Shown here: piece by piece, positions 1 through 64,000 of the stretch
Numbering within the stretch: position 1 is the first letter of the stretch
Layout of the letters: the number at the start of each line of letters is the position of its first letter
Program-made: the position numbers and the translations under genes
Notes under the pieces: model-generated
Told to the model about the DNA's origin: nothing
Seen by the model: the letters and a program-made list of their open reading frames with translations, nothing else
The model's database searches: none
Assembly: GCF_902501965.1 (NCBI RefSeq)
Contig: NZ_CABWID010000001.1
Coordinates: forward strand, 1-64,000
DNA from: Collinsella sp. AK_207A
GTDB lineage: Bacteria > Actinomycetota > Coriobacteriia > Coriobacteriales > Coriobacteriaceae
Length of the DNA: 64,000 nucleotides
Direction of reading: 5' to 3'

Positions 1-444
1 CATCTCCACCATTCCTTCAACTGGGAAAATGCCGCCCCCGGGGCCCGGATAGGACCTCGGGGGCGTTCGGTTAACTGCGGGAGCGTGCCGTCAGCTCAAT
101 GTGTTCGGTTGGGATCGGAAATCAACCCGGGTTGTCGGACGGCGTTCGACGGCTCGCGGGCGATACGGGTGCGCGGGGTACGGTGAGGTGCAGCGTTCGC
201 CGTGGGTTTCTCCGAGTTCTGAACGCCAGCCGTGACATTCGCCGAACGCTCGCGAAGAAACCCCTGCTCGGCGTCCATGCGTTTTTCCGAGTACTGAACG
301 CAGCGTTCACAACACGGGATAGTCGAGCGAGAACCTATTCACAACTCGGATAATCCAATGACAAGTCCTGTGCGGAAAGACTCACGCGGAACAGCCGTCC
401 TGGCAGGGGCGGCTGTTCCCATGTATGGCAGGCCTCACCCAAGG
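1..444. other. non-coding stretch with short repeats
   Basis: I see no supportable protein gene; the short open frames here lack ribosome sites and protein-like composition. The stretch holds several GTTCG/CGAAC words, a near-duplicate of about 19 bases (TCCGAGT-CTGAACGC at about 210 and 285) and a 15-bp palindrome, TGAACGCAGCGTTCA, at 295-309. It could be a decayed gene end or an untranslated RNA; nothing in the sequence decides this. Confidence 0.4.
388..419 (-). terminator. hairpin after small hydrophobic ORF
   Basis: A perfect 10-bp stem, GGAACAGCCG paired with CGGCTGTTCC, encloses a 12-nt loop, 25 nt after the stop codon of the 27-codon ORF at 445-528. The T-run that would follow on the minus strand is poor, so it may be a transcript-end stabiliser rather than a strong intrinsic terminator. 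Confidence 0.5.
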
Positions 445-528
445 CTACTTCAGCAGAAGCAGCAATGCGAGCACGGACAGTTCGAGGACCGACGCAGCAA
501 GCATGAGAGCGGTGAGGTTCCTCATCAT
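445..528 (-). CDS. 27-aa hydrophobic peptide, type I toxin-like
   Basis: A short ORF reads ATG ATG at 528 to a TAG stop at 445. The peptide has a polar N-terminus (MMRNLT), one uninterrupted hydrophobic helix rich in Leu, Ala and Val, and a single terminal Lys. A purine-rich ribosome-binding tract (GGGAGAGGGGAAGG) lies just upstream, and a perfect hairpin follows the stop. The size, single membrane helix, strong ribosome site and own hairpin match the general look of type I toxins and of small holin-like toxins in Gram-positive bacteria. I did not recognise a specific family, and no antisense RNA can be proven by eye. Start could be either of the two adjacent ATGs. Confidence 0.4.
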   Translation of the reverse strand: MMRNLTALMLAASVLELSVLALLLLLK

Positions 529-863
529 GGGGACCTTCCCCTCTCCCTGCGGGACTCGGAGGGCGCCACCGAACGCTGTGCTAGTTATTGCATGTAAATC
601 CCCATCAATCGAACATGCGTTTGGATATCTTGAGCCGTACTTACAACGTACTGCTGTCAGCAGAAAGAGAACTCCACCTACCCGGAGGATCGACTTGATT
701 ATGCTGGAAAGTCCATATGTCTAAATGGTCGAGCCTTCGGTCACGTAAAATCTCTTTCGCAAATTGACAGCTGAATACGTCCAGGAAGAGAAAGGACATG
801 GTCACCGGCAATCGGTACGATTCTTTGCGACCAAGCAAAAGAAGGCCGAGAGAGCCTGGGGCC
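529..863. other. intergenic region without a supported gene
   Basis: About 335 bases separate the small peptide gene from the first IS256-type transposase remnant. The base composition is lower in GC than in the core genes. I see no ORF with a plausible ribosome site. The leader or promoter of the minus-strand peptide gene should lie at its left edge, but I cannot place a convincing -35/-10 pair. Confidence 0.4.
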
Positions 864-1331
864 ATGTCCGAATCAATCGTATCGGGAGACGAGGAGTCGC
901 TGCGACCCGACATCAAAGAGCTCGTCAAAACACCGTGCGCGACGTGATCAACCAGCCCCTCGACGGGGGGCCGTCATCGAGATGCACCTCGCCGGCGCCT
1001 CCACCGGGCGGATCGAGGGCGTCAGCCGGATACTGCAGGGCGCCGGCGTGTCCGCCGGCACCGTCTCCGACCCCAACGACAAGTCCTCCGCCCCGGTCGA
1101 GGAGTGGAGGAACCGCCTGCTCGAGGGCGGGCACCCCTACGTCTTCGTCGATGGCGTGTGCCTCAAGCGCGGCCGGGGCGGCTCCCGCGAAAACGTGTCC
1201 GCCATGGTCACCATCGGCGTCGACGGCGACGGCGACGGCGAGGCGGTGTGTTTAGTCAATAGCTTTTGGGCAGAATGGTCATCTATTTTTGAGCAGTTTG
1301 CGCACCTGGAATGCGCGGCGTTCTTGAGCAC

Positions 1332-2075
1332 CTACCCCTCCTGCATGAGCGCGTTGCGCACGCGGTGGGACTCGCCCCTGAACTGGACGAGCCTCCCGTG
1401 GCGGACGATGCGATCGATCACGGCCGCCGCCATCTGGTCGTCGCCGAACACCGCGCCCCACCGACTGAACTCCAGGTTCGCGGTGATGGCCACCGACTGC
1501 CGCTCGCAGGCGTCGGCGAACACCTGGAAGAGCAGGCGCGCGCCGTCGGGATCCAGCGGCAGGAAGCCGAGCTCGTCGATGACGAGCAGCCTCGCGCGGC
1601 CGATGAGCGCGGCCTCGCGGTCGAGGCGCTCCTCGTCGCGGGCGCGCCGCAGCCGCATGACGAGTGATGACGCGGTGAAGAAGCGGGCCTCCATCCTCCG
1701 CTCGCACGCCAGCATGCACAGCGCCGAGGCCATGTGCGTCTTGCCGGTGCCGACGTCCCCCATCAGCACGAGGTCCTCGCAGCGCTCGAGGAACCCCAGC
1801 GAGGTCAGGTCCTCCCGCCCGAGCCCCTCGGGCCACGAGACCGCCGTCCAGTCGTACCCGTCGAAGGTCTTCGGCGCGGGCAGCGCGCAACGACGCACGA
1901 GCGTCGCGCGCTTGGAGGCCTCCCTGCTCGCCCGCTCCGCCTCGAGGTAGCCGGCCAGGTACTCCACCTGCCTCGGCGTGCCGAGCTCCGACCACTCCTC
2001 CAGCACCGCCGTCGTGAGCGAGCACGCCCTGCCCGCCTCGACCGCCCTGCGGGCGAGGCCCCCGTCAGCTGCCAT
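1332..2075 (-). CDS. istB: IS21 helper ATPase IstB
   Basis: IstB is the AAA+ ATPase that assists the IS21 transposase in choosing and preparing target DNA. The 247-residue protein has a helical N-terminal segment, then a Walker A motif (GDVGTGKTH, about residue 111) and a Walker B motif (LLVIDELGFLP), followed by the sensor region. Length is normal for the family (about 250). Its start overlaps the 3' end of istA by 11 bases, the usual coupled arrangement in IS21 elements. No frameshift is seen. Confidence 0.92.
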   Translation of the reverse strand: MAADGGLARRAVEAGRACSLTTAVLEEWSELGTPRQVEYLAGYLEAERASREASKRATLVRRCALPAPKTFDGYDWTAVSWPEGLGREDLTSLGFLERCEDLVLMGDVGTGKTHMASALCMLACERRMEARFFTASSLVMRLRRARDEERLDREAALIGRARLLVIDELGFLPLDPDGARLLFQVFADACERQSVAITANLEFSRWGAVFGDDQMAAAVIDRIVRHGRLVQFRGESHRVRNALMQEG

Positions 2076-3525
2076 CGCAGACCGCCCCCTTCAGGAACCC
2101 GTCGTAGACCGACAGGTCGGCGCCGCCGCGCTCCTCGGAGCCGGCGGCGATGCGCCTGGACGGCACGTCGACGGTCGCGTCGTCGGGCACGCGCCCGCCC
2201 TCGACGACGCGCTCCGCCGCGAGGCAGGCGGCCTCGAACCCGCAGGCGGCGCCGGCCCTGCCGATCGCTCTGAGGGTCTGCCTGCGGCCCGCGCCGTCCA
2301 TCCGGTCGATGCCCGCGACGAGCGCCCCGGGCATGTCGCGCCTGATGGCCGACTCGCCGAAGGCCCGCGGCCTGGCCACGAGCGCCGGCGGCAGGGACAT
2401 GGGGTTGCGCACGGCCGGCCCCTCCCCGAAGGCGCGGGACAGCACCGCGACCCTGCGGCCGCGGTCGGCGAGGACCTCGACGGTGGAGGGCCGCACGCCC
2501 ACCAGCAGCTCCCTGCCGTGCCAGGCGGGGCCCGCCACGTACTCGCGCCCGTCGACCCTCACGTAGCCGCGCTCGTCCGCCTTCGCGCGCACCCACCTCA
2601 CGGCGTCGAAGGCGACGCCGGGCAGGGCGAGCATCCCCGCGAGGTCCTCCTGCAGCGCCTCCGCCGCGGGCCGGCCGTCGCGGCACGACGAGGACCCGCG
2701 CAGCCGGGCGCACCCGTCGGCGAGCATCGCGTTCAGCTCGGCCATCGACCCGACCGACGGGACGGGCACGAGCAGGTTGCGCCGCAGGAACCCCACGGCG
2801 TTCTCCACCGAGCCCTTCTCGTTTCCGGAGTACGGGTTGCAGAACCTCGCCTCGAAGCGGCAGTGCCCCCTGAACTGCGAGAACAGCCTGGACTCGACCA
2901 CGGTCCCGCGCGGGCGCCTGCCCGCCTCGGTGGCGTTGTCGAGGACCATCACCCTCGGGGCGCGGCCCCAGCGGCCGAAGACCTCCCCGAGCCCCGCGCA
3001 CAGGCACTCCGACGTCTCCGACCTCAGCGCGACGCGCTGCCGCTCGTTCGAGTGCGGCAGCGTGAGGACGAGGAGCTTCAGGCCGAGGGCCTCGCCGGCG
3101 ACCACGGCGCGGAAGTTGCCGAAGTCGACCTGGCAGGAGCCCGGCGCCCGCTCGAGCTCGAGGTAGCCCTCGCCGCCGCCCGACGCGCGGGAGCGCCGCC
3201 GGTCGGCGACGAAGCGCCTCACCGTCGAGTAGGGCCCCTCGTAGCCGCGCCCGCCGACGAGCCGGTCGTAGACCCTCTTGGCGGTGTGGCGCTGCTTGCG
3301 CGGCGCCCCCAGGTCCGACTCGAGCGCGGACTCGACCCACGCCTCGTGCCCGGCGAGTGCGGGCCTCGACCTCGGCGCGGGGGTCGGCGCGACGGGCGAC
3401 ATGTCCTCCATGTCGGCGTACTTCGCCACTGTGTTGCGGCTCACGCCGAGCCTCCTCGCGATCTCCGCCCGCGGCACGCCTCCGGCGTCCATCGACCGTA
3501 TATCATTCATCATGTCCAGGGGCAC
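2065..3525 (-). CDS. istA: IS21 transposase IstA
   Basis: IstA is the DDE transposase of IS21-type elements. The 486-residue protein starts at a GTG (3525) with an AGGAG site 6 nt upstream. It has an N-terminal helix-turn-helix (EIARRLGVSRNTVAKY, residues about 20-35) and a retroviral-type integrase core, with candidate acidic residues in CQVDFGNF, MVLDNATE and GNEKGSVENAVG. The C-terminal part matches the basic beta-rich region of the family. Length is typical. Together with istB it makes a complete element inside an older, broken IS256-type gene. Confidence 0.92.
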   Translation of the reverse strand: MPLDMMNDIRSMDAGGVPRAEIARRLGVSRNTVAKYADMEDMSPVAPTPAPRSRPALAGHEAWVESALESDLGAPRKQRHTAKRVYDRLVGGRGYEGPYSTVRRFVADRRRSRASGGGEGYLELERAPGSCQVDFGNFRAVVAGEALGLKLLVLTLPHSNERQRVALRSETSECLCAGLGEVFGRWGRAPRVMVLDNATEAGRRPRGTVVESRLFSQFRGHCRFEARFCNPYSGNEKGSVENAVGFLRRNLLVPVPSVGSMAELNAMLADGCARLRGSSSCRDGRPAAEALQEDLAGMLALPGVAFDAVRWVRAKADERGYVRVDGREYVAGPAWHGRELLVGVRPSTVEVLADRGRRVAVLSRAFGEGPAVRNPMSLPPALVARPRAFGESAIRRDMPGALVAGIDRMDGAGRRQTLRAIGRAGAACGFEAACLAAERVVEGGRVPDDATVDVPSRRIAAGSEERGGADLSVYDGFLKGAVCDGS

Positions 3526-3907
3526 GGTCGTCTCCTCCGTCCTTCCCGGGCGGGCTCGGCAAAGTCTCCGCCCGGGAACACGATACGGCGAGGGCCGCGC
3601 CCCTGGTCCCAGGGGGCGCGGCCCTCGTGCTCTTTCTGCTCAATTCTTAATGACCACGGTGCTCAAAAAGCGGTGACCATTCGGACCACTTCTTAGTGAA
3701 CATCAACAGGCGGTCAGCTGCGCCGAAGGCTCACCTGGGTGCGGCTATAGATTTGCGATAGATTCTTGAAGGTACCGTTTACCCTAAAAGAAACCCTCCA
3801 AAGCGCCTCCTATGCGAAATAACAACCCGCGATGCAAACCTCCTTGTCGTGCTCATTGGAATTCAAACTGTTCAATGACAATTGTCCCAAGAGCGGCAGA
3901 TGTTTGA

Positions 3908-4060
3908 AGAAAGTGCCGTAAAACCCAAGAGGCACTTGGCATATGGCGGACGCTGTATGCACAAGCAAAACAGATTTCCGCTAGCCAGAGGCATGAGGAA
4001 ATGATCGAGCATGAGCTTTATTTCAATACGGATTTTTCAGAAATCCACCTATCGCTTTGA
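3908..4060 (+). pseudogene. possible 3' gene remnant of unknown origin
   Basis: An open frame of 50 codons ending in TGA at 4058-4060 reads like a protein C-terminus (KTQEALGIWRTLYAQAKQ, then ISASQRHEEMIEHELYF). It has no start codon or ribosome site of its own, and a neighbouring frame upstream (SQERQMFEESA) may be its frameshifted continuation. The stretch is noticeably AT-richer than the core genes. I do not recognise the family. The rest of 3733-4089 shows no gene. Confidence 0.25.
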
Positions 4061-4089
4061 CGACAAGGTCATCGCGCCCCAAGCGAGCA

Positions 4090-4431
4090 TCAATTCACGC
4101 TTGAAAAAGCTGGTACTCCCCAGGAAATAGCGTCGCGCGCATAATCTTGTGATTGATGGAAGACGTGGAGGACGTTAACGGTGTCGTTGGAGAAAGTATA
4201 AATTGCAACGTATCTTTTAATCCGGAAAGACCGATAGACGCGTTCTGCGAGATCAGGATGAGGGCAAACTGGATGAGACCCTGGAAACTGGCAGGTTATC
4301 TGCAGCTGTCTATCGAGCTCATCGAGAAATGAGAGCGCAGCATCCGAAGACATGAGAACATCCGACAGATAAAAAAGGATGCCCTCAATCTCTCGAGTCG
4401 CAGAAGGTGAAATCACATTATTATTCGCCAT
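4090..4431 (-). CDS. ParE/RelE-superfamily toxin
   Basis: This 113-residue protein has the outline of a ParE/RelE toxin: an N-terminal helical pair (ATREIEGILFYLSDVL), then a beta sheet with a basic segment (RVYRSFRIKRYVAIYTF) and a late strand, VNVLHVFHQSQDYARDAI. Family members either block ribosomes as RNases or poison gyrase; the sequence does not tell which. It lies directly downstream of the antitoxin gene and overlaps it by 11 bases, so the two are translationally coupled. Base composition is lower in GC than in the core genes, which fits acquisition with the flanking mobile DNA. Confidence 0.8.
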   Translation of the reverse strand: MANNNVISPSATREIEGILFYLSDVLMSSDAALSFLDELDRQLQITCQFPGSHPVCPHPDLAERVYRSFRIKRYVAIYTFSNDTVNVLHVFHQSQDYARDAISWGVPAFSSVN

Positions 4432-4690
4432 ACTTCACTCGCATAGCAGCCATGAAGGATGGGCCATCCACGCCCTCGCCCCGAGACAACTCGGTTTCTG
4501 CACGGTCAAGCTTACGCATAAGCCTTTCGTGTGCGAGCTCAGAACGCAGAGAGTCATACATCTCAGGCGTCATGACAATGATGGCCTCCCGACCGTTTCG
4601 AGTAACAGTGACGGGTTCGCGAGAATCCTCAACGATGGACAAGAAGTGTGCGGTATCTTTCAGCTCGCGCACGGGAACACACGTAGCCAT
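4421..4690 (-). CDS. Phd/YefM-family antitoxin
   Basis: The antitoxin neutralises the ParE-like toxin encoded next to it and normally represses their shared promoter. I choose ATG at 4690 because GGAGG stands 5 nt upstream; an earlier in-frame TTG lies inside that ribosome site. The 89-residue product has the Phd/YefM fold signature (VPVRELKDTAHFLSIVEDSREPV in the DNA-binding half, then VTRNGREAIIVMTPEMYDSL), with a charged C-terminal helix that would wrap the toxin. The toxin ORF overlaps its last codons. Confidence 0.85.
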   Translation of the reverse strand: MATCVPVRELKDTAHFLSIVEDSREPVTVTRNGREAIIVMTPEMYDSLRSELAHERLMRKLDRAETELSRGEGVDGPSFMAAMRVKYGE

Positions 4691-4706
4691 ATCAGCCTCC
4701 AATCAA

Positions 4707-4726
4707 TGTGGCCATATTGTACCACA
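4707..4726 (-). promoter_or_regulatory. toxin-antitoxin promoter with overlapping operator
   Basis: Upstream of the antitoxin start the minus strand reads TGTGGTACAATATGGCCACA. It contains an extended -10 (TGGTACAAT) enclosed in an inverted repeat, TGTGG...CCACA. No good -35 is visible. A palindrome over the -10 is the expected place for autorepression by the antitoxin-toxin complex. Confidence 0.55.
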
Positions 4727-4832
4727 CGGTTGTCATTAAGAGGCAAAGCGTGTGCTTCAACCATATTGCCAACGATACAGTTAATCGACAGACATTACCC
4801 TTCAGATCGCGTGCCGAATGTTGGTGTAAGGG

Positions 4833-4866
4833 GCCGCTTCCCTTGCCGCAGAAAGCAGGAAGCGGC
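4833..4866. terminator. hairpin at left edge of IS256 derivative
   Basis: A perfect 9-bp stem, GCCGCTTCC (4833-4841) with GGAAGCGGC (4858-4866), encloses a 16-nt loop. It has no T-run on either strand. It sits just outside the inverted repeat at 4869 and may act as an insulator against transcription into the element, or be a relic. Confidence 0.35.
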
Positions 4867-4868
4867 TA

Positions 4869-5405
4869 TCGCCTAGAATTCTAATTGCTGAAGTCAGGAT
4901 TCGCGGAAGGGCAATAACCGCATATGAACAAGATACACGAGATCGCGGGCGACGGCGCCCTGATGCCGAGATCCGGCGACGGCATGGTGAACATGGCCAA
5001 GCTCATAAGGGTGATGGCCGAGTCGCCCGTCGACGAGGCCATGGGCGCCAGGGCCGACGGGGCATGCGAGGCCGGCAACCGGAGGAACGGATACCGCGAG
5101 CGCGGGCTCGCCACCGGCGTGGGCACCATCAACCTCAGGATCCCGGAGCCGCGCGCGGGGAGCCACTTCCCCGAGGACCCGATCGGGCGCTGCTCGCGCG
5201 CGGACCGCGCGGTCGTCGCCGCCGGCTCGACGACGACTCCATCGGCAGGGCCGTCGTGGGTGCCAAGGTGAACGCGTCCGCGCCCGCCTACGAGGGCGCC
5301 GGCGCGGGGCACGAGGCCAGAATCATCGTGCTCGTCGCGGCCGACAACCCGATTACCGGCAGGAAGGCGGCGTGACATGGGCTAGAATGACGGCATTCTA
5401 GGCGA
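4869..5405. mobile_element. deletion derivative of an IS256-type element
   Basis: A 537-bp segment is bounded by a perfect 11-bp inverted repeat, TCGCCTAGAAT at 4869-4879 and its complement at 5395-5405. It carries only N- and C-terminal scraps of a transposase. A 7-bp hairpin (TAGAATG/CATTCTA, 5383-5400) lies next to the right repeat. I see no target duplication. Such short elements could be moved in trans by a full-length relative. Its right end abuts the broken M50 protease gene. Confidence 0.6.
4924..5375 (+). pseudogene. IS256-family transposase remnant
   Basis: The first about 100 codons from ATG 4924 read like the N-terminus of a Mutator/IS256 transposase. Characteristic strings are NRRNGYRERGLATGVGTI and LRIPEPRAGSHFPED, followed by IGRCSRADRAVVAA. 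The frame then changes, and what follows (RRLDDDSIGRAVVGAKV to GRKAA, stop near 5373) looks like a C-terminus of a related transposase. The entire catalytic middle is missing, so the gene is dead. It is the second such remnant within 5 kb. Confidence 0.75.
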
Positions 5406-6293
5406 CTCTCGGTTTCTCGGGCGGCCTGCGGCTACCCTCGGAGAACCGAGCTCTACACCACCATTCGCGACACTACCGGCTCCTGAGGCTAAACAGAGAC
5501 TTTTTCGAAGGTTGGGCATCTTGAGAACAGTGGACAGCACACAGTAGCCGTCTGGGCACATAAATGGCATGAGGCTGTTTACCGCCATCATGAGGTTGAC
5601 GAACACACCAATGAAAAGAGATAACCGCAAATCTCCGGAGCTGAAGGAGCTCAAGATCATAAATCCCGCAGCGAGAAACAGGTTTGTCACCACACCCGCA
5701 GACCTCACCGCAATCCGTTTTCGCGAGGGCAGGAAGTATATCCCCGGAATTCTTACGTACAAGGCCAAGCTCACGTAATAGAGCACACAGACCGATAGCC
5801 TTCGGGAACGAGGGTCAATTTTGACGTCACGGCCGCATGGGGCAGTTCATGAAGAAGAATCGACGGAACCTGAACTATCCAGGCAAAGATAGGGACTCTT
5901 GAATCGGCAAAAGCGGATGAACGACAGCCGCGGCAGCACCCAAGAAGCCGTAACAACCAGCAGGACGGCCGGCTCAATCAAATCGGTGGGGCAGGAGTAA
6001 TAAACCTTGTCGGCCACCCGCAGGCAAGGCGATTCCAACATGATAGAAGCATGCGAACACGATCGGCATTCCGGCAAACGGCACAAGAAAGACCGCCGTG
6101 GAATCCACGAAGCCAGCATGACATGAGTCGCCTTCCCTGTGAGACCTGTAGAGAGCGGTCGCTTTTCGATACCTGTCAGCATCATACCCCGCCTGGGAAA
6201 CAACAGCCGCCCATCCAGGCAGTGAACATCACGGAAGCATCTCCGTTGGAAAATGATGACAAGGGGCATTACCGAAGCTCGCCCTAAAAGCAA
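5406..6293 (-). pseudogene. decayed M50-type zinc metalloprotease
   Basis: Three minus-strand frames together spell one membrane metalloprotease of the site-2 type (family M50). Near 5910-5830 is a zinc motif LLHELPHA (HExxH). After a frameshift near 5790 comes SLALYVRIPGIYFLPSRK, which matches the ALYVD-(8)-LPRR region of M50 enzymes found near peptide export genes. Then follow a membrane helix and NSLMPFMCPDGY, the second metal motif (N-x-x-P...DGY). At least two frameshifts break it, and its 3' end runs into the IS256 derivative at 5405. It lies downstream of the ABC and secreted-protein genes and may once have matured or degraded an exported peptide. The function is inferred from family and context. 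Confidence 0.55.
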
Positions 6294-6357
6294 TCTCTCA
6301 ATATCGCATGGGCCACAGGGACACTAAGCGCATCACGGGCAAACGGAGAATCGCGTT

Positions 6358-6789
6358 TCATCCCCCACTCATAAGTCGAAACGGCTCAGCCCGCCGCGCC
6401 TCCGACTCGCTCTCAAAATAAGTTCCCCAAATACGACCATTTTCAGCCTCAACGTTCTCGAGTCGCCGCGACCCGACGTCTCCAGAGAGAACCCATGTGC
6501 GCCCGGCGAATCGGACCTCGCCAGACGTCGGATCGTACTCGTATTCAGAGCTTCCCAAGAACCTGCCTCCCGGCCTCCCCCAGTTGGCATCATCGTAGAC
6601 CTCGACTGATGTCTCCCCTGTGCCTTCCACCACCGAGAGGATTATTCGAGACTCGTTCCCCTCGGCATCATAGGAGATGAAAATAGCGGGGGCGAGGAGC
6701 CGAGAGGGGCTCGCTGACGGCGCGAGCACCATCGCGACAACAGCAACAACCAGCGCAGCAGTTGCAACGATCGCCAGCCTCTTCCGCAT
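6358..6789 (-). CDS. small secreted or anchored protein, unknown
   Basis: The 143-residue product starts at ATG 6789, with GAAGGGG 6 nt upstream. It has a signal-anchor (MRKRLAIVATAALVVAVVAM, then VLAPSASPS) and a soluble part with alternating beta-type segments such as IFISYDAEGNESRIILSVVE and GEVRFAGRTWVLSGDVGS. I do not recognise a family. It follows the 116-residue secreted protein by 29 bases and is probably in the same transcript, as the last intact gene of the export operon. Confidence 0.6.
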   Translation of the reverse strand: MRKRLAIVATAALVVAVVAMVLAPSASPSRLLAPAIFISYDAEGNESRIILSVVEGTGETSVEVYDDANWGRPGGRFLGSSEYEYDPTSGEVRFAGRTWVLSGDVGSRRLENVEAENGRIWGTYFESESEARRAEPFRLMSGG

Positions 6790-6818
6790 CGGCAGCCCCT
6801 TCTCAACTCATAACCAAC

Positions 6819-7169
6819 TTACCAGGTGCGATACACGTTCTTCCACGTTGTGTTGGTTGCCTTGTGGTTGGTCTGATAGTGACATGGGTATTTCACGGCG
6901 TGGCTAATGATGTCGCGGTGATCCAAAGCGAAGCTCGTGTGGAAAGTGATGTTTCGGTACGTGCGAGACCCCTCCCAATCATGTGAACTGGTTGTCAGGC
7001 ACTGCTCGGTCTTGAACGTATCGACAACGCTCTCGATGATTGCGAGCGGCGCGATCCCAGAACCTTCATCAGCCGCCGCGACCGCAGGCACCAAAGCTGG
7101 AACGATCAGAGCAGACCCCAACGCCGCAATCGTTAATACCCGAGCAAGGCCCTTTCCCGTCTTCTTCAT
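6819..7169 (-). CDS. small secreted protein, bacteriocin-like candidate
   Basis: I choose ATG at 7169 because AAAGGAGG stands 5 nt before it. The 116-residue product has a clear Sec signal peptide (MKKTGKGLARVLTIAALGSA and on to VPAVAAA) with cleavage likely after AVAAA. The mature part of about 80 residues has two Cys (in EQCLTT and KYPCHYQ) and many His, Tyr and Trp, and ends in TTWKNVYRTW. Small size, a Sec signal, an aromatic-rich C-terminus and an ABC exporter immediately upstream recall lactococcin-972-type loci. I cannot claim membership of that family from the sequence. It could instead be a signalling or immunity protein. Confidence 0.6.
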   Translation of the reverse strand: MKKTGKGLARVLTIAALGSALIVPALVPAVAAADEGSGIAPLAIIESVVDTFKTEQCLTTSSHDWEGSRTYRNITFHTSFALDHRDIISHAVKYPCHYQTNHKATNTTWKNVYRTW

Positions 7170-7216
7170 CTTATCCTCCTTTGGACTCAAGTTAACCCAC
7201 ACCCGAATGCACCCCC

Positions 7217-7894
7217 CTATCCGAACAGCTCCTTGTAGACGATAGCCGACCCCCGTCGGGTACCGGGGTCGCTCACCAGCTTGCCGCCCTTGATGAACAG
7301 AACGTCGTCAGCGAGGTCGTCGACGTTTCCCAAAATGTGCGAGGACATGAGCACGCCCACGCCGTCGCCGCACAGGGAGCGGACAATCTCAGAGTTCACC
7401 TCAAGATTCGTCGGGTCGAGCGCGTTCATGGGCTCGTCGAGCAACAGGTAGCGCGCGCCGGTCAGGTACCCGACGGCGAGCGCCACCTGTTGCCTCATCC
7501 CCAGGGACAGGAACCGGACCCGCTTGCCCAGGAACGAGTCGATCTTGCAGCGCTCCGCGAGCCGAAGGATATCGACCGGGGAGCCCCAGCACCGCTTGAC
7601 AATATCGAGGTTCTCCCGGACGGTGAGAAGAGGGTAGAGGATCGAGGCGTCCCCCGGCACGTAGAACACGAGCTTCCGGTACGCCGCCGCATCCTCGAGC
7701 GGCACGCCGTCGGCTGCAATCTCCCCCGAGCGCCTGATGTCATCAGCCGCGATGAGCGCCCGCATGAGCGTCGTCTTACCGCTCCCGTTCGGTGCGACGA
7801 GCGCGCGCACCCTGCCCGGAACGACCTCGCCAGACACACGGGACAGGAGCTCCCTTGTGCCGACCCTCACCGTCAAATCGCTAAACGCGAGCAT
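7217..7894 (-). CDS. ABC transporter ATP-binding protein
   Basis: This 225-residue ATPase energises a membrane exporter, most likely the permease encoded just upstream, whose 3' end it overlaps by 14 bases. It shows Walker A (APNGSGKTT, near residue 34), a variant signature FLSLGMRQQVALA, and Walker B YLLLDEPMNALDP, with the switch His in MSSHILG. The signature lacks the usual LSGGQ, and such SLGMRQ/SLGMKQR forms are common in ABC-2-type peptide and antibiotic exporters. The start ATG 7894 has GAGGAGGGG 5 nt upstream. Confidence 0.85.
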   Translation of the reverse strand: MLAFSDLTVRVGTRELLSRVSGEVVPGRVRALVAPNGSGKTTLMRALIAADDIRRSGEIAADGVPLEDAAAYRKLVFYVPGDASILYPLLTVRENLDIVKRCWGSPVDILRLAERCKIDSFLGKRVRFLSLGMRQQVALAVGYLTGARYLLLDEPMNALDPTNLEVNSEIVRSLCGDGVGVLMSSHILGNVDDLADDVLFIKGGKLVSDPGTRRGSAIVYKELFG

Positions 7895-9038
7895 GGGAAC
7901 CCCTCCTCATCCGATTCCAGCCTCGACGAACGAACGCGCATATCACGCCGGTGATGAAAATCAAAGCTGCGGAAACACCGAGCAGGACGCACATCCCCAG
8001 CTCCCACGTGGCCCCCTGGACCGGCAGGACGTCCGTAAGATTCAGGTAAGTCGGCCAGCCGCCGACGGGGGCGACGTACAAGTATGTCGTCGGGAGAAAG
8101 GGAAGGGCGTCATGCAGGATGAACGTCTCGTTGAAGTACTGCGGGATAGACGGCACGAACCCGAGCGCGATGAGGATGAGGCAACCGGGAACCGCCGTCC
8201 TCGAAACGGCGAACAGCGCGGCGGAGACGGAAGATGCGAACACCGTGACCGCAAGAAGCATCGCGATCGAGCGGAGAAGCGCCGAGAGCACCGTGAGCTC
8301 AAGGACCGATCCTCCTTGTATCATCACGACCGGGTACGACGGGTCCCCGACACCGTTCCTCAGCGCGCTCAGGAGCGCGGAGGGCAGCAGCGCCAAGACG
8401 AAACCCGCCACAAAAACGACCGTGGCGGCACATGCGGCGACAGCGATTTTCCCACGCTCACTCATGGGAAGCTGGAATCCGAAACGGTCGCTCTCGATCG
8501 CGCGAAAGGCTGCGAACGCGAGCGCGACCTGGGGCACGAAAAGAAGCAGCGGCGGGATGGTCCCGATGATCTCCGAAAGTCGGTACACCATCGGCTCTTG
8601 GACCGTCGTATCGAAGAGAACCGGGTCGTCCAGCCCCGCCAAGCCGTCGAGCAGGGCGGACGACGCCTCGAGAAGCGTCGGGTCCGCGCTCAGGTTCCCG
8701 TCCTCGTAGAGCCCCATATCGATCCGCGCTATCTCCGCCTGAGCCTTTAAGGAGGCGGCGACATCATCGCCCTGTGTCACCCTCAGTAACTCCAGCTGCC
8801 TCTCATTTGCATCTTTGATGTTCTGCGGCGCGGTATCGTATGCCCCGGAGGAGACCGCCGCCTCGAGAATATCGAGCCTGTTTACCTTGATGCTCTCCGC
8901 CTCGAATGTGAACGAACCCGTCTCCCCTGGGATGATCGAGGGCAGCGCGAAATATGCTGAAAGCAGGACGAGAAACAGGGGAAACAGTCCGTTTCTGGTC
9001 AAGATCCTAACCATCGACCTGAAACCCGCCATGAACAT
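7881..9038 (-). CDS. ABC-2-type membrane permease
   Basis: The protein is the likely membrane partner of the ATPase at 7217-7894. I choose ATG 9038 (MFMAGFRSMVRIL), preceded by GAGGGG; the longer open frame upstream lacks protein-like sequence. The 385 residues begin with one membrane helix (GLFPLFLVLLSAYFALPS) and an extracellular segment of about 150 residues with acidic and helical character. Five or so further helices follow towards the C-terminus. This one-helix, large loop, then helix-bundle layout is common in ABC-2 permeases involved in peptide export or self-immunity. No specific family name can be assigned. Confidence 0.75.
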   Translation of the reverse strand: MFMAGFRSMVRILTRNGLFPLFLVLLSAYFALPSIIPGETGSFTFEAESIKVNRLDILEAAVSSGAYDTAPQNIKDANERQLELLRVTQGDDVAASLKAQAEIARIDMGLYEDGNLSADPTLLEASSALLDGLAGLDDPVLFDTTVQEPMVYRLSEIIGTIPPLLLFVPQVALAFAAFRAIESDRFGFQLPMSERGKIAVAACAATVVFVAGFVLALLPSALLSALRNGVGDPSYPVVMIQGGSVLELTVLSALLRSIAMLLAVTVFASSVSAALFAVSRTAVPGCLILIALGFVPSIPQYFNETFILHDALPFLPTTYLYVAPVGGWPTYLNLTDVLPVQGATWELGMCVLLGVSAALIFITGVICAFVRRGWNRMRRGSHARV

Positions 9039-9177
9039 CGCAACCACCCCTCGCAACGTCTCATAAGCCAAGAGTACAGCCTTCCCGCTCGCGATTCTCA
9101 GACAAGCTAGCCGACGTTCAAAGACCATCGCCGAACGTATCGCCCGCCGCCGGCGCTGGCCACGGGCGCAAATCCCC

Positions 9178-9885
9178 TTACTCCCCCACGAAGTCCAGAA
9201 TCGCCTGCTGGGCGCACTCGTAATTCTCCAAGGACCTCTCATCCGCGACCACGATGTCGCAATCCGCATACTCCCCAAGCGGCAAGCCGTATTCGCCGGG
9301 CTCGTTTACCCGGTACGCGACGTTATCTGAAACAGGTACCTTGGAATACGGGGAACCCGAGAGGATGTAGCCGTCAATCCCAACGGAATCCGCAACGCGC
9401 TCAAGAAACAACACGTATTCGATTTCGGGGCGCATGGGTACCCCCCCGAACATGTACGCATCGCCCGGAACAAGTACCTTCCCATCCGGCCCTTTGTAAA
9501 TCCCAATCGGCTCAAACACCTTTATCGAGGATCCATCCTCTGAAGGGCTCCCCTTGATGACCCGCTTGATATGGAAATCAGTCAAAAGCGATTTGTGAAC
9601 GTACTCCCGCGTATCCCCGATCGACCCAAGGACAACCAAATCTGCCTCTCGCCCCAATTCGTCAATAGAAGGGCTATCCAGACCCGTTCCCAGCCTCTCA
9701 AGATCATCTATCGAATATGGAGCCACCACATACGCAAGGTTAGTGAACGACCGGGCATCCGAGCTACTATCCGAATAACTCATTCTCGCTGCGACGCCGA
9801 CGCAAACAGCGACGATGCACAGGGCCGCCCATGCGAGCGGCCACAACATCAATCGCTTCTCCTTCCCACCCATACTCCCTACCAT
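9178..9885 (-). CDS. membrane-anchored protein of unknown function
   Basis: The 235-residue product has an N-terminal membrane helix (LMLWPLAWAALCIVAVCVGVAA) and a long outside domain. This domain contains IDELGREADLVVLGSIGD, a strand-rich KRVIKGSPSEDGSSIKV region, and VPGDAYMFGG before a C-terminal part. I do not recognise the family. The start ATG at 9885 overlaps the stop of the upstream ATPase gene, so it is co-transcribed with the exporter; a second ATG at 9873 is also possible. Its place between the two ABC modules suggests an accessory or immunity role, which is inference only. Confidence 0.6.
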   Translation of the reverse strand: MVGSMGGKEKRLMLWPLAWAALCIVAVCVGVAARMSYSDSSSDARSFTNLAYVVAPYSIDDLERLGTGLDSPSIDELGREADLVVLGSIGDTREYVHKSLLTDFHIKRVIKGSPSEDGSSIKVFEPIGIYKGPDGKVLVPGDAYMFGGVPMRPEIEYVLFLERVADSVGIDGYILSGSPYSKVPVSDNVAYRVNEPGEYGLPLGEYADCDIVVADERSLENYECAQQAILDFVGE

Positions 9886-10553
9886 TCCTTCCGAATCGCC
9901 CCCTCGCTCATCTCAAAACGATAATCGGCCACAGCATCGAGCTCCGCCGCATCATGCGATACGATGACGATCGTCGCGCCGCGACGCTTCTCCTCGAGCA
10001 GCAACCCCCGCATCGAGCACCTCCCGACATCGTCGAGTGCGTTGGTTGGCTCGTCGAGGAGAATGATCGCGGGGCGCTCCATGATCGCTTGGGCAATGCA
10101 GAGCCTCTGGTGCATTCCCAAGCTATAGCTCTTCACCCGTCTTTTATCCTCGGGATCCAGCCCGACGCGACGCAGAGCGTTTTCAATTTCATCCTGCCCC
10201 ACCGCTCCGCGTATTGAGGCCAGCATTCTCAAGTTCTGAAAGCCAGTCAAGTCGTCCCATAACTTCATAGGCTCGATGAGGAAGCCCATGCTTTCAGGGA
10301 ATGTGTCCCCGCGAGCAACATCCCTCCCGAGCACGCGCACCTCTCCCTCATCGATTCTGATGAGGCCCGCAACGGCGCGCAAGAGCATCGTCTTGCCGGA
10401 CCCGTTGTGCCCGCGCACACCCGAAATCTCACCTCGGGGAAACTCGACGGTGACACCATCGAGTACAGTCTTCCCGTGTATGCGCTTTGTCACCCCGCGC
10501 AAGACAATCCCCTTGTCCGTGTGGACGCCATCAGATGTCGCATGCCCGCACAT
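9879..10553 (-). CDS. ABC transporter ATP-binding protein
   Basis: This is the ATPase of the second exporter in the island, 224 residues long. It shows Walker A GHNGSGKTM, signature YSLGMHQRLCIAQAI and Walker B AIILLDEPTNALDD, with a switch His in IVSHDAAEL. The SLGMHQR signature variant parallels the SLGMRQQ of the neighbouring ATPase. It lies between two permease genes (10610-12075) upstream and an anchored protein downstream, so it probably pairs with the two permeases as a LanFEG-like set. Substrate is unknown. Confidence 0.85.
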   Translation of the reverse strand: MCGHATSDGVHTDKGIVLRGVTKRIHGKTVLDGVTVEFPRGEISGVRGHNGSGKTMLLRAVAGLIRIDEGEVRVLGRDVARGDTFPESMGFLIEPMKLWDDLTGFQNLRMLASIRGAVGQDEIENALRRVGLDPEDKRRVKSYSLGMHQRLCIAQAIMERPAIILLDEPTNALDDVGRCSMRGLLLEEKRRGATIVIVSHDAAELDAVADYRFEMSEGAIRKEW

Positions 10554-10609
10554 ACCTCACCAGACTCCCTCCCAGCCACTCAACGGTCATCCCGCTCGGC
10601 AACGTAATC

Positions 10610-11293
10610 CTATTGTTGGAAAGAGAAGAACGAAATCAGAAACAGCACCACGAAAGCCATTCCGAATAGTGAAAACCGAAAAATGACATCCTTAAATGCA
10701 GGGCCGCCAAAGTCAACCGTAAGCCCCCAGCCGACAGAAGGAACCCCGCCCCCAACGACGTTTTGGGCCATAAAATCCCATAGTCCGTAGAGAACGCATC
10801 CCATGAACGCAATGGCGGGACTTCCGATCGCATACAGCAGGTTCACGTAGACCATAAAGGTAATTGAGCACACTGCCACCTGAAGCGCAAAAGAGCACCT
10901 CAGCGTGAAAACATCCGGCTGGACCGAAACGGCGAGCGCGATAGCGACGCCAGCCGAATGATTCAGCAGGGCCGACGCGACGAGCCCGAAAACGAGAGAC
11001 GCACCAAGGCACCGCAGCGATGCGCACCTGCGATCCCCCGACCATGCGGCAAAATGGCTCCCGGTCATCATGGCGGCGGGGCGCATGACCGCCACAACCA
11101 ACAGCGGCGTGAACACAAACGCCCCCATGTTCGCCCCGCTGCAAAACGCATAGGCGTCGCCAAACGTTTCCCCGATCACCAGTGCGCCGCGAGCAAGGGC
11201 GGCAGCCTGAACGAACCGCACTGCCAGCAAAAGGACTAGGGCGATTACAGCCGGACGGTTTCGATAGAACAAGACATATAGCACGGTTTTCAT
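10610..11293 (-). CDS. ABC-2-type membrane permease subunit
   Basis: A 227-residue integral membrane protein with about six hydrophobic segments, starting MKTVLYVLFYRNRPAVIALV and ending with a helix before ISFFSFQQ. Its ATG (11293) overlaps the stop region of the upstream permease gene by 4 bases, so the two are coupled. It likely forms the membrane channel with the 11290-12075 product and the ATPase at 9879-10553. No motif tells the substrate. Confidence 0.7.
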   Translation of the reverse strand: MKTVLYVLFYRNRPAVIALVLLLAVRFVQAAALARGALVIGETFGDAYAFCSGANMGAFVFTPLLVVAVMRPAAMMTGSHFAAWSGDRRCASLRCLGASLVFGLVASALLNHSAGVAIALAVSVQPDVFTLRCSFALQVAVCSITFMVYVNLLYAIGSPAIAFMGCVLYGLWDFMAQNVVGGGVPSVGWGLTVDFGGPAFKDVIFRFSLFGMAFVVLFLISFFSFQQ

Positions 11294-12075
11294 AGGAGCA
11301 CATCCTTCCCTTTCGCAAAGGGGGCGAAGGAGGCTGCCAGAGATAGAACAGTCATGATCAGCAAAAGACCTGCAAAGTATACGGAGTCCCCCGCCTGGCT
11401 CGCGATATCAGGGTAACAGTACGGGAAATGCAGGTAACCGGATGCGGAGTCGACGACCATCGGAGCGAACTGGAACAGGGCAAGCGACACGAGCGTCGGC
11501 AAAGCCAAGGGCAGGGCCTTATGCCTGCCGACAATAAACGTCAGACCGAAGCTAATCAAAGAGCAGGCTCCCGCCCGCCCCGCAGACCAAATTGCGAAGA
11601 CCGCATTGTATAAGTAGGGGCTGTCCATCCGAAGGTCGTACATAAGACCGTCGTCCGGAATTACCTCGATATAGATGGGCGTATCTAGATACCCCCCATA
11701 CACCCCATCAACAGGAAAAGCGACAAACGCCAACAGCTGCAGCAACAGCAGCATCCCAAACACAAGGAGAAAGCCCGCTACATACGTCAGCACGATGTTA
11801 GCAACCAAATACGACCGCAGGGACGACCTAGATGCCAAACACCCCGCGATGCCTCTCTTTATATCGTCGCGAGCGCTACCGGAGAAAGCTAGCGCCGAGA
11901 GAACCGGCATGAAAAAATAACCCGCCGTTTGCACGTCCGGCTCCGGACGGAACTCGTGCGCCGGCCCCATCATCTTCTCCCAGGTCTTCCTGTTGCGCCC
12001 CTCCCCGAGCTGCCCGCGCATGAGCGACGTCCCGTCCCCGACGTGTGCGGCCTCGTGCGGCCACTTGAACCGCAT
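11290..12075 (-). CDS. ABC-2-type permease, N-terminus probably altered
   Basis: The open frame codes for 261 residues. From about residue 48 on it is a normal ABC-2 permease: a first helix (AGYFFMPVLSALAFSG), the polar turn SARDDIKRGIAGCLASRSSL, then four or five more helices. The first 47 residues (RFKWPHEAAHVGDGTSLMRG and following) are polar and lack the N-terminal helix expected before the ARDDIKRG turn. The frame stays open upstream to about 12144 without a better start, and the region abuts the Rpn remnant. I infer that the 5' end was replaced by recombination. Function may be lost. Confidence 0.6.
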   Translation of the reverse strand: MRFKWPHEAAHVGDGTSLMRGQLGEGRNRKTWEKMMGPAHEFRPEPDVQTAGYFFMPVLSALAFSGSARDDIKRGIAGCLASRSSLRSYLVANIVLTYVAGFLLVFGMLLLLQLLAFVAFPVDGVYGGYLDTPIYIEVIPDDGLMYDLRMDSPYLYNAVFAIWSAGRAGACSLISFGLTFIVGRHKALPLALPTLVSLALFQFAPMVVDSASGYLHFPYCYPDIASQAGDSVYFAGLLLIMTVLSLAASFAPFAKGKDVLL

Positions 12076-12156
12076 CAGGTAGTCGCGTCGCGCCCTATCG
12101 CGTTCATCATGTCGCGCCCCCCGACTCGGGGACGAGTGTTCTCAAGGGGATGGTAG

Positions 12157-12717
12157 GCGCGCATACGGACAAAATGCAGACGGTGGATTAACATAACCTC
12201 GGACCTGAAGCCCGTGTACATCATCTTCATCTGCCTGGAGGATCCTTTTTGCAAGGATCTTCCGATATACACCTTTACGAGCCGATGCAAGGAAGATTCC
12301 TCGGTGGCATTTGAGAACGGGACGATCGACATCGTGCGGAACGCTGCGGGGGACCCGTCGATGACGAACACCGGCATCGCGAGCCTGCTGCAATACGTGG
12401 AGTCGGACAAGGCGAACGGCTCAGATTCGCTCACGACGCGATTGAGCCAAGCTGTCCGAGATGCTCACGAGGACGAGGAGCGGGTGAACAACATGAACAT
12501 GCTCGACTGGGATATCCGCGATGCGCGGGCGGCCGCTGCGAAAGAGGGCCGGGCCGAGGGCTGTGCCGAGGGGACCGGGAATGAGCAGGATCGGGGCTCC
12601 TCGCTCATCGCCGCCATGGAACGGGACGGTCTCGGCCCCCAGGAGATCCTCGAAGTCCTGAAGGATCCCGCAAAACGCGAGGAACTGCACGGAAAGTACG
12701 GTATCGCCGCATAGCGC
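12157..12717 (+). pseudogene. 5'-truncated Rpn/PDDEXK_2 nuclease-transposase remnant
   Basis: Rpn-type proteins are PD-(D/E)XK nucleases linked to DNA recombination and are common and multi-copy in gut bacteria. Here only the C-terminal half is present. VYIIFICLEDPF, LPIYTFTSRCKED and NGTIDIVRNAAGD match the conserved central block, followed by a charged helical tail, EERVNNMNMLDWDIRDARAA, and a Glu/Gly-rich segment. The N-terminal catalytic residues are missing, since the frame is closed at 12154. A GTG at 12214 could start a short product without nuclease activity. It marks the end of the accessory island. Confidence 0.7.
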
Positions 12718-12741
12718 TCCCCGCCAAATCGGATACGACGA

Positions 12742-12767
12742 CGCGAACGGCTGACCGGCCGTTCGCG
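12742..12767 (+). terminator. hairpin after Rpn remnant
   Basis: A perfect 10-bp stem, CGCGAACGGC with GCCGTTCGCG, encloses 6 nt, 24 nt after the stop of the Rpn remnant. A short T-containing stretch (GGCACTTGTTG) follows. It is a plausible weak intrinsic terminator separating the remnant from the oxidoreductase operon. Confidence 0.5.
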
Positions 12768-12859
12768 GGCACTTGTTGACACCTTGTCTATGCGAGGGCC
12801 CCTTACCCCTTTCACCCGGATACCATGGCAGCGTTGACCTCTAGGGACGGGAGGCCCTC

Positions 12860-14383
12860 TTGGAGCGTTACGACATCGCCATCGTGGGAGCCGGCATCAC
12901 CGGATGTGCTATAGCCCGGCAGCTTTCCCGCTATGATATCTCGCTATGCGTGCTGGAATCCGGTAACGACGTGGCTCTCGGAGCGTCAAAGGCAAACGGC
13001 GGACTCGTCCATGCTGGCTACGATCCTGCCCCTCATACGGTCAAGGCAACGGTCAATGCCCGTGGATGCGAGTTGTACGGCACCTGGTCCCGCGAGCTCG
13101 GGTTCACGTTTCATCGTACGGGCTCGCTTGTCGTTGGGTTTACGTCCGATGACCGCGAGCGGGTAATGGCGCTCTACCGAAACGGCATCGCCAATGGCGT
13201 GGACAAGCTTCCCGCAGCGCCCGGGCATGCCGAGGAGCTGCGATTCCGCATCATCGATGATGCGGAGGACCTACACGAGCTGGAGCCCCGCGTAAGCGAT
13301 CGGGCAACCTGCGGTCTCTGGTGCGCGGCGACGGGCGTGGTCGACCCCTTTGAGGTGGCCATCGCCGCCGCGGAGAACGCGGCGGCGAACGGCGTGGGGT
13401 TCCTGATGGGCACACGGGTTCGGAGCATCCACCAGGCGAACCGGGGCTTTGAGATAGAAACCGATACCGGAAGCGTAGGCGCACGCTACCTCATCAACGC
13501 CGCCGGCAGCGGATGCGCGGACATCTCCCGCATGGCGGGAGGCGAGGAGCTCGAACTTGACTGGCGACAGGGCAACATCGTCATTCTGGACAAGGAGCCG
13601 CGCCCGCTCCTTCCCCTCTACCCGGTACCGACCCCTGTTTCCAAAGGCGTGATCGTGGCCGGCACGGTACATGGGAACACCGTCATCACCGCCACGGCCC
13701 GGCTGCGGGAACCAGGAGATGACGACACGTACGCCCAGGATGTGGAGGAGCTGCTCGAGGGTGCTCGAAGGCTCGTCCCCGACCTCGACACCAAACGCGT
13801 CGTGCGGCCGTTTGCCGGTGGGCGGGCGGTCATCAAGGGCATGAACGACTTCCTCATCTGCAGATCTCGCCTCCAGCCAAGGCTGTTCCAGGCAGCGGGC
13901 ATGCAATCGCCCGGCGTGGCGAGCGCACCTGCGGTTGCCGAGCGGATGGAGCGGCTGCTGCGCGAGGCGGGGATCGAGCTTCGTGAGCGAGCATCGTGGA
14001 ATCCCATTCGGAAAGCACCCGTTGATTTCGATCTGGCGGAACCCGAAGAGCAGGATCGCCTCATCGCAGACGACCCTGCGTGGGGACGCATCTTCTGCCG
14101 GTGCGAGACGGTTCCCGAAGCGGAGGTGGTAGCCGCTATACGCCGCGTGCCGGGCGCGCGCTCCGTTGAGGGCGTCAAGCGTCGCTGCCGTGCCGGCATG
14201 GGCAGGTGCCAGGGCGGATTCTGCCAGAGCCGGGTGGTGGCAGTGCTCGCGCGTGAGCTCGGCTGCAACCCTTCCGAAGTGCCGCTCGAGGATGTCGGCT
14301 CTCCCCTGTTGTACGGCACCGTGAAAGGAGATGCGCGCGATAGCATCGCGCATCGCGAGCAGGGAGCTGATTTCCATGGGTGA
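12860..14383 (+). CDS. GlpA-like FAD-dependent oxidoreductase with BFD domain
   Basis: This 507-residue flavoprotein resembles the catalytic subunit of anaerobic glycerol-3-phosphate dehydrogenase. It starts at TTG 12860, with GGGAGG 5 nt upstream. An N-terminal FAD-binding Rossmann motif (DIAIVGAGITGCAIAR) opens a DAO-type domain to about residue 360. Near residues 415-455 a BFD-like iron-sulfur domain shows FCRCE...RRCRAGMGRCQGGFC. It overlaps the next gene by 8 bases. With the two genes downstream it forms a three-part unit common in Clostridia and Coriobacteria. The substrate is probably glycerol-3-phosphate or a similar hydroxy acid, by family rather than by a residue I can point to. Confidence 0.85.
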   Translation: MERYDIAIVGAGITGCAIARQLSRYDISLCVLESGNDVALGASKANGGLVHAGYDPAPHTVKATVNARGCELYGTWSRELGFTFHRTGSLVVGFTSDDRERVMALYRNGIANGVDKLPAAPGHAEELRFRIIDDAEDLHELEPRVSDRATCGLWCAATGVVDPFEVAIAAAENAAANGVGFLMGTRVRSIHQANRGFEIETDTGSVGARYLINAAGSGCADISRMAGGEELELDWRQGNIVILDKEPRPLLPLYPVPTPVSKGVIVAGTVHGNTVITATARLREPGDDDTYAQDVEELLEGARRLVPDLDTKRVVRPFAGGRAVIKGMNDFLICRSRLQPRLFQAAGMQSPGVASAPAVAERMERLLREAGIELRERASWNPIRKAPVDFDLAEPEEQDRLIADDPAWGRIFCRCETVPEAEVVAAIRRVPGARSVEGVKRRCRAGMGRCQGGFCQSRVVAVLARELGCNPSEVPLEDVGSPLLYGTVKGDARDSIAHREQGADFHG

Positions 14384-15758
14384 ACCGCGGAGCGATACGC
14401 GCTTTGATGTGGTGGTCATCGGCGGCGGGCCGGCGGGCATGGGCGCCGCGCTCACGGCGCACGCGCACGGATGCCGCGTCGCCATCGTGGAGCGCGACGC
14501 GCACCTGGGCGGCATTCTCCGCCAGTGCATCCATCCCGGCTTCGGCCTTGCGCTCTTCAAAGAGGAGCTTACGGGACCGGAGTACGCGCAACGGCTCATC
14601 AACCGCGTGAAGGTCACCGATATCGTTGTCCTATGCGGATCGATGGTGACCTCAATCGATAGAGAAGCATGCGCATCTTCAACTGAACAGCATGACAGCA
14701 GCCATGAAAAGGGCGAGCCGCGCCCGACCCACCTTGTCAGGCTCATAAGCGAGCACGGGGCCGTCACGCTGAGCACCAAGTCCGTAGTACTCGCCATGGG
14801 ATGTCGCGAACGCACCCGTTCGGAAATCAAGATTCCGGGAAGCAGGCCCGCAGGCGTGTTTACCGCGGGGCTCGCCCAACGGTACCTGAACGTGGAGAAT
14901 CAGCTTCCCGGGCATCGTGCCGTCATCCTCGGATCCGGCGACATCGGCCTCATCATGGCGCGGCGCTGCCGACTTGAAGGCATGGAGGTCGAAGGCGTGT
15001 ACGAGATCATGCCCTACGCCAACGGCCTCAACCGAAACATCCGCAACTGTCTCGATGACTTCGGCATTCCCCTGCATCTCTCCACCACGGTCACGAAGAT
15101 CATCGGAACCCGGCGGTTGGAAGCCGTCGAGGTCACCCGCGTGGACGAGCATCTTCAACCTATTCCCGGAACCGAACGACGCATTTCCTGCGATACCCTG
15201 CTCCTCTCGGTGGGCTTGGTGCCCGAGAACGAGCTTTCGACGGCGGCCGGCGTTGAGCTGGATCCCCGAACGCGCGGAGCCAAGGTCGATCAACATCTGA
15301 TGACGACGGTACCCGGCATCTTCAGCTGCGGCAACGTGCTGCACGTGCACGACCTTGCCGACAATGCTGAGAGCGAGGCCGAACGGGCCGGTACCCAAGC
15401 GGCGTACTGGGCCAGGAGTGAAAGCCATTCGATCGACAACCCGAGCACAGAGACGACGGCACAAGAAGGCGATCGTGACGCCGTCGACGACATCGTCCTC
15501 GAGCCAGAAGGACTTGCCGGTTACGTGGTTCCAAACCGCATCACCTGCCGAGATGAACGCGTCAAAGTATTCTTCCGCGTGAAGCGACCGGTTGAGAATG
15601 CGGTGCTTCGCGTTCGAATGGGCGGCGTCGTCATCTTTGAGGGCAAACCTCGGGCGTACAAGCCGAGCATCATGGAGGGTGCCACACTCACCCCCGCCAT
15701 GCTCATGAAGGCGGGTACCACGCTAACCGTAGGCATCGACGAAGTTGAGGAATCGTGA
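14376..15758 (+). CDS. FAD/NAD-dependent oxidoreductase, GlpB-like partner
   Basis: I choose ATG 14376 (MGEPRSDTRFDVVVIGGGPA), with AGGGAG 9 nt upstream, rather than an earlier ATG inside the previous gene. The 460-residue product has two dinucleotide folds, VVVIGGGPAGMGAAL for FAD and AVILGSGDIGLIMARR for NAD(P). A Cys near residue 49 lies in LRQCIHPGFG. The second gene of the operon, it presumably passes electrons between the BFD-bearing dehydrogenase and the DUF1667 protein. Its stop overlaps the GTG start of the next gene, so the three are translated together. Confidence 0.85.
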   Translation: MGEPRSDTRFDVVVIGGGPAGMGAALTAHAHGCRVAIVERDAHLGGILRQCIHPGFGLALFKEELTGPEYAQRLINRVKVTDIVVLCGSMVTSIDREACASSTEQHDSSHEKGEPRPTHLVRLISEHGAVTLSTKSVVLAMGCRERTRSEIKIPGSRPAGVFTAGLAQRYLNVENQLPGHRAVILGSGDIGLIMARRCRLEGMEVEGVYEIMPYANGLNRNIRNCLDDFGIPLHLSTTVTKIIGTRRLEAVEVTRVDEHLQPIPGTERRISCDTLLLSVGLVPENELSTAAGVELDPRTRGAKVDQHLMTTVPGIFSCGNVLHVHDLADNAESEAERAGTQAAYWARSESHSIDNPSTETTAQEGDRDAVDDIVLEPEGLAGYVVPNRITCRDERVKVFFRVKRPVENAVLRVRMGGVVIFEGKPRAYKPSIMEGATLTPAMLMKAGTTLTVGIDEVEES

Positions 15759-16165
15759 GCGCAGTGGAGCAGATTGAGGAGATGCAGTTCAGCTGCACGA
15801 CATGCCCACGCGAATGCGAGCTTGCGGTATCCGTGAGCAGGAGGGGCACTGGCGCCGTCGCCGTCGAAGACGTGCAGGGAAACCGGTGTCCCCGCGGGAG
15901 GCACTTTGCGGAACGCGAGGTAACCGACCCCGTTCGCATACTCACGACCACGCTTCCCGTACGAGGCGGCGATGAGCTGCTCGTACCGGTGAGAACCACG
16001 GAGCCGATTCCGCTTCGCCTTCACGCGGAAGCAATGGAGACCCTGCGGCACATCACGGCTTCCGCGCCCATCACGATGGGAGACGCACTCATCTCGAACG
16101 TACTCGACACGGGAGTCGACGTTATCGCGAGCATGGACGTGGCTGAGAAACGGACCTCGAGCTAG
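15755..16165 (+). CDS. DUF1667 protein with cysteine motifs
   Basis: A 136-residue protein starting at GTG 15755, overlapping the previous stop by 4 bases. Its N-terminus has two Cys pairs, CTTCPRECEL and NRCPRG, as in DUF1667 proteins, suggesting an iron-sulfur or metal site. The rest is a beta-rich domain (VRILTTTLPVRGGDELLVPV). Family members nearly always follow a GlpA-like and a GlpB-like oxidoreductase, as here, and may act as the electron-transfer component in place of GlpC. Its TAG and the TAG of the convergent gene share the CTAG at 16162-16165. Confidence 0.85.
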   Translation: MSAVEQIEEMQFSCTTCPRECELAVSVSRRGTGAVAVEDVQGNRCPRGRHFAEREVTDPVRILTTTLPVRGGDELLVPVRTTEPIPLRLHAEAMETLRHITASAPITMGDALISNVLDTGVDVIASMDVAEKRTSS

Positions 16166-17316
16166 AGGAAGCGATACTTCACGGTTCCCACGCCCACGGA
16201 TACGAACCCGAGGGCGCGCGCGACGGCAGGCTGCATGTCGATGACGCGACCATGCGCATAGGGACCGCGGTCGTTCACCACGGCGATGACCGACTTGCCA
16301 CCATAGCTGATCTCAACGTACGTACCCAGCGGCACATTCAGCATGGCAACACCCATAGAGGTCTCCGTGACCTTGGCACCGCTCGCCGTGGTACCGCCCA
16401 TGAACCCGTCGCCGATGCCGTAGTAGGATGCCACACCGGAGAGCCAAGCACCGCCGGACTGCGAGGAATTGGAATTGCTGCCGGAATTGGAGGATCCCGA
16501 GTTAGAACCCGTGTTGGTGGAGGGCTGCGAGGAGCTGCCACCCGCGGACGAGCCGGTGCTCGAACTGGAGCCCGTTGACGCGGAAGTGGACGAGTTGGTG
16601 GAGCCGCTGTTACCGCTCGCCGTGTTATCGGATGAGGAACCAGACGCCTGCTGCGCCGCCTGGACCTTGGCCGCGGCGGCCTCGGCAGCCGCACGCGCGG
16701 CCTCAGCCTCGGCGGCGTCCTCAGCATTCGCCTTTTCTTGGATCTTTTGCTGGGCGGACTGCGCTTGGGCAAGGGCATTGGCCGCAGCCTGCTCCTGCGC
16801 GTCGGCCTGGTCCTTCGCCTCACTCGCCTGTTTCATCTTCTCCTGCAGCTGGTCGTGGAGTTTCTCCAGGTCCTGCAGGGCCGAGACGTTCTTGTCCTGG
16901 ATAACGCCCAGGTACTTGGCAAGGTCGATGATGTCCTCAAACGACTCGGCACCGAGCAGGGTCCCGATCACATTGGCCGGATTCTGCTGCGTCTTGTAGA
17001 GGTTGGAAACCGCCTGGCTGGCGCGCTCACGCTGGGCGGGCAGCTCCTCCTGCTCCATCCTGAGAACCTCGTCGGCAAGTTCCTGAACCTGCGCATCGAG
17101 TTCCGCAGCCTTTGCCTTGGCGGCGGTGTACGTCGAGGTGGCAGAATCAACCTGGGACGTCAGCTGGGAAAGCTGACTCTGGGTTTCCGCAGACATGGCG
17201 TAGGCGCTCGTCAGCGGGCCAAACGTAGAGCCAAGCACGAGCGCGAGGGAAAGTCCAGCGGTGCAGGCGATCCGGCCCGCCGGGTTCAGATGACCAGAGA
17301 TGCGTTTGAAGTTCAT
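16162..17316 (-). CDS. secreted coiled-coil protein with RlpA/3D-type barrel
   Basis: A 384-residue exported cell-wall protein. A signal peptide (IACTAGLSLALVLGSTFGPL, then TSAYA) is followed by a PcsB-like coiled coil (about residues 45-210, ending in an Ala/Glu-rich helix). A Ser/Gly/Asn/Thr linker comes next (about 215-285), then a C-terminal double-psi barrel (SGVASYYGIGDGFMGGTTAS, and AVVNDRGPYAHGRVIDM with the conserved Asp). The barrel is shared by RlpA and Rpf/3D-type peptidoglycan lytic proteins. The start has GAAGGA 6 nt upstream. It is probably a septal or wall-remodelling factor, with the coiled coil perhaps docking to FtsEX-type partners (inference). Confidence 0.8.
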   Translation of the reverse strand: MNFKRISGHLNPAGRIACTAGLSLALVLGSTFGPLTSAYAMSAETQSQLSQLTSQVDSATSTYTAAKAKAAELDAQVQELADEVLRMEQEELPAQRERASQAVSNLYKTQQNPANVIGTLLGAESFEDIIDLAKYLGVIQDKNVSALQDLEKLHDQLQEKMKQASEAKDQADAQEQAAANALAQAQSAQQKIQEKANAEDAAEAEAARAAAEAAAAKVQAAQQASGSSSDNTASGNSGSTNSSTSASTGSSSSTGSSAGGSSSQPSTNTGSNSGSSNSGSNSNSSQSGGAWLSGVASYYGIGDGFMGGTTASGAKVTETSMGVAMLNVPLGTYVEISYGGKSVIAVVNDRGPYAHGRVIDMQPAVARALGFVSVGVGTVKYRFL

Positions 17317-17447
17317 ACCGGTCCTTCAAGAAGTCACTTACACGACCTTCAATCTATGGTAGAAGGTTGGAACCTCAACTTCAAGTTGAACCTCAGAGTT
17401 ACACAACTTGCCGGATGTTGACTGGCTGCTGGCCGACAGCCGCTCGC

Positions 17448-18797
17448 TTAGCCCTGAACGATCCGAGCGACCTCGCCCGCGAGTGTGATGGTTCCCGCAG
17501 CTACAAGCGGAGTAGAAGCGTATGCGGACAAGGCGGCATTTACCGAGGGGAACTCGACAACCGGAACATCCTCACGTCCTTCGCGGGCAAGCTCCTCGCG
17601 AACGAGTGCAGCGAGCTCGTCCACCGACAGCGCGCGATCGGAGGCCGTGCGCGTGACGGCGATGGCGGGGAACGCCGGGAGGAGCACGCGCACGATGCCG
17701 CGAACATCTTTGTCGGCCAAGGCGGCGATGAGGAGCGCCGGCCGCGCGGACACGTCGGAATCGATCTCGTCAAGCGCGGAAACGAAGTTCTCGCAGCTCT
17801 GGGGGTTATGGCAGGCATCCACCATGAGCAGGGGCCCGGAGCGGAGCACATCGAAGCGACCAGGGGTCGGGCAAGCCATGAGCGCTGCGTTCAGCATTCC
17901 GTGATCGAGTTCCCTGTCGAGATAGGACTCGGCGAGCGTTATCGCGCAGGCAGCGTTTTGCGGCTGGTAGCTCGGCTTGCGCATCTGGCACTCGTATACG
18001 GCACGAAGCGTGGGCACGGTAAACTCGACGATATCACCCAGGTGCCGCGGAAGCCGCGTGGTCTCGTGCCGCACGATGACGGGCTGCACGCCGCATTCGA
18101 TGCAACGGGCATCCATGACGGCCTGCACGCTCGACTCATGCGTGCCCTCGCCGAGCACCACGCCGCGCCCCGGCTTGATAACGGCGGCTTTCTCCCCCGC
18201 GATGGCCGCGAGCGTGTCACCGAGGATGCGGGTATGGTCGAGCCCGATGCCCGTGATCGCCACCGCCACGGGATCGGTGGCGCTTGTGGCATCCCAGCGA
18301 CCGCCCATGCCCACCTCGAGCACGGCCACGTCCACCTCAGCTTCGGCGAAGATGACGAGTGCCGCAACGGTGAGCAGGTCGAACGGGGTGATGGCGTAGC
18401 GCTCCTCCCCCGCTGCCGCTCGCCGTACGTTCACACGACGGCCGGCCTCGCGGGCTGCGGAGACGCCATGGGCGAGGAGGGCAGCGGAGATGACCGAGCC
18501 GTCGATCTCCATGCGCTCCTCCATGCGCACGAGCTCCGGCGAGGTGTAGAGCGCGGTGCGCTTGCCCTCGGCGTTAAGAATCGCCGCCGTGAAGCGCGTC
18601 GTCGAGCTCTTGCCGTTGGTACCGGCCACCTGCAGGCAGTCGTAGCGGGCATCGGGACGCTCGAGCTCGTTCAGCATCTCCACCACGGTCTCGAGCAGCG
18701 GACCCGCCGCACTCGTGATCTTGCCGGTATCGTGCGCCGCGGCTAGCGCTTGATCGTAGGTAAGCTCGGGCACGGCGAAGGGAACGGTGTAGGACAT
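17448..18797 (-). CDS. folC: folylpolyglutamate synthase/dihydrofolate synthase
   Basis: FolC adds glutamates to folates and, in many bacteria, also makes dihydrofolate from dihydropteroate. I choose ATG 18797 (MSYTVPFAVPELTYDQAL), with GGAGTG 6 nt upstream, because the longer frame runs into the neighbouring gene. The 449-residue protein shows the P-loop VAGTNGKSST, the Mur-ligase type GMGGRWDATS and the C-terminal DACHNPQS motif. It lies 19 bases after the 5-formyltetrahydrofolate cyclo-ligase gene, making a small folate unit. Confidence 0.9.
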   Translation of the reverse strand: MSYTVPFAVPELTYDQALAAAHDTGKITSAAGPLLETVVEMLNELERPDARYDCLQVAGTNGKSSTTRFTAAILNAEGKRTALYTSPELVRMEERMEIDGSVISAALLAHGVSAAREAGRRVNVRRAAAGEERYAITPFDLLTVAALVIFAEAEVDVAVLEVGMGGRWDATSATDPVAVAITGIGLDHTRILGDTLAAIAGEKAAVIKPGRGVVLGEGTHESSVQAVMDARCIECGVQPVIVRHETTRLPRHLGDIVEFTVPTLRAVYECQMRKPSYQPQNAACAITLAESYLDRELDHGMLNAALMACPTPGRFDVLRSGPLLMVDACHNPQSCENFVSALDEIDSDVSARPALLIAALADKDVRGIVRVLLPAFPAIAVTRTASDRALSVDELAALVREELAREGREDVPVVEFPSVNAALSAYASTPLVAAGTITLAGEVARIVQG

Positions 18798-18816
18798 GGA
18801 ATACACTCCAAAAAAG

Positions 18817-19410
18817 CTATCGAACAAGCGGGGCGGCAGGGCGAATCGCCTCGTTATCGGTAACAACGAGATCAACCGGGTAATCATATTCACTGAGCGA
18901 AGGGAGCTCATCGCTCAGCAGGTCGCTCCGGCACAACCCGATGCTGACACCCGAAAACGCGGGCAGGAAGCGGTCGTAGTACCCGCCGCCATACCCCAGG
19001 CGGAATCCGCGGCGGTCGAAGGCAAGCCCCGGAACCAAGGCAACCGAATACACAGAGCCGGCCGGTTGCGCCTGCGGCGCCCCTGCTGCCGGCTCCTCCA
19101 TGCCGAAGCGGCTCCGAACCAGATGATCGAGATCCTCCACGGCATGCCAGGTCAGCGTGTAACCTGCGGCGCAACGCGGCAGGCAAACCCGCTTCCCCAT
19201 TTCCCAACACCGGGTGATGACGAACCGGGTATCCACCTCGGAACCGAATGAAAGGTACGTGAAGACGCAATCGGCGCGGACGACCTCCGGAAGCTCGAGC
19301 AACCGGCCCGCGATACGCAGGTCGGCCCGCGCCCGCTCCTCCTTGGAAAGCGCGCTCCGCCGCACCCGAAGCGAAGAGCGGAGCGCCTCCTTAGACATCA
19401 CGCTATCCAT
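18817..19410 (-). CDS. 5-formyltetrahydrofolate cyclo-ligase
   Basis: This 197-residue enzyme converts 5-formyl-THF to 5,10-methenyl-THF using ATP, rescuing stored folate. Motifs include an N-terminal R-RRSALSKEER, the folate-site strings FTYLSFGSEVDTR and GKRVCLPRC, and the signature LGYGGGYYDRFLP. Length is normal (about 190). It lies between valS and folC on the same strand with short gaps (17 and 19 bases), so all three may be co-transcribed. Confidence 0.9.
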   Translation of the reverse strand: MDSVMSKEALRSSLRVRRSALSKEERARADLRIAGRLLELPEVVRADCVFTYLSFGSEVDTRFVITRCWEMGKRVCLPRCAAGYTLTWHAVEDLDHLVRSRFGMEEPAAGAPQAQPAGSVYSVALVPGLAFDRRGFRLGYGGGYYDRFLPAFSGVSIGLCRSDLLSDELPSLSEYDYPVDLVVTDNEAIRPAAPLVR

Positions 19411-19427
19411 GTACCGGGCGAGCGAGC

Positions 19428-22133
<2,706 letters not shown>

Positions 22134-22234
22134 GATCGCGCGTCCTTCCCTCGATTTCAAACAAATATGCAGGATAGCACAGGCGGGGAACGGCGGGGGC
22201 ACCACCGCCTGTCTTCACGGGAACAGAAACGAGG

Positions 22235-22256
22235 AAGGAGTCCCGCAGGACCCCTT
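22235..22256 (-). terminator. probable terminator after clpX
   Basis: On the minus strand a 9-bp stem (AAGGGGTCC with GGACTCCTT, one G-T pair) follows the clpX stop by about 38 nt. It is trailed by CCTCGTTTCTGTT, a moderate T-rich stretch. A second stem, CAGGCGG/CCGCCTG, lies just beyond it, between 22179 and 22212, in the valS leader. Confidence 0.5.
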
Positions 22257-22294
22257 CTTCCAGAATCATATCTCCGTTGCCGAAGCGGGCGCGC

Positions 22295-23851
22295 TTACGC
22301 GGCGTCGCCGCTCATGGACTCGGGCTCATCGAGATCGGCGATGGCGCTCGAGACAGCCGCGAGCACGCGACGCGGCTGCTCCTCGCCACGCGCGGCGGCG
22401 GCGGTCACGACCACCTTGGCCACGCCCTCCTCGGAGGGCAGGTCGAACATGGTCTTCTGCAGCAGCTCCTCGCAGATGGAGCGCAGGCCGCGGGCGCCCG
22501 TCTTGCGCTCGAGCGCCTTGGAGGCCACCTCGTGCAGCGCGGCGTCATCGAACTCCAGCTCCACGCCCTCCATGGCGAACATGCGGCGGTACTGCTTGAC
22601 GATGGCGTTCCGCGGCTCGGTGAGAATGCGCACGAGGTCGTCCTCGTCGAGCGCACGGGTCTGGGTGATGACCGGGGTGCGGCCCACGAACTCGGGAATC
22701 ATGCCGAAGGCATTCAGGTCCTGCGGGAGCACCTGACGAAGCAGCTCGTTCTCGTCGGCGGAGGTGGGGCCGGCGATCTCGGAGTTGAAGCCCACGCCCT
22801 TGTTTCCCACGCGGTCGGCGATGATGTGGTCGAGGCCCACGAAGGCGCCGCCGCAGATGAACAGGATATTCGTCGTGTCGATCTGGATGAGTTCCTGCTG
22901 CGGGTGCTTGCGTCCGCCCTCGGGGGGCACGCTCGCGACGGTTCCCTCGAGGATCTTAAGGAGGGCCTGCTGAACGCCTTCACCGGAGACGTCGCGGGTG
23001 ATGGAGAGGTTCTCGGCCTTGCGGGCGATCTTGTCGATCTCGTCCACGTAGACGATGCCGATCTGCGCGCGCTGCACGTCGCCGTCGGCGGCGGCGATAA
23101 GCTTGCGGAGGATGTTCTCGACGTCCTCGCCCACGTACCCGGCCTCGGTGAGCGCCGTGGCGTCGGCGATGGCGAAGGGCACCTCGAGGATACGCGCGAG
23201 CGTCTGGGCGAGCAGCGTCTTGCCGGTACCGGTGGGGCCGAGGAGCAAGATGTTGCTCTTGGCGAGCTCAACGTCCTCCAGGGGCGCAATGGCCCCGTGC
23301 GCGTGCGTACCGAGCGACAGGGCATCCGCATGCGATGCAGCGGAACCCGTATCGCCCACGAGCACGCGGCGGTAGTGGTTGTAGACGGCCACGGACATGG
23401 CGCGCTTAGCGTCCTCCTGGCCCATCACGTAGGCGGAGAGCTCGTCGTAGATCTCGTGCGGGGTCGGCACGCGCTTGATGAGCTTGGCCGCCACCTCGGC
23501 GGTCGTGGGCTCGACCTCGGCCTCCTCGGGCACGGGCGCCGCCTGCTGCTCGCCCGCGCCGCCCTGCGCCATGAGCTGATGCACGAAATCGTCGAAGCTG
23601 CCGGGAGCATCCCCTTCCTGCGGGAACCCGTAGTGCTGGCTCATGAAGTCCTTGGCGAGCGACTCCTCGAGAATCTCGTTGCAAGCCTGCACGCACTCGT
23701 CGCAGATGAAGGTGTTGTTGGGCCCCTTCACCAGCTTGCGCACCTGGTCTTGGGACTTACCGCAGAACGAGCAGCGGATCGGACCGTTGCCGGAAGCGAA
23801 ATCGGCCCCGCGCCCGCCGCCGGAGCGGTCGGTGGTCTTGGAATCCGCCAT
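22295..23851 (-). CDS. clpX: ClpX ATPase, unusually long
   Basis: ClpX unfolds substrates and feeds them to ClpP. The 518-residue protein has the N-terminal zinc finger ([23 protein letters not shown]), then a linker of about 70 residues rich in Gln, Ala and Glu. The AAA+ module follows, with Walker [11 protein letters not shown], Walker [11 protein letters not shown] and the ClpP-binding IGF-like loop expected in the [10 protein letters not shown] region. Typical ClpX is near 420 residues. The extra length is in the linker, in an insert before the P-loop ([20 protein letters not shown]) and in a C-terminal tail. clpP is encoded 3 bases upstream, so the two are one operon. Confidence 0.95.
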
Positions 23852-23854
23852 GCG

Positions 23855-24478
23855 CTACTCCCCGTCTTTCTTGGAGGTGACGCGGGAGGTGACGATGCGG
23901 TCGACCAGACCGTACTCGAGCGCCTCCTGGGCGCGCATGTAGTGATCACGCTCGGTGTCGCGCTCAACCTGCTCGAAGCTCTGGCCAGAGGCGTCGGCGA
24001 GGATGTGGTTCAGGCGGGTGCGGTTCTCGCGGATCTCGCGCGCGGCGATCTCGATCTCGGTCTGCTGGCCCCGGGCGCCGCCGCTCGGCTGATGAATCAT
24101 CACCATGGAGTTGGGCAGGCAGAAGCGCTTGCCCTTGGCACCGCAGGCCAGAAGCACCGCGGCCATGGAAGCGGCCATGCCCACGCAGATGGTGGAAACG
24201 GCGGGCTTGATGTAGTTCATGGTGTCCAGGATGGCCAGGCCGGAGTACACCTCGCCGCCCGGGGAGTTGATGTAGAGCGAGATGTCCTTCTCGGCATCCT
24301 GGCTCTCCAGGTGCAGGAGCTGGGCGATAACCAGGTTAGCGGTCACGGAGTTGATCTCCTCACCCAGGAACACGATACGGTCGTTCAGCAGGCGGGAGTA
24401 GATGTCGTAGCTCCGCTCGCCGCGCGGCGTCTGCTCGATGACGTACGGCACGAGCGCGTCGTTCATTCGCTGGATCAT
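23855..24478 (-). CDS. clpP: ClpP protease subunit
   Basis: ClpP is the serine protease chamber of the Clp system. I choose ATG 24478 ([17 protein letters not shown]), with GAGAGG 6 nt upstream. The 207-residue protein shows the catalytic Ser in [14 protein letters not shown], the His in [11 protein letters not shown] and the Asp in [10 protein letters not shown]. Length fits the family, with a short propeptide. It is followed 3 bases later by clpX, and tig lies upstream on the same strand, the classical tig-clpP-clpX order. Confidence 0.95.
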
Positions 24479-24612
24479 GTGCGTCCTCTCTAGTCGTATC
24501 GATACACACGAACGGTGCCGCGCTGCAAAGTGCAATCGCGTGGCACCGTCCGAAACGATCCGGTTACCCGGACAACGTACCCCGTATGCGGTAGGGCTAA
24601 ACGCGGGAGAAG

Positions 24613-25920
24613 CTACTCGGCGTCGGCGCCCTTCTCCTCGGCGGCCTTGGCAAACTCGTCGACCTCGGTCACCTTGGCGTCTGCCACGAGCTGGTCGACG
24701 GCCTTGCTGCGACGAATGGAATCGCGGACGGCGGGCATACGGCCCTCGGCGATGAACTGCTTCTTGCTGGCCTCCACGTCGGCAACGCCGGCGCGCTTGA
24801 ACTCCTCGTCAATGTCCTCGTCGGTGACCTCGATCTTGAGCTCGCGGGCGAGCGCGTCGAGGGCCAGGGACTCACGGGCGACGTCGTTGGCCTGACGGTG
24901 CAGGTCGGCGATGAACGCCTCGGAGGTGAGGCCGTTGGCGGAGAGCCAGGTGTCGAGCGTCATGCCGCGGGAGGACAGGCTCTGCAGGAAGTTCTGGCCG
25001 AGGTCCTGGAAGACGGACTGCTCGTAGTCGGCGTCCATCTCGTCAAGCTGCAAGCGCTCGGCGAGCTTGGAGACGGCGCGGTTCTCCTTGAGCTGCGGCA
25101 GCTGGGAGGTCTTGTCAGCCTCAAGCTCGAGCTTCACGGCGTCGCGCATGGCGGCGATATCGTCGAAGCCGAAGTTCTCCTTCACGAACTCATCGGTGAG
25201 CTCGGGAGTCTTGCGCTCGCGGACGTTCTTGACGGTCACCTCGACGGCGGCCTCGGGGGCACCCTCGACCTCGGGGGTCCAGGAGACCTCCTTGGTCTCG
25301 CCGGTCTTCATGCCGACAAGCGCTTCGTCGAAAGCCTTGGGGAGGTTGCCGGCGCCGACGGCGACCATGCGGCCCTCGCCGGAGATGGCCTCGGCGTTCT
25401 TGACGTTCTTGATGTCGGCGGTGACGTAGTCGCCGTCCTCGACGGCGCGGTCGGCGTCCTCGAACGTGGAGTGGTAGCTCATGAGCATGTCAACCTGGGC
25501 GTCGATCTCGGCCTCGGTGACCTCCGCGGGCGGCATCTCGATCTCGACGGGCTCATAGCTGGAGAGCTCGGGGGCGGGACGCAGGGAGTACTCCACGGCG
25601 AAGGTGTAGTCCTCGTGGTCCTTGACCATGTCGATGTCCTGGAAGTTGCCGTCCTTGACGGGAACGATGTCGAGCTCGTTGAGGATCTGGGGCTCGCTGG
25701 CACCGATGAGGTCGTTGGTGGCCTGAGCGAGCACGGCCTCGGTGCCCAGCATGCTGTCGATGACCTGACGCGGGGCCTTGCCGGCGCGGAAGCCCGGGAA
25801 GCGGTACTGCTTGGCGGCAGCGCGGTAGGCCTTCTTGATGGCGGCGTCCACGTCCGCGGCCGGGATGGTGACCGTGGCGGTGAGCTTGGAATCCTTCACG
25901 TCAGAAGCAGAGATGTTCAA
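24613..25920 (-). CDS. tig: trigger factor
   Basis: Trigger factor is the ribosome-bound chaperone and peptidyl-prolyl isomerase. The 435-residue protein has the ribosome-binding N-domain with the [11 protein letters not shown] signature (residues about 43-53). An FKBP-like domain follows (about 150-235, [23 protein letters not shown]), then a helical C-terminal domain ending in an acidic tail. It is the first gene of a tig-clpP-clpX unit, with about 134 bases before clpP. Confidence 0.93.
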
Positions 25921-25994
25921 AGTTCCTCCTCATACCCTCGGCGATTTTAGGGCGCCGATAACCCCTGTTGACAACAGATCCAGAAAGATGTGAG

Positions 25995-26078
25995 TGGTGC
26001 GGGCGAAAGGACTCGAACCTTCACGGGAATCCCACCAGAACCTAAATCTGGCGCGTCTACCAATTCCGCCACGCCCGC
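25995..26078 (-). tRNA. tRNA-Leu (anticodon UAG)
   Basis: On the minus strand a complete class II tRNA can be folded. The acceptor stem is GCGGGCG/CGCCCGC, the anticodon arm CCAGA-TTTAGGT-TCTGG carries UAG, a variable arm is present, and the T arm has GGTTCGAGTCC. Discriminator A and CCA are encoded. The long variable region and UAG identify leucine. Confidence 0.93.
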
Positions 26079-26292
26079 AGCATGGTCACAGCCCTGCATA
26101 TGGTAGCAGAACAGGTGGGGAGGAAAAAGGGTGCATACCTTATCCAGATGATGGGCCCGGGGCGCCGAAGCGCCGCCGGGCCCAAGCGAATCGGTCTCAC
26201 CTGGCGCCGGCGGCGCGGGAGCACGGGTACGCCCCGCCGGGAATGCCCGAGCGCTCGGCTCCGGCGGCGGACAGGGATCGGGCCGGGGCGCG

Positions 26293-28920
26293 CTACGCGG
26301 CCAGGCGGCTCGGATCCACGTAGTCCTCCACCACGGAATCCAGCAGCGCGTCTTTATCGTACACGCGGCCGTCGAGCTTCGGGTCCTTCTGGTCGAGCAT
26401 CAGGTACTGGCCGTCGGACTGGTTGTCGCCCTGGTCCGTGTCGTCCCAGGTCACGTCCACGACCTTCCAGGTGCCGTCGACGTTCACGAGGTTCCAGGCG
26501 TGGCCGTTGTTGTTGGAGCCCGGCTGCGGCGGCACGGTACCCGTCACGTAGAGGCTCTTGACCCCCGCCTCGTCGGCGCAGGCCTTGAAGATCGCGGCGT
26601 AACCCGAGCACACCACGCGGTTGTCGTCGAGGAGCTCGTAGGCGGCGTAGCCGCGGTGCTTCCAGACGTCCATCGAGTCGAAGTCGGCCTTATCCCCTTG
26701 GCCGGAGTTCAGGTAGTAGCTGTCCCAGTCGTAGAACAGGCGGTTCGAGAGGGCGGCGTCGAGCGCCTTGACCTTATCCGCGTCGGACATGCCGTCCTGC
26801 ACGGCGTCGGCCACGATCTGCTTGATCACCTTGTAGGTTTCCTCGCGTTTCTTGTTGAGCGCTGGGATGTCGTTGTCCTCGCCCTCGGCGTTCAGGCCGT
26901 TAATGTAGAGCGCCACGGTGACCTTGTCGCCCTCGGTGCGCTCGTTCACGCTCATGCCGCCGGGCCACACCATCGTCATCGGGTTCTGGGCGCAGGCTTC
27001 CTCGACCACGTCGGTGATGTCCGGCGCACCCGCCTGGGTGGCGTACTTGGTGATGTCCAGGTACATGTTGCCGGCCATGATGTTGCTCGCCACGAACTTC
27101 ACGTAGTCGGAGCTGCCGGAGACGGGATAGGGAACGTCGGCCGGCTCAGACACGGCCTTGGTCGACTTCTGGATGGCCGCCCAGTCCACGTCGTTGTCGA
27201 AGTTCGCGCGCTGCGGCGAGCCGACAGCGGGGTTCGCCTTGGCCATGGCCGTGAGCTGCTCGTCGGCAGCCTTCTCGATCTCGTCCGCGCCGCCCGGCCA
27301 GTCCGTGCCGTCCAGCGTGAAGGTGCTGGTGATGAGCGTGTTCCGAACCTTGTAGGGAATCTCGAGACGCGTGTAGGAGCGCTTGGACCAGGTGGAGGGA
27401 TCGCTCTCGTCCGCGCCCTCGATCATGCTGCTGTCCGTGCTCGTCATCTTGGAGACGTCGATGTCGTTCACGATCGAAGCCGCGGTTCCGTCCGCCATGG
27501 TCACGTACGTGATGAGCCGGTGGGCGAGGTACGCCTTCGGATCGGCGCGGGAGTCGGGAGCCTGCTGGGCCCAATCGCTGTTCACGTTGATGGCGTCCTT
27601 TACGGGGATCTGGCTCAGCAGGTTGTTGATGCTCTTGAACTGGAAGGGCGACTGCTGGTCATCGGAACCGTCACCCACGGCCACGACGGTGATGGACGTG
27701 GCCTTGACCTTGTCCTTCGTAGGGGCGTACACCACCTCGAGGCCCTGTGCGCCCTGCTTGACCTTTTCGCGGTTGTAGTAGACGGCGTCCTCGTCATCGC
27801 CGATCACGAGGTCGTCGAACTGGTAGTTCTGGTGGTAGTTCGAGGCGCCCGCGTCGCCCCACTTGGCAGCGTCGTCGGCGGCGCGCTGCTGGGAGCTCTT
27901 GGACTCGGGGTCGTAGTCGAGCGTGTTGATCTTCGTGTCCGTGGTGGTGGCGAGGAGCGACAGCTCGACGCCCTGGGAGGGATCGGAGACCGTGGGGTCC
28001 ACCGTCTTCATGTACACCTTGTACTTCTTGGCGCCGTCAACCTTGTCCCAGGAGATGCCGAGGCCGCCGTCGTCCTGGACCGCGAACTGCAGGTTCTGTG
28101 GGGCGGCGAGCTGGTTCTCGGGCGCGTTCACGTCGTCCTTGACGGTGAAGTAGGTGACCTGGGGCTTCTCGAGCTTCTTGCCGTCCGAGCCGATGTAGCG
28201 CACCAGGTAATAGCCCCCGAAGCCGTACCAGCGGCCCCACGCGCCCTTGAGGGTGTCCTTGTGGAAGACGTCGTCGCCGTCCACGTCGTCGTAGCCCTTG
28301 GACTTGTCGCGGCACGTGACGAACGTCGGCTCCACCTGAAGCTCGTTCTTACCGTCGTCGTTCACCTGCGTGACCTGGATGGGGATCTCCTCGGTGAGGG
28401 CGCCATCGGCGAAGACGCGCGCAGAGCCGGTGGCGTCCGCGATCTGGTAGTCGCCGGTGGCCTCGTCGCCGATGTTCTCGAGGCCCAGGTCCACGCCGTC
28501 GTCCAGATCGAAGTCGAACTCGTGGTCGGGCTCGAGATCGCGCTGCGGCGTCTGCAGGTCGTACTTGTCGGGGCTCAGGTTGTCGGAGTACGCGTCGCCC
28601 ATGGAGAGCTGCGCCGCCTGCTGGTGGAAGGGCCCGAACTCGATGAAGAGCCGGACGCCCGTGAAGGCGAGCCAGACGACGAGGACGATCGCGGCGACCT
28701 TGAGCACGCGGTGGCGCTTCTTGGGCTTGGCGCCGTAATCGTTGAAGTCGGGGGCCGTCTCCGCAGACGCGCCACCGCCGGCGGCGTCATCCGAGGCGAC
28801 GGCCCCCTGCTCCTCGACCGGCTTCTCGTCGTCGGCCGCGGGCGATGCTGCGGTGCCCGCCGGTGGGACGGGTGCCCCCGGTCGAACCGGTTTGCGCCCC
28901 TTGCTCGATTTCTCGCTCAT
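26293..28920 (-). CDS. membrane-anchored transglutaminase-like protein
   Basis: I choose ATG 28920 (MSEKSSKGRKPVRPG), with AAGGGAG 5 nt upstream. The 875-residue product has a Pro/Ala-rich cytoplasmic tail of about 70 residues, one membrane helix (VLKVAAIVLVVWLAFTGVRL) and a large outside part. This part holds a region with fibronectin-like character (QNLQFAVQDDGGLGISWDKV) and a C-terminal transglutaminase-type domain. Its triad appears as Cys in VVCSGYAAIF, His in NNGHAWNLV and Asp in VVDVTWDD. Such domains act as cysteine peptidases or crosslinkers. The substrate is unknown. It is likely a surface protein, perhaps acting on the wall or on host or other bacterial proteins (inference). Confidence 0.85.
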   Translation of the reverse strand: MSEKSSKGRKPVRPGAPVPPAGTAASPAADDEKPVEEQGAVASDDAAGGGASAETAPDFNDYGAKPKKRHRVLKVAAIVLVVWLAFTGVRLFIEFGPFHQQAAQLSMGDAYSDNLSPDKYDLQTPQRDLEPDHEFDFDLDDGVDLGLENIGDEATGDYQIADATGSARVFADGALTEEIPIQVTQVNDDGKNELQVEPTFVTCRDKSKGYDDVDGDDVFHKDTLKGAWGRWYGFGGYYLVRYIGSDGKKLEKPQVTYFTVKDDVNAPENQLAAPQNLQFAVQDDGGLGISWDKVDGAKKYKVYMKTVDPTVSDPSQGVELSLLATTTDTKINTLDYDPESKSSQQRAADDAAKWGDAGASNYHQNYQFDDLVIGDDEDAVYYNREKVKQGAQGLEVVYAPTKDKVKATSITVVAVGDGSDDQQSPFQFKSINNLLSQIPVKDAINVNSDWAQQAPDSRADPKAYLAHRLITYVTMADGTAASIVNDIDVSKMTSTDSSMIEGADESDPSTWSKRSYTRLEIPYKVRNTLITSTFTLDGTDWPGGADEIEKAADEQLTAMAKANPAVGSPQRANFDNDVDWAAIQKSTKAVSEPADVPYPVSGSSDYVKFVASNIMAGNMYLDITKYATQAGAPDITDVVEEACAQNPMTMVWPGGMSVNERTEGDKVTVALYINGLNAEGEDNDIPALNKKREETYKVIKQIVADAVQDGMSDADKVKALDAALSNRLFYDWDSYYLNSGQGDKADFDSMDVWKHRGYAAYELLDDNRVVCSGYAAIFKACADEAGVKSLYVTGTVPPQPGSNNNGHAWNLVNVDGTWKVVDVTWDDTDQGDNQSDGQYLMLDQKDPKLDGRVYDKDALLDSVVEDYVDPSRLAA

Positions 28921-29132
28921 GCCTTCTCCCTTTTCCCGGGTGGCCGCGCGCCGGCCCCACGAACGCGCGGGGACCGGGGAAGCCGTCCGATGACTCGTCC
29001 AACACAAGATGTGAACGTTCCCAAAACGATTCGGATAAGTATAGGGCCGATGGTACGTTCGACACATGACCACCGGTTACCGATTACCTGTTCTTAACGG
29101 TTGACGCCAGTCGCCCGCGGGCCATGAGAGGT

Positions 29133-29163
29133 GAATAAAAGAAGGGCGACCCGAGGGCCGCCC
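29133..29163 (-). terminator. intrinsic terminator of gdhA
   Basis: On the minus strand a 9-bp stem (GGGCGGCCC with GGGTCGCCC, one mismatch) with a TC loop is followed at once by TTCTTTTATT. It lies about 50 nt after the gdhA stop. The remaining 28921-29132 holds the leader of the transglutaminase gene and no further ORF. Confidence 0.8.
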
Positions 29164-29215
29164 ATCCCGAATCCCCGCCGCGCGGGCGGCAGGGGCATGC
29201 TGCAAAGCGTGTGAG

Positions 29216-30616
<1,401 letters not shown>

Positions 30617-30756
30617 TCATGCAGTATGGATTTGTTTTGTTACGGATGCGTTTCCAGGTTGCGGGAATGTTGCCGAATCGTAACGAACACGTTGCGCAGG
30701 CTCTGAAAAGAACAACAGGTCGAACGCTTTCATACCGTTCGACCTGCGCTATCTCC

Positions 30757-30830
30757 TGGAGCGGGCGACGGGAGTCGAACCCGCCTCATCAGCTTGGAAG
30801 GCTGAGGTTCTACCGATGAACTACGCCCGC
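30757..30830 (-). tRNA. tRNA-Gly (anticodon UCC)
   Basis: The minus strand folds as a tRNA with acceptor stem GCGGGCG/CGCCCGC, anticodon arm CAGCC-TTCCAA-GCTG carrying UCC, and T arm GCGGGTTCGACTCCCGT. Discriminator U and CCA are encoded. It precedes no gene directly; tRNA-Pro lies 5 bases upstream. Confidence 0.92.
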
Positions 30831-30835
30831 GAATA

Positions 30836-30912
30836 TGGTCGGGACGACAGGATTTGAACCTGCGACATCCTGCTCCCAAAGCAGGCGCGCTACCAAACTG
30901 CGCCACGTCCCG
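30836..30912 (-). tRNA. tRNA-Pro (anticodon UGG)
   Basis: The minus strand folds as a 77-nt tRNA with acceptor stem CGGGACG/CGTCCCG and anticodon arm CCTGC-TTTGGGA-GCAGG carrying UGG. The T arm GCAGGTTCAAATCCTGT is present, with discriminator A and an encoded CCA. It probably shares a transcript with the tRNA-Gly 5 bases downstream. Confidence 0.93.
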
Positions 30913-31013
30913 TTGTCCCAAATGCGCAGAGTATTATACGCGAGCATCGGCGCTGGGGCAACGTCTGATTCATCATCTGCCGCCACCCCAAGGTTTCCCG
31001 ACCGCTTGAGAGG

Positions 31014-32093
31014 CTATCGCGTCACGAGCAGGATCTTCCGGGCATCGAAATGCATGCGCAGCACGTCGCCCTCGCGCGGCAGGTCCTCCTCCGCCGTGTC
31101 GACTTTGCTCAACCGCCACGTCAGGCGATTCGTCACACCGGGCAGAGGCGGGTCGAGCTGGATCACGCGCTCGAATCGGGAATCGCTCGTGCGGGCAACG
31201 GTGAGGTTGAAGCCATTGCGCCCGGAGGCGCCGTCGGGGCGCGGGCGCTCCACATGCATATAGCTCGCGCGCACGCCCAGGTAGCGCACGTCATCGGGCA
31301 CGGGACGTCCCGTGTCGAAGGACATGCCCCAGTCGATCGCCTCGACCTCGGTCTCCCCCACCTTCCGCGCGCGGCTGGTGTTCTTGCACCCCGTGAGCCG
31401 CAGCCCGGCAAGCGATCGCGGGCGCTCCACCATGTCGGCGACCGTGCCCACCTCCTCGACGTGCCCGTTGTGCATGACGCAGATGCGCTGGCAGAGCCGG
31501 CAGGCCTCGTCGATGTCGTGACTCACGTAAAGCACGGTGCGCCCCACCACCGAGAAGAGGTCGAGCATGTTCTGCTCGAGGGCGTTCTTCAAGAAGGAAT
31601 CAAGCGCGGAGAAGGGCTCATCGAACATGTAGATGGCCGGGCGCGCGGCGATCATGCGAGCGAGGGCCACGCGCTGCTGCTGACCACCGGACAACCGGGC
31701 CGGGTAGCGGTCTGCGTAATCGGCCATGCCGAAGATCTGGAGGTAGCGACGAGCGAGCTCGGCACGCTGGACCGCGGGGATCCCGACGTCCATGCCGGCG
31801 CAGACGTTATCGGCCACGCTCATGTTGGGAAAGAGCTGGTAATTCTGGAAGAGAAGCGCGGTCTTTCGCTGCTGGGGCGTCAGGTTCACCCCGGCTTTTG
31901 AATCGAAGAAGGTCACCCCGTCCACGACGATGCATCCCTCGTCCGGCGTCTCGACGCCCGCGATGCAGCGAAGCGTGCAGCTCTTGCCGCATCCCGAGGC
32001 ACCGAGCAGCGCCACGCGCTCGTCCCCGGCCTCGAGCTTGATATCGAGGGTGAATCCGGGATAGTGCTTCTTGATATCGAGGCTGAGCGACAT
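31014..32093 (-). CDS. modC: molybdate ABC transporter ATPase
   Basis: ModC powers molybdate uptake. The 359-residue protein has Walker A LLGASGCGKSC, a Q-loop, signature LSGGQQQRVALARM, Walker B YMFDEPFSALD and switch His in VSHDIDEA. A C-terminal extension of about 130 residues, with LGVRASYMHVERP and MHFDARKILLV, fits a TOBE/MOP-like domain. It follows modB by 3 bases and is the last gene of modABC. The specificity rests on its neighbours, since related CysA and FbpC ATPases look similar. Confidence 0.88.
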   Translation of the reverse strand: MSLSLDIKKHYPGFTLDIKLEAGDERVALLGASGCGKSCTLRCIAGVETPDEGCIVVDGVTFFDSKAGVNLTPQQRKTALLFQNYQLFPNMSVADNVCAGMDVGIPAVQRAELARRYLQIFGMADYADRYPARLSGGQQQRVALARMIAARPAIYMFDEPFSALDSFLKNALEQNMLDLFSVVGRTVLYVSHDIDEACRLCQRICVMHNGHVEEVGTVADMVERPRSLAGLRLTGCKNTSRARKVGETEVEAIDWGMSFDTGRPVPDDVRYLGVRASYMHVERPRPDGASGRNGFNLTVARTSDSRFERVIQLDPPLPGVTNRLTWRLSKVDTAEEDLPREGDVLRMHFDARKILLVTR

Positions 32094-32096
32094 GGC

Positions 32097-33641
32097 TCAC
32101 TCGCCCCCTTTCGCATCGGAACCGTTCGAGACATCGGAGCCGCCCAGCAGCTGACGGAGCGCTTCGCGGTCGATGCTCAAGGAGTCGCTGCCCGAAACAT
32201 CCAGGCCGTCGGACACACCCGCGGCAACGCCCGCACCCCCGGCAGCGGCCATCTGCCGACGCTCGGCGCGCGTGAAGCCGCACCGGCGGTACTTCTGGGA
32301 GTGCGCGGTGTAGATGTTGATGAACAGGATCACGAGGAAGCTGAACAGGATCACGACGACGACCCAGAAGAGCGCCACCGCGGTATTGCCGCCCATCCAC
32401 TCGAAGTAGATGGCGATGGGGATGGTCTGCGTGATGCCCGCGTAGTTGCCAGCGAAGAAGAGCGTGCAGCCGAACTCGCCCATGGCGCGCGCGAAGGCGA
32501 GCACCGTGCCCGCGGCGATGGACGGCCACCCGAGCGGCAGCATGAGTTTGCGGAAGATGCGCAGCTCAGACCAGCCGAGCGTGCGCGCTGCGTCGAGCAT
32601 CTGCGGGTCCAGGCCCTCGAAGGCGCCGAGCGCGGTGCGGTACATGAGCGGGAAGCTCACCACGGCGGCCGAGATAATCGCGGCCGGCCAGGTGAACACC
32701 AGGCTGACACCGTGCGCGATGAGCCAGCGGCCGATACTGGTGGACTGACCGAAGAGCATCAGCAGCAGGAAGCCGCAGACCGTGGGAGGCAGCACCATGG
32801 GGATGGTGAACACGGAGTCCAGCAGGCCCTTCAGCCGCGAAGAGGTGCCCATGCAGCGCCACGCAGCAAGGAGGCCGAGCACGAAGGAGAACGCCAGCGC
32901 GATGGCGCTCGTCTTCACCGAGACCCAGAATGGACGGTAGTCGATGCCGCCGAAGAAGGCCTGGGCGCGGTCGGTGAAGGTCGGCGGCTCGGTGGTGGCG
33001 ACCTCGCCGAACGAGACCAGCGCGGCGTCATCGCTCCAAAGCGCGCCGTTGCCGAGGTCGAGGCTCGTGGGATCGGCCGCGGCATTGCTCGCGGTCACGG
33101 TGGCGTACCAGTCCCCGTCCTCGCCCTGGACGCGGAATCGATACGTGTAGTCCCCCTGGGTCACCGATTCATCCGTGGTGAAGACCCAGGGGTCCGCCAC
33201 ATCAGAGAGCAGGGCACCGCCCATGGAGTGGGTCTCGTCCAGACCCTGCAGCATGGTCTTCAAGCTCCTCTGCGCCGAGGCGTCGTCCAGCTTGAACCCC
33301 GCCCGCGCGGCGGCGGACGCATCGACCCAGACGATCACGTTCTCCGGCGTGCGGACGACCACGAGCGTGGAGTCCTCCAGGAGCGGGAAGCGATACCCGT
33401 CGGGTTGGCCCTTCATGGCGCGCGCGGTGCCCTTCGCGTTCCGCTCGAAACCGTTCAAACCGAAATCCACGCCCTCGAGGAGCGCGGAATCCTCTTTGGC
33501 CTGGCGGCCGTCAGCGGTCTCGAACGTCACCGTTGCCGCGAGGGCGGACGTCGGGACCAAAGCTGCGGCGATCGCGAGGACGCAGGCAAGGAACGCGAGC
33601 AACGCGCCCGCGCGGGGAGTTCGAGATGACACGGCACCCAT
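32097..33641 (-). CDS. modB: molybdate permease ModB with N-terminal outside domain
   Basis: The C-terminal about 260 residues are a standard ModB permease with six helices and the ATPase-docking EAA loop (TALGAFEGLDPQMLDAARTL). The start I use is ATG 33641, with GAAGGGA 9 nt upstream. Unlike the usual 220-260-residue ModB, the protein has 514 residues. A signal-like first helix (LLAFLACVLAIAAALVPTSA) is followed by about 200 residues predicted outside, with PLLEDSTLVVVRTPENVIVW and YTYRFRVQGEDGDWYATV. The tail beyond the last helix is also long (about 70 residues, Ala/Gly/Ser-rich). The extra domain is unidentified. Confidence 0.85.
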   Translation of the reverse strand: MGAVSSRTPRAGALLAFLACVLAIAAALVPTSALAATVTFETADGRQAKEDSALLEGVDFGLNGFERNAKGTARAMKGQPDGYRFPLLEDSTLVVVRTPENVIVWVDASAAARAGFKLDDASAQRSLKTMLQGLDETHSMGGALLSDVADPWVFTTDESVTQGDYTYRFRVQGEDGDWYATVTASNAAADPTSLDLGNGALWSDDAALVSFGEVATTEPPTFTDRAQAFFGGIDYRPFWVSVKTSAIALAFSFVLGLLAAWRCMGTSSRLKGLLDSVFTIPMVLPPTVCGFLLLMLFGQSTSIGRWLIAHGVSLVFTWPAAIISAAVVSFPLMYRTALGAFEGLDPQMLDAARTLGWSELRIFRKLMLPLGWPSIAAGTVLAFARAMGEFGCTLFFAGNYAGITQTIPIAIYFEWMGGNTAVALFWVVVVILFSFLVILFINIYTAHSQKYRRCGFTRAERRQMAAAGGAGVAAGVSDGLDVSGSDSLSIDREALRQLLGGSDVSNGSDAKGGE

Positions 33642-33670
33642 GGGTAACAATCCCTTCGCTTCCAGATAAC

Positions 33671-33711
33671 GCAAAAGGCGCGGGAAGCCAGCTTCCGGCT
33701 CACCCGCGCCT
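33671..33711 (-). terminator. attenuating hairpin between modA and modB
   Basis: On the minus strand a perfect 9-bp stem, AGGCGCGGG with CCCGCGCCT, is followed by TTTTGC about 70 nt after the modA stop. It is placed to trim transcription after the binding-protein gene. Such partial terminators raise the ratio of binding protein to permease in ABC operons. Confidence 0.7.
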
Positions 33712-33742
33712 CAATTCTACTGTCTACTATCGAGCGAAACGC

Positions 33743-34615
33743 TTACGCGGAGAGCTCGAAGCCGTACTTGGACCAGATCTTCTGCGCATCCTTGTTGGTC
33801 AGGCAGAAGTCGAGGAACTTATCGGCCTCATCGGCGTTCTGGGACGAAGCTGCCACGGCGCCCGGGTACACGATGGGCTTGTGGGAATCCTCGGGGCAGA
33901 CGAACGCCTCGACGATGCCGTCGTAGCGAAAGATGTCGGAGCTGTACACGAAGCCCGCGGCGCAGTCGCCCGTGGAGACGTACTTGGCGGCAGTACCGAC
34001 CTTGTCGGCGAGCGCGACCTTGTCGGCGATCTCGGGCGCGTACTCGCCGTCGTCGCCCTCGGTGCCGGTGTAGAGCCCCACGGAGGCAAGCGCCTGGTTG
34101 GCGTACTTGCCGGCAGGCACGGTCTTGGCATCGCCGATGGCGATCTTGCCGTCGATCGTGGCAACGTCGCCGATGGCGGTCACGGTGACATCGGAACCGT
34201 CGGCCTTCACGATCACGAGGTCGTTCGTGAACATGTCGGTACGGGTGGACTCGTCCACGAGCGAGGCGTCCACGGCGTCGTCCATGGTGCCCTTGGAAGC
34301 GGTGATGAGCGCGTCGACGGCGGCGCCGGCCTTCATCTGCTCAACGAGGTCGCCGGAAGCCTTGAACTGGGTGTCGGCGAAGGTGGTACCGGTCTGGTCG
34401 GTGTAGAGCTGCTGGACCTCGGGCAGGGCCTTCTCAAGCGAGTTGGCGGCAAAGATCTGGAGCTCCACGCCGGAAGCGGCGGCAGAACCGGCAGCGGAGC
34501 CCTTGTTGGCCGTGGAGCCGGCATCCTTGGCGGCGTTGTTGCTGCTGCAGCCGGCCAGCGCGACGGCGGCGGTGGTGCCAGCGGTGGCGATGAAGGTACG
34601 ACGCGTTACGTTCAT
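33743..34615 (-). CDS. modA: molybdate-binding lipoprotein ModA
   Basis: ModA captures molybdate or tungstate outside the cell. The 290-residue protein has a twin-Arg-like lipoprotein signal (MNVTRRTFIATAGTTAAVAL then AGCSSNN, lipobox LAGC). The binding fold shows FAANSLEKALPEVQQLY, FKASGDLVEQMKAGA and SAFDG-like GYVYSSD counterparts (AAGFVYSSDIFRY). It is the first gene of modABC and is preceded by a TATAAT promoter and a palindromic operator. Confidence 0.9.
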   Translation of the reverse strand: MNVTRRTFIATAGTTAAVALAGCSSNNAAKDAGSTANKGSAAGSAAASGVELQIFAANSLEKALPEVQQLYTDQTGTTFADTQFKASGDLVEQMKAGAAVDALITASKGTMDDAVDASLVDESTRTDMFTNDLVIVKADGSDVTVTAIGDVATIDGKIAIGDAKTVPAGKYANQALASVGLYTGTEGDDGEYAPEIADKVALADKVGTAAKYVSTGDCAAGFVYSSDIFRYDGIVEAFVCPEDSHKPIVYPGAVAASSQNADEADKFLDFCLTNKDAQKIWSKYGFELSA

Positions 34616-34675
34616 GAAGACTTCCTTCCCTGGAGCTTACGGGGCGGCCCTTCCCACCCCTATTCTTCGGTGAGT

Positions 34676-34696
34676 ATTATATTCTCCCGAGAATAT
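34676..34696 (-). promoter_or_regulatory. modA promoter with palindromic operator
   Basis: A -10 hexamer TATAAT (minus strand, 34676-34681) lies about 60 nt before the modA start. It overlaps a perfect palindrome, ATATTCTC-CC-GAGAATAT, at 34679-34696, with a further half-site GAGTAT at 34672-34677. A -35 is weak (TTCAAA, 16 bp upstream). The same half-site pair occurs at the moeA promoter and at 63576-63593. Confidence 0.65.
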
Positions 34697-34753
34697 TTTT
34701 GAAGAGGGGATCCGAGCCGTAGAAACGTGGCGCCGATTTGAAAGCCGAAAGAC

Positions 34754-35437
34754 CTACCCCAAGGTATGGATCATGAGCGCCAGCACGAGGGTGAGCAGAC
34801 CGGAGACCGAGATCGCCAGACCGCTCATGGCGCCCTCGAGCTCTCCCATCTGCGCGGCGCGGACCGTGCCCACCGCATGACTGCTCGCACCGATGGCCAC
34901 GCCCGCGGCGATGGGGCTCTTCACCCGGAAAAGGCGGGTCAGCGTGGGCGCGAGCATGGAGCCCATGATGCCCGAAACGATCACCGCGGCCACGGTCACG
35001 GACTGGACGCCACCGAGCGTGCTGGTGATGCCGATGGCGATGGGCGTGGTCACGGACTTGGCCACGGTGGAAATGGCGATGGAATCAGAGAGGCCCATGA
35101 TCTCGCAGAGCCCCCAAGCCGAGACCATCGAGGTGATCGAACCGGCCAGGCATCCCGCGAGGATGGGGATGAAGTGCTTCTTGAGCACCGTTATCTGACG
35201 GAAGATGGAGTACGCGAGCACCGCCGTGGCCGGCCCCAGGAAGCTGGAGATGACCTTGGCCCCCTCCTGATAGGTGGCGAGCGGGATGTGAAAGACCACG
35301 AGGAAGATGATGATGAAGGCCACCGAGACCAGCAACGGATTCAAGAGCGGTGAGTGAACGCGCCGGTTGAGCGCGACGGCCACTTGGAAGGCCGCGATCG
35401 AGATGACGACGCCGAAGATGACGTGCAGGGCTTCCAT
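34754..35437 (-). CDS. lrgB: LrgB-family membrane protein
   Basis: LrgB proteins work with LrgA in holin-like control of murein hydrolases or, in other species, in small-metabolite transport. The 227-residue protein is almost all membrane helices, with the family block VAKSVTTPIAIGITSTLGGV and a C-terminal AIGASSHAVGTVRAAQMGE. Length is typical (about 230). It follows the lrgA-like gene by 4 bases, so they form one operon. Confidence 0.9.
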   Translation of the reverse strand: MEALHVIFGVVISIAAFQVAVALNRRVHSPLLNPLLVSVAFIIIFLVVFHIPLATYQEGAKVISSFLGPATAVLAYSIFRQITVLKKHFIPILAGCLAGSITSMVSAWGLCEIMGLSDSIAISTVAKSVTTPIAIGITSTLGGVQSVTVAAVIVSGIMGSMLAPTLTRLFRVKSPIAAGVAIGASSHAVGTVRAAQMGELEGAMSGLAISVSGLLTLVLALMIHTLG

Positions 35438-35441
35438 GGCA

Positions 35442-36671
35442 CTAGGCCTCCTTGGGGGACGAGGACGATTCGGTGGGCGAAGCCGAGACGGGCATGCCGT
35501 GACCGTGCTTCGCCATGACGTTCATGACCGTCGCCACGGTAAACGAGGTGACGAAGAAGACGAGGACGGTGGTGATAAGGCACACCGCCAGGAGCTTGGC
35601 GAGGTTGGGCGCGATGAGGTCGAAGCTCCCCATGATGGAGACGGCCGCCGGCACGAAGAAGACCGCCATGTGGTCGAGGAGGAAGTCGGCGGCCAGGCTG
35701 ATGGACTCCATGCGGATGACGCCCGAGAGCAGGAACACGAGCAGGAGCACCATGGCGACGATGTTTCCCGGGATGCCGATGGGAACGAGCGCCGCGATCT
35801 TCTCACCCGTCAGGCACACGGCGTAGATGAGCAACAGCTGCATGCTGATGCGGAAGGCGCGCGCGGCGAAGCTGCGCGGGGCGGCGGGGGCATCGAAGCC
35901 CAGGAGGTGCGAGAACGCTTCGGGCACGCGCAGCGGAGAGGCGAGGGTGGGCACGCGCCGCTCGTCGGCCATGCTCGCCAGGTGCTCCAGGAGCTCGGCG
36001 CGCTCCTCCGCGCTGAGCGCGTGCCCCGGCTTCGCGGCGGCGCGGGCCTGCAGACGCTCGACCGCGGATTCGTCGTCGAGTTCGGCACGCTCGCGCTCTT
36101 CCTCACGGGCCGACAGGGCGCGCGCGATCGGGCGAAACTCGGAGCACTCCCGCCCAGCGGGGGCGGCGGACATGGCGGGTGCCGGTGCGGCGCCCTCCTC
36201 CAGGAGTCCGGTCTCCACGGAGACGGACGCGGTCCCCTCGTACGTGCGAGGAGCTGCAGCTTCGGCCGCCTGCTCGGCCTCCGCCTGCGCGGCGAGGTCC
36301 TCGGCGCTCATATAGCCGAGCTCCACCAGGATCCGCCGCACGTCGGCGTGGCGGAAGACGAGCTTCCCGTCGTGGACCACGCAGCGGATGCCGTGGGAGA
36401 GCAGCATGCCGGCGAGGGCGTGCATCTCCCGCTCATCTCCGAAGGAGACGGCGTCCCAGATAATCCCCTGGTTGAAGATGTCCGGATGCGCGCCGTCCAG
36501 GCGCGCGATCGCCTGATCGATGCTCATGCCGGCGCCGAAGCGCTCCTCGGCACCGGTGCCGAGCTCCTCTGCCAGATGGCGCCCGGCACGCTGCATCTCC
36601 GCGTCGCTCAGCCGAGAACCGCTCGCGGTACCCGAAGAACCCATATCACCCTTCTTGCCAAAAAGGCCCAC
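35442..36671 (-). CDS. lrgA: LrgA/CidA-family protein with large cytoplasmic domain
   Basis: The C-terminal about 110 residues (about 285-395) are a CidA/LrgA membrane domain with four helices (ISMQLLLIYAVCLTGEKIAA, IGIPGNIVAMVLLLVFLLSG). The protein starts at GTG 36671, with GGGGAG 6 nt upstream, and has 409 residues, about 280 more than a usual LrgA. That N-terminal part is soluble. A compact piece (about 20-125, QAIARLDGAHPDIFNQGIIW, GMLLSHGIRCVVHDGKLVF) is followed by a Glu/Ala/Arg-rich helical linker. I do not recognise the domain; it could sense a signal that gates the LrgAB pair (inference). Confidence 0.85.
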   Translation of the reverse strand: MGLFGKKGDMGSSGTASGSRLSDAEMQRAGRHLAEELGTGAEERFGAGMSIDQAIARLDGAHPDIFNQGIIWDAVSFGDEREMHALAGMLLSHGIRCVVHDGKLVFRHADVRRILVELGYMSAEDLAAQAEAEQAAEAAAPRTYEGTASVSVETGLLEEGAAPAPAMSAAPAGRECSEFRPIARALSAREEERERAELDDESAVERLQARAAAKPGHALSAEERAELLEHLASMADERRVPTLASPLRVPEAFSHLLGFDAPAAPRSFAARAFRISMQLLLIYAVCLTGEKIAALVPIGIPGNIVAMVLLLVFLLSGVIRMESISLAADFLLDHMAVFFVPAAVSIMGSFDLIAPNLAKLLAVCLITTVLVFFVTSFTVATVMNVMAKHGHGMPVSASPTESSSSPKEA

Positions 36672-36715
36672 GCTCTACTCCCCTTTCCTATCCGCACCGG
36701 GCGAACCCCTGCGGG

Positions 36716-36741
36716 CACAAAATCGCCCGCACAAAGCGGGC
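36716..36741 (-). terminator. small hairpin upstream of lrgA
   Basis: On the minus strand GCCCGC-TTTGT-GCGGGC is followed by GATTTTGT. It sits between the moaB/mogA terminator and the lrgA start, about 45 nt before the GTG. It could be a backup terminator for the moeA operon or a leader hairpin of lrgAB. Confidence 0.45.
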
Positions 36742-36784
36742 GCCACAACCATCTCGGATTGAACCGATTGCCATCTCCACTATA

Positions 36785-36821
36785 GAAAAGTCGCGCGGCC
36801 CGCCCCAGCGGAACCGCGCGA
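36785..36821 (-). terminator. intrinsic terminator of the moeA operon
   Basis: On the minus strand a perfect 8-bp stem, TCGCGCGG with CCGCGCGA, is followed by CTTTTCT. It lies about 50 nt after the moaB/mogA stop and fits an intrinsic terminator. Confidence 0.75.
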
Positions 36822-36870
36822 TACATGGAGTTGAAACAATTTCACCCGAAGGGGAAACGTTCTCGTGCAC

Positions 36871-37338
36871 TCAGTGCCCGCCGCCGGCAGCCATCTTCTT
36901 GGCATGCTCGAACTGGTCGGACACCGCCTCCCAGCTCTCGCGAGCCGCCTTGGTGGAGCCGGGGAAGTTGACCACGAGCGCGCGGCTGCGCTGCATGCTG
37001 ACGGCACGGCTGAGCATGGCGCGGCGCGTCTTGCCCATGGAGTACGCGCGGATCGCCTCGGCGATGCCGGGAACGTCGCGGTCGCAGGTGTCGCGCGTGG
37101 CCTCGGGCGTCACGTCGCGCGGCGAGAGGCCGGTGCCGCCGCAGGTGATGACCACGTCCACGCCCTCATCGTCCACGGCCCTCACGATGGAGCCGGCGAT
37201 GAAGGGGCGCTCGTCGGGCACCACCACATGGCTGACGACCTCCCAGCCCGCGGCGCGGATGAGTTCCTCGAGTGCGGCGCCGGCCTCGTCCTCGGCGAGA
37301 CTGCGCGTGTCGCTGCACGTGATAATCGCGAACTTCAT
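36871..37338 (-). CDS. MoaB/MogA-family molybdopterin adenylyltransferase
   Basis: The enzyme adenylates molybdopterin before metal insertion by MoeA. The 155-residue protein shows the family motifs CSDTRSLAEDEAG, DVVITCGGTGLSPRDVTPEA and VVNFPGST, with active-site Asp residues expected in the GGTG and RDVT regions. Whether it is better named MoaB or Mog cannot be decided by eye. It follows moeA by about 50 bases and shares its terminator. Confidence 0.9.
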   Translation of the reverse strand: MKFAIITCSDTRSLAEDEAGAALEELIRAAGWEVVSHVVVPDERPFIAGSIVRAVDDEGVDVVITCGGTGLSPRDVTPEATRDTCDRDVPGIAEAIRAYSMGKTRRAMLSRAVSMQRSRALVVNFPGSTKAARESWEAVSDQFEHAKKMAAGGGH

Positions 37339-37388
37339 GATGAGATGCTCCTCCTACGAGTCTGACAACGGGGACCTGACCGGCACCA

Positions 37389-38648
37389 CTATAGAACGGT
37401 GCCCTCGGGAATGTCGATGCGCACGACCTCCGCCATGCCGCCGGCAGGAATTCCCTCGAAGCCGTCAGCAACCTTGAGCAGGCAGTTGGCGCGCTGGAGC
37501 GTGCCCAGGAGCGCGGAGTTCTGGCTCGGTGCCTCGGTAACGACGAGCTCGCCCGCCGCATCGCGCTCGACGTGCGCACGATTGTAGAACCGGCGCGCCT
37601 GACGCTTCTTGATCTCGCGATCCACGCGCGCCATCTGAACGGGACGGTCGAAGGCGCTGAATCCGCGCATCTTGCGAATCGCGGGGCGCGCGAGCATCTC
37701 GAAGCCGACCACGGCAGCGGCCGGATTGCCGGAAAGCCCCAGGAACGGCTTGCCCGCGAGCAGGCCGAAGGTGATGGCCTTACCGGGTTTCATGGAAATG
37801 TGGTCGAAAAGCACCTGGCCCTCGCGCTCCACCAGGGCCGTCACGTAATCGTAGTCGCCCGCGGAAGCACCACCGCTCGTGACGACGAAGTCGCAGGTCT
37901 CAGCCGCTTTGAGCACGAGTTGCTCGATGGCTACAGGGTCATCTGGCGCGATACCGAAGAACTCCGGTTCAGCTCCAGCCGTCACGGTAGCGGCCATGAG
38001 CGCGGCGGAGTTGGCGTCGCGGATCTGTCCGCGCGCGGGCACCTGGTCGGGCGAGACGAGCTCGGTGCCGAGCGCGATGATGCCGACGCGCGGAGCCGCG
38101 TGCACGGTGACCTCGGACGCACCGGCAGACGCGAGCAGCCCGCAGCCGGCAGGGGTCACCACATCGCCGGCGCGGAGCACGGCCTCGCCGGCGTGGGCCT
38201 CGAGACCCGCCACGCGGATGTTCTCGCCCACCTTGGCGGGCGCGGAGAACCTGATGCGAGAGCCCTCGTTGCCATCCCCCTCGAGCACCTGCACGACCTC
38301 GTACTTCACCACGGCGTCGGCGCCCTCGGGAACGGGTGCGCCCGTCATGATGCGCACCGCATGGCCAGGCTCCACCCTATCGGAGAAGACGTGGCCGGCG
38401 GCCTCATGGCCCACCACGTCGAGCTCCACGGGAGCGCCCTCTGAGGCACCCGTCAGATCCGCGGCCACCACGGCGTATCCGTCCATGGCGCTGTTGGCGA
38501 ACGGAGACAGGTCGATATCGGTTACCACGTCCTCGGCGAGCGGCAGGCCGGCGGCCTTCCAGACGGGAACGCGAACCCTCGGCATCTGCCCCACATGATC
38601 GAGCACGATGTCGCGCGCCTCCTCGACCAGAATCATGTTCTCCGCCAT
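37389..38648 (-). CDS. moeA: molybdopterin molybdenumtransferase MoeA
   Basis: MoeA inserts molybdate into adenylated molybdopterin. I choose ATG 38648 (MAENMILVEEARDIVL), with GGGAGG 6 nt upstream. The 419-residue protein has the N-terminal domain with LSPFANSAMDGYAV, the MoCF-like core (VVTSGGASAGDYDYV, FLGLSGNPAAAVVGFE) and a C-terminal beta domain. It heads a two-gene unit with moaB/mogA. Its promoter overlaps a palindrome like that at modA. Confidence 0.92.
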   Translation of the reverse strand: MAENMILVEEARDIVLDHVGQMPRVRVPVWKAAGLPLAEDVVTDIDLSPFANSAMDGYAVVAADLTGASEGAPVELDVVGHEAAGHVFSDRVEPGHAVRIMTGAPVPEGADAVVKYEVVQVLEGDGNEGSRIRFSAPAKVGENIRVAGLEAHAGEAVLRAGDVVTPAGCGLLASAGASEVTVHAAPRVGIIALGTELVSPDQVPARGQIRDANSAALMAATVTAGAEPEFFGIAPDDPVAIEQLVLKAAETCDFVVTSGGASAGDYDYVTALVEREGQVLFDHISMKPGKAITFGLLAGKPFLGLSGNPAAAVVGFEMLARPAIRKMRGFSAFDRPVQMARVDREIKKRQARRFYNRAHVERDAAGELVVTEAPSQNSALLGTLQRANCLLKVADGFEGIPAGGMAEVVRIDIPEGTVL

Positions 38649-38670
38649 GGGCTTCCTCCCTTTCCGAAAC

Positions 38671-38713
38671 ACTATGCTCGGGTGAGTATAGTCTCATACA
38701 CGACCTTCCGTAA
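38671..38713 (-). promoter_or_regulatory. moeA promoter with palindromic operator
   Basis: On the minus strand TTACGG (-35, 38708-38713) and TATACT (-10, 38685-38690) are 17 bp apart. The -10 lies inside an inverted repeat of half-sites ACTATGCTC (38671-38679) and GAGTATAGT (38684-38692), 4 bp apart, matching in 8 of 9 pairs. It shares the CTC...GAG core with the modA operator. Confidence 0.65.
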
Positions 38714-38819
38714 CGTTATCGCGAAACCTCAACGCCATAACGGGCAGAGGTTTTCTGCGGCAGCGAATCGCCGCGTATAATGGCGCGCGGACACAGGTCG
38801 AAGGGAACGGTGGAGCGGA

Positions 38820-40184
38820 ATGGCTGTTGCACGAGAGAACGGGCGGAACCGAGCGATCATCCCCGACGCGGTGGCCGCGGCGCGGTCTTACCTCAAGACG
38901 AGCGAACGCCAGGTTGCCACCGACACCGTGCGCGACGTGCGGAACCTCGCACAGAGCACGCGGCTCCTCCTGCTCGTCGAACTCGTTTCGGTGCTCATGG
39001 GCATCGCCGCCTGGGCGTTCCTCCTCTCGCTCGACGTGGTCACAGATTTCCGGGAGGGCCATCGCCTGGTGTTCATCCTGCTGCCCGCCGTCGGCGTCGT
39101 CACCGCCTGGCTCTACCGGAACTATGGCCTCCAATCGCGCCGGGGCAACAACCTCGTCATCGACAGCGCGCTCTCCCCGCGCCTCATCCACGCCCGCATG
39201 GCCGTCCTCACGTTCCTGTGCTCCGTCGCCACCCACCTGACGGGCGGCTCCGCCGGTCGTGAGGGGGCGGCGGTGCAGATGGGCGGCACCATCGCGAGCA
39301 ACGTGAGCCATGCCGCGCACCTGGGCGGGCACGACCACCACGACCTCATGCTCGGCGGCATCAGCTCCGCCTTCGGCGCCGTCTTCGGCACCCCGCTCGC
39401 CGGCGCCTTCTTCGGCATGGAGATGTGCTACGTGGGCAAGCTCGACTACAGCTCCGCCCTCTACTGCCTGGCCGCCTCGTTCACCGGCAACGCCGTGGCG
39501 CAGGCGCTCGGCACTCAACACGGGGGACACGCGATCGTCGCCGTCCCCGCGCTCTCCCCGGCAAGCATCGTGCTCACCGTAGCCGCCGCCGTAGCATTTG
39601 GCCTCACGGCGCGCTTGTTCGCCGCCTCCATCCGCGCCGTCAAGCGAATCTACGCCACGCGCATCACCAACTACCTGGTCGCCGCCCTCGTGGGCGCGCT
39701 CGTGGTCCTCGGCGCATACGCCGCCCTCAACGCCTGGCAATACGCCGGCCTCTCCGAATGGCTCGTCGGCGCCGGGTTCGAAGGCAAGACGACCCTCGCC
39801 GACCCGCTCCTGAAGCTCGTGCTCACCGCCCTCACGCTCGGCGCCGGCTTCCAGGGCGGCGAGGTCACCCCGCTCTTCGGTATCGGCGCGGCGCTCGGCG
39901 GGTGGTTCGGCCAGCTCGCGGGGATGGACCCGAGCTTCCTCGCGGCACTCGGCATGATCGGCGTCTTCGGCGCCGCCCTGAACGTCCCCATCACGACGAT
40001 CCTCATGGGCCTCGACCTCTTCGGAGGAGACGCCGCAGTCTACTACGTCATCGTCGCGTTCGTGGCCTACCTCGTAGTCGGCCACAGCGGCGTCTACCCC
40101 GCGCAGCGCATCGTGAGCCCCAAGCGCCGCTCGCTCGCGGGCGACGCGGGCGAGACGGTGGAGGCGGCGCTCAAGGGCGAGTGA
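38820..40184 (+). CDS. CLC-F-type fluoride/proton antiporter
   Basis: A 454-residue CLC-family membrane protein. The chloride-type GSGIP loop is replaced by RRGNNLVID. The key segments are THLTGGSAGREGAAVQMGG, with the external gating Glu in GREG, and QGGEVTPLFGIGAALGG. These are the forms found in fluoride-exporting CLC-F proteins rather than chloride CLCs, so I assign fluoride efflux with moderate confidence. ATG 38820 has a GGTGGAG site, and TATAAT at 38775-38780 gives a leader of only about 30 nt. That leaves no room for a fluoride riboswitch. Divergent from moeA. Confidence 0.8.
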   Translation: MAVARENGRNRAIIPDAVAAARSYLKTSERQVATDTVRDVRNLAQSTRLLLLVELVSVLMGIAAWAFLLSLDVVTDFREGHRLVFILLPAVGVVTAWLYRNYGLQSRRGNNLVIDSALSPRLIHARMAVLTFLCSVATHLTGGSAGREGAAVQMGGTIASNVSHAAHLGGHDHHDLMLGGISSAFGAVFGTPLAGAFFGMEMCYVGKLDYSSALYCLAASFTGNAVAQALGTQHGGHAIVAVPALSPASIVLTVAAAVAFGLTARLFAASIRAVKRIYATRITNYLVAALVGALVVLGAYAALNAWQYAGLSEWLVGAGFEGKTTLADPLLKLVLTALTLGAGFQGGEVTPLFGIGAALGGWFGQLAGMDPSFLAALGMIGVFGAALNVPITTILMGLDLFGGDAAVYYVIVAFVAYLVVGHSGVYPAQRIVSPKRRSLAGDAGETVEAALKGE

Positions 40185-40209
40185 TCGCAAGCTCTCCAGT
40201 GAGGAGCGC

Positions 40210-40431
40210 GGTCTCCGGCGGACGGAAGGGGCCGCTGTTCGGCCGAGCCGGTTCTCGCGAAACTGGAAAACCCCGCGCCGAAACCGCTGGTACGGGTAGA
40301 ACGAAGATGTCAAAGAATCTTGATTCGTTAACGTTTCCGCTACCCGTACCAGCGGTTTCGGTGCGGGGTTTCCTCAGTTCGCTCGAAGGCGGGCTTGGCC
40401 GAACAGCGGCCCCTTCCGTCCGCCGGAGACC
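40210..40431. repeat. 222-bp imperfect inverted repeat
   Basis: Two arms of about 90 bases (40210-40299 and 40340-40431) are inverted copies around a 40-nt centre. The outer 35 bases of each arm and the inner 22 bases pair perfectly, while the middle of the arms has diverged with small gaps. There is no coding content and no clear target duplication. It may be a miniature transposable element or a structured RNA. The rest of 40185-40510 holds no gene. Confidence 0.85.
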
Positions 40432-40510
40432 ACAGCCACCAGGACGCCCATTGCAGGTACCATCAGAATGACCGAGTAACAAGGCAGACGATCAGACCGC
40501 TGGGGGACAC

Positions 40511-41461
40511 ATGCGCACCACGACCATAATGTATACGAGCCGTGACGGGCACTCGACCATCCGAGCGCTTATCTGGGAAGCCGACGAGACCGCGACGCAG
40601 CAGCACCGTGGCGTGGTCCAGATCGTGCACGGGATGTCCGAGAACGTGGAGCGCTATGCGGAGTTCGCCGAGCGCTTGGTGAAAGCGGGGTTCACCGTCT
40701 GCGCGAACGACCATGTGGGCCATGGCAAGAGCGCTCGCGATGAGAACGAGCTCGGGCACATGCCTCTGCATGGAGGCGAGGATGTGCTCGTGGAGGACGT
40801 CCATGCGCTCAGGACGGCGGTACTCGAGCGCGTTGGCGGCGGCTCGGCCGTGCCGTACGTGATCTTCGGTCACTCCATGGGGAGCTTCGTCACGCGCGTG
40901 TACCTTACGCGCTACGCGTTCGGCGTGAACGCCGCGGTGGTCTGCGGCACCGGCCAGCAGCCCGTCGCACTCACCTGCGCGGGCATCGCACTCACCTCGC
41001 TCATCGCCCGTGTACGCGGGGAGCGGCATCGAAGCGGGCTCGTGGACAGCATGGGGGCGGGCGGGTTCTCGCGCGCCATTCCGGACGCCCGGACTCCGGT
41101 GGATTGGATCTCGACGGACCGCGCCGTGGTGGATGAGTACCTTGCCGACCCCGCCTGCGGACAGCTCTTCACGGTGGGTGCGTACCATACGCTGTCCTCG
41201 CTCGCGCGTGATGCCCAACGCGCCAAGCTCACCGCGCGCATCCCCAAGGGGCTGCCGATGCTCTTCATCGCGGGTGACCAAGACCCGGTGGGTGACTTTG
41301 GCCGAGGGGTTGAGCGCGCGGCGGGCCAATACCTCCGCGTGGGGCTGGAAGATGTTGAGGTCAAGCTCTACCAGGGATATCGGCATGAGATCTTAAACGA
41401 GCCCTGCAAACAGCAGGTGTGCGAAGACGTGCTCGAGTGGCTGCAAGGGCACGGTCTCTAG
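40511..41461 (+). CDS. alpha/beta hydrolase, lysophospholipase-like
   Basis: A 316-residue serine hydrolase of the monoacylglycerol-lipase/lysophospholipase group. It shows the oxyanion region VQIVHGMSENVERY, ANDHVGHGKS, the nucleophile elbow VIFGHSMGSFVTR (Ser), the acid in AGDQDPVGDFG and the His in GYRHEILNE. No signal peptide is seen, so it is probably cytoplasmic. It is a single gene after the inverted repeat. The substrate is unknown; lipid esters are likely from the family. Confidence 0.85.
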   Translation: MRTTTIMYTSRDGHSTIRALIWEADETATQQHRGVVQIVHGMSENVERYAEFAERLVKAGFTVCANDHVGHGKSARDENELGHMPLHGGEDVLVEDVHALRTAVLERVGGGSAVPYVIFGHSMGSFVTRVYLTRYAFGVNAAVVCGTGQQPVALTCAGIALTSLIARVRGERHRSGLVDSMGAGGFSRAIPDARTPVDWISTDRAVVDEYLADPACGQLFTVGAYHTLSSLARDAQRAKLTARIPKGLPMLFIAGDQDPVGDFGRGVERAAGQYLRVGLEDVEVKLYQGYRHEILNEPCKQQVCEDVLEWLQGHGL

Positions 41462-41488
41462 GGAGCGGAGTATACCCGAGTGCGAATG

Positions 41489-42823
41489 CTACGACGCCTT
41501 GGGCGCGTTGCCGGAACGGTCGCGTTCGCTCTGCTCCACGCGCCATTGCTCCCAGCCGCGCCCCGCGGTGTGGTAGAACGCCCCGCGCTCGAGGCCCTCG
41601 GGCAGGTAGCGTTGCTCCACCCAGCCCTCCGGGTAGTCGTGGGGATACAGATAGGGGCCGTAGGCGTCGCTACCGGGGCGGTGCCGGTCACGTAGATGGT
41701 TGGGCACCTCGCGGGCGCCGCTCATCCTCACGTCGGCGAGCGCGGCGTCGATGGCGGACTCGGCGGCGTTGCTCTTAGGCGCGAGAGCCACGTAGATAGC
41801 CGCCTGAGCGAGGTTGATGCGGCACTCGGGATAGCCGATGACCTCAGCGGACTTGAACGCCGCCTCGGCCACGAGCAGTGCCTGGGGATCAGCGTTGCCC
41901 ACGTCCTCGCTCGCCTGGATCATGATGCGCCGCGCGATGAACTTGGGGTCCTCGCCGGCGTCGATCATGCGAGCGAGCCAGTAGACGGCGGCGTCGGGAT
42001 CGCTGCCGCGCATGGACTTGATGAACGCCGAGATGATGTCGTAGTGCATATCCCCGGACTTGTCATAGGTGAGCCCCCGACGCGGGTTTGCCACCTGGAC
42101 GTCCTCGAGGGTGATAGCGCGCCGGCCGTCCTCCCCCGCCTCGCGTGAAACCGCGATCTGACTAGAGAGCTCGAGGGTGGTCAGCGCGGCGCGGGCATCT
42201 CCCGCCGCCAAAGAGCACACGGCGGACATCGTGTCCTCGTCCATCGAATAGGCGCCGGCAAGGCCCTGCGGAGCCTCGAGCGCGCGATGCAGCAGACGGC
42301 GGACGTCATCGTCGCCCAGATGCTCGAGCTCGACCACCCGGCTGCGGGAGAGCAGGGCGGAGTTGACCTCGAAGTACGGGTTCTCGGTGGTGGCGCCGAT
42401 GAGAACCACCGTGCGGTTCTCCACGGCGTGCAGCAGGGCATCCTGCTGCGAGCGCGAGAACCGGTGGATCTCGTCCACGAAGAGGATGGTCCGGCGATCG
42501 AACTGCATGAGGCGGTGGCGCGCCTCCTCAATCTCGCGCCGCAGGTCCTTCACCGTGCCGGTGATGGCGGAGACCTCGACGAACTCGCTCCGGGTGTGCT
42601 CGGCAACGATATGCGCGAGCGTGGTCTTGCCCGTACCCGCCGGCCCGTAGAGAATCACGCTCGAGAGCACGTCGTGTTCGATCGCGGAGCGCAACCAAGA
42701 CCCCGGCCCCACGGCCTTATCCTGGCCCACGTACTCGTCGAGGGTCGTGGGGCGCATGCGCACGGCAAGGGGCGCGTTCCGGAGCTCACGCTCGCGGTTC
42801 TGTTGCGAAAACAAGGTATCCAT
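41489..42823 (-). CDS. rarA: replication-associated recombination protein RarA
   Basis: RarA (MgsA) is an AAA+ ATPase related to clamp loaders that acts at stalled forks. The 444-residue protein begins with the family pattern PLAVRMRPTTLDEYVGQ. It has Walker A ILYGPAGTGKTTLAHI, Walker B TILFVDEIHRF, sensor 1 LIGATTENPYFEV and a C-terminal tetramerisation region with YPHDYPEGWVEQRYLP. All motifs are intact. It is convergent with the hydrolase gene, 27 bases apart. Confidence 0.93.
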   Translation of the reverse strand: MDTLFSQQNRERELRNAPLAVRMRPTTLDEYVGQDKAVGPGSWLRSAIEHDVLSSVILYGPAGTGKTTLAHIVAEHTRSEFVEVSAITGTVKDLRREIEEARHRLMQFDRRTILFVDEIHRFSRSQQDALLHAVENRTVVLIGATTENPYFEVNSALLSRSRVVELEHLGDDDVRRLLHRALEAPQGLAGAYSMDEDTMSAVCSLAAGDARAALTTLELSSQIAVSREAGEDGRRAITLEDVQVANPRRGLTYDKSGDMHYDIISAFIKSMRGSDPDAAVYWLARMIDAGEDPKFIARRIMIQASEDVGNADPQALLVAEAAFKSAEVIGYPECRINLAQAAIYVALAPKSNAAESAIDAALADVRMSGAREVPNHLRDRHRPGSDAYGPYLYPHDYPEGWVEQRYLPEGLERGAFYHTAGRGWEQWRVEQSERDRSGNAPKAS

Positions 42824-42865
42824 GTCACGTACTATAGCACATGTGTTCGTATCTTCACGGAACGG

Positions 42866-44098
42866 CTACCGCTCGTTGATATAGGTTCGGCGCGGAAAGT
42901 GGAGCTCCGGGAAGAGCGTGGTGGCAAGCTCGGTGAAGTAGCCGTCCGTCATGCTCGCGATGTAATCGACCACCGTCTGGTCAAGATCCCCCTCCCAATC
43001 GTAGATCTTGTCGTAGTAGGCGAGCTGGCGCTCGATGCGGCGGATATGATGGCGGAAGATGTAGCTGTTCTCGTCGCCGGCGCGCAGATCCCCCAGGAAA
43101 TGCTCGTACATGAGGTTGAACGCGTACCTGAGCTCGTCCGCGTGCTCGCCCTCGACCCCGCCCGCCCGGTAGATCTTGTCGTAGTTCTCAGCCTTGGCAC
43201 GGCGGATCTCGGCGAACATCTCCTCGCTCATCTCGATATGGTCCTTGCCGTAGCTGTGCTCGATGATATCGACCGAAGCGTGGCTGAGGATCCAGGAGTT
43301 GTAGCGCCCGCCAAGGCCGTCCTCGAAGGCGTCGTCGGTGAGGAGTCCCGCTTCGATGGCGTCTTGGCGATCGCGCCCCACGTAGGCGATGATGTCGGAG
43401 ATGCGGACGACGCAGCCCTCGAGCGTCATGGGTCGCAGCCGACCGATCGCAAGGTCGCCCTGCTCGTAGCAATCCTCCACGATACGGTCGAACTCGGGGA
43501 AGTCCCGCAGTCCCGAGAGGTGGAAGACGCGCTGCTCGTACTCGCCGTTATGCGTGAGGGCTCCGTCGAGCGTCTGCAGGGTGATGTTTCGCCCATAGAG
43601 GGTGTCCATAACCCGCACCGAGTGCACGTTGTGGAAGAAGGAGCGGCCCGTGCGGGCATGGAAGATATCGTTCAAGCAGCGCTCGCCCGCGTGCCCGAAA
43701 GGCGTGTGCCCCAGATCGTGGCCGAGTCCGATCGCCTCGATGAGGTCGCCGTTGAGACCGAGCGCGTAACCGATATCGCGTGCGATACGAGCCACGAGCT
43801 GCACGTGGAGTCCGCGGCGCGAGAGGTCGTCGTTGCTGCGGAAGCTGAAGACCTGGGTCTTGCCGTTGTAGCGGTTGTACGCGGGCAGGTGCAGGATCTT
43901 CTCGGTGTCGCGCACGAAGGAGGGGCGCCAGAGGCTCGAGGCGTCCTGTTCGCGCGGCTCACGCCGAAGCGCTTGTGAGTCATCGGTGCGAAACGGATTC
44001 CTCCACCCCGCGGCACGATCTGCCTCCATACGGGCCAGGATCTCGGGGGAAAGGGTATCGGGCAAGTCGCTCAGGCGCGCTCTCAGCTTCTCGTTCAT
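42866..44098 (-). CDS. dGTPase-like HD-domain phosphohydrolase
   Basis: The protein belongs to the dGTP triphosphohydrolase family that cleaves dNTPs to nucleosides and triphosphate. I choose ATG 44098 (MNEKLRARLSDLPDTL), with GAGAGGA 7 nt upstream. The 410 residues show RLxxKTQVF-like RYNGKTQVFSF, RRGLHVQLVARIARDI, the metal-binding HD pair in AIGLGHDLGHTPFGHAGE, and a later D in CVVRISDIIAYVGRD. Substrate preference cannot be read from the sequence. It lies 42 bases upstream of rarA, probably co-transcribed. Confidence 0.88.
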   Translation of the reverse strand: MNEKLRARLSDLPDTLSPEILARMEADRAAGWRNPFRTDDSQALRREPREQDASSLWRPSFVRDTEKILHLPAYNRYNGKTQVFSFRSNDDLSRRGLHVQLVARIARDIGYALGLNGDLIEAIGLGHDLGHTPFGHAGERCLNDIFHARTGRSFFHNVHSVRVMDTLYGRNITLQTLDGALTHNGEYEQRVFHLSGLRDFPEFDRIVEDCYEQGDLAIGRLRPMTLEGCVVRISDIIAYVGRDRQDAIEAGLLTDDAFEDGLGGRYNSWILSHASVDIIEHSYGKDHIEMSEEMFAEIRRAKAENYDKIYRAGGVEGEHADELRYAFNLMYEHFLGDLRAGDENSYIFRHHIRRIERQLAYYDKIYDWEGDLDQTVVDYIASMTDGYFTELATTLFPELHFPRRTYINER

Positions 44099-44164
44099 GC
44101 GGGTTCCTCTCATATGATCTTTCTTGCCGCCATCTTCGCACGCTGCGAGGACACAGCCTCCCGG

Positions 44165-44737
44165 CTATCCGGTCATGGTCTGTGAAGCGAAGGCGTACAG
44201 CCACCACGCGAGACCGACCGCCCAGAGAGGGACCACGAAGGGGATGAGCGGCAGGTTGCGACGGTGCGAAACCAGGCACCCCACACCGAGGAGCACGAGC
44301 CCGCCCGCAAAGGCGGCAAACCCGCGCACCGGATCGGCCAGCACGAGGGCGAAGAGGAGCTTGGCATCCCCCATGCCGATGCCCGCCTCGCGGCGCAGCC
44401 GGCGCCAGACGAGCTCGACCGCCACCAGCAGGGCGGTTACCGCAGCGGCGGCAACGAGGTTGCGAGCCAGATCGCCCCAGAGGGGGTCGGGGGCGGTCAG
44501 TCCCCAATGGAACCAATCGAGCAGGCGGAAGAGCGCGGGATGCAGGGCGACGAGCGCCGCAACGAGAACCAGGGCGATGGCGAGCGGGTTGGGCAGGCGC
44601 CGCTGCCGGACATCGATCACCGCGGCTACGACGAGAAGTGCCAGGAACGGCCATTCGGGGCCACCCAGGAAGACCGCAGTCACGAAGACCGCGGTCGCGC
44701 GGAGCATGGCTTCGATGAAGAAAACAAGCGCATCCAT
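44165..44737 (-). CDS. A24-type prepilin peptidase
   Basis: A 190-residue membrane protein with about six helices and the two aspartates of the prepilin/preflagellin peptidase family A24. One is in AVIDVRQRRLPNPLA and the other in IGMGDAKLLFAL (the GxGD motif). It lacks the N-terminal methylase domain of full PilD. No pilin or type II secretion gene is in this window, so its substrates lie elsewhere. Its start overlaps the preceding ORF by 58 bases. Confidence 0.85.
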   Translation of the reverse strand: MDALVFFIEAMLRATAVFVTAVFLGGPEWPFLALLVVAAVIDVRQRRLPNPLAIALVLVAALVALHPALFRLLDWFHWGLTAPDPLWGDLARNLVAAAAVTALLVAVELVWRRLRREAGIGMGDAKLLFALVLADPVRGFAAFAGGLVLLGVGCLVSHRRNLPLIPFVVPLWAVGLAWWLYAFASQTMTG

Positions 44738-45159
44738 GCAGACCCTCCTCCCCTCTCGGCCGCGCCCAAGACAGGCAGCCGCGATTCGCTAGCGAATCGG
44801 GGCAGGCGCTGCCACGCCACGAGGCGCTTCCGGACGTCGATATCGCAGCGGTGGTACCACTCGAAGACCACGAAGGACGCGATGAGCAGCTGGGTGCTCC
44901 CCGGAAAGCGTGAGCCCGCCGCGCAGACGGCCGCGTTCAGTGCCTCGATATCCCCGCGCTGGAAGAAGTCATGCTCGATCACATCCTCGCGAACGGTGCA
45001 CTCGAACTCGGAATCGGTCTTGTCCACACCGTCGAGCATCTGGTAGACGCGAACCAAGTTCCCCTGCACCTGGGCGCTGAGACCGTGCGAACCATCGAGC
45101 AGGTTGCTGCCGAAAGCCCCGTCCCCGCCGCTCGCATGTCCCGCGGGTGCATCGTCCAT
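44680..45159 (-). CDS. hypothetical protein
   Basis: A 159-residue ORF starts at ATG 45159, with GGGGAGG 5 nt upstream. Its centre looks protein-like (VQGNLVRVYQMLDGVDKTDS, TVREDVIEHDFFQRGDIEAL, ASFVVFEWYHRCDIDVRKRL). No signal peptide or known motif is seen. The last about 20 codons overlap the start of the prepilin peptidase gene in another frame, so either that overlap is real coupling or the C-terminus is not native. Family unknown. Confidence 0.5.
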   Translation of the reverse strand: MDDAPAGHASGGDGAFGSNLLDGSHGLSAQVQGNLVRVYQMLDGVDKTDSEFECTVREDVIEHDFFQRGDIEALNAAVCAAGSRFPGSTQLLIASFVVFEWYHRCDIDVRKRLVAWQRLPRFASESRLPVLGAAERGGGSAWMRLFSSSKPCSARPRSS

Positions 45160-45233
45160 GGGAACCTCCCCGTCGCCATACTGGTCCTGGTTTGTGATGG
45201 TAGCACCCCAGTGGAAAGCGGAAGCGAATCCTT

Positions 45234-45390
45234 ATGAAACCGCTCGTAGCGATCGAACTCCAATGCTCGGAGGAGGAGCCGGGGGCGTTTCTTCTTTACC
45301 CGGGGTACCGTGAGCTGTTCACCGAGGCAGGAGCTGAGCTGCTGGAAGTGCCGCCCGTGCTGGGGGCGGACGAGCTGCGCCGCCCCACAC
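45234..45390 (+). pseudogene. 5' fragment of a C26 glutamine amidotransferase-like gene
   Basis: From ATG 45234 the frame reads MKPLVAIELQCSEEEPGAFL and on to YPGYRELFTEAGAELLEVPP. This is the start of a PuuD-like gamma-glutamyl hydrolase (class I amidotransferase, family C26). After about 50 codons the similarity ends at the 3' end of the opposite-strand ATP-grasp gene. The catalytic Cys and His domain is absent. It is a broken remnant; its junction near 45390 marks an old rearrangement. Confidence 0.5.
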
Positions 45391-45396
45391 GACCCG

Positions 45397-46809
45397 CTAG
45401 TCGACGACGAACGTCGCCAGGTTGTAGCGGCTCGTGGTGTAGTCGATGATGTTCGACGTGCCAACGCGCGTGAACACGCCCCCGAACCTCCCGTTGAAGA
45501 GATACAGGCCGATCATGGCGTTCACCTCGAACGCGGGCGTATCGTCGGAGCCTTCCGAATCAACGCTCGGGGTGCCGGGCATGAAGGGCATGGAGGGCTG
45601 CGGCACGTACTCCTGCACGATGCCATGGACGCCCGCGAGCTCGGCGAGCGTCTCGGCCCAGGAATCATCGGTCGCGTCCAGACCGGCGACGACGCCCTTG
45701 CCGGCGTAGCCGTCGGCCGGCTTGGCGATCCAGCGCGAGCGATTGCGGAACCGCGAGAGGTCGGTCTTCTCATCCAGCACCACGGTCTCGGGCACATGGG
45801 CGCGCACGAAGACGAGCTCCTCCGGTGTGAGGAACGTCTCGGCAAGCGGGCTATGGAAGACGGCGAAGGCGGTCTTGGTCGCGGCGGGCCAGGTCCGGAA
45901 GGCGCCCACGATGGGCACGCGGCCCTCCTCGGCGCAGGCAGCGAGGGCATCGGCGCCCGGGCACGGCTTGTCCGCGAGCTCGCCCGTCACCACGCGGTGG
46001 AACACGGCGTCAATCGGGCCCTGCGCATCCGAGAGCACGCCGTCCCGATACGAGAGGTCGCGGACGTCCGTGAAACGCAGGCGCGCACCGCGAGCCTCGA
46101 AGGCGTTCGCGAGCTCTTGGATCTCGGCCAGATAGACGCTCTCGGCGTAGTCCACCGCCGCGATGCGCAGGCCGTCGCGAAGAACGTCATCTCCCAAGGC
46201 CTCGCGCGCGCACGAGATGACAGCGTCGGCGCACTGTCCGTAGAGGTCGTAAGCAGCAAGGGCGTGCGACTCGGCAAAGACCCGATAGGTCGCCGTGCCC
46301 TGGAGCGCGCGGCCCACCTCGGTCGTCAGCATCATGCCGGCGGAGCCATCGGTATTCAGCTCGCAGAACTTGTACGCACCGGTTCGCTCGTCGAGAAAGA
46401 CGTCCACGCGGGCGATCGGGATGAGCGCTCGGTACGGAACGGGCGCGAGCGAGAGGCGCTCGATGAGCGGCGAGAAGCCGAAGGCCCGGCGCACCGCAGG
46501 GTCCGTCCGATAGGCACGGGTGAGCTTGTCCATGATGGCGCCCATGGTCTCAGCCATATGAGCCAGGCGCTCGGCATCGCGCCGGCTGAAGAGCTTGGGC
46601 ACGAAGCCCCAGGGGACCGTCTCGCCGCCGTGGTACTTGGCGGGAGAGGCGTCGAGGTATGCCTGCGCCGCCGCACGGGAGGCATGGTCGCCTTCACGTT
46701 CCTGGGCGAGTTGCAGGTACGCGCGCTCGAGGGCGAGCCCGTCGAAAGGAGCGCGCTCCGCCGCCTCGTCATCACGCGGGGCATCCAGAGCGGTACCGGG
46801 CATATCCAT
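45397..46809 (-). CDS. ATP-grasp carboxylate-amine ligase, glutathionylspermidine-synthase-like
   Basis: A 470-residue protein if started at ATG 46809 (MDMPGTALDAPRDD), which follows GAGGAG; the next ATG at 46803 is equally possible. Its sequence suggests an ATP-grasp ligase. FCELNTDGSAGMMLTTE resembles the glutathionylspermidine-synthase family. A later block has RSRWIAKPADGYAGKGVVAG, GIVQEYVPQP and EVNAMIGLYLFNGRFGGVFT, with the metal and ATP-binding strands. The exact substrates are unknown. It is divergent from a small membrane protein gene. Confidence 0.7.
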   Translation of the reverse strand: MDMPGTALDAPRDDEAAERAPFDGLALERAYLQLAQEREGDHASRAAAQAYLDASPAKYHGGETVPWGFVPKLFSRRDAERLAHMAETMGAIMDKLTRAYRTDPAVRRAFGFSPLIERLSLAPVPYRALIPIARVDVFLDERTGAYKFCELNTDGSAGMMLTTEVGRALQGTATYRVFAESHALAAYDLYGQCADAVISCAREALGDDVLRDGLRIAAVDYAESVYLAEIQELANAFEARGARLRFTDVRDLSYRDGVLSDAQGPIDAVFHRVVTGELADKPCPGADALAACAEEGRVPIVGAFRTWPAATKTAFAVFHSPLAETFLTPEELVFVRAHVPETVVLDEKTDLSRFRNRSRWIAKPADGYAGKGVVAGLDATDDSWAETLAELAGVHGIVQEYVPQPSMPFMPGTPSVDSEGSDDTPAFEVNAMIGLYLFNGRFGGVFTRVGTSNIIDYTTSRYNLATFVVD

Positions 46810-46947
46810 GGTCTCCTCGCAATCCCAATCGGCGCGGGAACCTGTCCGCGCGTGAACCATGCTCGGCCATTGTATACCCCGCACCACGCGAACCTTCACA
46901 GTCCATGGCCTATAATGCCACGGGAACAACCACGTTTGGGAGGGCCC

Positions 46948-47271
46948 ATGCCTCAGAACATACCGAGCGACGTCCAGAGCGCAAGTGCCGGGACGACCTG
47001 TCAGACCACCGCTTCCAATTTCGCCTACATCGTCACCGGAACGGTGCTCGGCGTGATCGTGGCACTCTGCTTCGCCGCCATCATGCTGTTCTACTCGGTC
47101 ATGGCGAGCGGGCTCTACCGGTACGATTCAGCTCGGTACATGGGAACCGGCCCGAGCGACCCGGGCTACGGGTACCTGGATGACGGGACCGGCGACGACC
47201 AGAACGGCTGGCAAGGCCAACAGGGAGACTCCGTGGACGAGAGCCTGCTGAGCAACGCGCAGAACGTCTAG
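46948..47271 (+). CDS. small single-helix membrane protein
   Basis: The start is ATG 46948 with GGGAGG 4 nt upstream and TATAAT at 46911-46916; a much longer open frame running in from upstream is an artefact of high GC. The 107-residue product has a polar N-terminus, one helix (YIVTGTVLGVIVALCFAAIM and LFYS) and an acidic, Gly/Asp/Gln-rich tail (DPGYGYLDDGTGDDQNGW). It has no recognised domain. It is divergent from the ATP-grasp gene and next to a glycosyltransferase. Confidence 0.65.
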   Translation: MPQNIPSDVQSASAGTTCQTTASNFAYIVTGTVLGVIVALCFAAIMLFYSVMASGLYRYDSARYMGTGPSDPGYGYLDDGTGDDQNGWQGQQGDSVDESLLSNAQNV

Positions 47272-47307
47272 GACCCCGGTACCGAAACCCGAAGCGGGGA
47301 CCGAAGA

Positions 47308-48582
47308 CTACTTCGCGCCCTCCATCACCTGATCGAGCGTCACGCTGATGTCGTGCGGGGTGGGTACCCAGTCCACCTTGAGGAAGAGCGCGCTCACCGT
47401 GAGCGGAATATAGGTGAACATGAAGAGCGGGTAGGTGAAGAGGTTCGTGACCACCCGCCACCGCGGACGGCAATGGATGTGCTTGCGCTCGATCACCGTG
47501 GTGAGCAACGCCATCATGAAGCCCGTGACGTACATGAGGCCGAACGTGATGAGAATGCTCCGCAGGCACGCCTGCATCTCGGCGTCGGTGGCGAGAAATC
47601 CGTGGGAGAGGCCGCCGACCACCAGGAACGTCCCGTTGGAGAGCAGCGTGATGAGCGTGAGCAGCGTGGCGGGCGCGATGACCATGAGCAGGTCGTAGGC
47701 CGCGAAGGAGCGTCGCTTCGCGATGGCTTGGCCAAGCTGACCGCCATAGGTGAAGAACACCTGGTAGAAACCCTTGACCCAGCGACGGCGTTGCTTGATG
47801 GAGGCGGAGAGGGTCAGTGGCTGCTCATCGAAGAACTCAGCCGGCGCGTAGCCGATCTGAATGCCATGGACGGCGCAGAAGGTCGAGAACTGGATATCCT
47901 CGGTGAGCGTGTGGAAGTCCCAGCCGTGCATGGCCTCCACGATCTTGGAGGAGACCAGGTAGCCCGAACCGGAGACGGCGCAGGAGGTGCCGCAGAGCAT
48001 GCGCGCGTTGTTGAGGAAGCGGGCCTCGCGGAGAAACCAGATGGAGTAGGCAGCGCTAATCCACGAGCTTCCGAAGTTCTTGGAGTTGCGATAGCTCGTG
48101 AGCGCGAGATATCCCTGGTCGAAGGCATCGTTCATGATGGTCACGTAATCAGGCGCCAGCAGGTTGTCGGCATCGAAGATGATGAACGCCTCGTGTTTGC
48201 CCGGATACTCGTTGAGGATGCGGTCGAAGCCGAAATCCATCACCCAGCTCTTCCCCTTGCGCGCCAAGTCGTTGCGCTCATAGACGATGGCTCCGGCCTC
48301 GCGGGCACGCGCCGCCGTCTCATCCGTGCAGGCATCTGCGACGACGAAGATATCGATGAGTTCGGAAGGATAGTCCTGTGCCTTGATGGACTGCACCAGG
48401 TTGGCGATCACGGCTTCCTCGTTGTGCGCCGCGATGAAGAACGCGTACGTGTGCTGCTTCTTTGCCTTGGGGATCTTCACCTCGTTGCGCACGTAGCCAA
48501 TGATAAAGAAGATGAACTGGTAGAAGAAGCACACCGCAAAGAGCACGGCGACGACGAAGTTGAAGATCTCGATGGGTGCCAC
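47308..48582 (-). CDS. family 2 glycosyltransferase, membrane-bound
   Basis: A 424-residue processive-type GT2 enzyme. I choose GTG 48582 (VAPIEIFNFVVAVLF), with GGGGAG 9 nt upstream. An N-terminal helix precedes the catalytic domain: FFIAAHNEEAVIANLV, the metal motif FIIFDADNLLAPDY, SGSGYLVSSK, the base region TEDIQFS and QRRRWVKGFYQ (Q-x-x-R-W). Four or so C-terminal helices follow. Such enzymes make exopolysaccharide or glycolipids. The product is unknown. No partner polysaccharide gene is adjacent. Confidence 0.88.
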   Translation of the reverse strand: MAPIEIFNFVVAVLFAVCFFYQFIFFIIGYVRNEVKIPKAKKQHTYAFFIAAHNEEAVIANLVQSIKAQDYPSELIDIFVVADACTDETAARAREAGAIVYERNDLARKGKSWVMDFGFDRILNEYPGKHEAFIIFDADNLLAPDYVTIMNDAFDQGYLALTSYRNSKNFGSSWISAAYSIWFLREARFLNNARMLCGTSCAVSGSGYLVSSKIVEAMHGWDFHTLTEDIQFSTFCAVHGIQIGYAPAEFFDEQPLTLSASIKQRRRWVKGFYQVFFTYGGQLGQAIAKRRSFAAYDLLMVIAPATLLTLITLLSNGTFLVVGGLSHGFLATDAEMQACLRSILITFGLMYVTGFMMALLTTVIERKHIHCRPRWRVVTNLFTYPLFMFTYIPLTVSALFLKVDWVPTPHDISVTLDQVMEGAK

Positions 48583-48746
48583 GGATCGGTTCTCCCCTGT
48601 TGCAGGAATGAGACAAGCGGAGAGTGTAGCGCATGCTGATGAAGCCGCTGTGAAAGCCCCTCGGACTGAAACACCGCACAATCGAACGAGTAAGACGCAA
48701 AAGTGGTTTCAGTCGTCCGGTTGCGCGGTATACGCGGCACGCCTCG

Positions 48747-49757
48747 CTAGAACAGCTGCGGAACGATCTCCTCACCGGCAGGGGTAAGCCTCTCGGACCG
48801 GTCTTCCAGCTCTTCGAGCGCCGCGGCGAGGTCCCAGGGAAGCGTGTCGGCCAGCTCGAGGTGCTCGCCCGTCACGGGGTGGTCGAACGCCACGTGCCAG
48901 GAGTGCAGGAACTGGCGGTCGAGCCCGAGATTAGCGCGGTCGCCGGGCTTGCCGCGGCCGTACAGCGGGTCCCCCACGAGCGGGTGCGCGATATGCCGCA
49001 TGTGCACGCGGATCTGGTGCGTGCGCCCGGTGTAGAGATGGCATTCAACGAGCGCGTAGCCCTCGTCGCCGCGTGCCGGCGCGAAGCGCTCGAGCACACG
49101 GAAGGTGGTGATCGCCTGCCGTGCGAACGGATCGTCGGAAACCGCCATCTTCTGGCGGTCCCGCGTACTCCGCGCGATGCCCGTCGTGATGGTGCCCGCA
49201 TCGAGTGCGATACCGCCGTGCACGAGCGCGATGTAGCGACGGTCGAGGGTGCGTGTGCGAATAAGGTTCTGTAGGTCGCGCTGGGTGTCGTCATCCTTGG
49301 CAGCGAGCATGAGACCCGAGGTGTCGCGGTCAAGGCGATGCACGATCCCGGGACGGTCCTCCCCTTGCACGGTTCCCAGATGCTCGATGCCGCAGTGATA
49401 GACGAGCGCGTTGGCGAGCGTGCCCGAATCATGCCCGTGGGCGGGATGGCACACGAGCCCGCGCTGCTTGGAGAGAACGATCAGATAATCGTCCTCATAG
49501 CGGATATCGAGGGGTATCGCCTGGGGGATAACCTCGCCCGCGGCTTCGTCCTGCTCGGGCAGGTCGAGCGCCACGCGATCTCCCGCACGGACCGCGTACT
49601 TCTTCGAGAAGCAGGTCTCGCCGTTAACGGCGACGTTCCCCGCCTCGATGAGGTGCGCGCAGGCGGAACGGCTGGGAGCCGAGGCCTGGGTGCCGAGGAA
49701 CGCGTCGAGCCGCGTTCCCTCATCGGCGGCGTCAACGAGTATGTGCAAATCGGCCAT
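48747..49757 (-). CDS. RluA-family 23S rRNA pseudouridine synthase
   Basis: The 336-residue protein has an N-terminal S4-like RNA-binding part (AADEGTRLDAFLGTQ) and a pseudouridine synthase core. The catalytic Asp is in IVHRLDRDTSGLMLAA, and the RTHQIRVHMRHIAHPLVGD motif is conserved. The RluD type with an S4 domain is likely, though not certain. It lies 54 bases downstream of lspA, the common lspA-rluD order in Gram-positives. Confidence 0.92.
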   Translation of the reverse strand: MADLHILVDAADEGTRLDAFLGTQASAPSRSACAHLIEAGNVAVNGETCFSKKYAVRAGDRVALDLPEQDEAAGEVIPQAIPLDIRYEDDYLIVLSKQRGLVCHPAHGHDSGTLANALVYHCGIEHLGTVQGEDRPGIVHRLDRDTSGLMLAAKDDDTQRDLQNLIRTRTLDRRYIALVHGGIALDAGTITTGIARSTRDRQKMAVSDDPFARQAITTFRVLERFAPARGDEGYALVECHLYTGRTHQIRVHMRHIAHPLVGDPLYGRGKPGDRANLGLDRQFLHSWHVAFDHPVTGEHLELADTLPWDLAAALEELEDRSERLTPAGEEIVPQLF

Positions 49758-49811
49758 CAGCGCCTCCCATCCCTTCGGAGAACAGCCGTCCCCTCTGAAG
49801 TGCGAACGAAC

Positions 49812-50423
49812 CTACCGGTCGTTCTTCTCGCGCCACCGACGGGAGCGCTCCCCGCGTTTCCGCGCTTTGCGGGCGGCCCGCACGTCATCGCGCGCGTTCA
49901 GCTCCGCCGTGGCGTCTACCTCACGAGCCGCCGGAGAGAAGAACAGATACCCCAGAAAGGCGAGGACGACACCGACCGTGATGCCGATATCGGCGACGTT
50001 GAACACCGGGAAGTCGATGAACTCCGTTGCGAAGAAGTCGACCACGAACCCGTAGGCAAGACGGTCGATCGCGTTACCGATCGCACCGCCGCAGACCATG
50101 CCGAGACCCACGACCTCGAGCTTCGCCGTCGACGGGGCGCGCCAGAGATACACGATCGAAGCAGCTACCACGAGCACCGCAAAGGCCACGAACACGAGCC
50201 CATGCCCCTCGCCGAGCGAGAACGCGGCCCCGGTGTTGGCGACGAACTGCAGCCGCAGCACGCCGGGGATGAACGGCACGGGTCCGTCGACCATGATGGT
50301 CGCGCGGACGATCGCCTTGGTAATGCGGTCGAGCACGAAAAACGCGGCCGCCAGTCCGCTCGCGCAGGCAAGGCGCCATGCGAGCGGCGGGCGGCGCGCG
50401 TCGTGCCGCTGAGTCTCGGTCAT
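49812..50423 (-). CDS. lspA: signal peptidase II
   Basis: LspA cleaves lipoprotein signal peptides such as those of ModA and OppA in this window. I choose ATG 50423 (MTETQRHDARRPPLAW), with GGAAGGA 5 nt upstream; the longer frame includes tandem repeats upstream. The 203-residue protein has four helices and the two catalytic Asp in GNAIDRLAYGFVVDF and FNVADIGI. The C-terminal tail is basic (KARKRGERSRRWREKN). Confidence 0.92.
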   Translation of the reverse strand: MTETQRHDARRPPLAWRLACASGLAAAFFVLDRITKAIVRATIMVDGPVPFIPGVLRLQFVANTGAAFSLGEGHGLVFVAFAVLVVAASIVYLWRAPSTAKLEVVGLGMVCGGAIGNAIDRLAYGFVVDFFATEFIDFPVFNVADIGITVGVVLAFLGYLFFSPAAREVDATAELNARDDVRAARKARKRGERSRRWREKNDR

Positions 50424-50495
50424 CGAAATCCTTCCGAATCGATCGAACAGGGGCGCGGGATGTGCAATCGACCCCATCCCCACTGCACGCCGGGC

Positions 50496-50561
50496 ACAGA
50501 GGTGCAGACTTCCCCGTCTCCATCGCACATCGAGGTGCAGACTCCCCCGTCCCCGGTGCAC
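50496..50561. repeat. two 33-bp tandem repeats
   Basis: Units at 50496-50528 and 50529-50561 share GAGGTGCAGACT, a C-rich run and GTCTCC/GTCCCC. A decayed third unit lies to the left. The unit is a multiple of three and reads, on the minus strand, as repeats of GDGGVCTSMCD and GDGEVCTS ahead of lspA, but no start or ribosome site supports translation. It sits between the oppF stop and lspA. Confidence 0.7.
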
Positions 50562-50564
50562 ATG

Positions 50565-51569
50565 TTAGGAGACGAGGTGGCAGGCGGCAAGGTGGCCGGG
50601 CGCGATTTCGCGCAGAGCGGGCTCCTCCGTGCGGCAGCGCTCCGTGGCGCGCGGGCAGCGACCCGCGAAGCGGCATCCGCGCGGCAGGTCGATGGGGCTC
50701 GCAACCTCGCCCGTGAGCTTGGTCCCGCCCGCGACGCGGGCGCGCTCGGCAGCCGGGTCGGGGATGGGAACGCTCGCGAGCAGCGCCTGGGTGTAGGGGT
50801 GCGCCGCGTGCTCGTAGAGCTCCTCGGTCGCGGCGCTCTCGACGACGACGCCCAGGTACATGACGATGACGCGGTCCGAGATATAGCGCAGCATCGACAG
50901 GTCGTGAGAGATGAACAGCATCGAGAGCTCGCGCTCGTCGCGCAGGTCCTCGAGCAGGTTCACGATCTGGGCCTGGATGGAGACGTCGAGCGCGCTGATG
51001 GGCTCGTCGAGCACCAGCAGGCTCGGGTCGACCGCCATGGCGCGCGCGATCCCCACGCGCTGGCGCTGCCCGCCCGAGAACTCGTGGGGGAAGCGCCCTG
51101 CCTGCTCCTCGGTGAGGCCCACCATGCGCAGGTAGCGGTAGATGAGCTCCGTGCGCTCGGCGCGGCCCTTCGCCAGCCCGTGCACGTCGATGCCCTCGGC
51201 GACGATGTCGGCGACCGTCATGCGTGGGTCGAGGCTCGCGTACGGGTCCTGGAAGACCATCTGCGCATCCTTGCGAAACGCCATGAGGTCCGCGCCACGC
51301 AAGCCCGCGATGTCCTCCCCCTTGAACCGCACGACGCCGTCGGTGAGCTGGGTGAGCCCCAGGACGCAGCGGGCGCAGGTCGACTTGCCGCAGCCCGACT
51401 CGCCGGCCAGGCCCACGCTCTCGCCACGGTAGATCTCGAACGACACGCCGTCGACGGCCTTGAGCACCTGGTGGGCACCGACGTCGTAGTGCTTGCGGAT
51501 GTCCTCCGCAACGAGCAGCGGCTCCGCGCCCACGGGCCCGGCTCCCTCACGCGTTGTCGCCATCGCCAT
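50565..51569 (-). CDS. oppF: oligopeptide ABC transporter ATPase OppF
   Basis: The second ATPase of the peptide importer. The 334-residue protein has Walker [17 protein letters not shown], the Q-loop [17 protein letters not shown], signature [14 protein letters not shown], Walker [15 protein letters not shown] and the C-terminal oligo_HPY region with [13 protein letters not shown]. This last motif may bind an iron-sulfur cluster or zinc in such ATPases. It overlaps the 3' end of oppD by 23 bases. Last gene of the operon. Confidence 0.93.
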
Positions 51570-52698
51570 GCACCTCGCCTTCCTGTATGGTCGCGGCCTC
51601 CTGGGGCGCGCGGGGGTCGTGCAGCCAGCACGCCGCCTCGTGCCCGTCGCCGAAGTCGGTCCACGCCGGGCGGTAGGCCGCGCACACCGGCATCGCGTGC
51701 GCGCACCGCGCCGCGAACGGGCAGCCCTTCGGCGGGTTAATGAGGTCGGGCGGCGCGCCGGGAATCGAGCGCAGCCGGCCGCCCGACGCGCTGCCCATCT
51801 CGGGCATGGCGGCCAGCAGGGCCGCGGTGTAGGGATGGCGCGGCCGCTCGAACACGTCGGCGGTACGCCCGCGCTCGACCACGAGCCCCGCGTACATCAC
51901 GGCGATGTCCTGAGCGATGTCGGCGACGACGCCCATGTCGTGCGTGATCATGATGACGGCGGTGCCGCGCTCGTCGCGGATGCGGCGGATCATCTCGAGA
52001 ATCTGGTCCTGGATCGAAACATCGAGCGCCGTGGTCGGCTCGTCGCATACGAGTAGCCGCGGCTCGCACGCGATCGCCGAAGCGATCATCGCGCGCTGGC
52101 GCATGCCGCCCGAGAGCTCGTGCGGGAACTGGCGGGCGCGCTTCTCGGGCTCGGGAATCCCGACCTCGCGCAGGAGCTCGATGGCGCGGGCGAGCGCCTC
52201 CTTCTTCGAGACCTTCTCATGCACCCAGATGGGCTCCGCGATCTGCTTGCCCACGCGCATGGTCGGGTCGAGCGCGGAGAGCGCCTCCTGGAACACGATG
52301 GCGGCATCGGAGCCGTGGTAGCGCTGCCAACGCTTGGCATCGAAGCCGGAAGTGTCCTCGCCGTCGAAGAGGATGCGGCTCCCCGCCTCGATCTGGCCGG
52401 GCTCCTTCACGAGACCCATGACGGCCTTGGCCGTGACGGACTTGCCGCAGCCCGACTCACCCACGATGGCGAGCGACCCGCCGGCCGCGAGCGAGAAGGA
52501 CGCCCCGCGCACGGCGTGGACCACACCGGCGTAGGTGGAAAAGTCGACGCGCAGGTCCTCGACCTCAAGGAGCGGCTGCGCGGAAGCCCGATCCGGGGCC
52601 GCCGCCCAACGCTGCTGCGCGGACGCCCGGGTCGCGTCGACCGCCGGCTGCCGATGCCCCGCTGCCGCCCGCTCGGACGCGTTTGCGATATCTGCCAT
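51547..52698 (-). CDS. oppD: oligopeptide ABC transporter ATPase OppD
   Basis: The first ATPase of the peptide importer, 383 residues. It has Walker [36 protein letters not shown], signature LSGGMRQRAMIASAI, Walker B LLVCDEPTTALDVS and the Cys-rich CPFAARCAHAMPVCAAY at the C-terminus. An extra N-terminal segment of about 50 residues (Ala/Arg/Gln-rich) precedes the ATPase domain, longer than usual. It starts 3 bases after oppC ends. OppD and OppF form the heterodimeric motor. Confidence 0.92.
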   Translation of the reverse strand: MADIANASERAAAGHRQPAVDATRASAQQRWAAAPDRASAQPLLEVEDLRVDFSTYAGVVHAVRGASFSLAAGGSLAIVGESGCGKSVTAKAVMGLVKEPGQIEAGSRILFDGEDTSGFDAKRWQRYHGSDAAIVFQEALSALDPTMRVGKQIAEPIWVHEKVSKKEALARAIELLREVGIPEPEKRARQFPHELSGGMRQRAMIASAIACEPRLLVCDEPTTALDVSIQDQILEMIRRIRDERGTAVIMITHDMGVVADIAQDIAVMYAGLVVERGRTADVFERPRHPYTAALLAAMPEMGSASGGRLRSIPGAPPDLINPPKGCPFAARCAHAMPVCAAYRPAWTDFGDGHEAACWLHDPRAPQEAATIQEGEVHGDGDNA

Positions 52699-52701
52699 GC
52701 C

Positions 52702-53688
52702 CTACCTCCTCATCCGCGGGTCGAGCGCGTCGCGCAGGCCGTCGCCGAACAGGTTGAAGGCGAGCACGATCAGGCACAGGACGAGCGACGGGTAGAAGAG
52801 CTCGAAGGGATAGAGCTCCATCACCGCCTGCGCGTCGGAAATGAGGGTTCCGAGCGAGATCGCCGGTGTCTTGAGCCCGAGGCCCAAGAAGGACAGCGAC
52901 GCCTCGGAGAAGATGTAGCTCGGGATGCTCATGAACAGGTCGAGCAGCAGGATCGAGAGCGTATTGGGGATGAGGTGGCGGACGATGATCTTGAGCGGCC
53001 GCATTCCCAGGCAGCGCGCCGCGGCCACGTAGTCCGTCTCGCGCAGCTGCTTAATGATGCCGCGCATCTCGCGCGCCGTGCCGACCCAGCTCGTGATGCA
53101 CATGGCCACGAGCAGCGCCCACATGGAGTTGCCGAGCACCATCATCACGAGCAGCATCACGAGCAGGCCCGGGATGGAGTTGACGACCTCGATGATGCGC
53201 ATCATGACCTCGTCGACAACGCCGCCGAAGTACGCCATGACTCCACCGTACAGCGACCCCACGATCATCTGGATGGCCGAGCAGGCGATGGCGACGATGA
53301 GCGACACGCGCGCTCCCACCCAGATGCGGCTGAACAGGTCGCGGCCGAGCGCGTCGGCGCCGAACCAGAACTGCGCGTCGGGCTCGGCGTTGATGTAGGC
53401 GGTGTTCTTGCTCATGTAGTCGAGCCCGCGGATGTTCGGGCCGATGACGACCATGACGGCGAAGAAGCCGAGCACGACGAGGGAAGCCATGGCGACGGGG
53501 TTCTTCCGGAAGCGCCGCCACGCGTCGCTCCAGTACGAGACGACGGGGCGCAGCCCCTCGGTGGACGACCCGGACTCGAAGCCCACCACACGGAACATCT
53601 CAGCGGGGATGACCTGGGGCGTCGGGTTGACCACGGCTTGCGCAGCGCGCGACGCAGCGGCGGCGGCCTTCTTGCCAAACGATCTCAT
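52702..53688 (-). CDS. oppC: oligopeptide ABC transporter permease OppC
   Basis: I choose ATG 53688 (MRSFGKKAAAAASRAAQ), 13 bases after the oppB stop; the longer frame enters oppB. The 328-residue membrane protein has the OppC N-terminal extension, then SWRRFRKNPVA-like DAWRRFRKNPVAMASLVV and six helices. The docking loop reads REMRGIIKQLRETDYVAAAR, and LSFLGLGLKTPAISLG is typical. It pairs with OppB to form the membrane channel. Confidence 0.92.
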   Translation of the reverse strand: MRSFGKKAAAAASRAAQAVVNPTPQVIPAEMFRVVGFESGSSTEGLRPVVSYWSDAWRRFRKNPVAMASLVVLGFFAVMVVIGPNIRGLDYMSKNTAYINAEPDAQFWFGADALGRDLFSRIWVGARVSLIVAIACSAIQMIVGSLYGGVMAYFGGVVDEVMMRIIEVVNSIPGLLVMLLVMMVLGNSMWALLVAMCITSWVGTAREMRGIIKQLRETDYVAAARCLGMRPLKIIVRHLIPNTLSILLLDLFMSIPSYIFSEASLSFLGLGLKTPAISLGTLISDAQAVMELYPFELFYPSLVLCLIVLAFNLFGDGLRDALDPRMRR

Positions 53689-53701
53689 GGCACGCACCCC
53701 C

Positions 53702-54646
53702 CTATTCCGACGCGCTGCCGGTGGCAAGCCGGATGCGCGGGTCGACGATGTGGTACAGGATGTCGGTGACGAAGATCGTCACGATGTAGAGGGCCGCGAT
53801 GATGACCGTGAAGCCCATGACCATGGTGACGTCGCGGTCGCTCACGGCCTGGACGTAGTACTGCCCCACGCCGGGGATCGAGAAGATCGACTCGATGAAG
53901 AACGACCCCGTGAGGCACATGGCGACGGTCATGGGCAGCTGCGTGACCACCGGGATGGCGGCGTTGCGCAGCATGTGGCGCACGACCACCTGGCGCGACG
54001 AGAGCCCGCGCGCCTCGGCGGCGAGCACGTAGTCCTGCCCGGTCACGTCCGCCAGCGACGCCTTGGCCAGGCGCGCGTAGCTCGCGATGTAGGCGAACGA
54101 GCCCGCGAGCGTGGGCAGCACGCTGTACGAAAGGTCGCCCGCGTCCCACCCGATGACGGGGAACAGCCCGAGGTTGCCCGCGAAGACTTGCTGTATGAGC
54201 AGGGCGAAAACCATGGTCGGCACGCTCACCAGCAAGATCGAGACCGTGATGGTGAGGTAGTCGATCCAGGTGCCGTGTCTGAGCTGCGCGATCACGCCCA
54301 GAATGAGTCCCACCCCCACGCCGACGATGACCTGCTGGATCCCCAGCTGAGCCGAGACCGGGCCCTTTTCAGCGAGGACCTTGGGGATGGTCTGCCCCTG
54401 ATGGACGATCGACTCGCCGAAGTCGCCGTGCAGGATCCCGTTCATGGTGATGAGATAGCGCTCGAAGACCGGCTTGTCGAGGCCGTAGCGCTCATAGATG
54501 CGCGCGGCGACGTCCTCGGGCAAGCGCGCCGTGCGCTCGGTGAGCGCGTCGCCGGGCACGGCGGCGAGCAGGAAGAACGTCATCGACGCGACCACGAACA
54601 GCGTGGCGAGCATCATGATGAAGCGCTTGATGGCGTATGTGATCAA
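53702..54646 (-). CDS. oppB: oligopeptide ABC transporter permease OppB
   Basis: The start is probably TTG 54646 (LITYAIKRFIMML), with GAGAGGGGG 5 nt upstream; the longer frame has no better start. The 314-residue permease has an N-terminal helix, the loop PEDVAARIYERYGLDKPVFE, five more helices and the docking loop YARLAKASLADVTGQDYV. SIFSIPGVGQYYVQA near the C-terminus is a family mark. Second gene of the operon. Confidence 0.9.
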   Translation of the reverse strand: MITYAIKRFIMMLATLFVVASMTFFLLAAVPGDALTERTARLPEDVAARIYERYGLDKPVFERYLITMNGILHGDFGESIVHQGQTIPKVLAEKGPVSAQLGIQQVIVGVGVGLILGVIAQLRHGTWIDYLTITVSILLVSVPTMVFALLIQQVFAGNLGLFPVIGWDAGDLSYSVLPTLAGSFAYIASYARLAKASLADVTGQDYVLAAEARGLSSRQVVVRHMLRNAAIPVVTQLPMTVAMCLTGSFFIESIFSIPGVGQYYVQAVSDRDVTMVMGFTVIIAALYIVTIFVTDILYHIVDPRIRLATGSASE

Positions 54647-54783
54647 GACATCCCCCTCTCCGGGCAGCCGGCGGCAGCGCGCAACCGGCCGCATGCGTCC
54701 CTACAATGCAGGATATGGGCACGTCACGGCCCCGCGCGCGGGGCGGGAGCCGAAAACAGCGAACCCTGCCATTGTCGTACAGA

Positions 54784-54813
54784 GCCCGGCCCTCCCAGGC
54801 GGAAGGACCGGGC
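54784..54813 (-). terminator. hairpin between oppA and oppB
   Basis: On the minus strand GCCCGG and CCGGGC form a 6-bp stem with an 18-nt loop about 30 nt after the oppA stop. There is only a weak T-rich continuation (TCTGT). It may stabilise the oppA message or trim transcription into the permease genes. The rest of 54647-54842 holds no gene. Confidence 0.5.
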
Positions 54814-54842
54814 CTGTGCGAAACCGCAGATTTTCCTCGGTG

Positions 54843-56588
54843 CTACTTGCCCGAGATGAAGGTGCGGCTCACCTCGAAGTCGGTGCCGAACTGCGGCAGC
54901 GACAGGTCCTTCACGTAGGTCTGGTTGAAGACGTACTTCACACCGTACACGAGCGGCGCCATGCCGGCGTGGTCGGCGACGAGGTTCTTCTCCATGCGCT
55001 GATAGGTCTGCAGGCGCTCATCCTCATCGGACATGGTCTGGAGCGAGTCGTAATCCTTGTCGAAGTCGGCGTTGGAGTAGCCGCCCATGAACTTGGCGTA
55101 ACCCGAGGTGGTGAACCAGCAGTCCATGAAGGTGACGGGGTCGGAGAAGTCGCCCATCCAGCCCATGACGTAGAAGTCGTAGTTGTTCGCGTTGCGCTCG
55201 GAGACGAATGAGGCGCTCTCGGACTGCGAGTTGATATTCACCTTCACACCAAGGACGTTCTCGAACTCCTGTTGGAACCACTCGAGCCGGTTCTTGTCCT
55301 GGGTGCTGGTCACCTGGCCGAGGATGGTGAAGGTCACGGCCTTGGGGTCATCGGAGCCCGTGACCTCCTTCAGGCCCTCCTTGAAGAGCGCGACGACGGC
55401 CTTCTTGTCCTTGTACTTCTTCTCGACGGCCTTGAGCGGCTCGTCGGTCACGTCGCGGAAGACCTTGTCGCCCGACTTGATGCCGTCGGGCACGAGGCCG
55501 TACGCCGGCTTGTAGAGGCCGCTGAAAATCGCCTTGTTGAAGTCGTCGCGGTCGATGGCGAGGGAGAGCGCCAGGCGCACCTTCTCGTTATTCATGAGAC
55601 CGGAGGGGCCACCCGTGTGCATGTTGAAGGACAGGTAGTCGACGAGCACGTCGGGACGCTCCACGCCCACGAGCTTGCCCGCGTCGGCCTCCTTCTGCCA
55701 CTTCGTGGTGTACTCAGTGGTCGCCTTCACCGCGTCGAGCTGCTTGGAGGAGAGAAGCTGCGACTTCGTGGCCTCCTCGGCGACGACCGTGTAGGTCACC
55801 TTGGTGAGCTTGACGTTCTTGGCGTCCCAGTACTTGTCGTTCGGCTTGAGGGTGAGCGAGTTGTCGAGCACGCGGTCCGAGATCACGAACGGGCCGTTGT
55901 ACACCTGCTTGGTGTAGTCGTTGGCCATGTCCTTGCCGTACTTGTCGACGAGGTCCTTGCGCACCGGGAAGAAGCACACATTGGCGAGCTTCGCGGTGAA
56001 GAACGGGATGGGCGCGACGATCTTGTACTCGAGCGTGTAGTCATCCACGGCCTTGACGGCGACGGCGTCGGCCGAGCCCTTGCCGTCCATGTAGTCCTGG
56101 GCGCCGACGATGTCGGCGGCCATGTAGGAGTACGAGAAGCCGTTGTCGGGGTTCACGAGGCGCAGCAGCGAGTCGACGTAGTCCTGGGCCACGACCGGCT
56201 GGCCGTCGGACCAGCTGTTCTTGCGCAGATGGAAGGTGTAGGTGAGCTTGTCGTCCGAGACGTCGTAGCTCTCGCACCCGGCGTTCTGCACGTCGTCTTT
56301 GCCGTCCTTGGTGAAGGTGCGGAAGAGCCCCTCCTGCACCTGGGAGAGCACGAGGAACTCGTTGGAGTTGCGGATGTCGTTCACGTCGAGCGTCTGCAGG
56401 TCGGTGTAATCGAGGTTGAGCTCCTGCTTGGAGTCGAGCTTCGCGTTCGCGTCGGACGCGGAGCCGGAGGCAACCTGCTTGCTCCCACCGCACCCGGAGA
56501 GGGCGAGGGCGGACAGGGCGCCCACCGAGAGGGCACCCGAGATGAAGGCGCGACGCGAGACACAGCCGCGCTCGTTGTAGATGGCCAT
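54843..56588 (-). CDS. oppA: oligopeptide-binding lipoprotein OppA
   Basis: The extracellular binding protein of the importer, 581 residues, starting at ATG 56588 (MAIYNERGCVSRRAFISGAL). A lipoprotein signal ends in ALALSGCGGS (lipobox LSGC). The SBP_bac_5 fold shows LDVNDIRNSNEFLVLSQVQE, DKLTYTFHLRKNSWSDGQPV and a later NEKVRLALSLAIDRDDF. Length and domain order are normal. It heads the operon. Upstream, 56680-56716 holds an imperfect inverted repeat (ATACTAC...GTAGGTAT) with AT-rich sequence that may be its promoter and operator. Confidence 0.92.
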   Translation of the reverse strand: MAIYNERGCVSRRAFISGALSVGALSALALSGCGGSKQVASGSASDANAKLDSKQELNLDYTDLQTLDVNDIRNSNEFLVLSQVQEGLFRTFTKDGKDDVQNAGCESYDVSDDKLTYTFHLRKNSWSDGQPVVAQDYVDSLLRLVNPDNGFSYSYMAADIVGAQDYMDGKGSADAVAVKAVDDYTLEYKIVAPIPFFTAKLANVCFFPVRKDLVDKYGKDMANDYTKQVYNGPFVISDRVLDNSLTLKPNDKYWDAKNVKLTKVTYTVVAEEATKSQLLSSKQLDAVKATTEYTTKWQKEADAGKLVGVERPDVLVDYLSFNMHTGGPSGLMNNEKVRLALSLAIDRDDFNKAIFSGLYKPAYGLVPDGIKSGDKVFRDVTDEPLKAVEKKYKDKKAVVALFKEGLKEVTGSDDPKAVTFTILGQVTSTQDKNRLEWFQQEFENVLGVKVNINSQSESASFVSERNANNYDFYVMGWMGDFSDPVTFMDCWFTTSGYAKFMGGYSNADFDKDYDSLQTMSDEDERLQTYQRMEKNLVADHAGMAPLVYGVKYVFNQTYVKDLSLPQFGTDFEVSRTFISGK

Positions 56589-56719
56589 GGCAAACCCCTT
56601 TCTAGCTTCAAATGTCCGATGCCACGGCAAAGGCGCGGCGTCGCGGTGATCCCCCGACAGCGATCAGGGATTCCCTACGTGAGAGATATATACTACTAAT
56701 CTGGTAGGTATAACGGGAA

Positions 56720-56843
56720 ATGCCGGCGGCAAAGAAATCTTCAGGAAGTCTTCACCGCCGGCATCCCCTGTGACGAAGCGGTCGGGCCGCTTTGTCACCA
56801 CGCAAAGCGGTCCGTCCGATGGCAAAACGACCGGACCGCTTTG
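56720..56843 (-). repeat. array of three hairpins after ileS
   Basis: Three strong stems follow the ileS stop: 56803-56814 with 56832-56843 (12 bp, perfect, CAAAGCGGTCCG), 56770-56781 with 56787-56798 (12 bp, one G-T pair) and 56720-56729 with 56755-56764 (10 bp, perfect). The word CCGCTTTGTCAC is repeated in the first two. The last hairpin, on the minus strand, is followed by TTCCCG, so the set may act as a compound terminator between ileS and the oppA leader. Confidence 0.7.
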
Positions 56844-56851
56844 TCACCTTT

Positions 56852-59635
56852 CTAGCGGCCGAGCGCCTCGCGGCAACGCGGGCAGAGGCCGCCGATGACT
56901 CCGGTGCGGTAGTTCCAGCAGCGCTCGCACTTCTCGCCGTGCGCCGGCTCCACCGTCATGGAGAGCTCGTCGCCCTCCGCAAGCTCCACCTCGGAGACGA
57001 TGTAGAACTCGGCGAGGTCCACCGCCTTGTCGCCGGTGAGCTGCGCGTACATCTCGGCAGGCACCGTGGCGACCACGCGAGCGGCCTGGCTCTTGGTGAA
57101 CTCGGACTCCTCCAGCGCCTTCTTCACCGCGGAGCGGAGCTCGAGCGCAGCATCCATGACGCCGCGGAAGCTCTCGGCGGCCTCAAGGCTCATCGGGGCT
57201 TGGTACCAATCGAGCAGCGCCGCGTACTTCTGGTCGTCGACCAGGCTCGCCGGGGCGAATGCCATGACCTCGTCCGTTGTGTAGGCGAGCATCGGCTGCA
57301 GGTCGCGCAGCAGCATCGAGAGCAGCTCTGCCACGACGGTCTGGGCGCTGCGACGCTCGTGCGCATCCGGCTTCTCGCAGTACAGACGGTCCTTCAGCGC
57401 GTCGAGGTAGACATTGGAGAGCTCGGTCACCACGAAGTCGTAGAGCGCGCGGTAGGCGCGGGAGAACTCGTAGACGGAATAGGCATCGTCCACCTCGGCC
57501 TGCACCTGCGTCAAGCGGGCGAGCATGAGACGGTCGAGCGGCAACAAGTCGTCGAACGCCACGCCGTCGCGCTCGCGGTCGTAGTCCTCATCGAGGACGG
57601 ACAACAGGAAGCGCAGGGTGTTGCGGAAGCGGCGGTAGGCGTCGGACGTACGGGCCAGGATCTCGTGGTCGCAGGCGACGTCCACCGAGGAATCCACCGA
57701 GGCGACCCACAGGCGGATGATGTCGGCGCCCATCTCGTCGCAGATCTTGTTGGGATCGATCACGTTACCGAGCGACTTGGACATCTTACGGCCCTGGCCG
57801 TCGAGCGTGAAGCCCTGGGAGACCACGGCCTTGTACGGGGCGATGTCGTTCGCGCCCACGGAGGTGAGCAGCGAGCTCTGGAACCAACCGCGGTGCTGGT
57901 CGGAACCCTCGAGGTACATGTCGGCCGGATAGGTGAGCTCGGGACGGTACTCGCAGACGGCCTTCCAGGACACGCCGGAGTCCCACCACACGTCGAGGAT
58001 GTCTCGATCGGCCTTGAGGTTATGACCGCCGCACCTGGGGCACACGCAGGCCTCCCCCAGGTACTCCTCGGGCTTGCGGGTGAACCAGGCGTCGGAACCC
58101 TCCTTGTGGAAGAGCTTGATCACGGCGTCGAGCGTGTCGTCGTTCATGACCTTCTCGCCGCAGTCCTGGCAGGTATAGCTCGGGATGGGCACGCCCCAGT
58201 TGCGCTGACGGGAGATGCACCAGTCCGGGCGCTGCTCAACCATGGCGCCGATGCGGTTCACCGAGCGGGCCGGGTAGAACTTCACGTGGTTGCGCACCTG
58301 GTCCACGGCCTCCTTGCGAAGACCGGTCTTGTCCATGGAGACGAACCACTGGTCGGTGGCGCGGAAGAGCACCGGCTGCTTGCAGCGCCAGCAGTGCGGG
58401 TAGCTGTGCGTGATCTTGACCTCGGCCACGAGCGTGCCCCGCTCGCGCAGGAAGTCGATGATCTTGGGGTTGGCCTCATCGGTATCCATGCCGGAGAACG
58501 GACCGCCGGTGCCGAAGCCCTCGCCCTTGTAGAAGCGACCGTCGTCGTCAACGGGCATGCAGATGTCCATGCCCTCCTTCATGCAGACGTAGTAGTCGTC
58601 GACACCGTGGCCGGGCGAGTTGTGGACGATACCGGTACCTTCATCGGTGCCCACGTAGTCGGCCAGCAGCGCCACACCGTAGGGCTCGTCGAAGACGGGC
58701 TGGTGGTAGTGCAGGTGGTCGAAGACCTCCGCAGGCGCCTCGTAGGGCTTGCCGTCCACCATGACCGGGGTGTACTCCCAGCCGGCGACCTCGCAGACCT
58801 TCTCTGCTAGGTCCTTCAGCATGATCTCGGCGCGGCCCTCGTGCTCAACGGCAACGTAGGTGGCCTCGGGCTTCAGGGACACTGCCTGGTCGGACGGGAT
58901 CGTCCAGGGCGTGGTGGTCCAGATGATGAAGTCCACGGGGCCCGCGTAGTCCTCGAGGCCCGCCGGGCGCTCGCCCTCTACCAGCTCGAAGCGCACGTAG
59001 ATGGACGGCGAAGTCTCGTCGCCGTACTCGATCTCGGCCTCGGCCAGGGCGGTGTGGCAGTGCTTGCACCAGTGCACGGGCTTGTGGCCGCGGTACACCA
59101 TGCCGCGATCGAACATCTTCTTGAAGACCTCGACGTCGGCGGCGTCATGCTGGTGGTAGAGCGTGAGGTAGGGATGGTCCCAGTCACCGAGGATGCCCAG
59201 GCGGCGGAAGCCGACCTTCTGGAGTTCGATGTTCTCGACGGCGAACTTGTTGCACATCTCGCGGATCGCGGGCGTGCCCATCTGGTTGAACTTCTCGGTG
59301 CCCACGGCCTCCTCGACCTTGTGCTCGATGGGCTGGCCGTGGCAGTCCCAACCGGGAACGTAGGGAACCTCGCGGCCCTGCATCATCCAGTAGCGGTTGA
59401 TCATGTCCTTGGAGATCTTGTTGAGCGCGTGGCCCAGGTGGATGGGGCCGTTCGCGTACGGAGGGCCGTCGTGCAGCACGAACTTGTCGTGCCCTTCGTT
59501 CTTCTTGAGAACCTGCTCGTAGACCTTGTTCTCCTGCCAGTCCTTCAGACGGGCGGGCTCACGCTGCGCCAGGCTGGCGCGCATGGGGAACCCGGTCTTC
59601 GGCAGGATCATGGTCTGCTTGTACTCGTTGGCCAT
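56852..59635 (-). CDS. ileS: isoleucyl-tRNA synthetase
   Basis: IleS charges tRNA-Ile. The 927-residue class I synthetase starts at ATG 59635 (MANEYKQTMILPKTGF), with AGAAGGGG upstream. HIGH appears in YANGPIHLGHALN, the editing domain in the middle (residues about 185-395), KMSKS in RKMSKSLGNVI, and the C-terminal zinc motif CERCWNYR...CPRCRE. All sites are intact. Expression should be controlled by the T-box leader upstream. Confidence 0.95.
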   Translation of the reverse strand: MANEYKQTMILPKTGFPMRASLAQREPARLKDWQENKVYEQVLKKNEGHDKFVLHDGPPYANGPIHLGHALNKISKDMINRYWMMQGREVPYVPGWDCHGQPIEHKVEEAVGTEKFNQMGTPAIREMCNKFAVENIELQKVGFRRLGILGDWDHPYLTLYHQHDAADVEVFKKMFDRGMVYRGHKPVHWCKHCHTALAEAEIEYGDETSPSIYVRFELVEGERPAGLEDYAGPVDFIIWTTTPWTIPSDQAVSLKPEATYVAVEHEGRAEIMLKDLAEKVCEVAGWEYTPVMVDGKPYEAPAEVFDHLHYHQPVFDEPYGVALLADYVGTDEGTGIVHNSPGHGVDDYYVCMKEGMDICMPVDDDGRFYKGEGFGTGGPFSGMDTDEANPKIIDFLRERGTLVAEVKITHSYPHCWRCKQPVLFRATDQWFVSMDKTGLRKEAVDQVRNHVKFYPARSVNRIGAMVEQRPDWCISRQRNWGVPIPSYTCQDCGEKVMNDDTLDAVIKLFHKEGSDAWFTRKPEEYLGEACVCPRCGGHNLKADRDILDVWWDSGVSWKAVCEYRPELTYPADMYLEGSDQHRGWFQSSLLTSVGANDIAPYKAVVSQGFTLDGQGRKMSKSLGNVIDPNKICDEMGADIIRLWVASVDSSVDVACDHEILARTSDAYRRFRNTLRFLLSVLDEDYDRERDGVAFDDLLPLDRLMLARLTQVQAEVDDAYSVYEFSRAYRALYDFVVTELSNVYLDALKDRLYCEKPDAHERRSAQTVVAELLSMLLRDLQPMLAYTTDEVMAFAPASLVDDQKYAALLDWYQAPMSLEAAESFRGVMDAALELRSAVKKALEESEFTKSQAARVVATVPAEMYAQLTGDKAVDLAEFYIVSEVELAEGDELSMTVEPAHGEKCERCWNYRTGVIGGLCPRCREALGR

Positions 59636-59666
59636 GAGACATGCCCCTTCTCTCCGTGGACGCATG

Positions 59667-59703
59667 AAAAAAGCGCCCGTCCCACCAAGCTGGGACGAAG
59701 CGC
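59667..59703 (-). terminator. T-box terminator
   Basis: On the minus strand GCGCTTCGTCCCA and TGGGACGGGCGC form a long stem (59691-59703 with 59673-59684) followed by TTTTTT (59672-59667). It is the strongest intrinsic terminator in the window and competes with the antiterminator that carries the T-box sequence. Confidence 0.9.
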
Positions 59704-59940
59704 CTCAGAAAAGCTCTTCGCTTGACCACCCAGCTCGAGGCTCCGCGCGGCTGCGCTTTGCCCGGTTACTCGGCTGGCCTATGACGGCGACCAACCCGGC
59801 GACGCCTACTGAGGGGGAGACAACCTGCTCACATGAGCTTGCCTCGCACCCGTTCGGGCCGCGGCTCCGGGGTGATATTCGATCGGTCGCGCGTACGAAC
59901 CTTCCAGCCCAGGGTTCGCTCTCTCATACGCGCGGGAACC
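59667..59940 (-). promoter_or_regulatory. T-box riboswitch of ileS
   Basis: The leader has the parts of a T-box, in which uncharged tRNA-Ile binds and prevents termination. A 5' stem I has an AGAGAG bulge flanked by CGCGCGTA/TACGCGCG. A candidate specifier ATC lies in GAATATCACC (59874-59876), and the T-box-like GGGTGGTCAAGCG (59719-59731) contains TGGT, complementary to the ACCA end of tRNA. A terminator follows at 59667-59703. Several helices lie between. The 5' border is approximate and may overlap the end of the upstream gene. Confidence 0.75.
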
Positions 59941-59942
59941 GT

Positions 59943-60419
59943 CTACTCGTCCCCTTCAACGCCTGTAGTCCGGGATGATAGCACACAGGCGAGTGCCCAT
60001 TCTGCATCTGTCAAAGCGTCACAATCGAAGGCGGGGATTCCCTCACGTGCGAGCGCGCGGGCGAAGAGCCCACTTCCCAGGATGAGCGTGCCCGAGAAGG
60101 TGCCGTCATAGATCCGGTTGACCCCGCAGCTAGGGCTTCTCGGTTGGAGCAGCGCAAGGTCGCAGGTCCGGGCCCGCTCCAGCGCACGCCGCACCCCCAG
60201 ATCGAACGGCGCGGTGACGTCCTCCCCCGCCGTATTGAGCACACGCCCCGCGCGAAGCTCCGCGGGAGAACGCGGCGTGGGAAGACCGCCCAGCACCTCG
60301 GGGCAGACAGTCACGACCTCGTGACCGAGAAGCAGATGCGCGAGGCCGACAATCCCGTTGTCGCCGCCGTTGTACTTGCAGCGCTCGCCCAGCAGGCACG
60401 CGCTCACGCAGATTCGCAT
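59943..60419 (-). CDS. DUF523 protein
   Basis: A 158-residue protein of the DUF523 family, some members of which are thiouracil desulfurases (TudS). It has the family Cys residues in VSACLLGERCKYNG, VTVCPEVLGGLPTPR and LLQPRSPSCGVNRIYDGTF, which would bind an iron-sulfur cluster. The function here is not established. It lies upstream of ileS on the same strand, and its stop falls close to the start of the T-box. Confidence 0.85.
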   Translation of the reverse strand: MRICVSACLLGERCKYNGGDNGIVGLAHLLLGHEVVTVCPEVLGGLPTPRSPAELRAGRVLNTAGEDVTAPFDLGVRRALERARTCDLALLQPRSPSCGVNRIYDGTFSGTLILGSGLFARALAREGIPAFDCDALTDAEWALACVLSSRTTGVEGDE

Positions 60420-60464
60420 GGCACGTAACCTCCCCGACCGAAGGCGCGTGACCGGACCGGCTGG

Positions 60465-61301
60465 CTAGTCATTCTCATCGCGTTCGCGGATGTAGATCTG
60501 CTGCAGGCCGTAGGCGCCCTCGGGATCGTAGAACTCGTAGACCCCCAGCCCCTTCAGGAAGGGACGCAGTCGCTTGAACCCGTAGTTGCGGACGTCGAAG
60601 TCGGGCAGGCGGCGACCCAGCTGGTCGCCCAGCTGTCCGAGCGTGATCCAGCCGTCCTCGTCACCGTACGCCTCGATGATCCCCGTGATGGCCGTGCGGA
60701 TCGCGCGCAGGTTGCGGCGGCGGTCGGCGCGGCTCATCTCGCCGAAGGGAGCCTCCTCGTCCCCGGCGTCCTCTGCCTGGTCGGCCGCGCCTATGCGGTT
60801 GCCGCGCGCCTGCTGCCGGCTCTCCTCGGCCGCTGCGGCGTCGGCCGCCTTCTTGTTCTCGGAATAGAGCAGGTCGAGGTACTTGAACTGGTTGCATGCC
60901 GAGATGAAGGGCTTGGGGGTCTTCTGCTCGCCCATGCCGATCACCTGCATGCCGCTCTCGCGCAGACGGGCCACCAGGCGCGTGAAATCGGAGTCGCTGC
61001 TCACGATGGCGAAGCCGTCCACGTTTCCGGAGTAGAGGATGTCCATCGCGTCGATGATCATCGCGGAGTCCGTGGCGTTCTTACCGTAGGTGTAGCTGTA
61101 TTGCTGGATCGGGGTGATCGAGTTGTCGAGGAGGCAGCTCTTCCAGCTCGTCATCCGCGTGCTCGTCCAGTCGCCGTAGATGCGCTTGTACGTGGCGACG
61201 CCGAAGTTGGACACCTCGTCCAGGATAATCTTGATGTACTTCTCGGACACGTTGTCCGCGTCGATGAGGATGGCGAACCGCGAGGTACCGCTCTTCTCCA
61301 T
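60465..61301 (-). CDS. NYN-domain RNase-like protein with C-terminal LOTUS-like domain
   Basis: A 278-residue protein. The N-terminal NYN (LabA/DUF88) domain shows FAILIDADNVSEKY, SAMIIDAMDILYSG and FAIVSSDSDFTRLVARLRE, with the acidic metal-site residues of a PIN-like nuclease. An acidic, Ala/Gln-rich linker follows. The C-terminal domain (about 200-270, WITLGQLGDQLGRRLPDFDV, FLKGLGVYEFYDP) resembles an OST-HTH/LOTUS RNA-binding fold. It is probably an RNA-processing or degrading enzyme. Targets are unknown. Confidence 0.85.
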   Translation of the reverse strand: MEKSGTSRFAILIDADNVSEKYIKIILDEVSNFGVATYKRIYGDWTSTRMTSWKSCLLDNSITPIQQYSYTYGKNATDSAMIIDAMDILYSGNVDGFAIVSSDSDFTRLVARLRESGMQVIGMGEQKTPKPFISACNQFKYLDLLYSENKKAADAAAAEESRQQARGNRIGAADQAEDAGDEEAPFGEMSRADRRRNLRAIRTAITGIIEAYGDEDGWITLGQLGDQLGRRLPDFDVRNYGFKRLRPFLKGLGVYEFYDPEGAYGLQQIYIRERDEND

Positions 61302-61330
61302 GAAACCTCGCTTTCAGAGGGGCTGAACAG

Positions 61331-61366
61331 ACGTGCCCCGCCACCCGATGCGGGGACGGGGCACGT
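61331..61366 (-). terminator. hairpin between ftsH and the NYN gene
   Basis: A perfect 10-bp stem, ACGTGCCCCG with CGGGGCACGT, and a 16-nt loop lie 13 nt after the ftsH stop. On the minus strand it is followed by CTGTTCAG, so the T-run is poor. It still likely ends or stabilises the ftsH message. Confidence 0.6.
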
Positions 61367-61379
61367 GCATGCAGGGACG

Positions 61380-63317
61380 CTAAGCGGTCGGCATGCTTCC
61401 GGCGGAAGCGTCGTCGCCCGCCTCCTGTCCGGGCATGAGCGGGTTCTCGCGCTTGAGCAGCGTCATGAACTCCTCGCCCGTGATGGTCTCCTTCTTGTAC
61501 AGGTAGTGCGCGAGCTCGTGCAGCTTGAACTTGTTCTCGCGCAGGATCTGCATCGCACGGTCGTGCGCCTCGACCATCATCTGGCGCACGTCTTCATCGA
61601 CCTTCTCGGCGGTACCGGGTGCGCAGGTGAGCGACGTGTCCTGGTTGAGGTAGGCGTTCTGCACGGTACCGAGCGCCATCATGCCGAAGTCGTCGGACAT
61701 GCCGAAGCGCGTGATCATGTTGCGCGCGAGCTTGGTGGCCTGCTCGATGTCGTTGGCGGCGCCGGTGGTCATCTCGTCGAAGATGAGCTCCTCGGCACAG
61801 CGTCCACCGCAGTACACCGCAAGCTTGTTGAGGGCTTCCTGGCGCGTGGTCAGGAACTTCTCGTCCTGCTCGACCTGCATGGTGTAGCCCAAGGCACCCG
61901 AGGTGCGCGGCACGATGGTGATCTTGGTCACCGGCGCGGTATGCGTCTGACTCGCCGCCACGAGCGCATGACCGATCTCGTGGTAGGCAACCACCTGCTT
62001 CTCGTGGTCGGAGAGCACGGTGGACTTACGCTGCTGACCGGCGATGACGGTCTCCACGCTCTCCTCGAAGTCATCCTGCGTGGCGCGGTCGCGTCCATGG
62101 CGCACGGCGCGAAGGGCGCCCTCGTTGATGATGTTCGCGAGGTCGGCGCCCGAGGCGCCGGGCGTGGCCTTGGCGATGGCGGAGAGGTTCAGCGGCGGGC
62201 GCGTCTTGACGTCGCGCGCATGCAGCTCGAGGATCGCCTGGCGCCCGCGCAGGTCGGGAAGTTCCACGGGAATACGACGGTCGAAGCGGCCGGGGCGCGT
62301 GAGGGCGGGATCCAGCGTGTCCGGACGGTTGGTGGCGGCGAGCACCACGATGCCCTTGTGGTTGTCGAATCCGTCCATCTCGGTGAGCAGCTGGTTCAGC
62401 GTCTGCTCGCGCTCGTCGTTGCCGGAGAAGCCGCCGCCGTCACGGCGCTTGCCGATGGTATCGATCTCGTCGATGAAGACGATGCAGGGAGCCTTCTCGT
62501 TGGCCTGCTTGAAGAGGTCGCGCACCTTGGCGGCGCCGCGACCCACGAACATCTCGACGAACTCGGAACCCGAGATGCTGAAGAACGGCACACCCGCCTC
62601 GCCGGCGACGGCCTTGGCCATGAGGGTCTTGCCCGTGCCTGGAGGGCCCACGAGCAGGGCGCCGCGCGGCAGCTTGGCTCCGATGTCCTCGTAGCGCTTG
62701 GGGTTCTCCAGGAAGTCCACGACCTCCTTGAGCGACTCCTTGGCCTCCTCCTGGCCGGCGACGTCCTTGAAGGTGACGCCCACGTCCTTGCTGGCGATGA
62801 TGCGCGCACCGGACTTGCCGAGGCCGCCGCCCATGCCGAAACCGCCGGAGCCGAAGTTCATGGAGGGACCGTCGTCGCCCATGGCCTTCTTCATGCGGCG
62901 GTTCAGCCACCAGCCGAAGAGCACGAAGATCGCGATCGGCAGGATGGAACTCACCAGGTAGTAGAGCCAGAGGCTCGTGCTCGTATCGGCAATCGAGACG
63001 TCGATCGTGGCGCCGGACGTGCGGATGAGCTCAGCCAAGCCCGTATCGCTCGGAAGCGGCGTGGTTTTGTAGAGCGTGTCGGCGTCGTCCTTCAAGGTGT
63101 AGGTGATCGTCGCGTCGGACGAACCCACCTCGTAGTCGATCTTATCGACCTTCTTCTTCTCGAGCGCCGTCCACAGCGTGTCGTAGCTCACCGTCTGCTC
63201 GCTCGTGGCGCCCTTGTAGTTGGGGAACACGAGCGCGTTCAGGACCACGTAGATCACGAAGGCGATCAGCACGTAGACGAGCATGTTCCTTCGGCGTTTC
63301 TGGTCATCCATGTCCAT
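61380..63317 (-). CDS. ftsH: membrane protease FtsH
   Basis: FtsH is an ATP-dependent zinc protease of the membrane. I choose ATG 63317 ([16 protein letters not shown]), with GGAG 7 nt upstream. The 645-residue protein has two membrane helices flanking an outside loop of about 100 residues, then AAA motifs ([29 protein letters not shown], the SRH region [19 protein letters not shown]). The zinc site is [11 protein letters not shown], with the third ligand Asp expected near [13 protein letters not shown]. All sites are intact. Confidence 0.95.
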
Positions 63318-63534
63318 GGGGCTACTCCATCTGAAGGGGCTTGCAATGGTTCTTTTAGTACCCAAATGGCCGGCGCATAGTCGGGAGGCCGAGAATTACG
63401 TCACATGCCGCCCCGCCCGCCCTCGATCGACTCCGCACATCCTCGCCACCATGGCTTATGCAACTTAATTTAGGTCAGTTGTTAAGAGATGATGATAAGA
63501 GATGATGACGAATGAACTTGCTACCGGTCACTTG

Positions 63535-63593
63535 TTGATTTGGTCGCAGGCGTTCGTATAGTACACGTCCGGTTTTATTCTCACTCGAGTATA
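63535..63593 (+). promoter_or_regulatory. promoter and palindromic operator at window end
   Basis: TTGATT (63535-63540) and TATAGT (63557-63562) are 16 bp apart. About 14 bp after the -10 lies the inverted repeat TATTCTC-ACTC-GAGTATA (63576-63593), followed by AAAGGGG and ATG 63604. The core equals those at modA and moeA. The rest of 63318-63534 shows no gene. Confidence 0.65.
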
Positions 63594-63601
63594 AAGGGGA
63601 C

Positions 63602-64000
63602 ACATGGCACGCGGAGCCGACCGAAGCCTCGACCTCGCGGCAGGACGGCACCGACTTCAACTTCGAGGAGCTCGCCGCTTTGAAGCCGCAGGTCATCTTC
63701 GACTCCAAAGACACCCTGCGCGACAAGGCCGCCGAGGTCGGCATCCCCGTCGTGAACTGCCTGTTCGCCACCTTCGACGAGATGAAGAAGTCCATCGAGC
63801 TCTCCGACACCATCTTTGGTGGCAACGCCCCCAAGATCGCTGACAAGTACAACAAGGAGCTCACGAAGACGGTCGACGAGGTCGAGAAGAAGACGAAGGA
63901 TCTCTCCGACTCCGATAGGCCCAAGGTCATGCACGGCAACTCCGTGTACACGCTGACCATCGACGGCACGTCGCCTTCGGGCCCCGCGTACCCTCCCGTG
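63602..64000 (+). pseudogene. fragment of a TroA/MolA-like metal-binding protein gene
   Basis: In one frame the sequence reads FNFEELAALKPQVIFDSKD, GIPVVNCLFATFDEMKKSIE and PKVMHGNSVYTLTIDGT. This is the middle of a class III periplasmic-type binding protein (Fe-siderophore, B12 or molybdate type). The ATG at 63604 that follows the promoter is in another frame, and the upstream frame has no start codon, so the signal peptide and first lobe are missing. The last codons before the window end no longer look native. I infer a 5' deletion that fused the old promoter to the gene middle. The operator suggests molybdate or tungstate as ligand. Confidence 0.55.

Follow-up and report, generated by a model that had tools for sequence, protein, structure and literature searches.

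A palindrome present in the promoters of modA, of moeA and of a decayed Peripla_BP_2 gene in Collinsella sp. AK_207A is supported, on sequence comparison, as an operator of a molybdenum/tungsten regulon in the Coriobacteriales that covers the -10 region, because the motif is conserved at modA and sits before other molybdenum-linked genes. The explanation that we favor, with a probability of about 0.8, is that the motif controls this regulon and is bound by a stand-alone ModE-type repressor of 109 amino acids. In the literature searched, the Coriobacteriales operator, its targets and the link to a one-domain ModE appear to be undescribed; a search for the motif in the Coriobacteriia found no paper, which, given its limited journal coverage, is weak evidence. 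Single-domain ModE as such has been known in Desulfovibrio since 2004, with a different predicted motif. What is provided here is a concrete operator, a list of targets and a candidate regulator for molybdenum control in the Coriobacteriales, which include gut bacteria rich in molybdenum enzymes.

The window, that is, the whole stretch of 64,000 nucleotides that was analyzed, contains three inverted repeats at the positions claimed by the earlier note and, as also claimed there, each lies at a -10 box, overlapping a -10-like hexamer at modA, at moeA and at 63576 (in the last case TATAAA, at 63590-63595). Matches to TATNCTC-N(2-4)-GAGNATA number three in these 64 kb, against 0.0015 expected under an order-1 Markov model. 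Since this pattern was picked after the sites were known, a stronger and independent test is provided by a matrix trained solely on sites of other genomes and then run over the window. Its three top positions are the reported sites (23.5 to 33.7 bits; Table 1), whereas 20 simulated windows of 64 kb yielded no score above 10.6. The conserved form of the motif is ATTATTCTC-N4-GAGAATAAT. Exact copies of this N4 motif occur twice in the whole genome (2.12 Mb in 24 contigs), both inside the window, for a genome-wide expectation of 0.016, and a reversed control motif has no copy in the same 2.12 Mb; a genome-wide search allowing three mismatches is uninformative (256 matches to the motif versus 215 to the control).

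The repeat at modA had initially been read as TATTCTC-(2)-GAGAATA. These letters are real, but their two-base spacing is a by-product and the conserved register is N4: the N2 register (34680-34695) was rejected because it scores 14.2 with the matrix, against 25.1 for N4, and because N4 is the one conserved in relatives. The GAATATAAT half of the modA site is also found in L065 and L068, and sites in relatives, when read along transcription, follow TATTCTC-N4-GAGnATAAT, in which the final hexamer is often the -10 box TATAAT. On the modA side there is a possible second operator copy, the score of which is by itself no better than that of the best chance match. Tandem copies at modA occur in relatives as well, 17 bp apart in L068, 19 bp in L171 and L172, and about 33 bp in L046 to L060 and L073.

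Table 1. Putative operators, -10-like boxes and associated genes in the window (scores are matrix scores in bits).
Feature	Positions	Strand	Remarks
modC, ABC ATPase	31014..32093	-	TOBE domain not detected
modB, permease	32097..33638	-	BPD_transp_1 at residues 252-442
modA, molybdate-binding protein	33743..34615	-	SBP_bac_11; orthologues in 50/61 relatives
Possible second, weaker operator copy	34661..34678	-	2 mismatches; score 10.6; 17 bp downstream, on the modA side
modA -10-like box TATAAT	34676..34681	-	Overlaps the operator; GAG/GAA-TATAAT recurs in relatives
modA operator, N4 register	34678..34695	-	TATTCTC-GGGA-GAATATAAT; one mismatch; GAATATA(AT) on promoter side; score 25.1
mogA/moaB-like gene	36871..37338	-	MoCF_biosynth
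moeA	37389..38648	-	MoeA_N, MoCF_biosynth, MoeA_C
moeA operator TATACTC-ACCC-GAGCATA	38673..38690	-	Exact motif; score 23.5; 24 bp lie between it and the moeA ATG
moeA -10-like box TATACT	38685..38690	-	Inside the operator; predicted from sequence
Operator TATTCTC-ACTC-GAGTATA before relic gene	63576..63593	+	Exact motif; score 33.7, the best in the window
Peripla_BP_2 substrate-binding protein relic	63605..63970	+	Peripla_BP_2 match; truncated at both ends

Among the genes behind these sites, modB encodes some 250 residues with a signal-like start ahead of its permease domain, and the homologues in relatives are long too; an HTH-like string (RYLEAKGLLP) before modB was rejected as non-coding, the start of the gene being taken as 33638. 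Here mogA is separated from modA by LrgA/LrgB-like genes (34754-36671, minus strand); in many other Collinsella mogA adjoins modA. A ClC channel gene (38820-40184) is divergent from moeA, with which it has the operator-bearing intergenic region in common, and the same pairing recurs in several other Collinsella; the ClC gene may be co-regulated. As for the third site, described in the earlier note as the promoter of a metal-binding protein, the operator stands but the gene does not, for it is a truncated relic whose reading frame differs from that of the nearby ATG. It spans about 120 residues, and homologues that are 61-65% identical form open frames of 389-400 amino acids in relatives. Most plausibly, the relic is what is left of a second metal transporter gene that has kept an intact operator. 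In G037 an intact homologue adjoins FecCD-like and ATPase genes, with a molbindin gene nearby, an arrangement that would fit a MolABC-like transporter for molybdate or tungstate.

The comparative analysis reveals that the motif is not placed at random genome-wide and that it is conserved at modA in relatives. The earlier proposal of a molybdate/tungstate-regulon operator is hence not refuted, and it gains support from this conservation and from the other genes that the motif precedes. Exact copies are present in 30 of 61 relatives, mostly as one copy per genome in Collinsella, with control matches in two genomes. Most Collinsella loci have sites upstream of modA, with TATAAT in the promoter-side half, and the motif at modA is kept in Collinsella and in related genera; it also precedes moeA in L174 and in several Collinsella. 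Across the order, the exact motif is found in 71 of 301 genomes, chiefly in the same family as Collinsella and in family f2 and almost never in family f5, and the Coriobacteriales targets comprise, besides modA, the genes moeA, moaA and moaE, a molybdopterin oxidoreductase and FecCD/Peripla_BP_2 transporters. Thirteen exact sites were examined in the Collinsella family outside the genus itself, and every one of them is at a molybdenum-linked gene (modA, moeA, moaA, moaE or a FecCD permease). The corresponding figure in family f2 is about 13 of 25 (modA, a MoeA-like gene, moaE and a molybdopterin oxidoreductase); the remaining sites, roughly half, have no evident molybdenum link, some of them falling within coding sequence, and may be due to chance. 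In G044 (family f9), a Peripla_BP_2 gene and a FecCD-like permease gene are divergent, and two near-exact copies lie in the space between them. An exact motif between a SNF2 helicase-like gene and a second gene is kept in two genomes of a single genus (L197:3041 and L198:3008), with no evident molybdenum link.

The position of the -10 box within one half of the repeat at most modA sites would fit a motif that is merely a strong shared promoter (GAG-TATAAT) and not a regulatory site. However, the other half is equally conserved and the exact motif occurs about once per genome, at molybdenum genes rather than at promoters in general, which makes this reading very improbable. Equally slight is the chance that the repeat acts as a transcribed RNA hairpin, either an attenuator or a riboswitch, instead of as a DNA operator. 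A stem of 7-9 bp with a four-base loop could indeed form, but the hairpin was rejected because its variable stem position shows no covariation, pairing in 35 of 67 sites when 34.1 are expected by independence. The sites, moreover, overlap -10 boxes and therefore lie at or upstream of the transcription start, and the only Rfam matches at 30000-46000 are two tRNAs. The latter result also led us to reject the Moco riboswitch, which is known to precede genes of molybdate transport and of the cofactor (PMC2408646).

Turning to the protein that would bind the operator, the earlier note had placed the regulator outside the window, and the best candidate is indeed encoded on contig C14 (C14:123799-124125, minus strand, 109 amino acids), with mntP- and guaB-like neighbors. 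The candidate has HTH_1 only, that is, the ModE DNA-binding domain alone, as in single-domain ModE, and no Mop/TOBE (molbindin) domains were found in it. Its best NCBIfam match is ModE_repress (1.7e-9), which remains under the curated cut-off of that family (TIGR00637; 37.6 versus 98.5 bits). None of the 61 genomes has a ModE_repress match over the cut-off; most have a sub-threshold match, typically to a stand-alone protein of about 110 amino acids with one HTH_1 domain. An AlphaFold2 model based on 20 Coriobacteriales sequences has a pLDDT of 96, and a fold search against the PDB returns ModE at ranks 1 to 10 (E. coli ModE and Agrobacterium 2IJL), ahead of every LysR regulator, with TM-scores of 0.69-0.77 by query length. 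As modeled, the candidate has the winged HTH of the ModE N-terminus.

The gene for this protein is linked to the motif at several loci. In genus g39 (L206-L210) it and modABC are divergent and flank an operator that is exact or has one mismatch, L207 showing modA only. L211 and L212 have the same divergent order with weaker sites, L337 (Slackia) has the same gene order, and in L214 and L215 the regulator gene lies downstream of moeA-mogA. In Collinsella, it is found beside mntP and guaB and not beside mod genes, and has no operator site of its own. Within the Collinsella family, 51 genomes encode the regulator and 41 of these contain the exact motif, which occurs in 2 of the 13 genomes lacking the regulator (Fisher p 2.5e-5, with no correction for phylogeny). 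Moreover, modA, motif and regulator are jointly absent from G025, G026, G031, G034, G146 and genus g24, and in G021, which has no modA, the regulator alone is kept. Genomes with modA but without the regulator constitute a natural experiment, the outcome of which is mixed: in family f3 (G038, G047) the motif is absent as well and in G179 the sites have decayed, whereas G158 keeps a good site. The draft genomes G004, G149 and G158 have a site at modA, but relaxing the search brought up no convincing match to the regulator in them (best E 0.004), an absence that might possibly be due to assembly gaps.

We infer binding by the 109-aa protein, repression and a response to molybdenum as follows. The stand-alone ModE-type winged HTH would bind the palindrome as a dimer, at operators that cover the -10 regions of modABC, moeA-mogA and the decayed Peripla_BP_2 gene. 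One operator half contains the -10 box, and therefore access of RNA polymerase should be blocked once the protein is bound, with the result that uptake and cofactor genes would be repressed by occlusion when molybdenum is sufficient. ModE of E. coli represses modA in this manner. It is nonetheless conceivable, although we hold it to be rather unlikely, that the palindrome is a molybdenum operator bound by another transcription factor, for instance a HTH_17-like protein as in G037. Such a factor would account for the persistence of modA sites in the three genomes where no ModE-type protein was detected, and in G037 an excisionase-like HTH gene (the domain being read by eye) adjoins the FecCD/Peripla_BP_2 and molbindin genes. 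Against it, L206-L210 show the ModE-type gene linked to the motif, with which this gene also co-occurs across the family, and the source genome shows, again by eye, only an apparent 3' remnant of a G037-like HTH gene.

The candidate ModE-type repressor invites comparison with known systems. E. coli ModE likewise has a winged HTH fold and controls modA and molybdenum-cofactor genes, and the motif precedes molybdate uptake and cofactor genes of this type, at which binding by the candidate is conjectural. E. coli ModE differs in carrying tandem C-terminal molbindin (Mop/TOBE) domains, which the candidate lacks. The initial remark that the motif does not look like a classical ModE site is correct letter by letter, but it overlooks the register and the ModE type of the candidate: the E. 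coli sites of modA (GTTATATTGTCGCCTACATAAC) and moaA (CTATATACATGATTACATAG), taken from NC_000913.3, are both TAT-N12-ATA, and TAT-TCTCNNNNGAGA-ATA has the same spacing. With only three bases per half coinciding, the shared register is no more than suggestive. Scored with the Coriobacteriales matrix, the E. coli sites fall below zero; the inner bases are CTC/GAG in the Coriobacteriales and AT-rich in E. coli, and the outer CG of the latter is missing. Similarly, the published E. coli consensus, ATCGNTATATA-N6-TATATANCGAT (PMC545781), agrees with the Coriobacteriales motif at the TAT/ATA positions alone. In G140 (family f5), a 28-bp perfect palindrome, AGCGTTATACTC-AGAA-GAGTATAACGCT (L202:2968-2985), is found between molybdenum-hydroxylase-type genes that include yqeC, in a cluster that also holds modABC and moaA; it joins an E. 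coli-like outer CGTTAT to an inner ACTC as in the Coriobacteriales operator.

The single-domain ModE of Desulfovibrio resembles the candidate in being a ModE DNA-binding domain alone; it is a predicted regulator of molybdate transport with an unclear sensing mechanism (Rodionov et al. 2004, PMC545781). Its predicted motif, CGGTCACG-N14-CGTGACCG, belongs to a group in which mod clusters carry an integrase-MOP fusion gene (PMC545781), and is not the one conserved at Coriobacteriales mod genes. A putative ModE of Agrobacterium tumefaciens (PDB 2IJL), single-domain with about 110 modeled residues and among the top folds, is also the best PDB sequence match of the candidate (2.2e-11 in a profile search), to which it is approximately 21% identical. 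The question raised in 2004 for Desulfovibrio, that is, how ModE responds to molybdenum without a sensor domain, can now be tested on short and well-defined promoters.

A partner molbindin was rejected as the general sensor. The source genome has one such protein, a di-Mop protein on contig C10 (L239, G000:C10:66430-66798) with an apparently N-terminally truncated first domain, but a search for a separate Mop protein in other Collinsella found none, TOBE being either absent or confined to frames of 370-450 amino acids, so that a molbindin partner is not general in the genus. We give even odds to the proposal that the one-domain ModE senses metal or cofactor without a molbindin domain across the order, either through an oxyanion bound on the HTH itself or through a molybdenum-handling partner protein. 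The C10 di-Mop gene adjoins what seems to be the 3' end of an opposite-strand gene, in an arrangement that resembles the intact one of G037 (L352:6072-7707), and the locus, as judged from its sequence, suggests the product of an internal deletion. Finally, in family f5 (L095:862-1815, and also L096 and L098) the ModE-type HTH is part of a longer protein, being fused in L095 to a MobA-like nucleotidyltransferase domain, with a hydantoinase-like gene adjoining.
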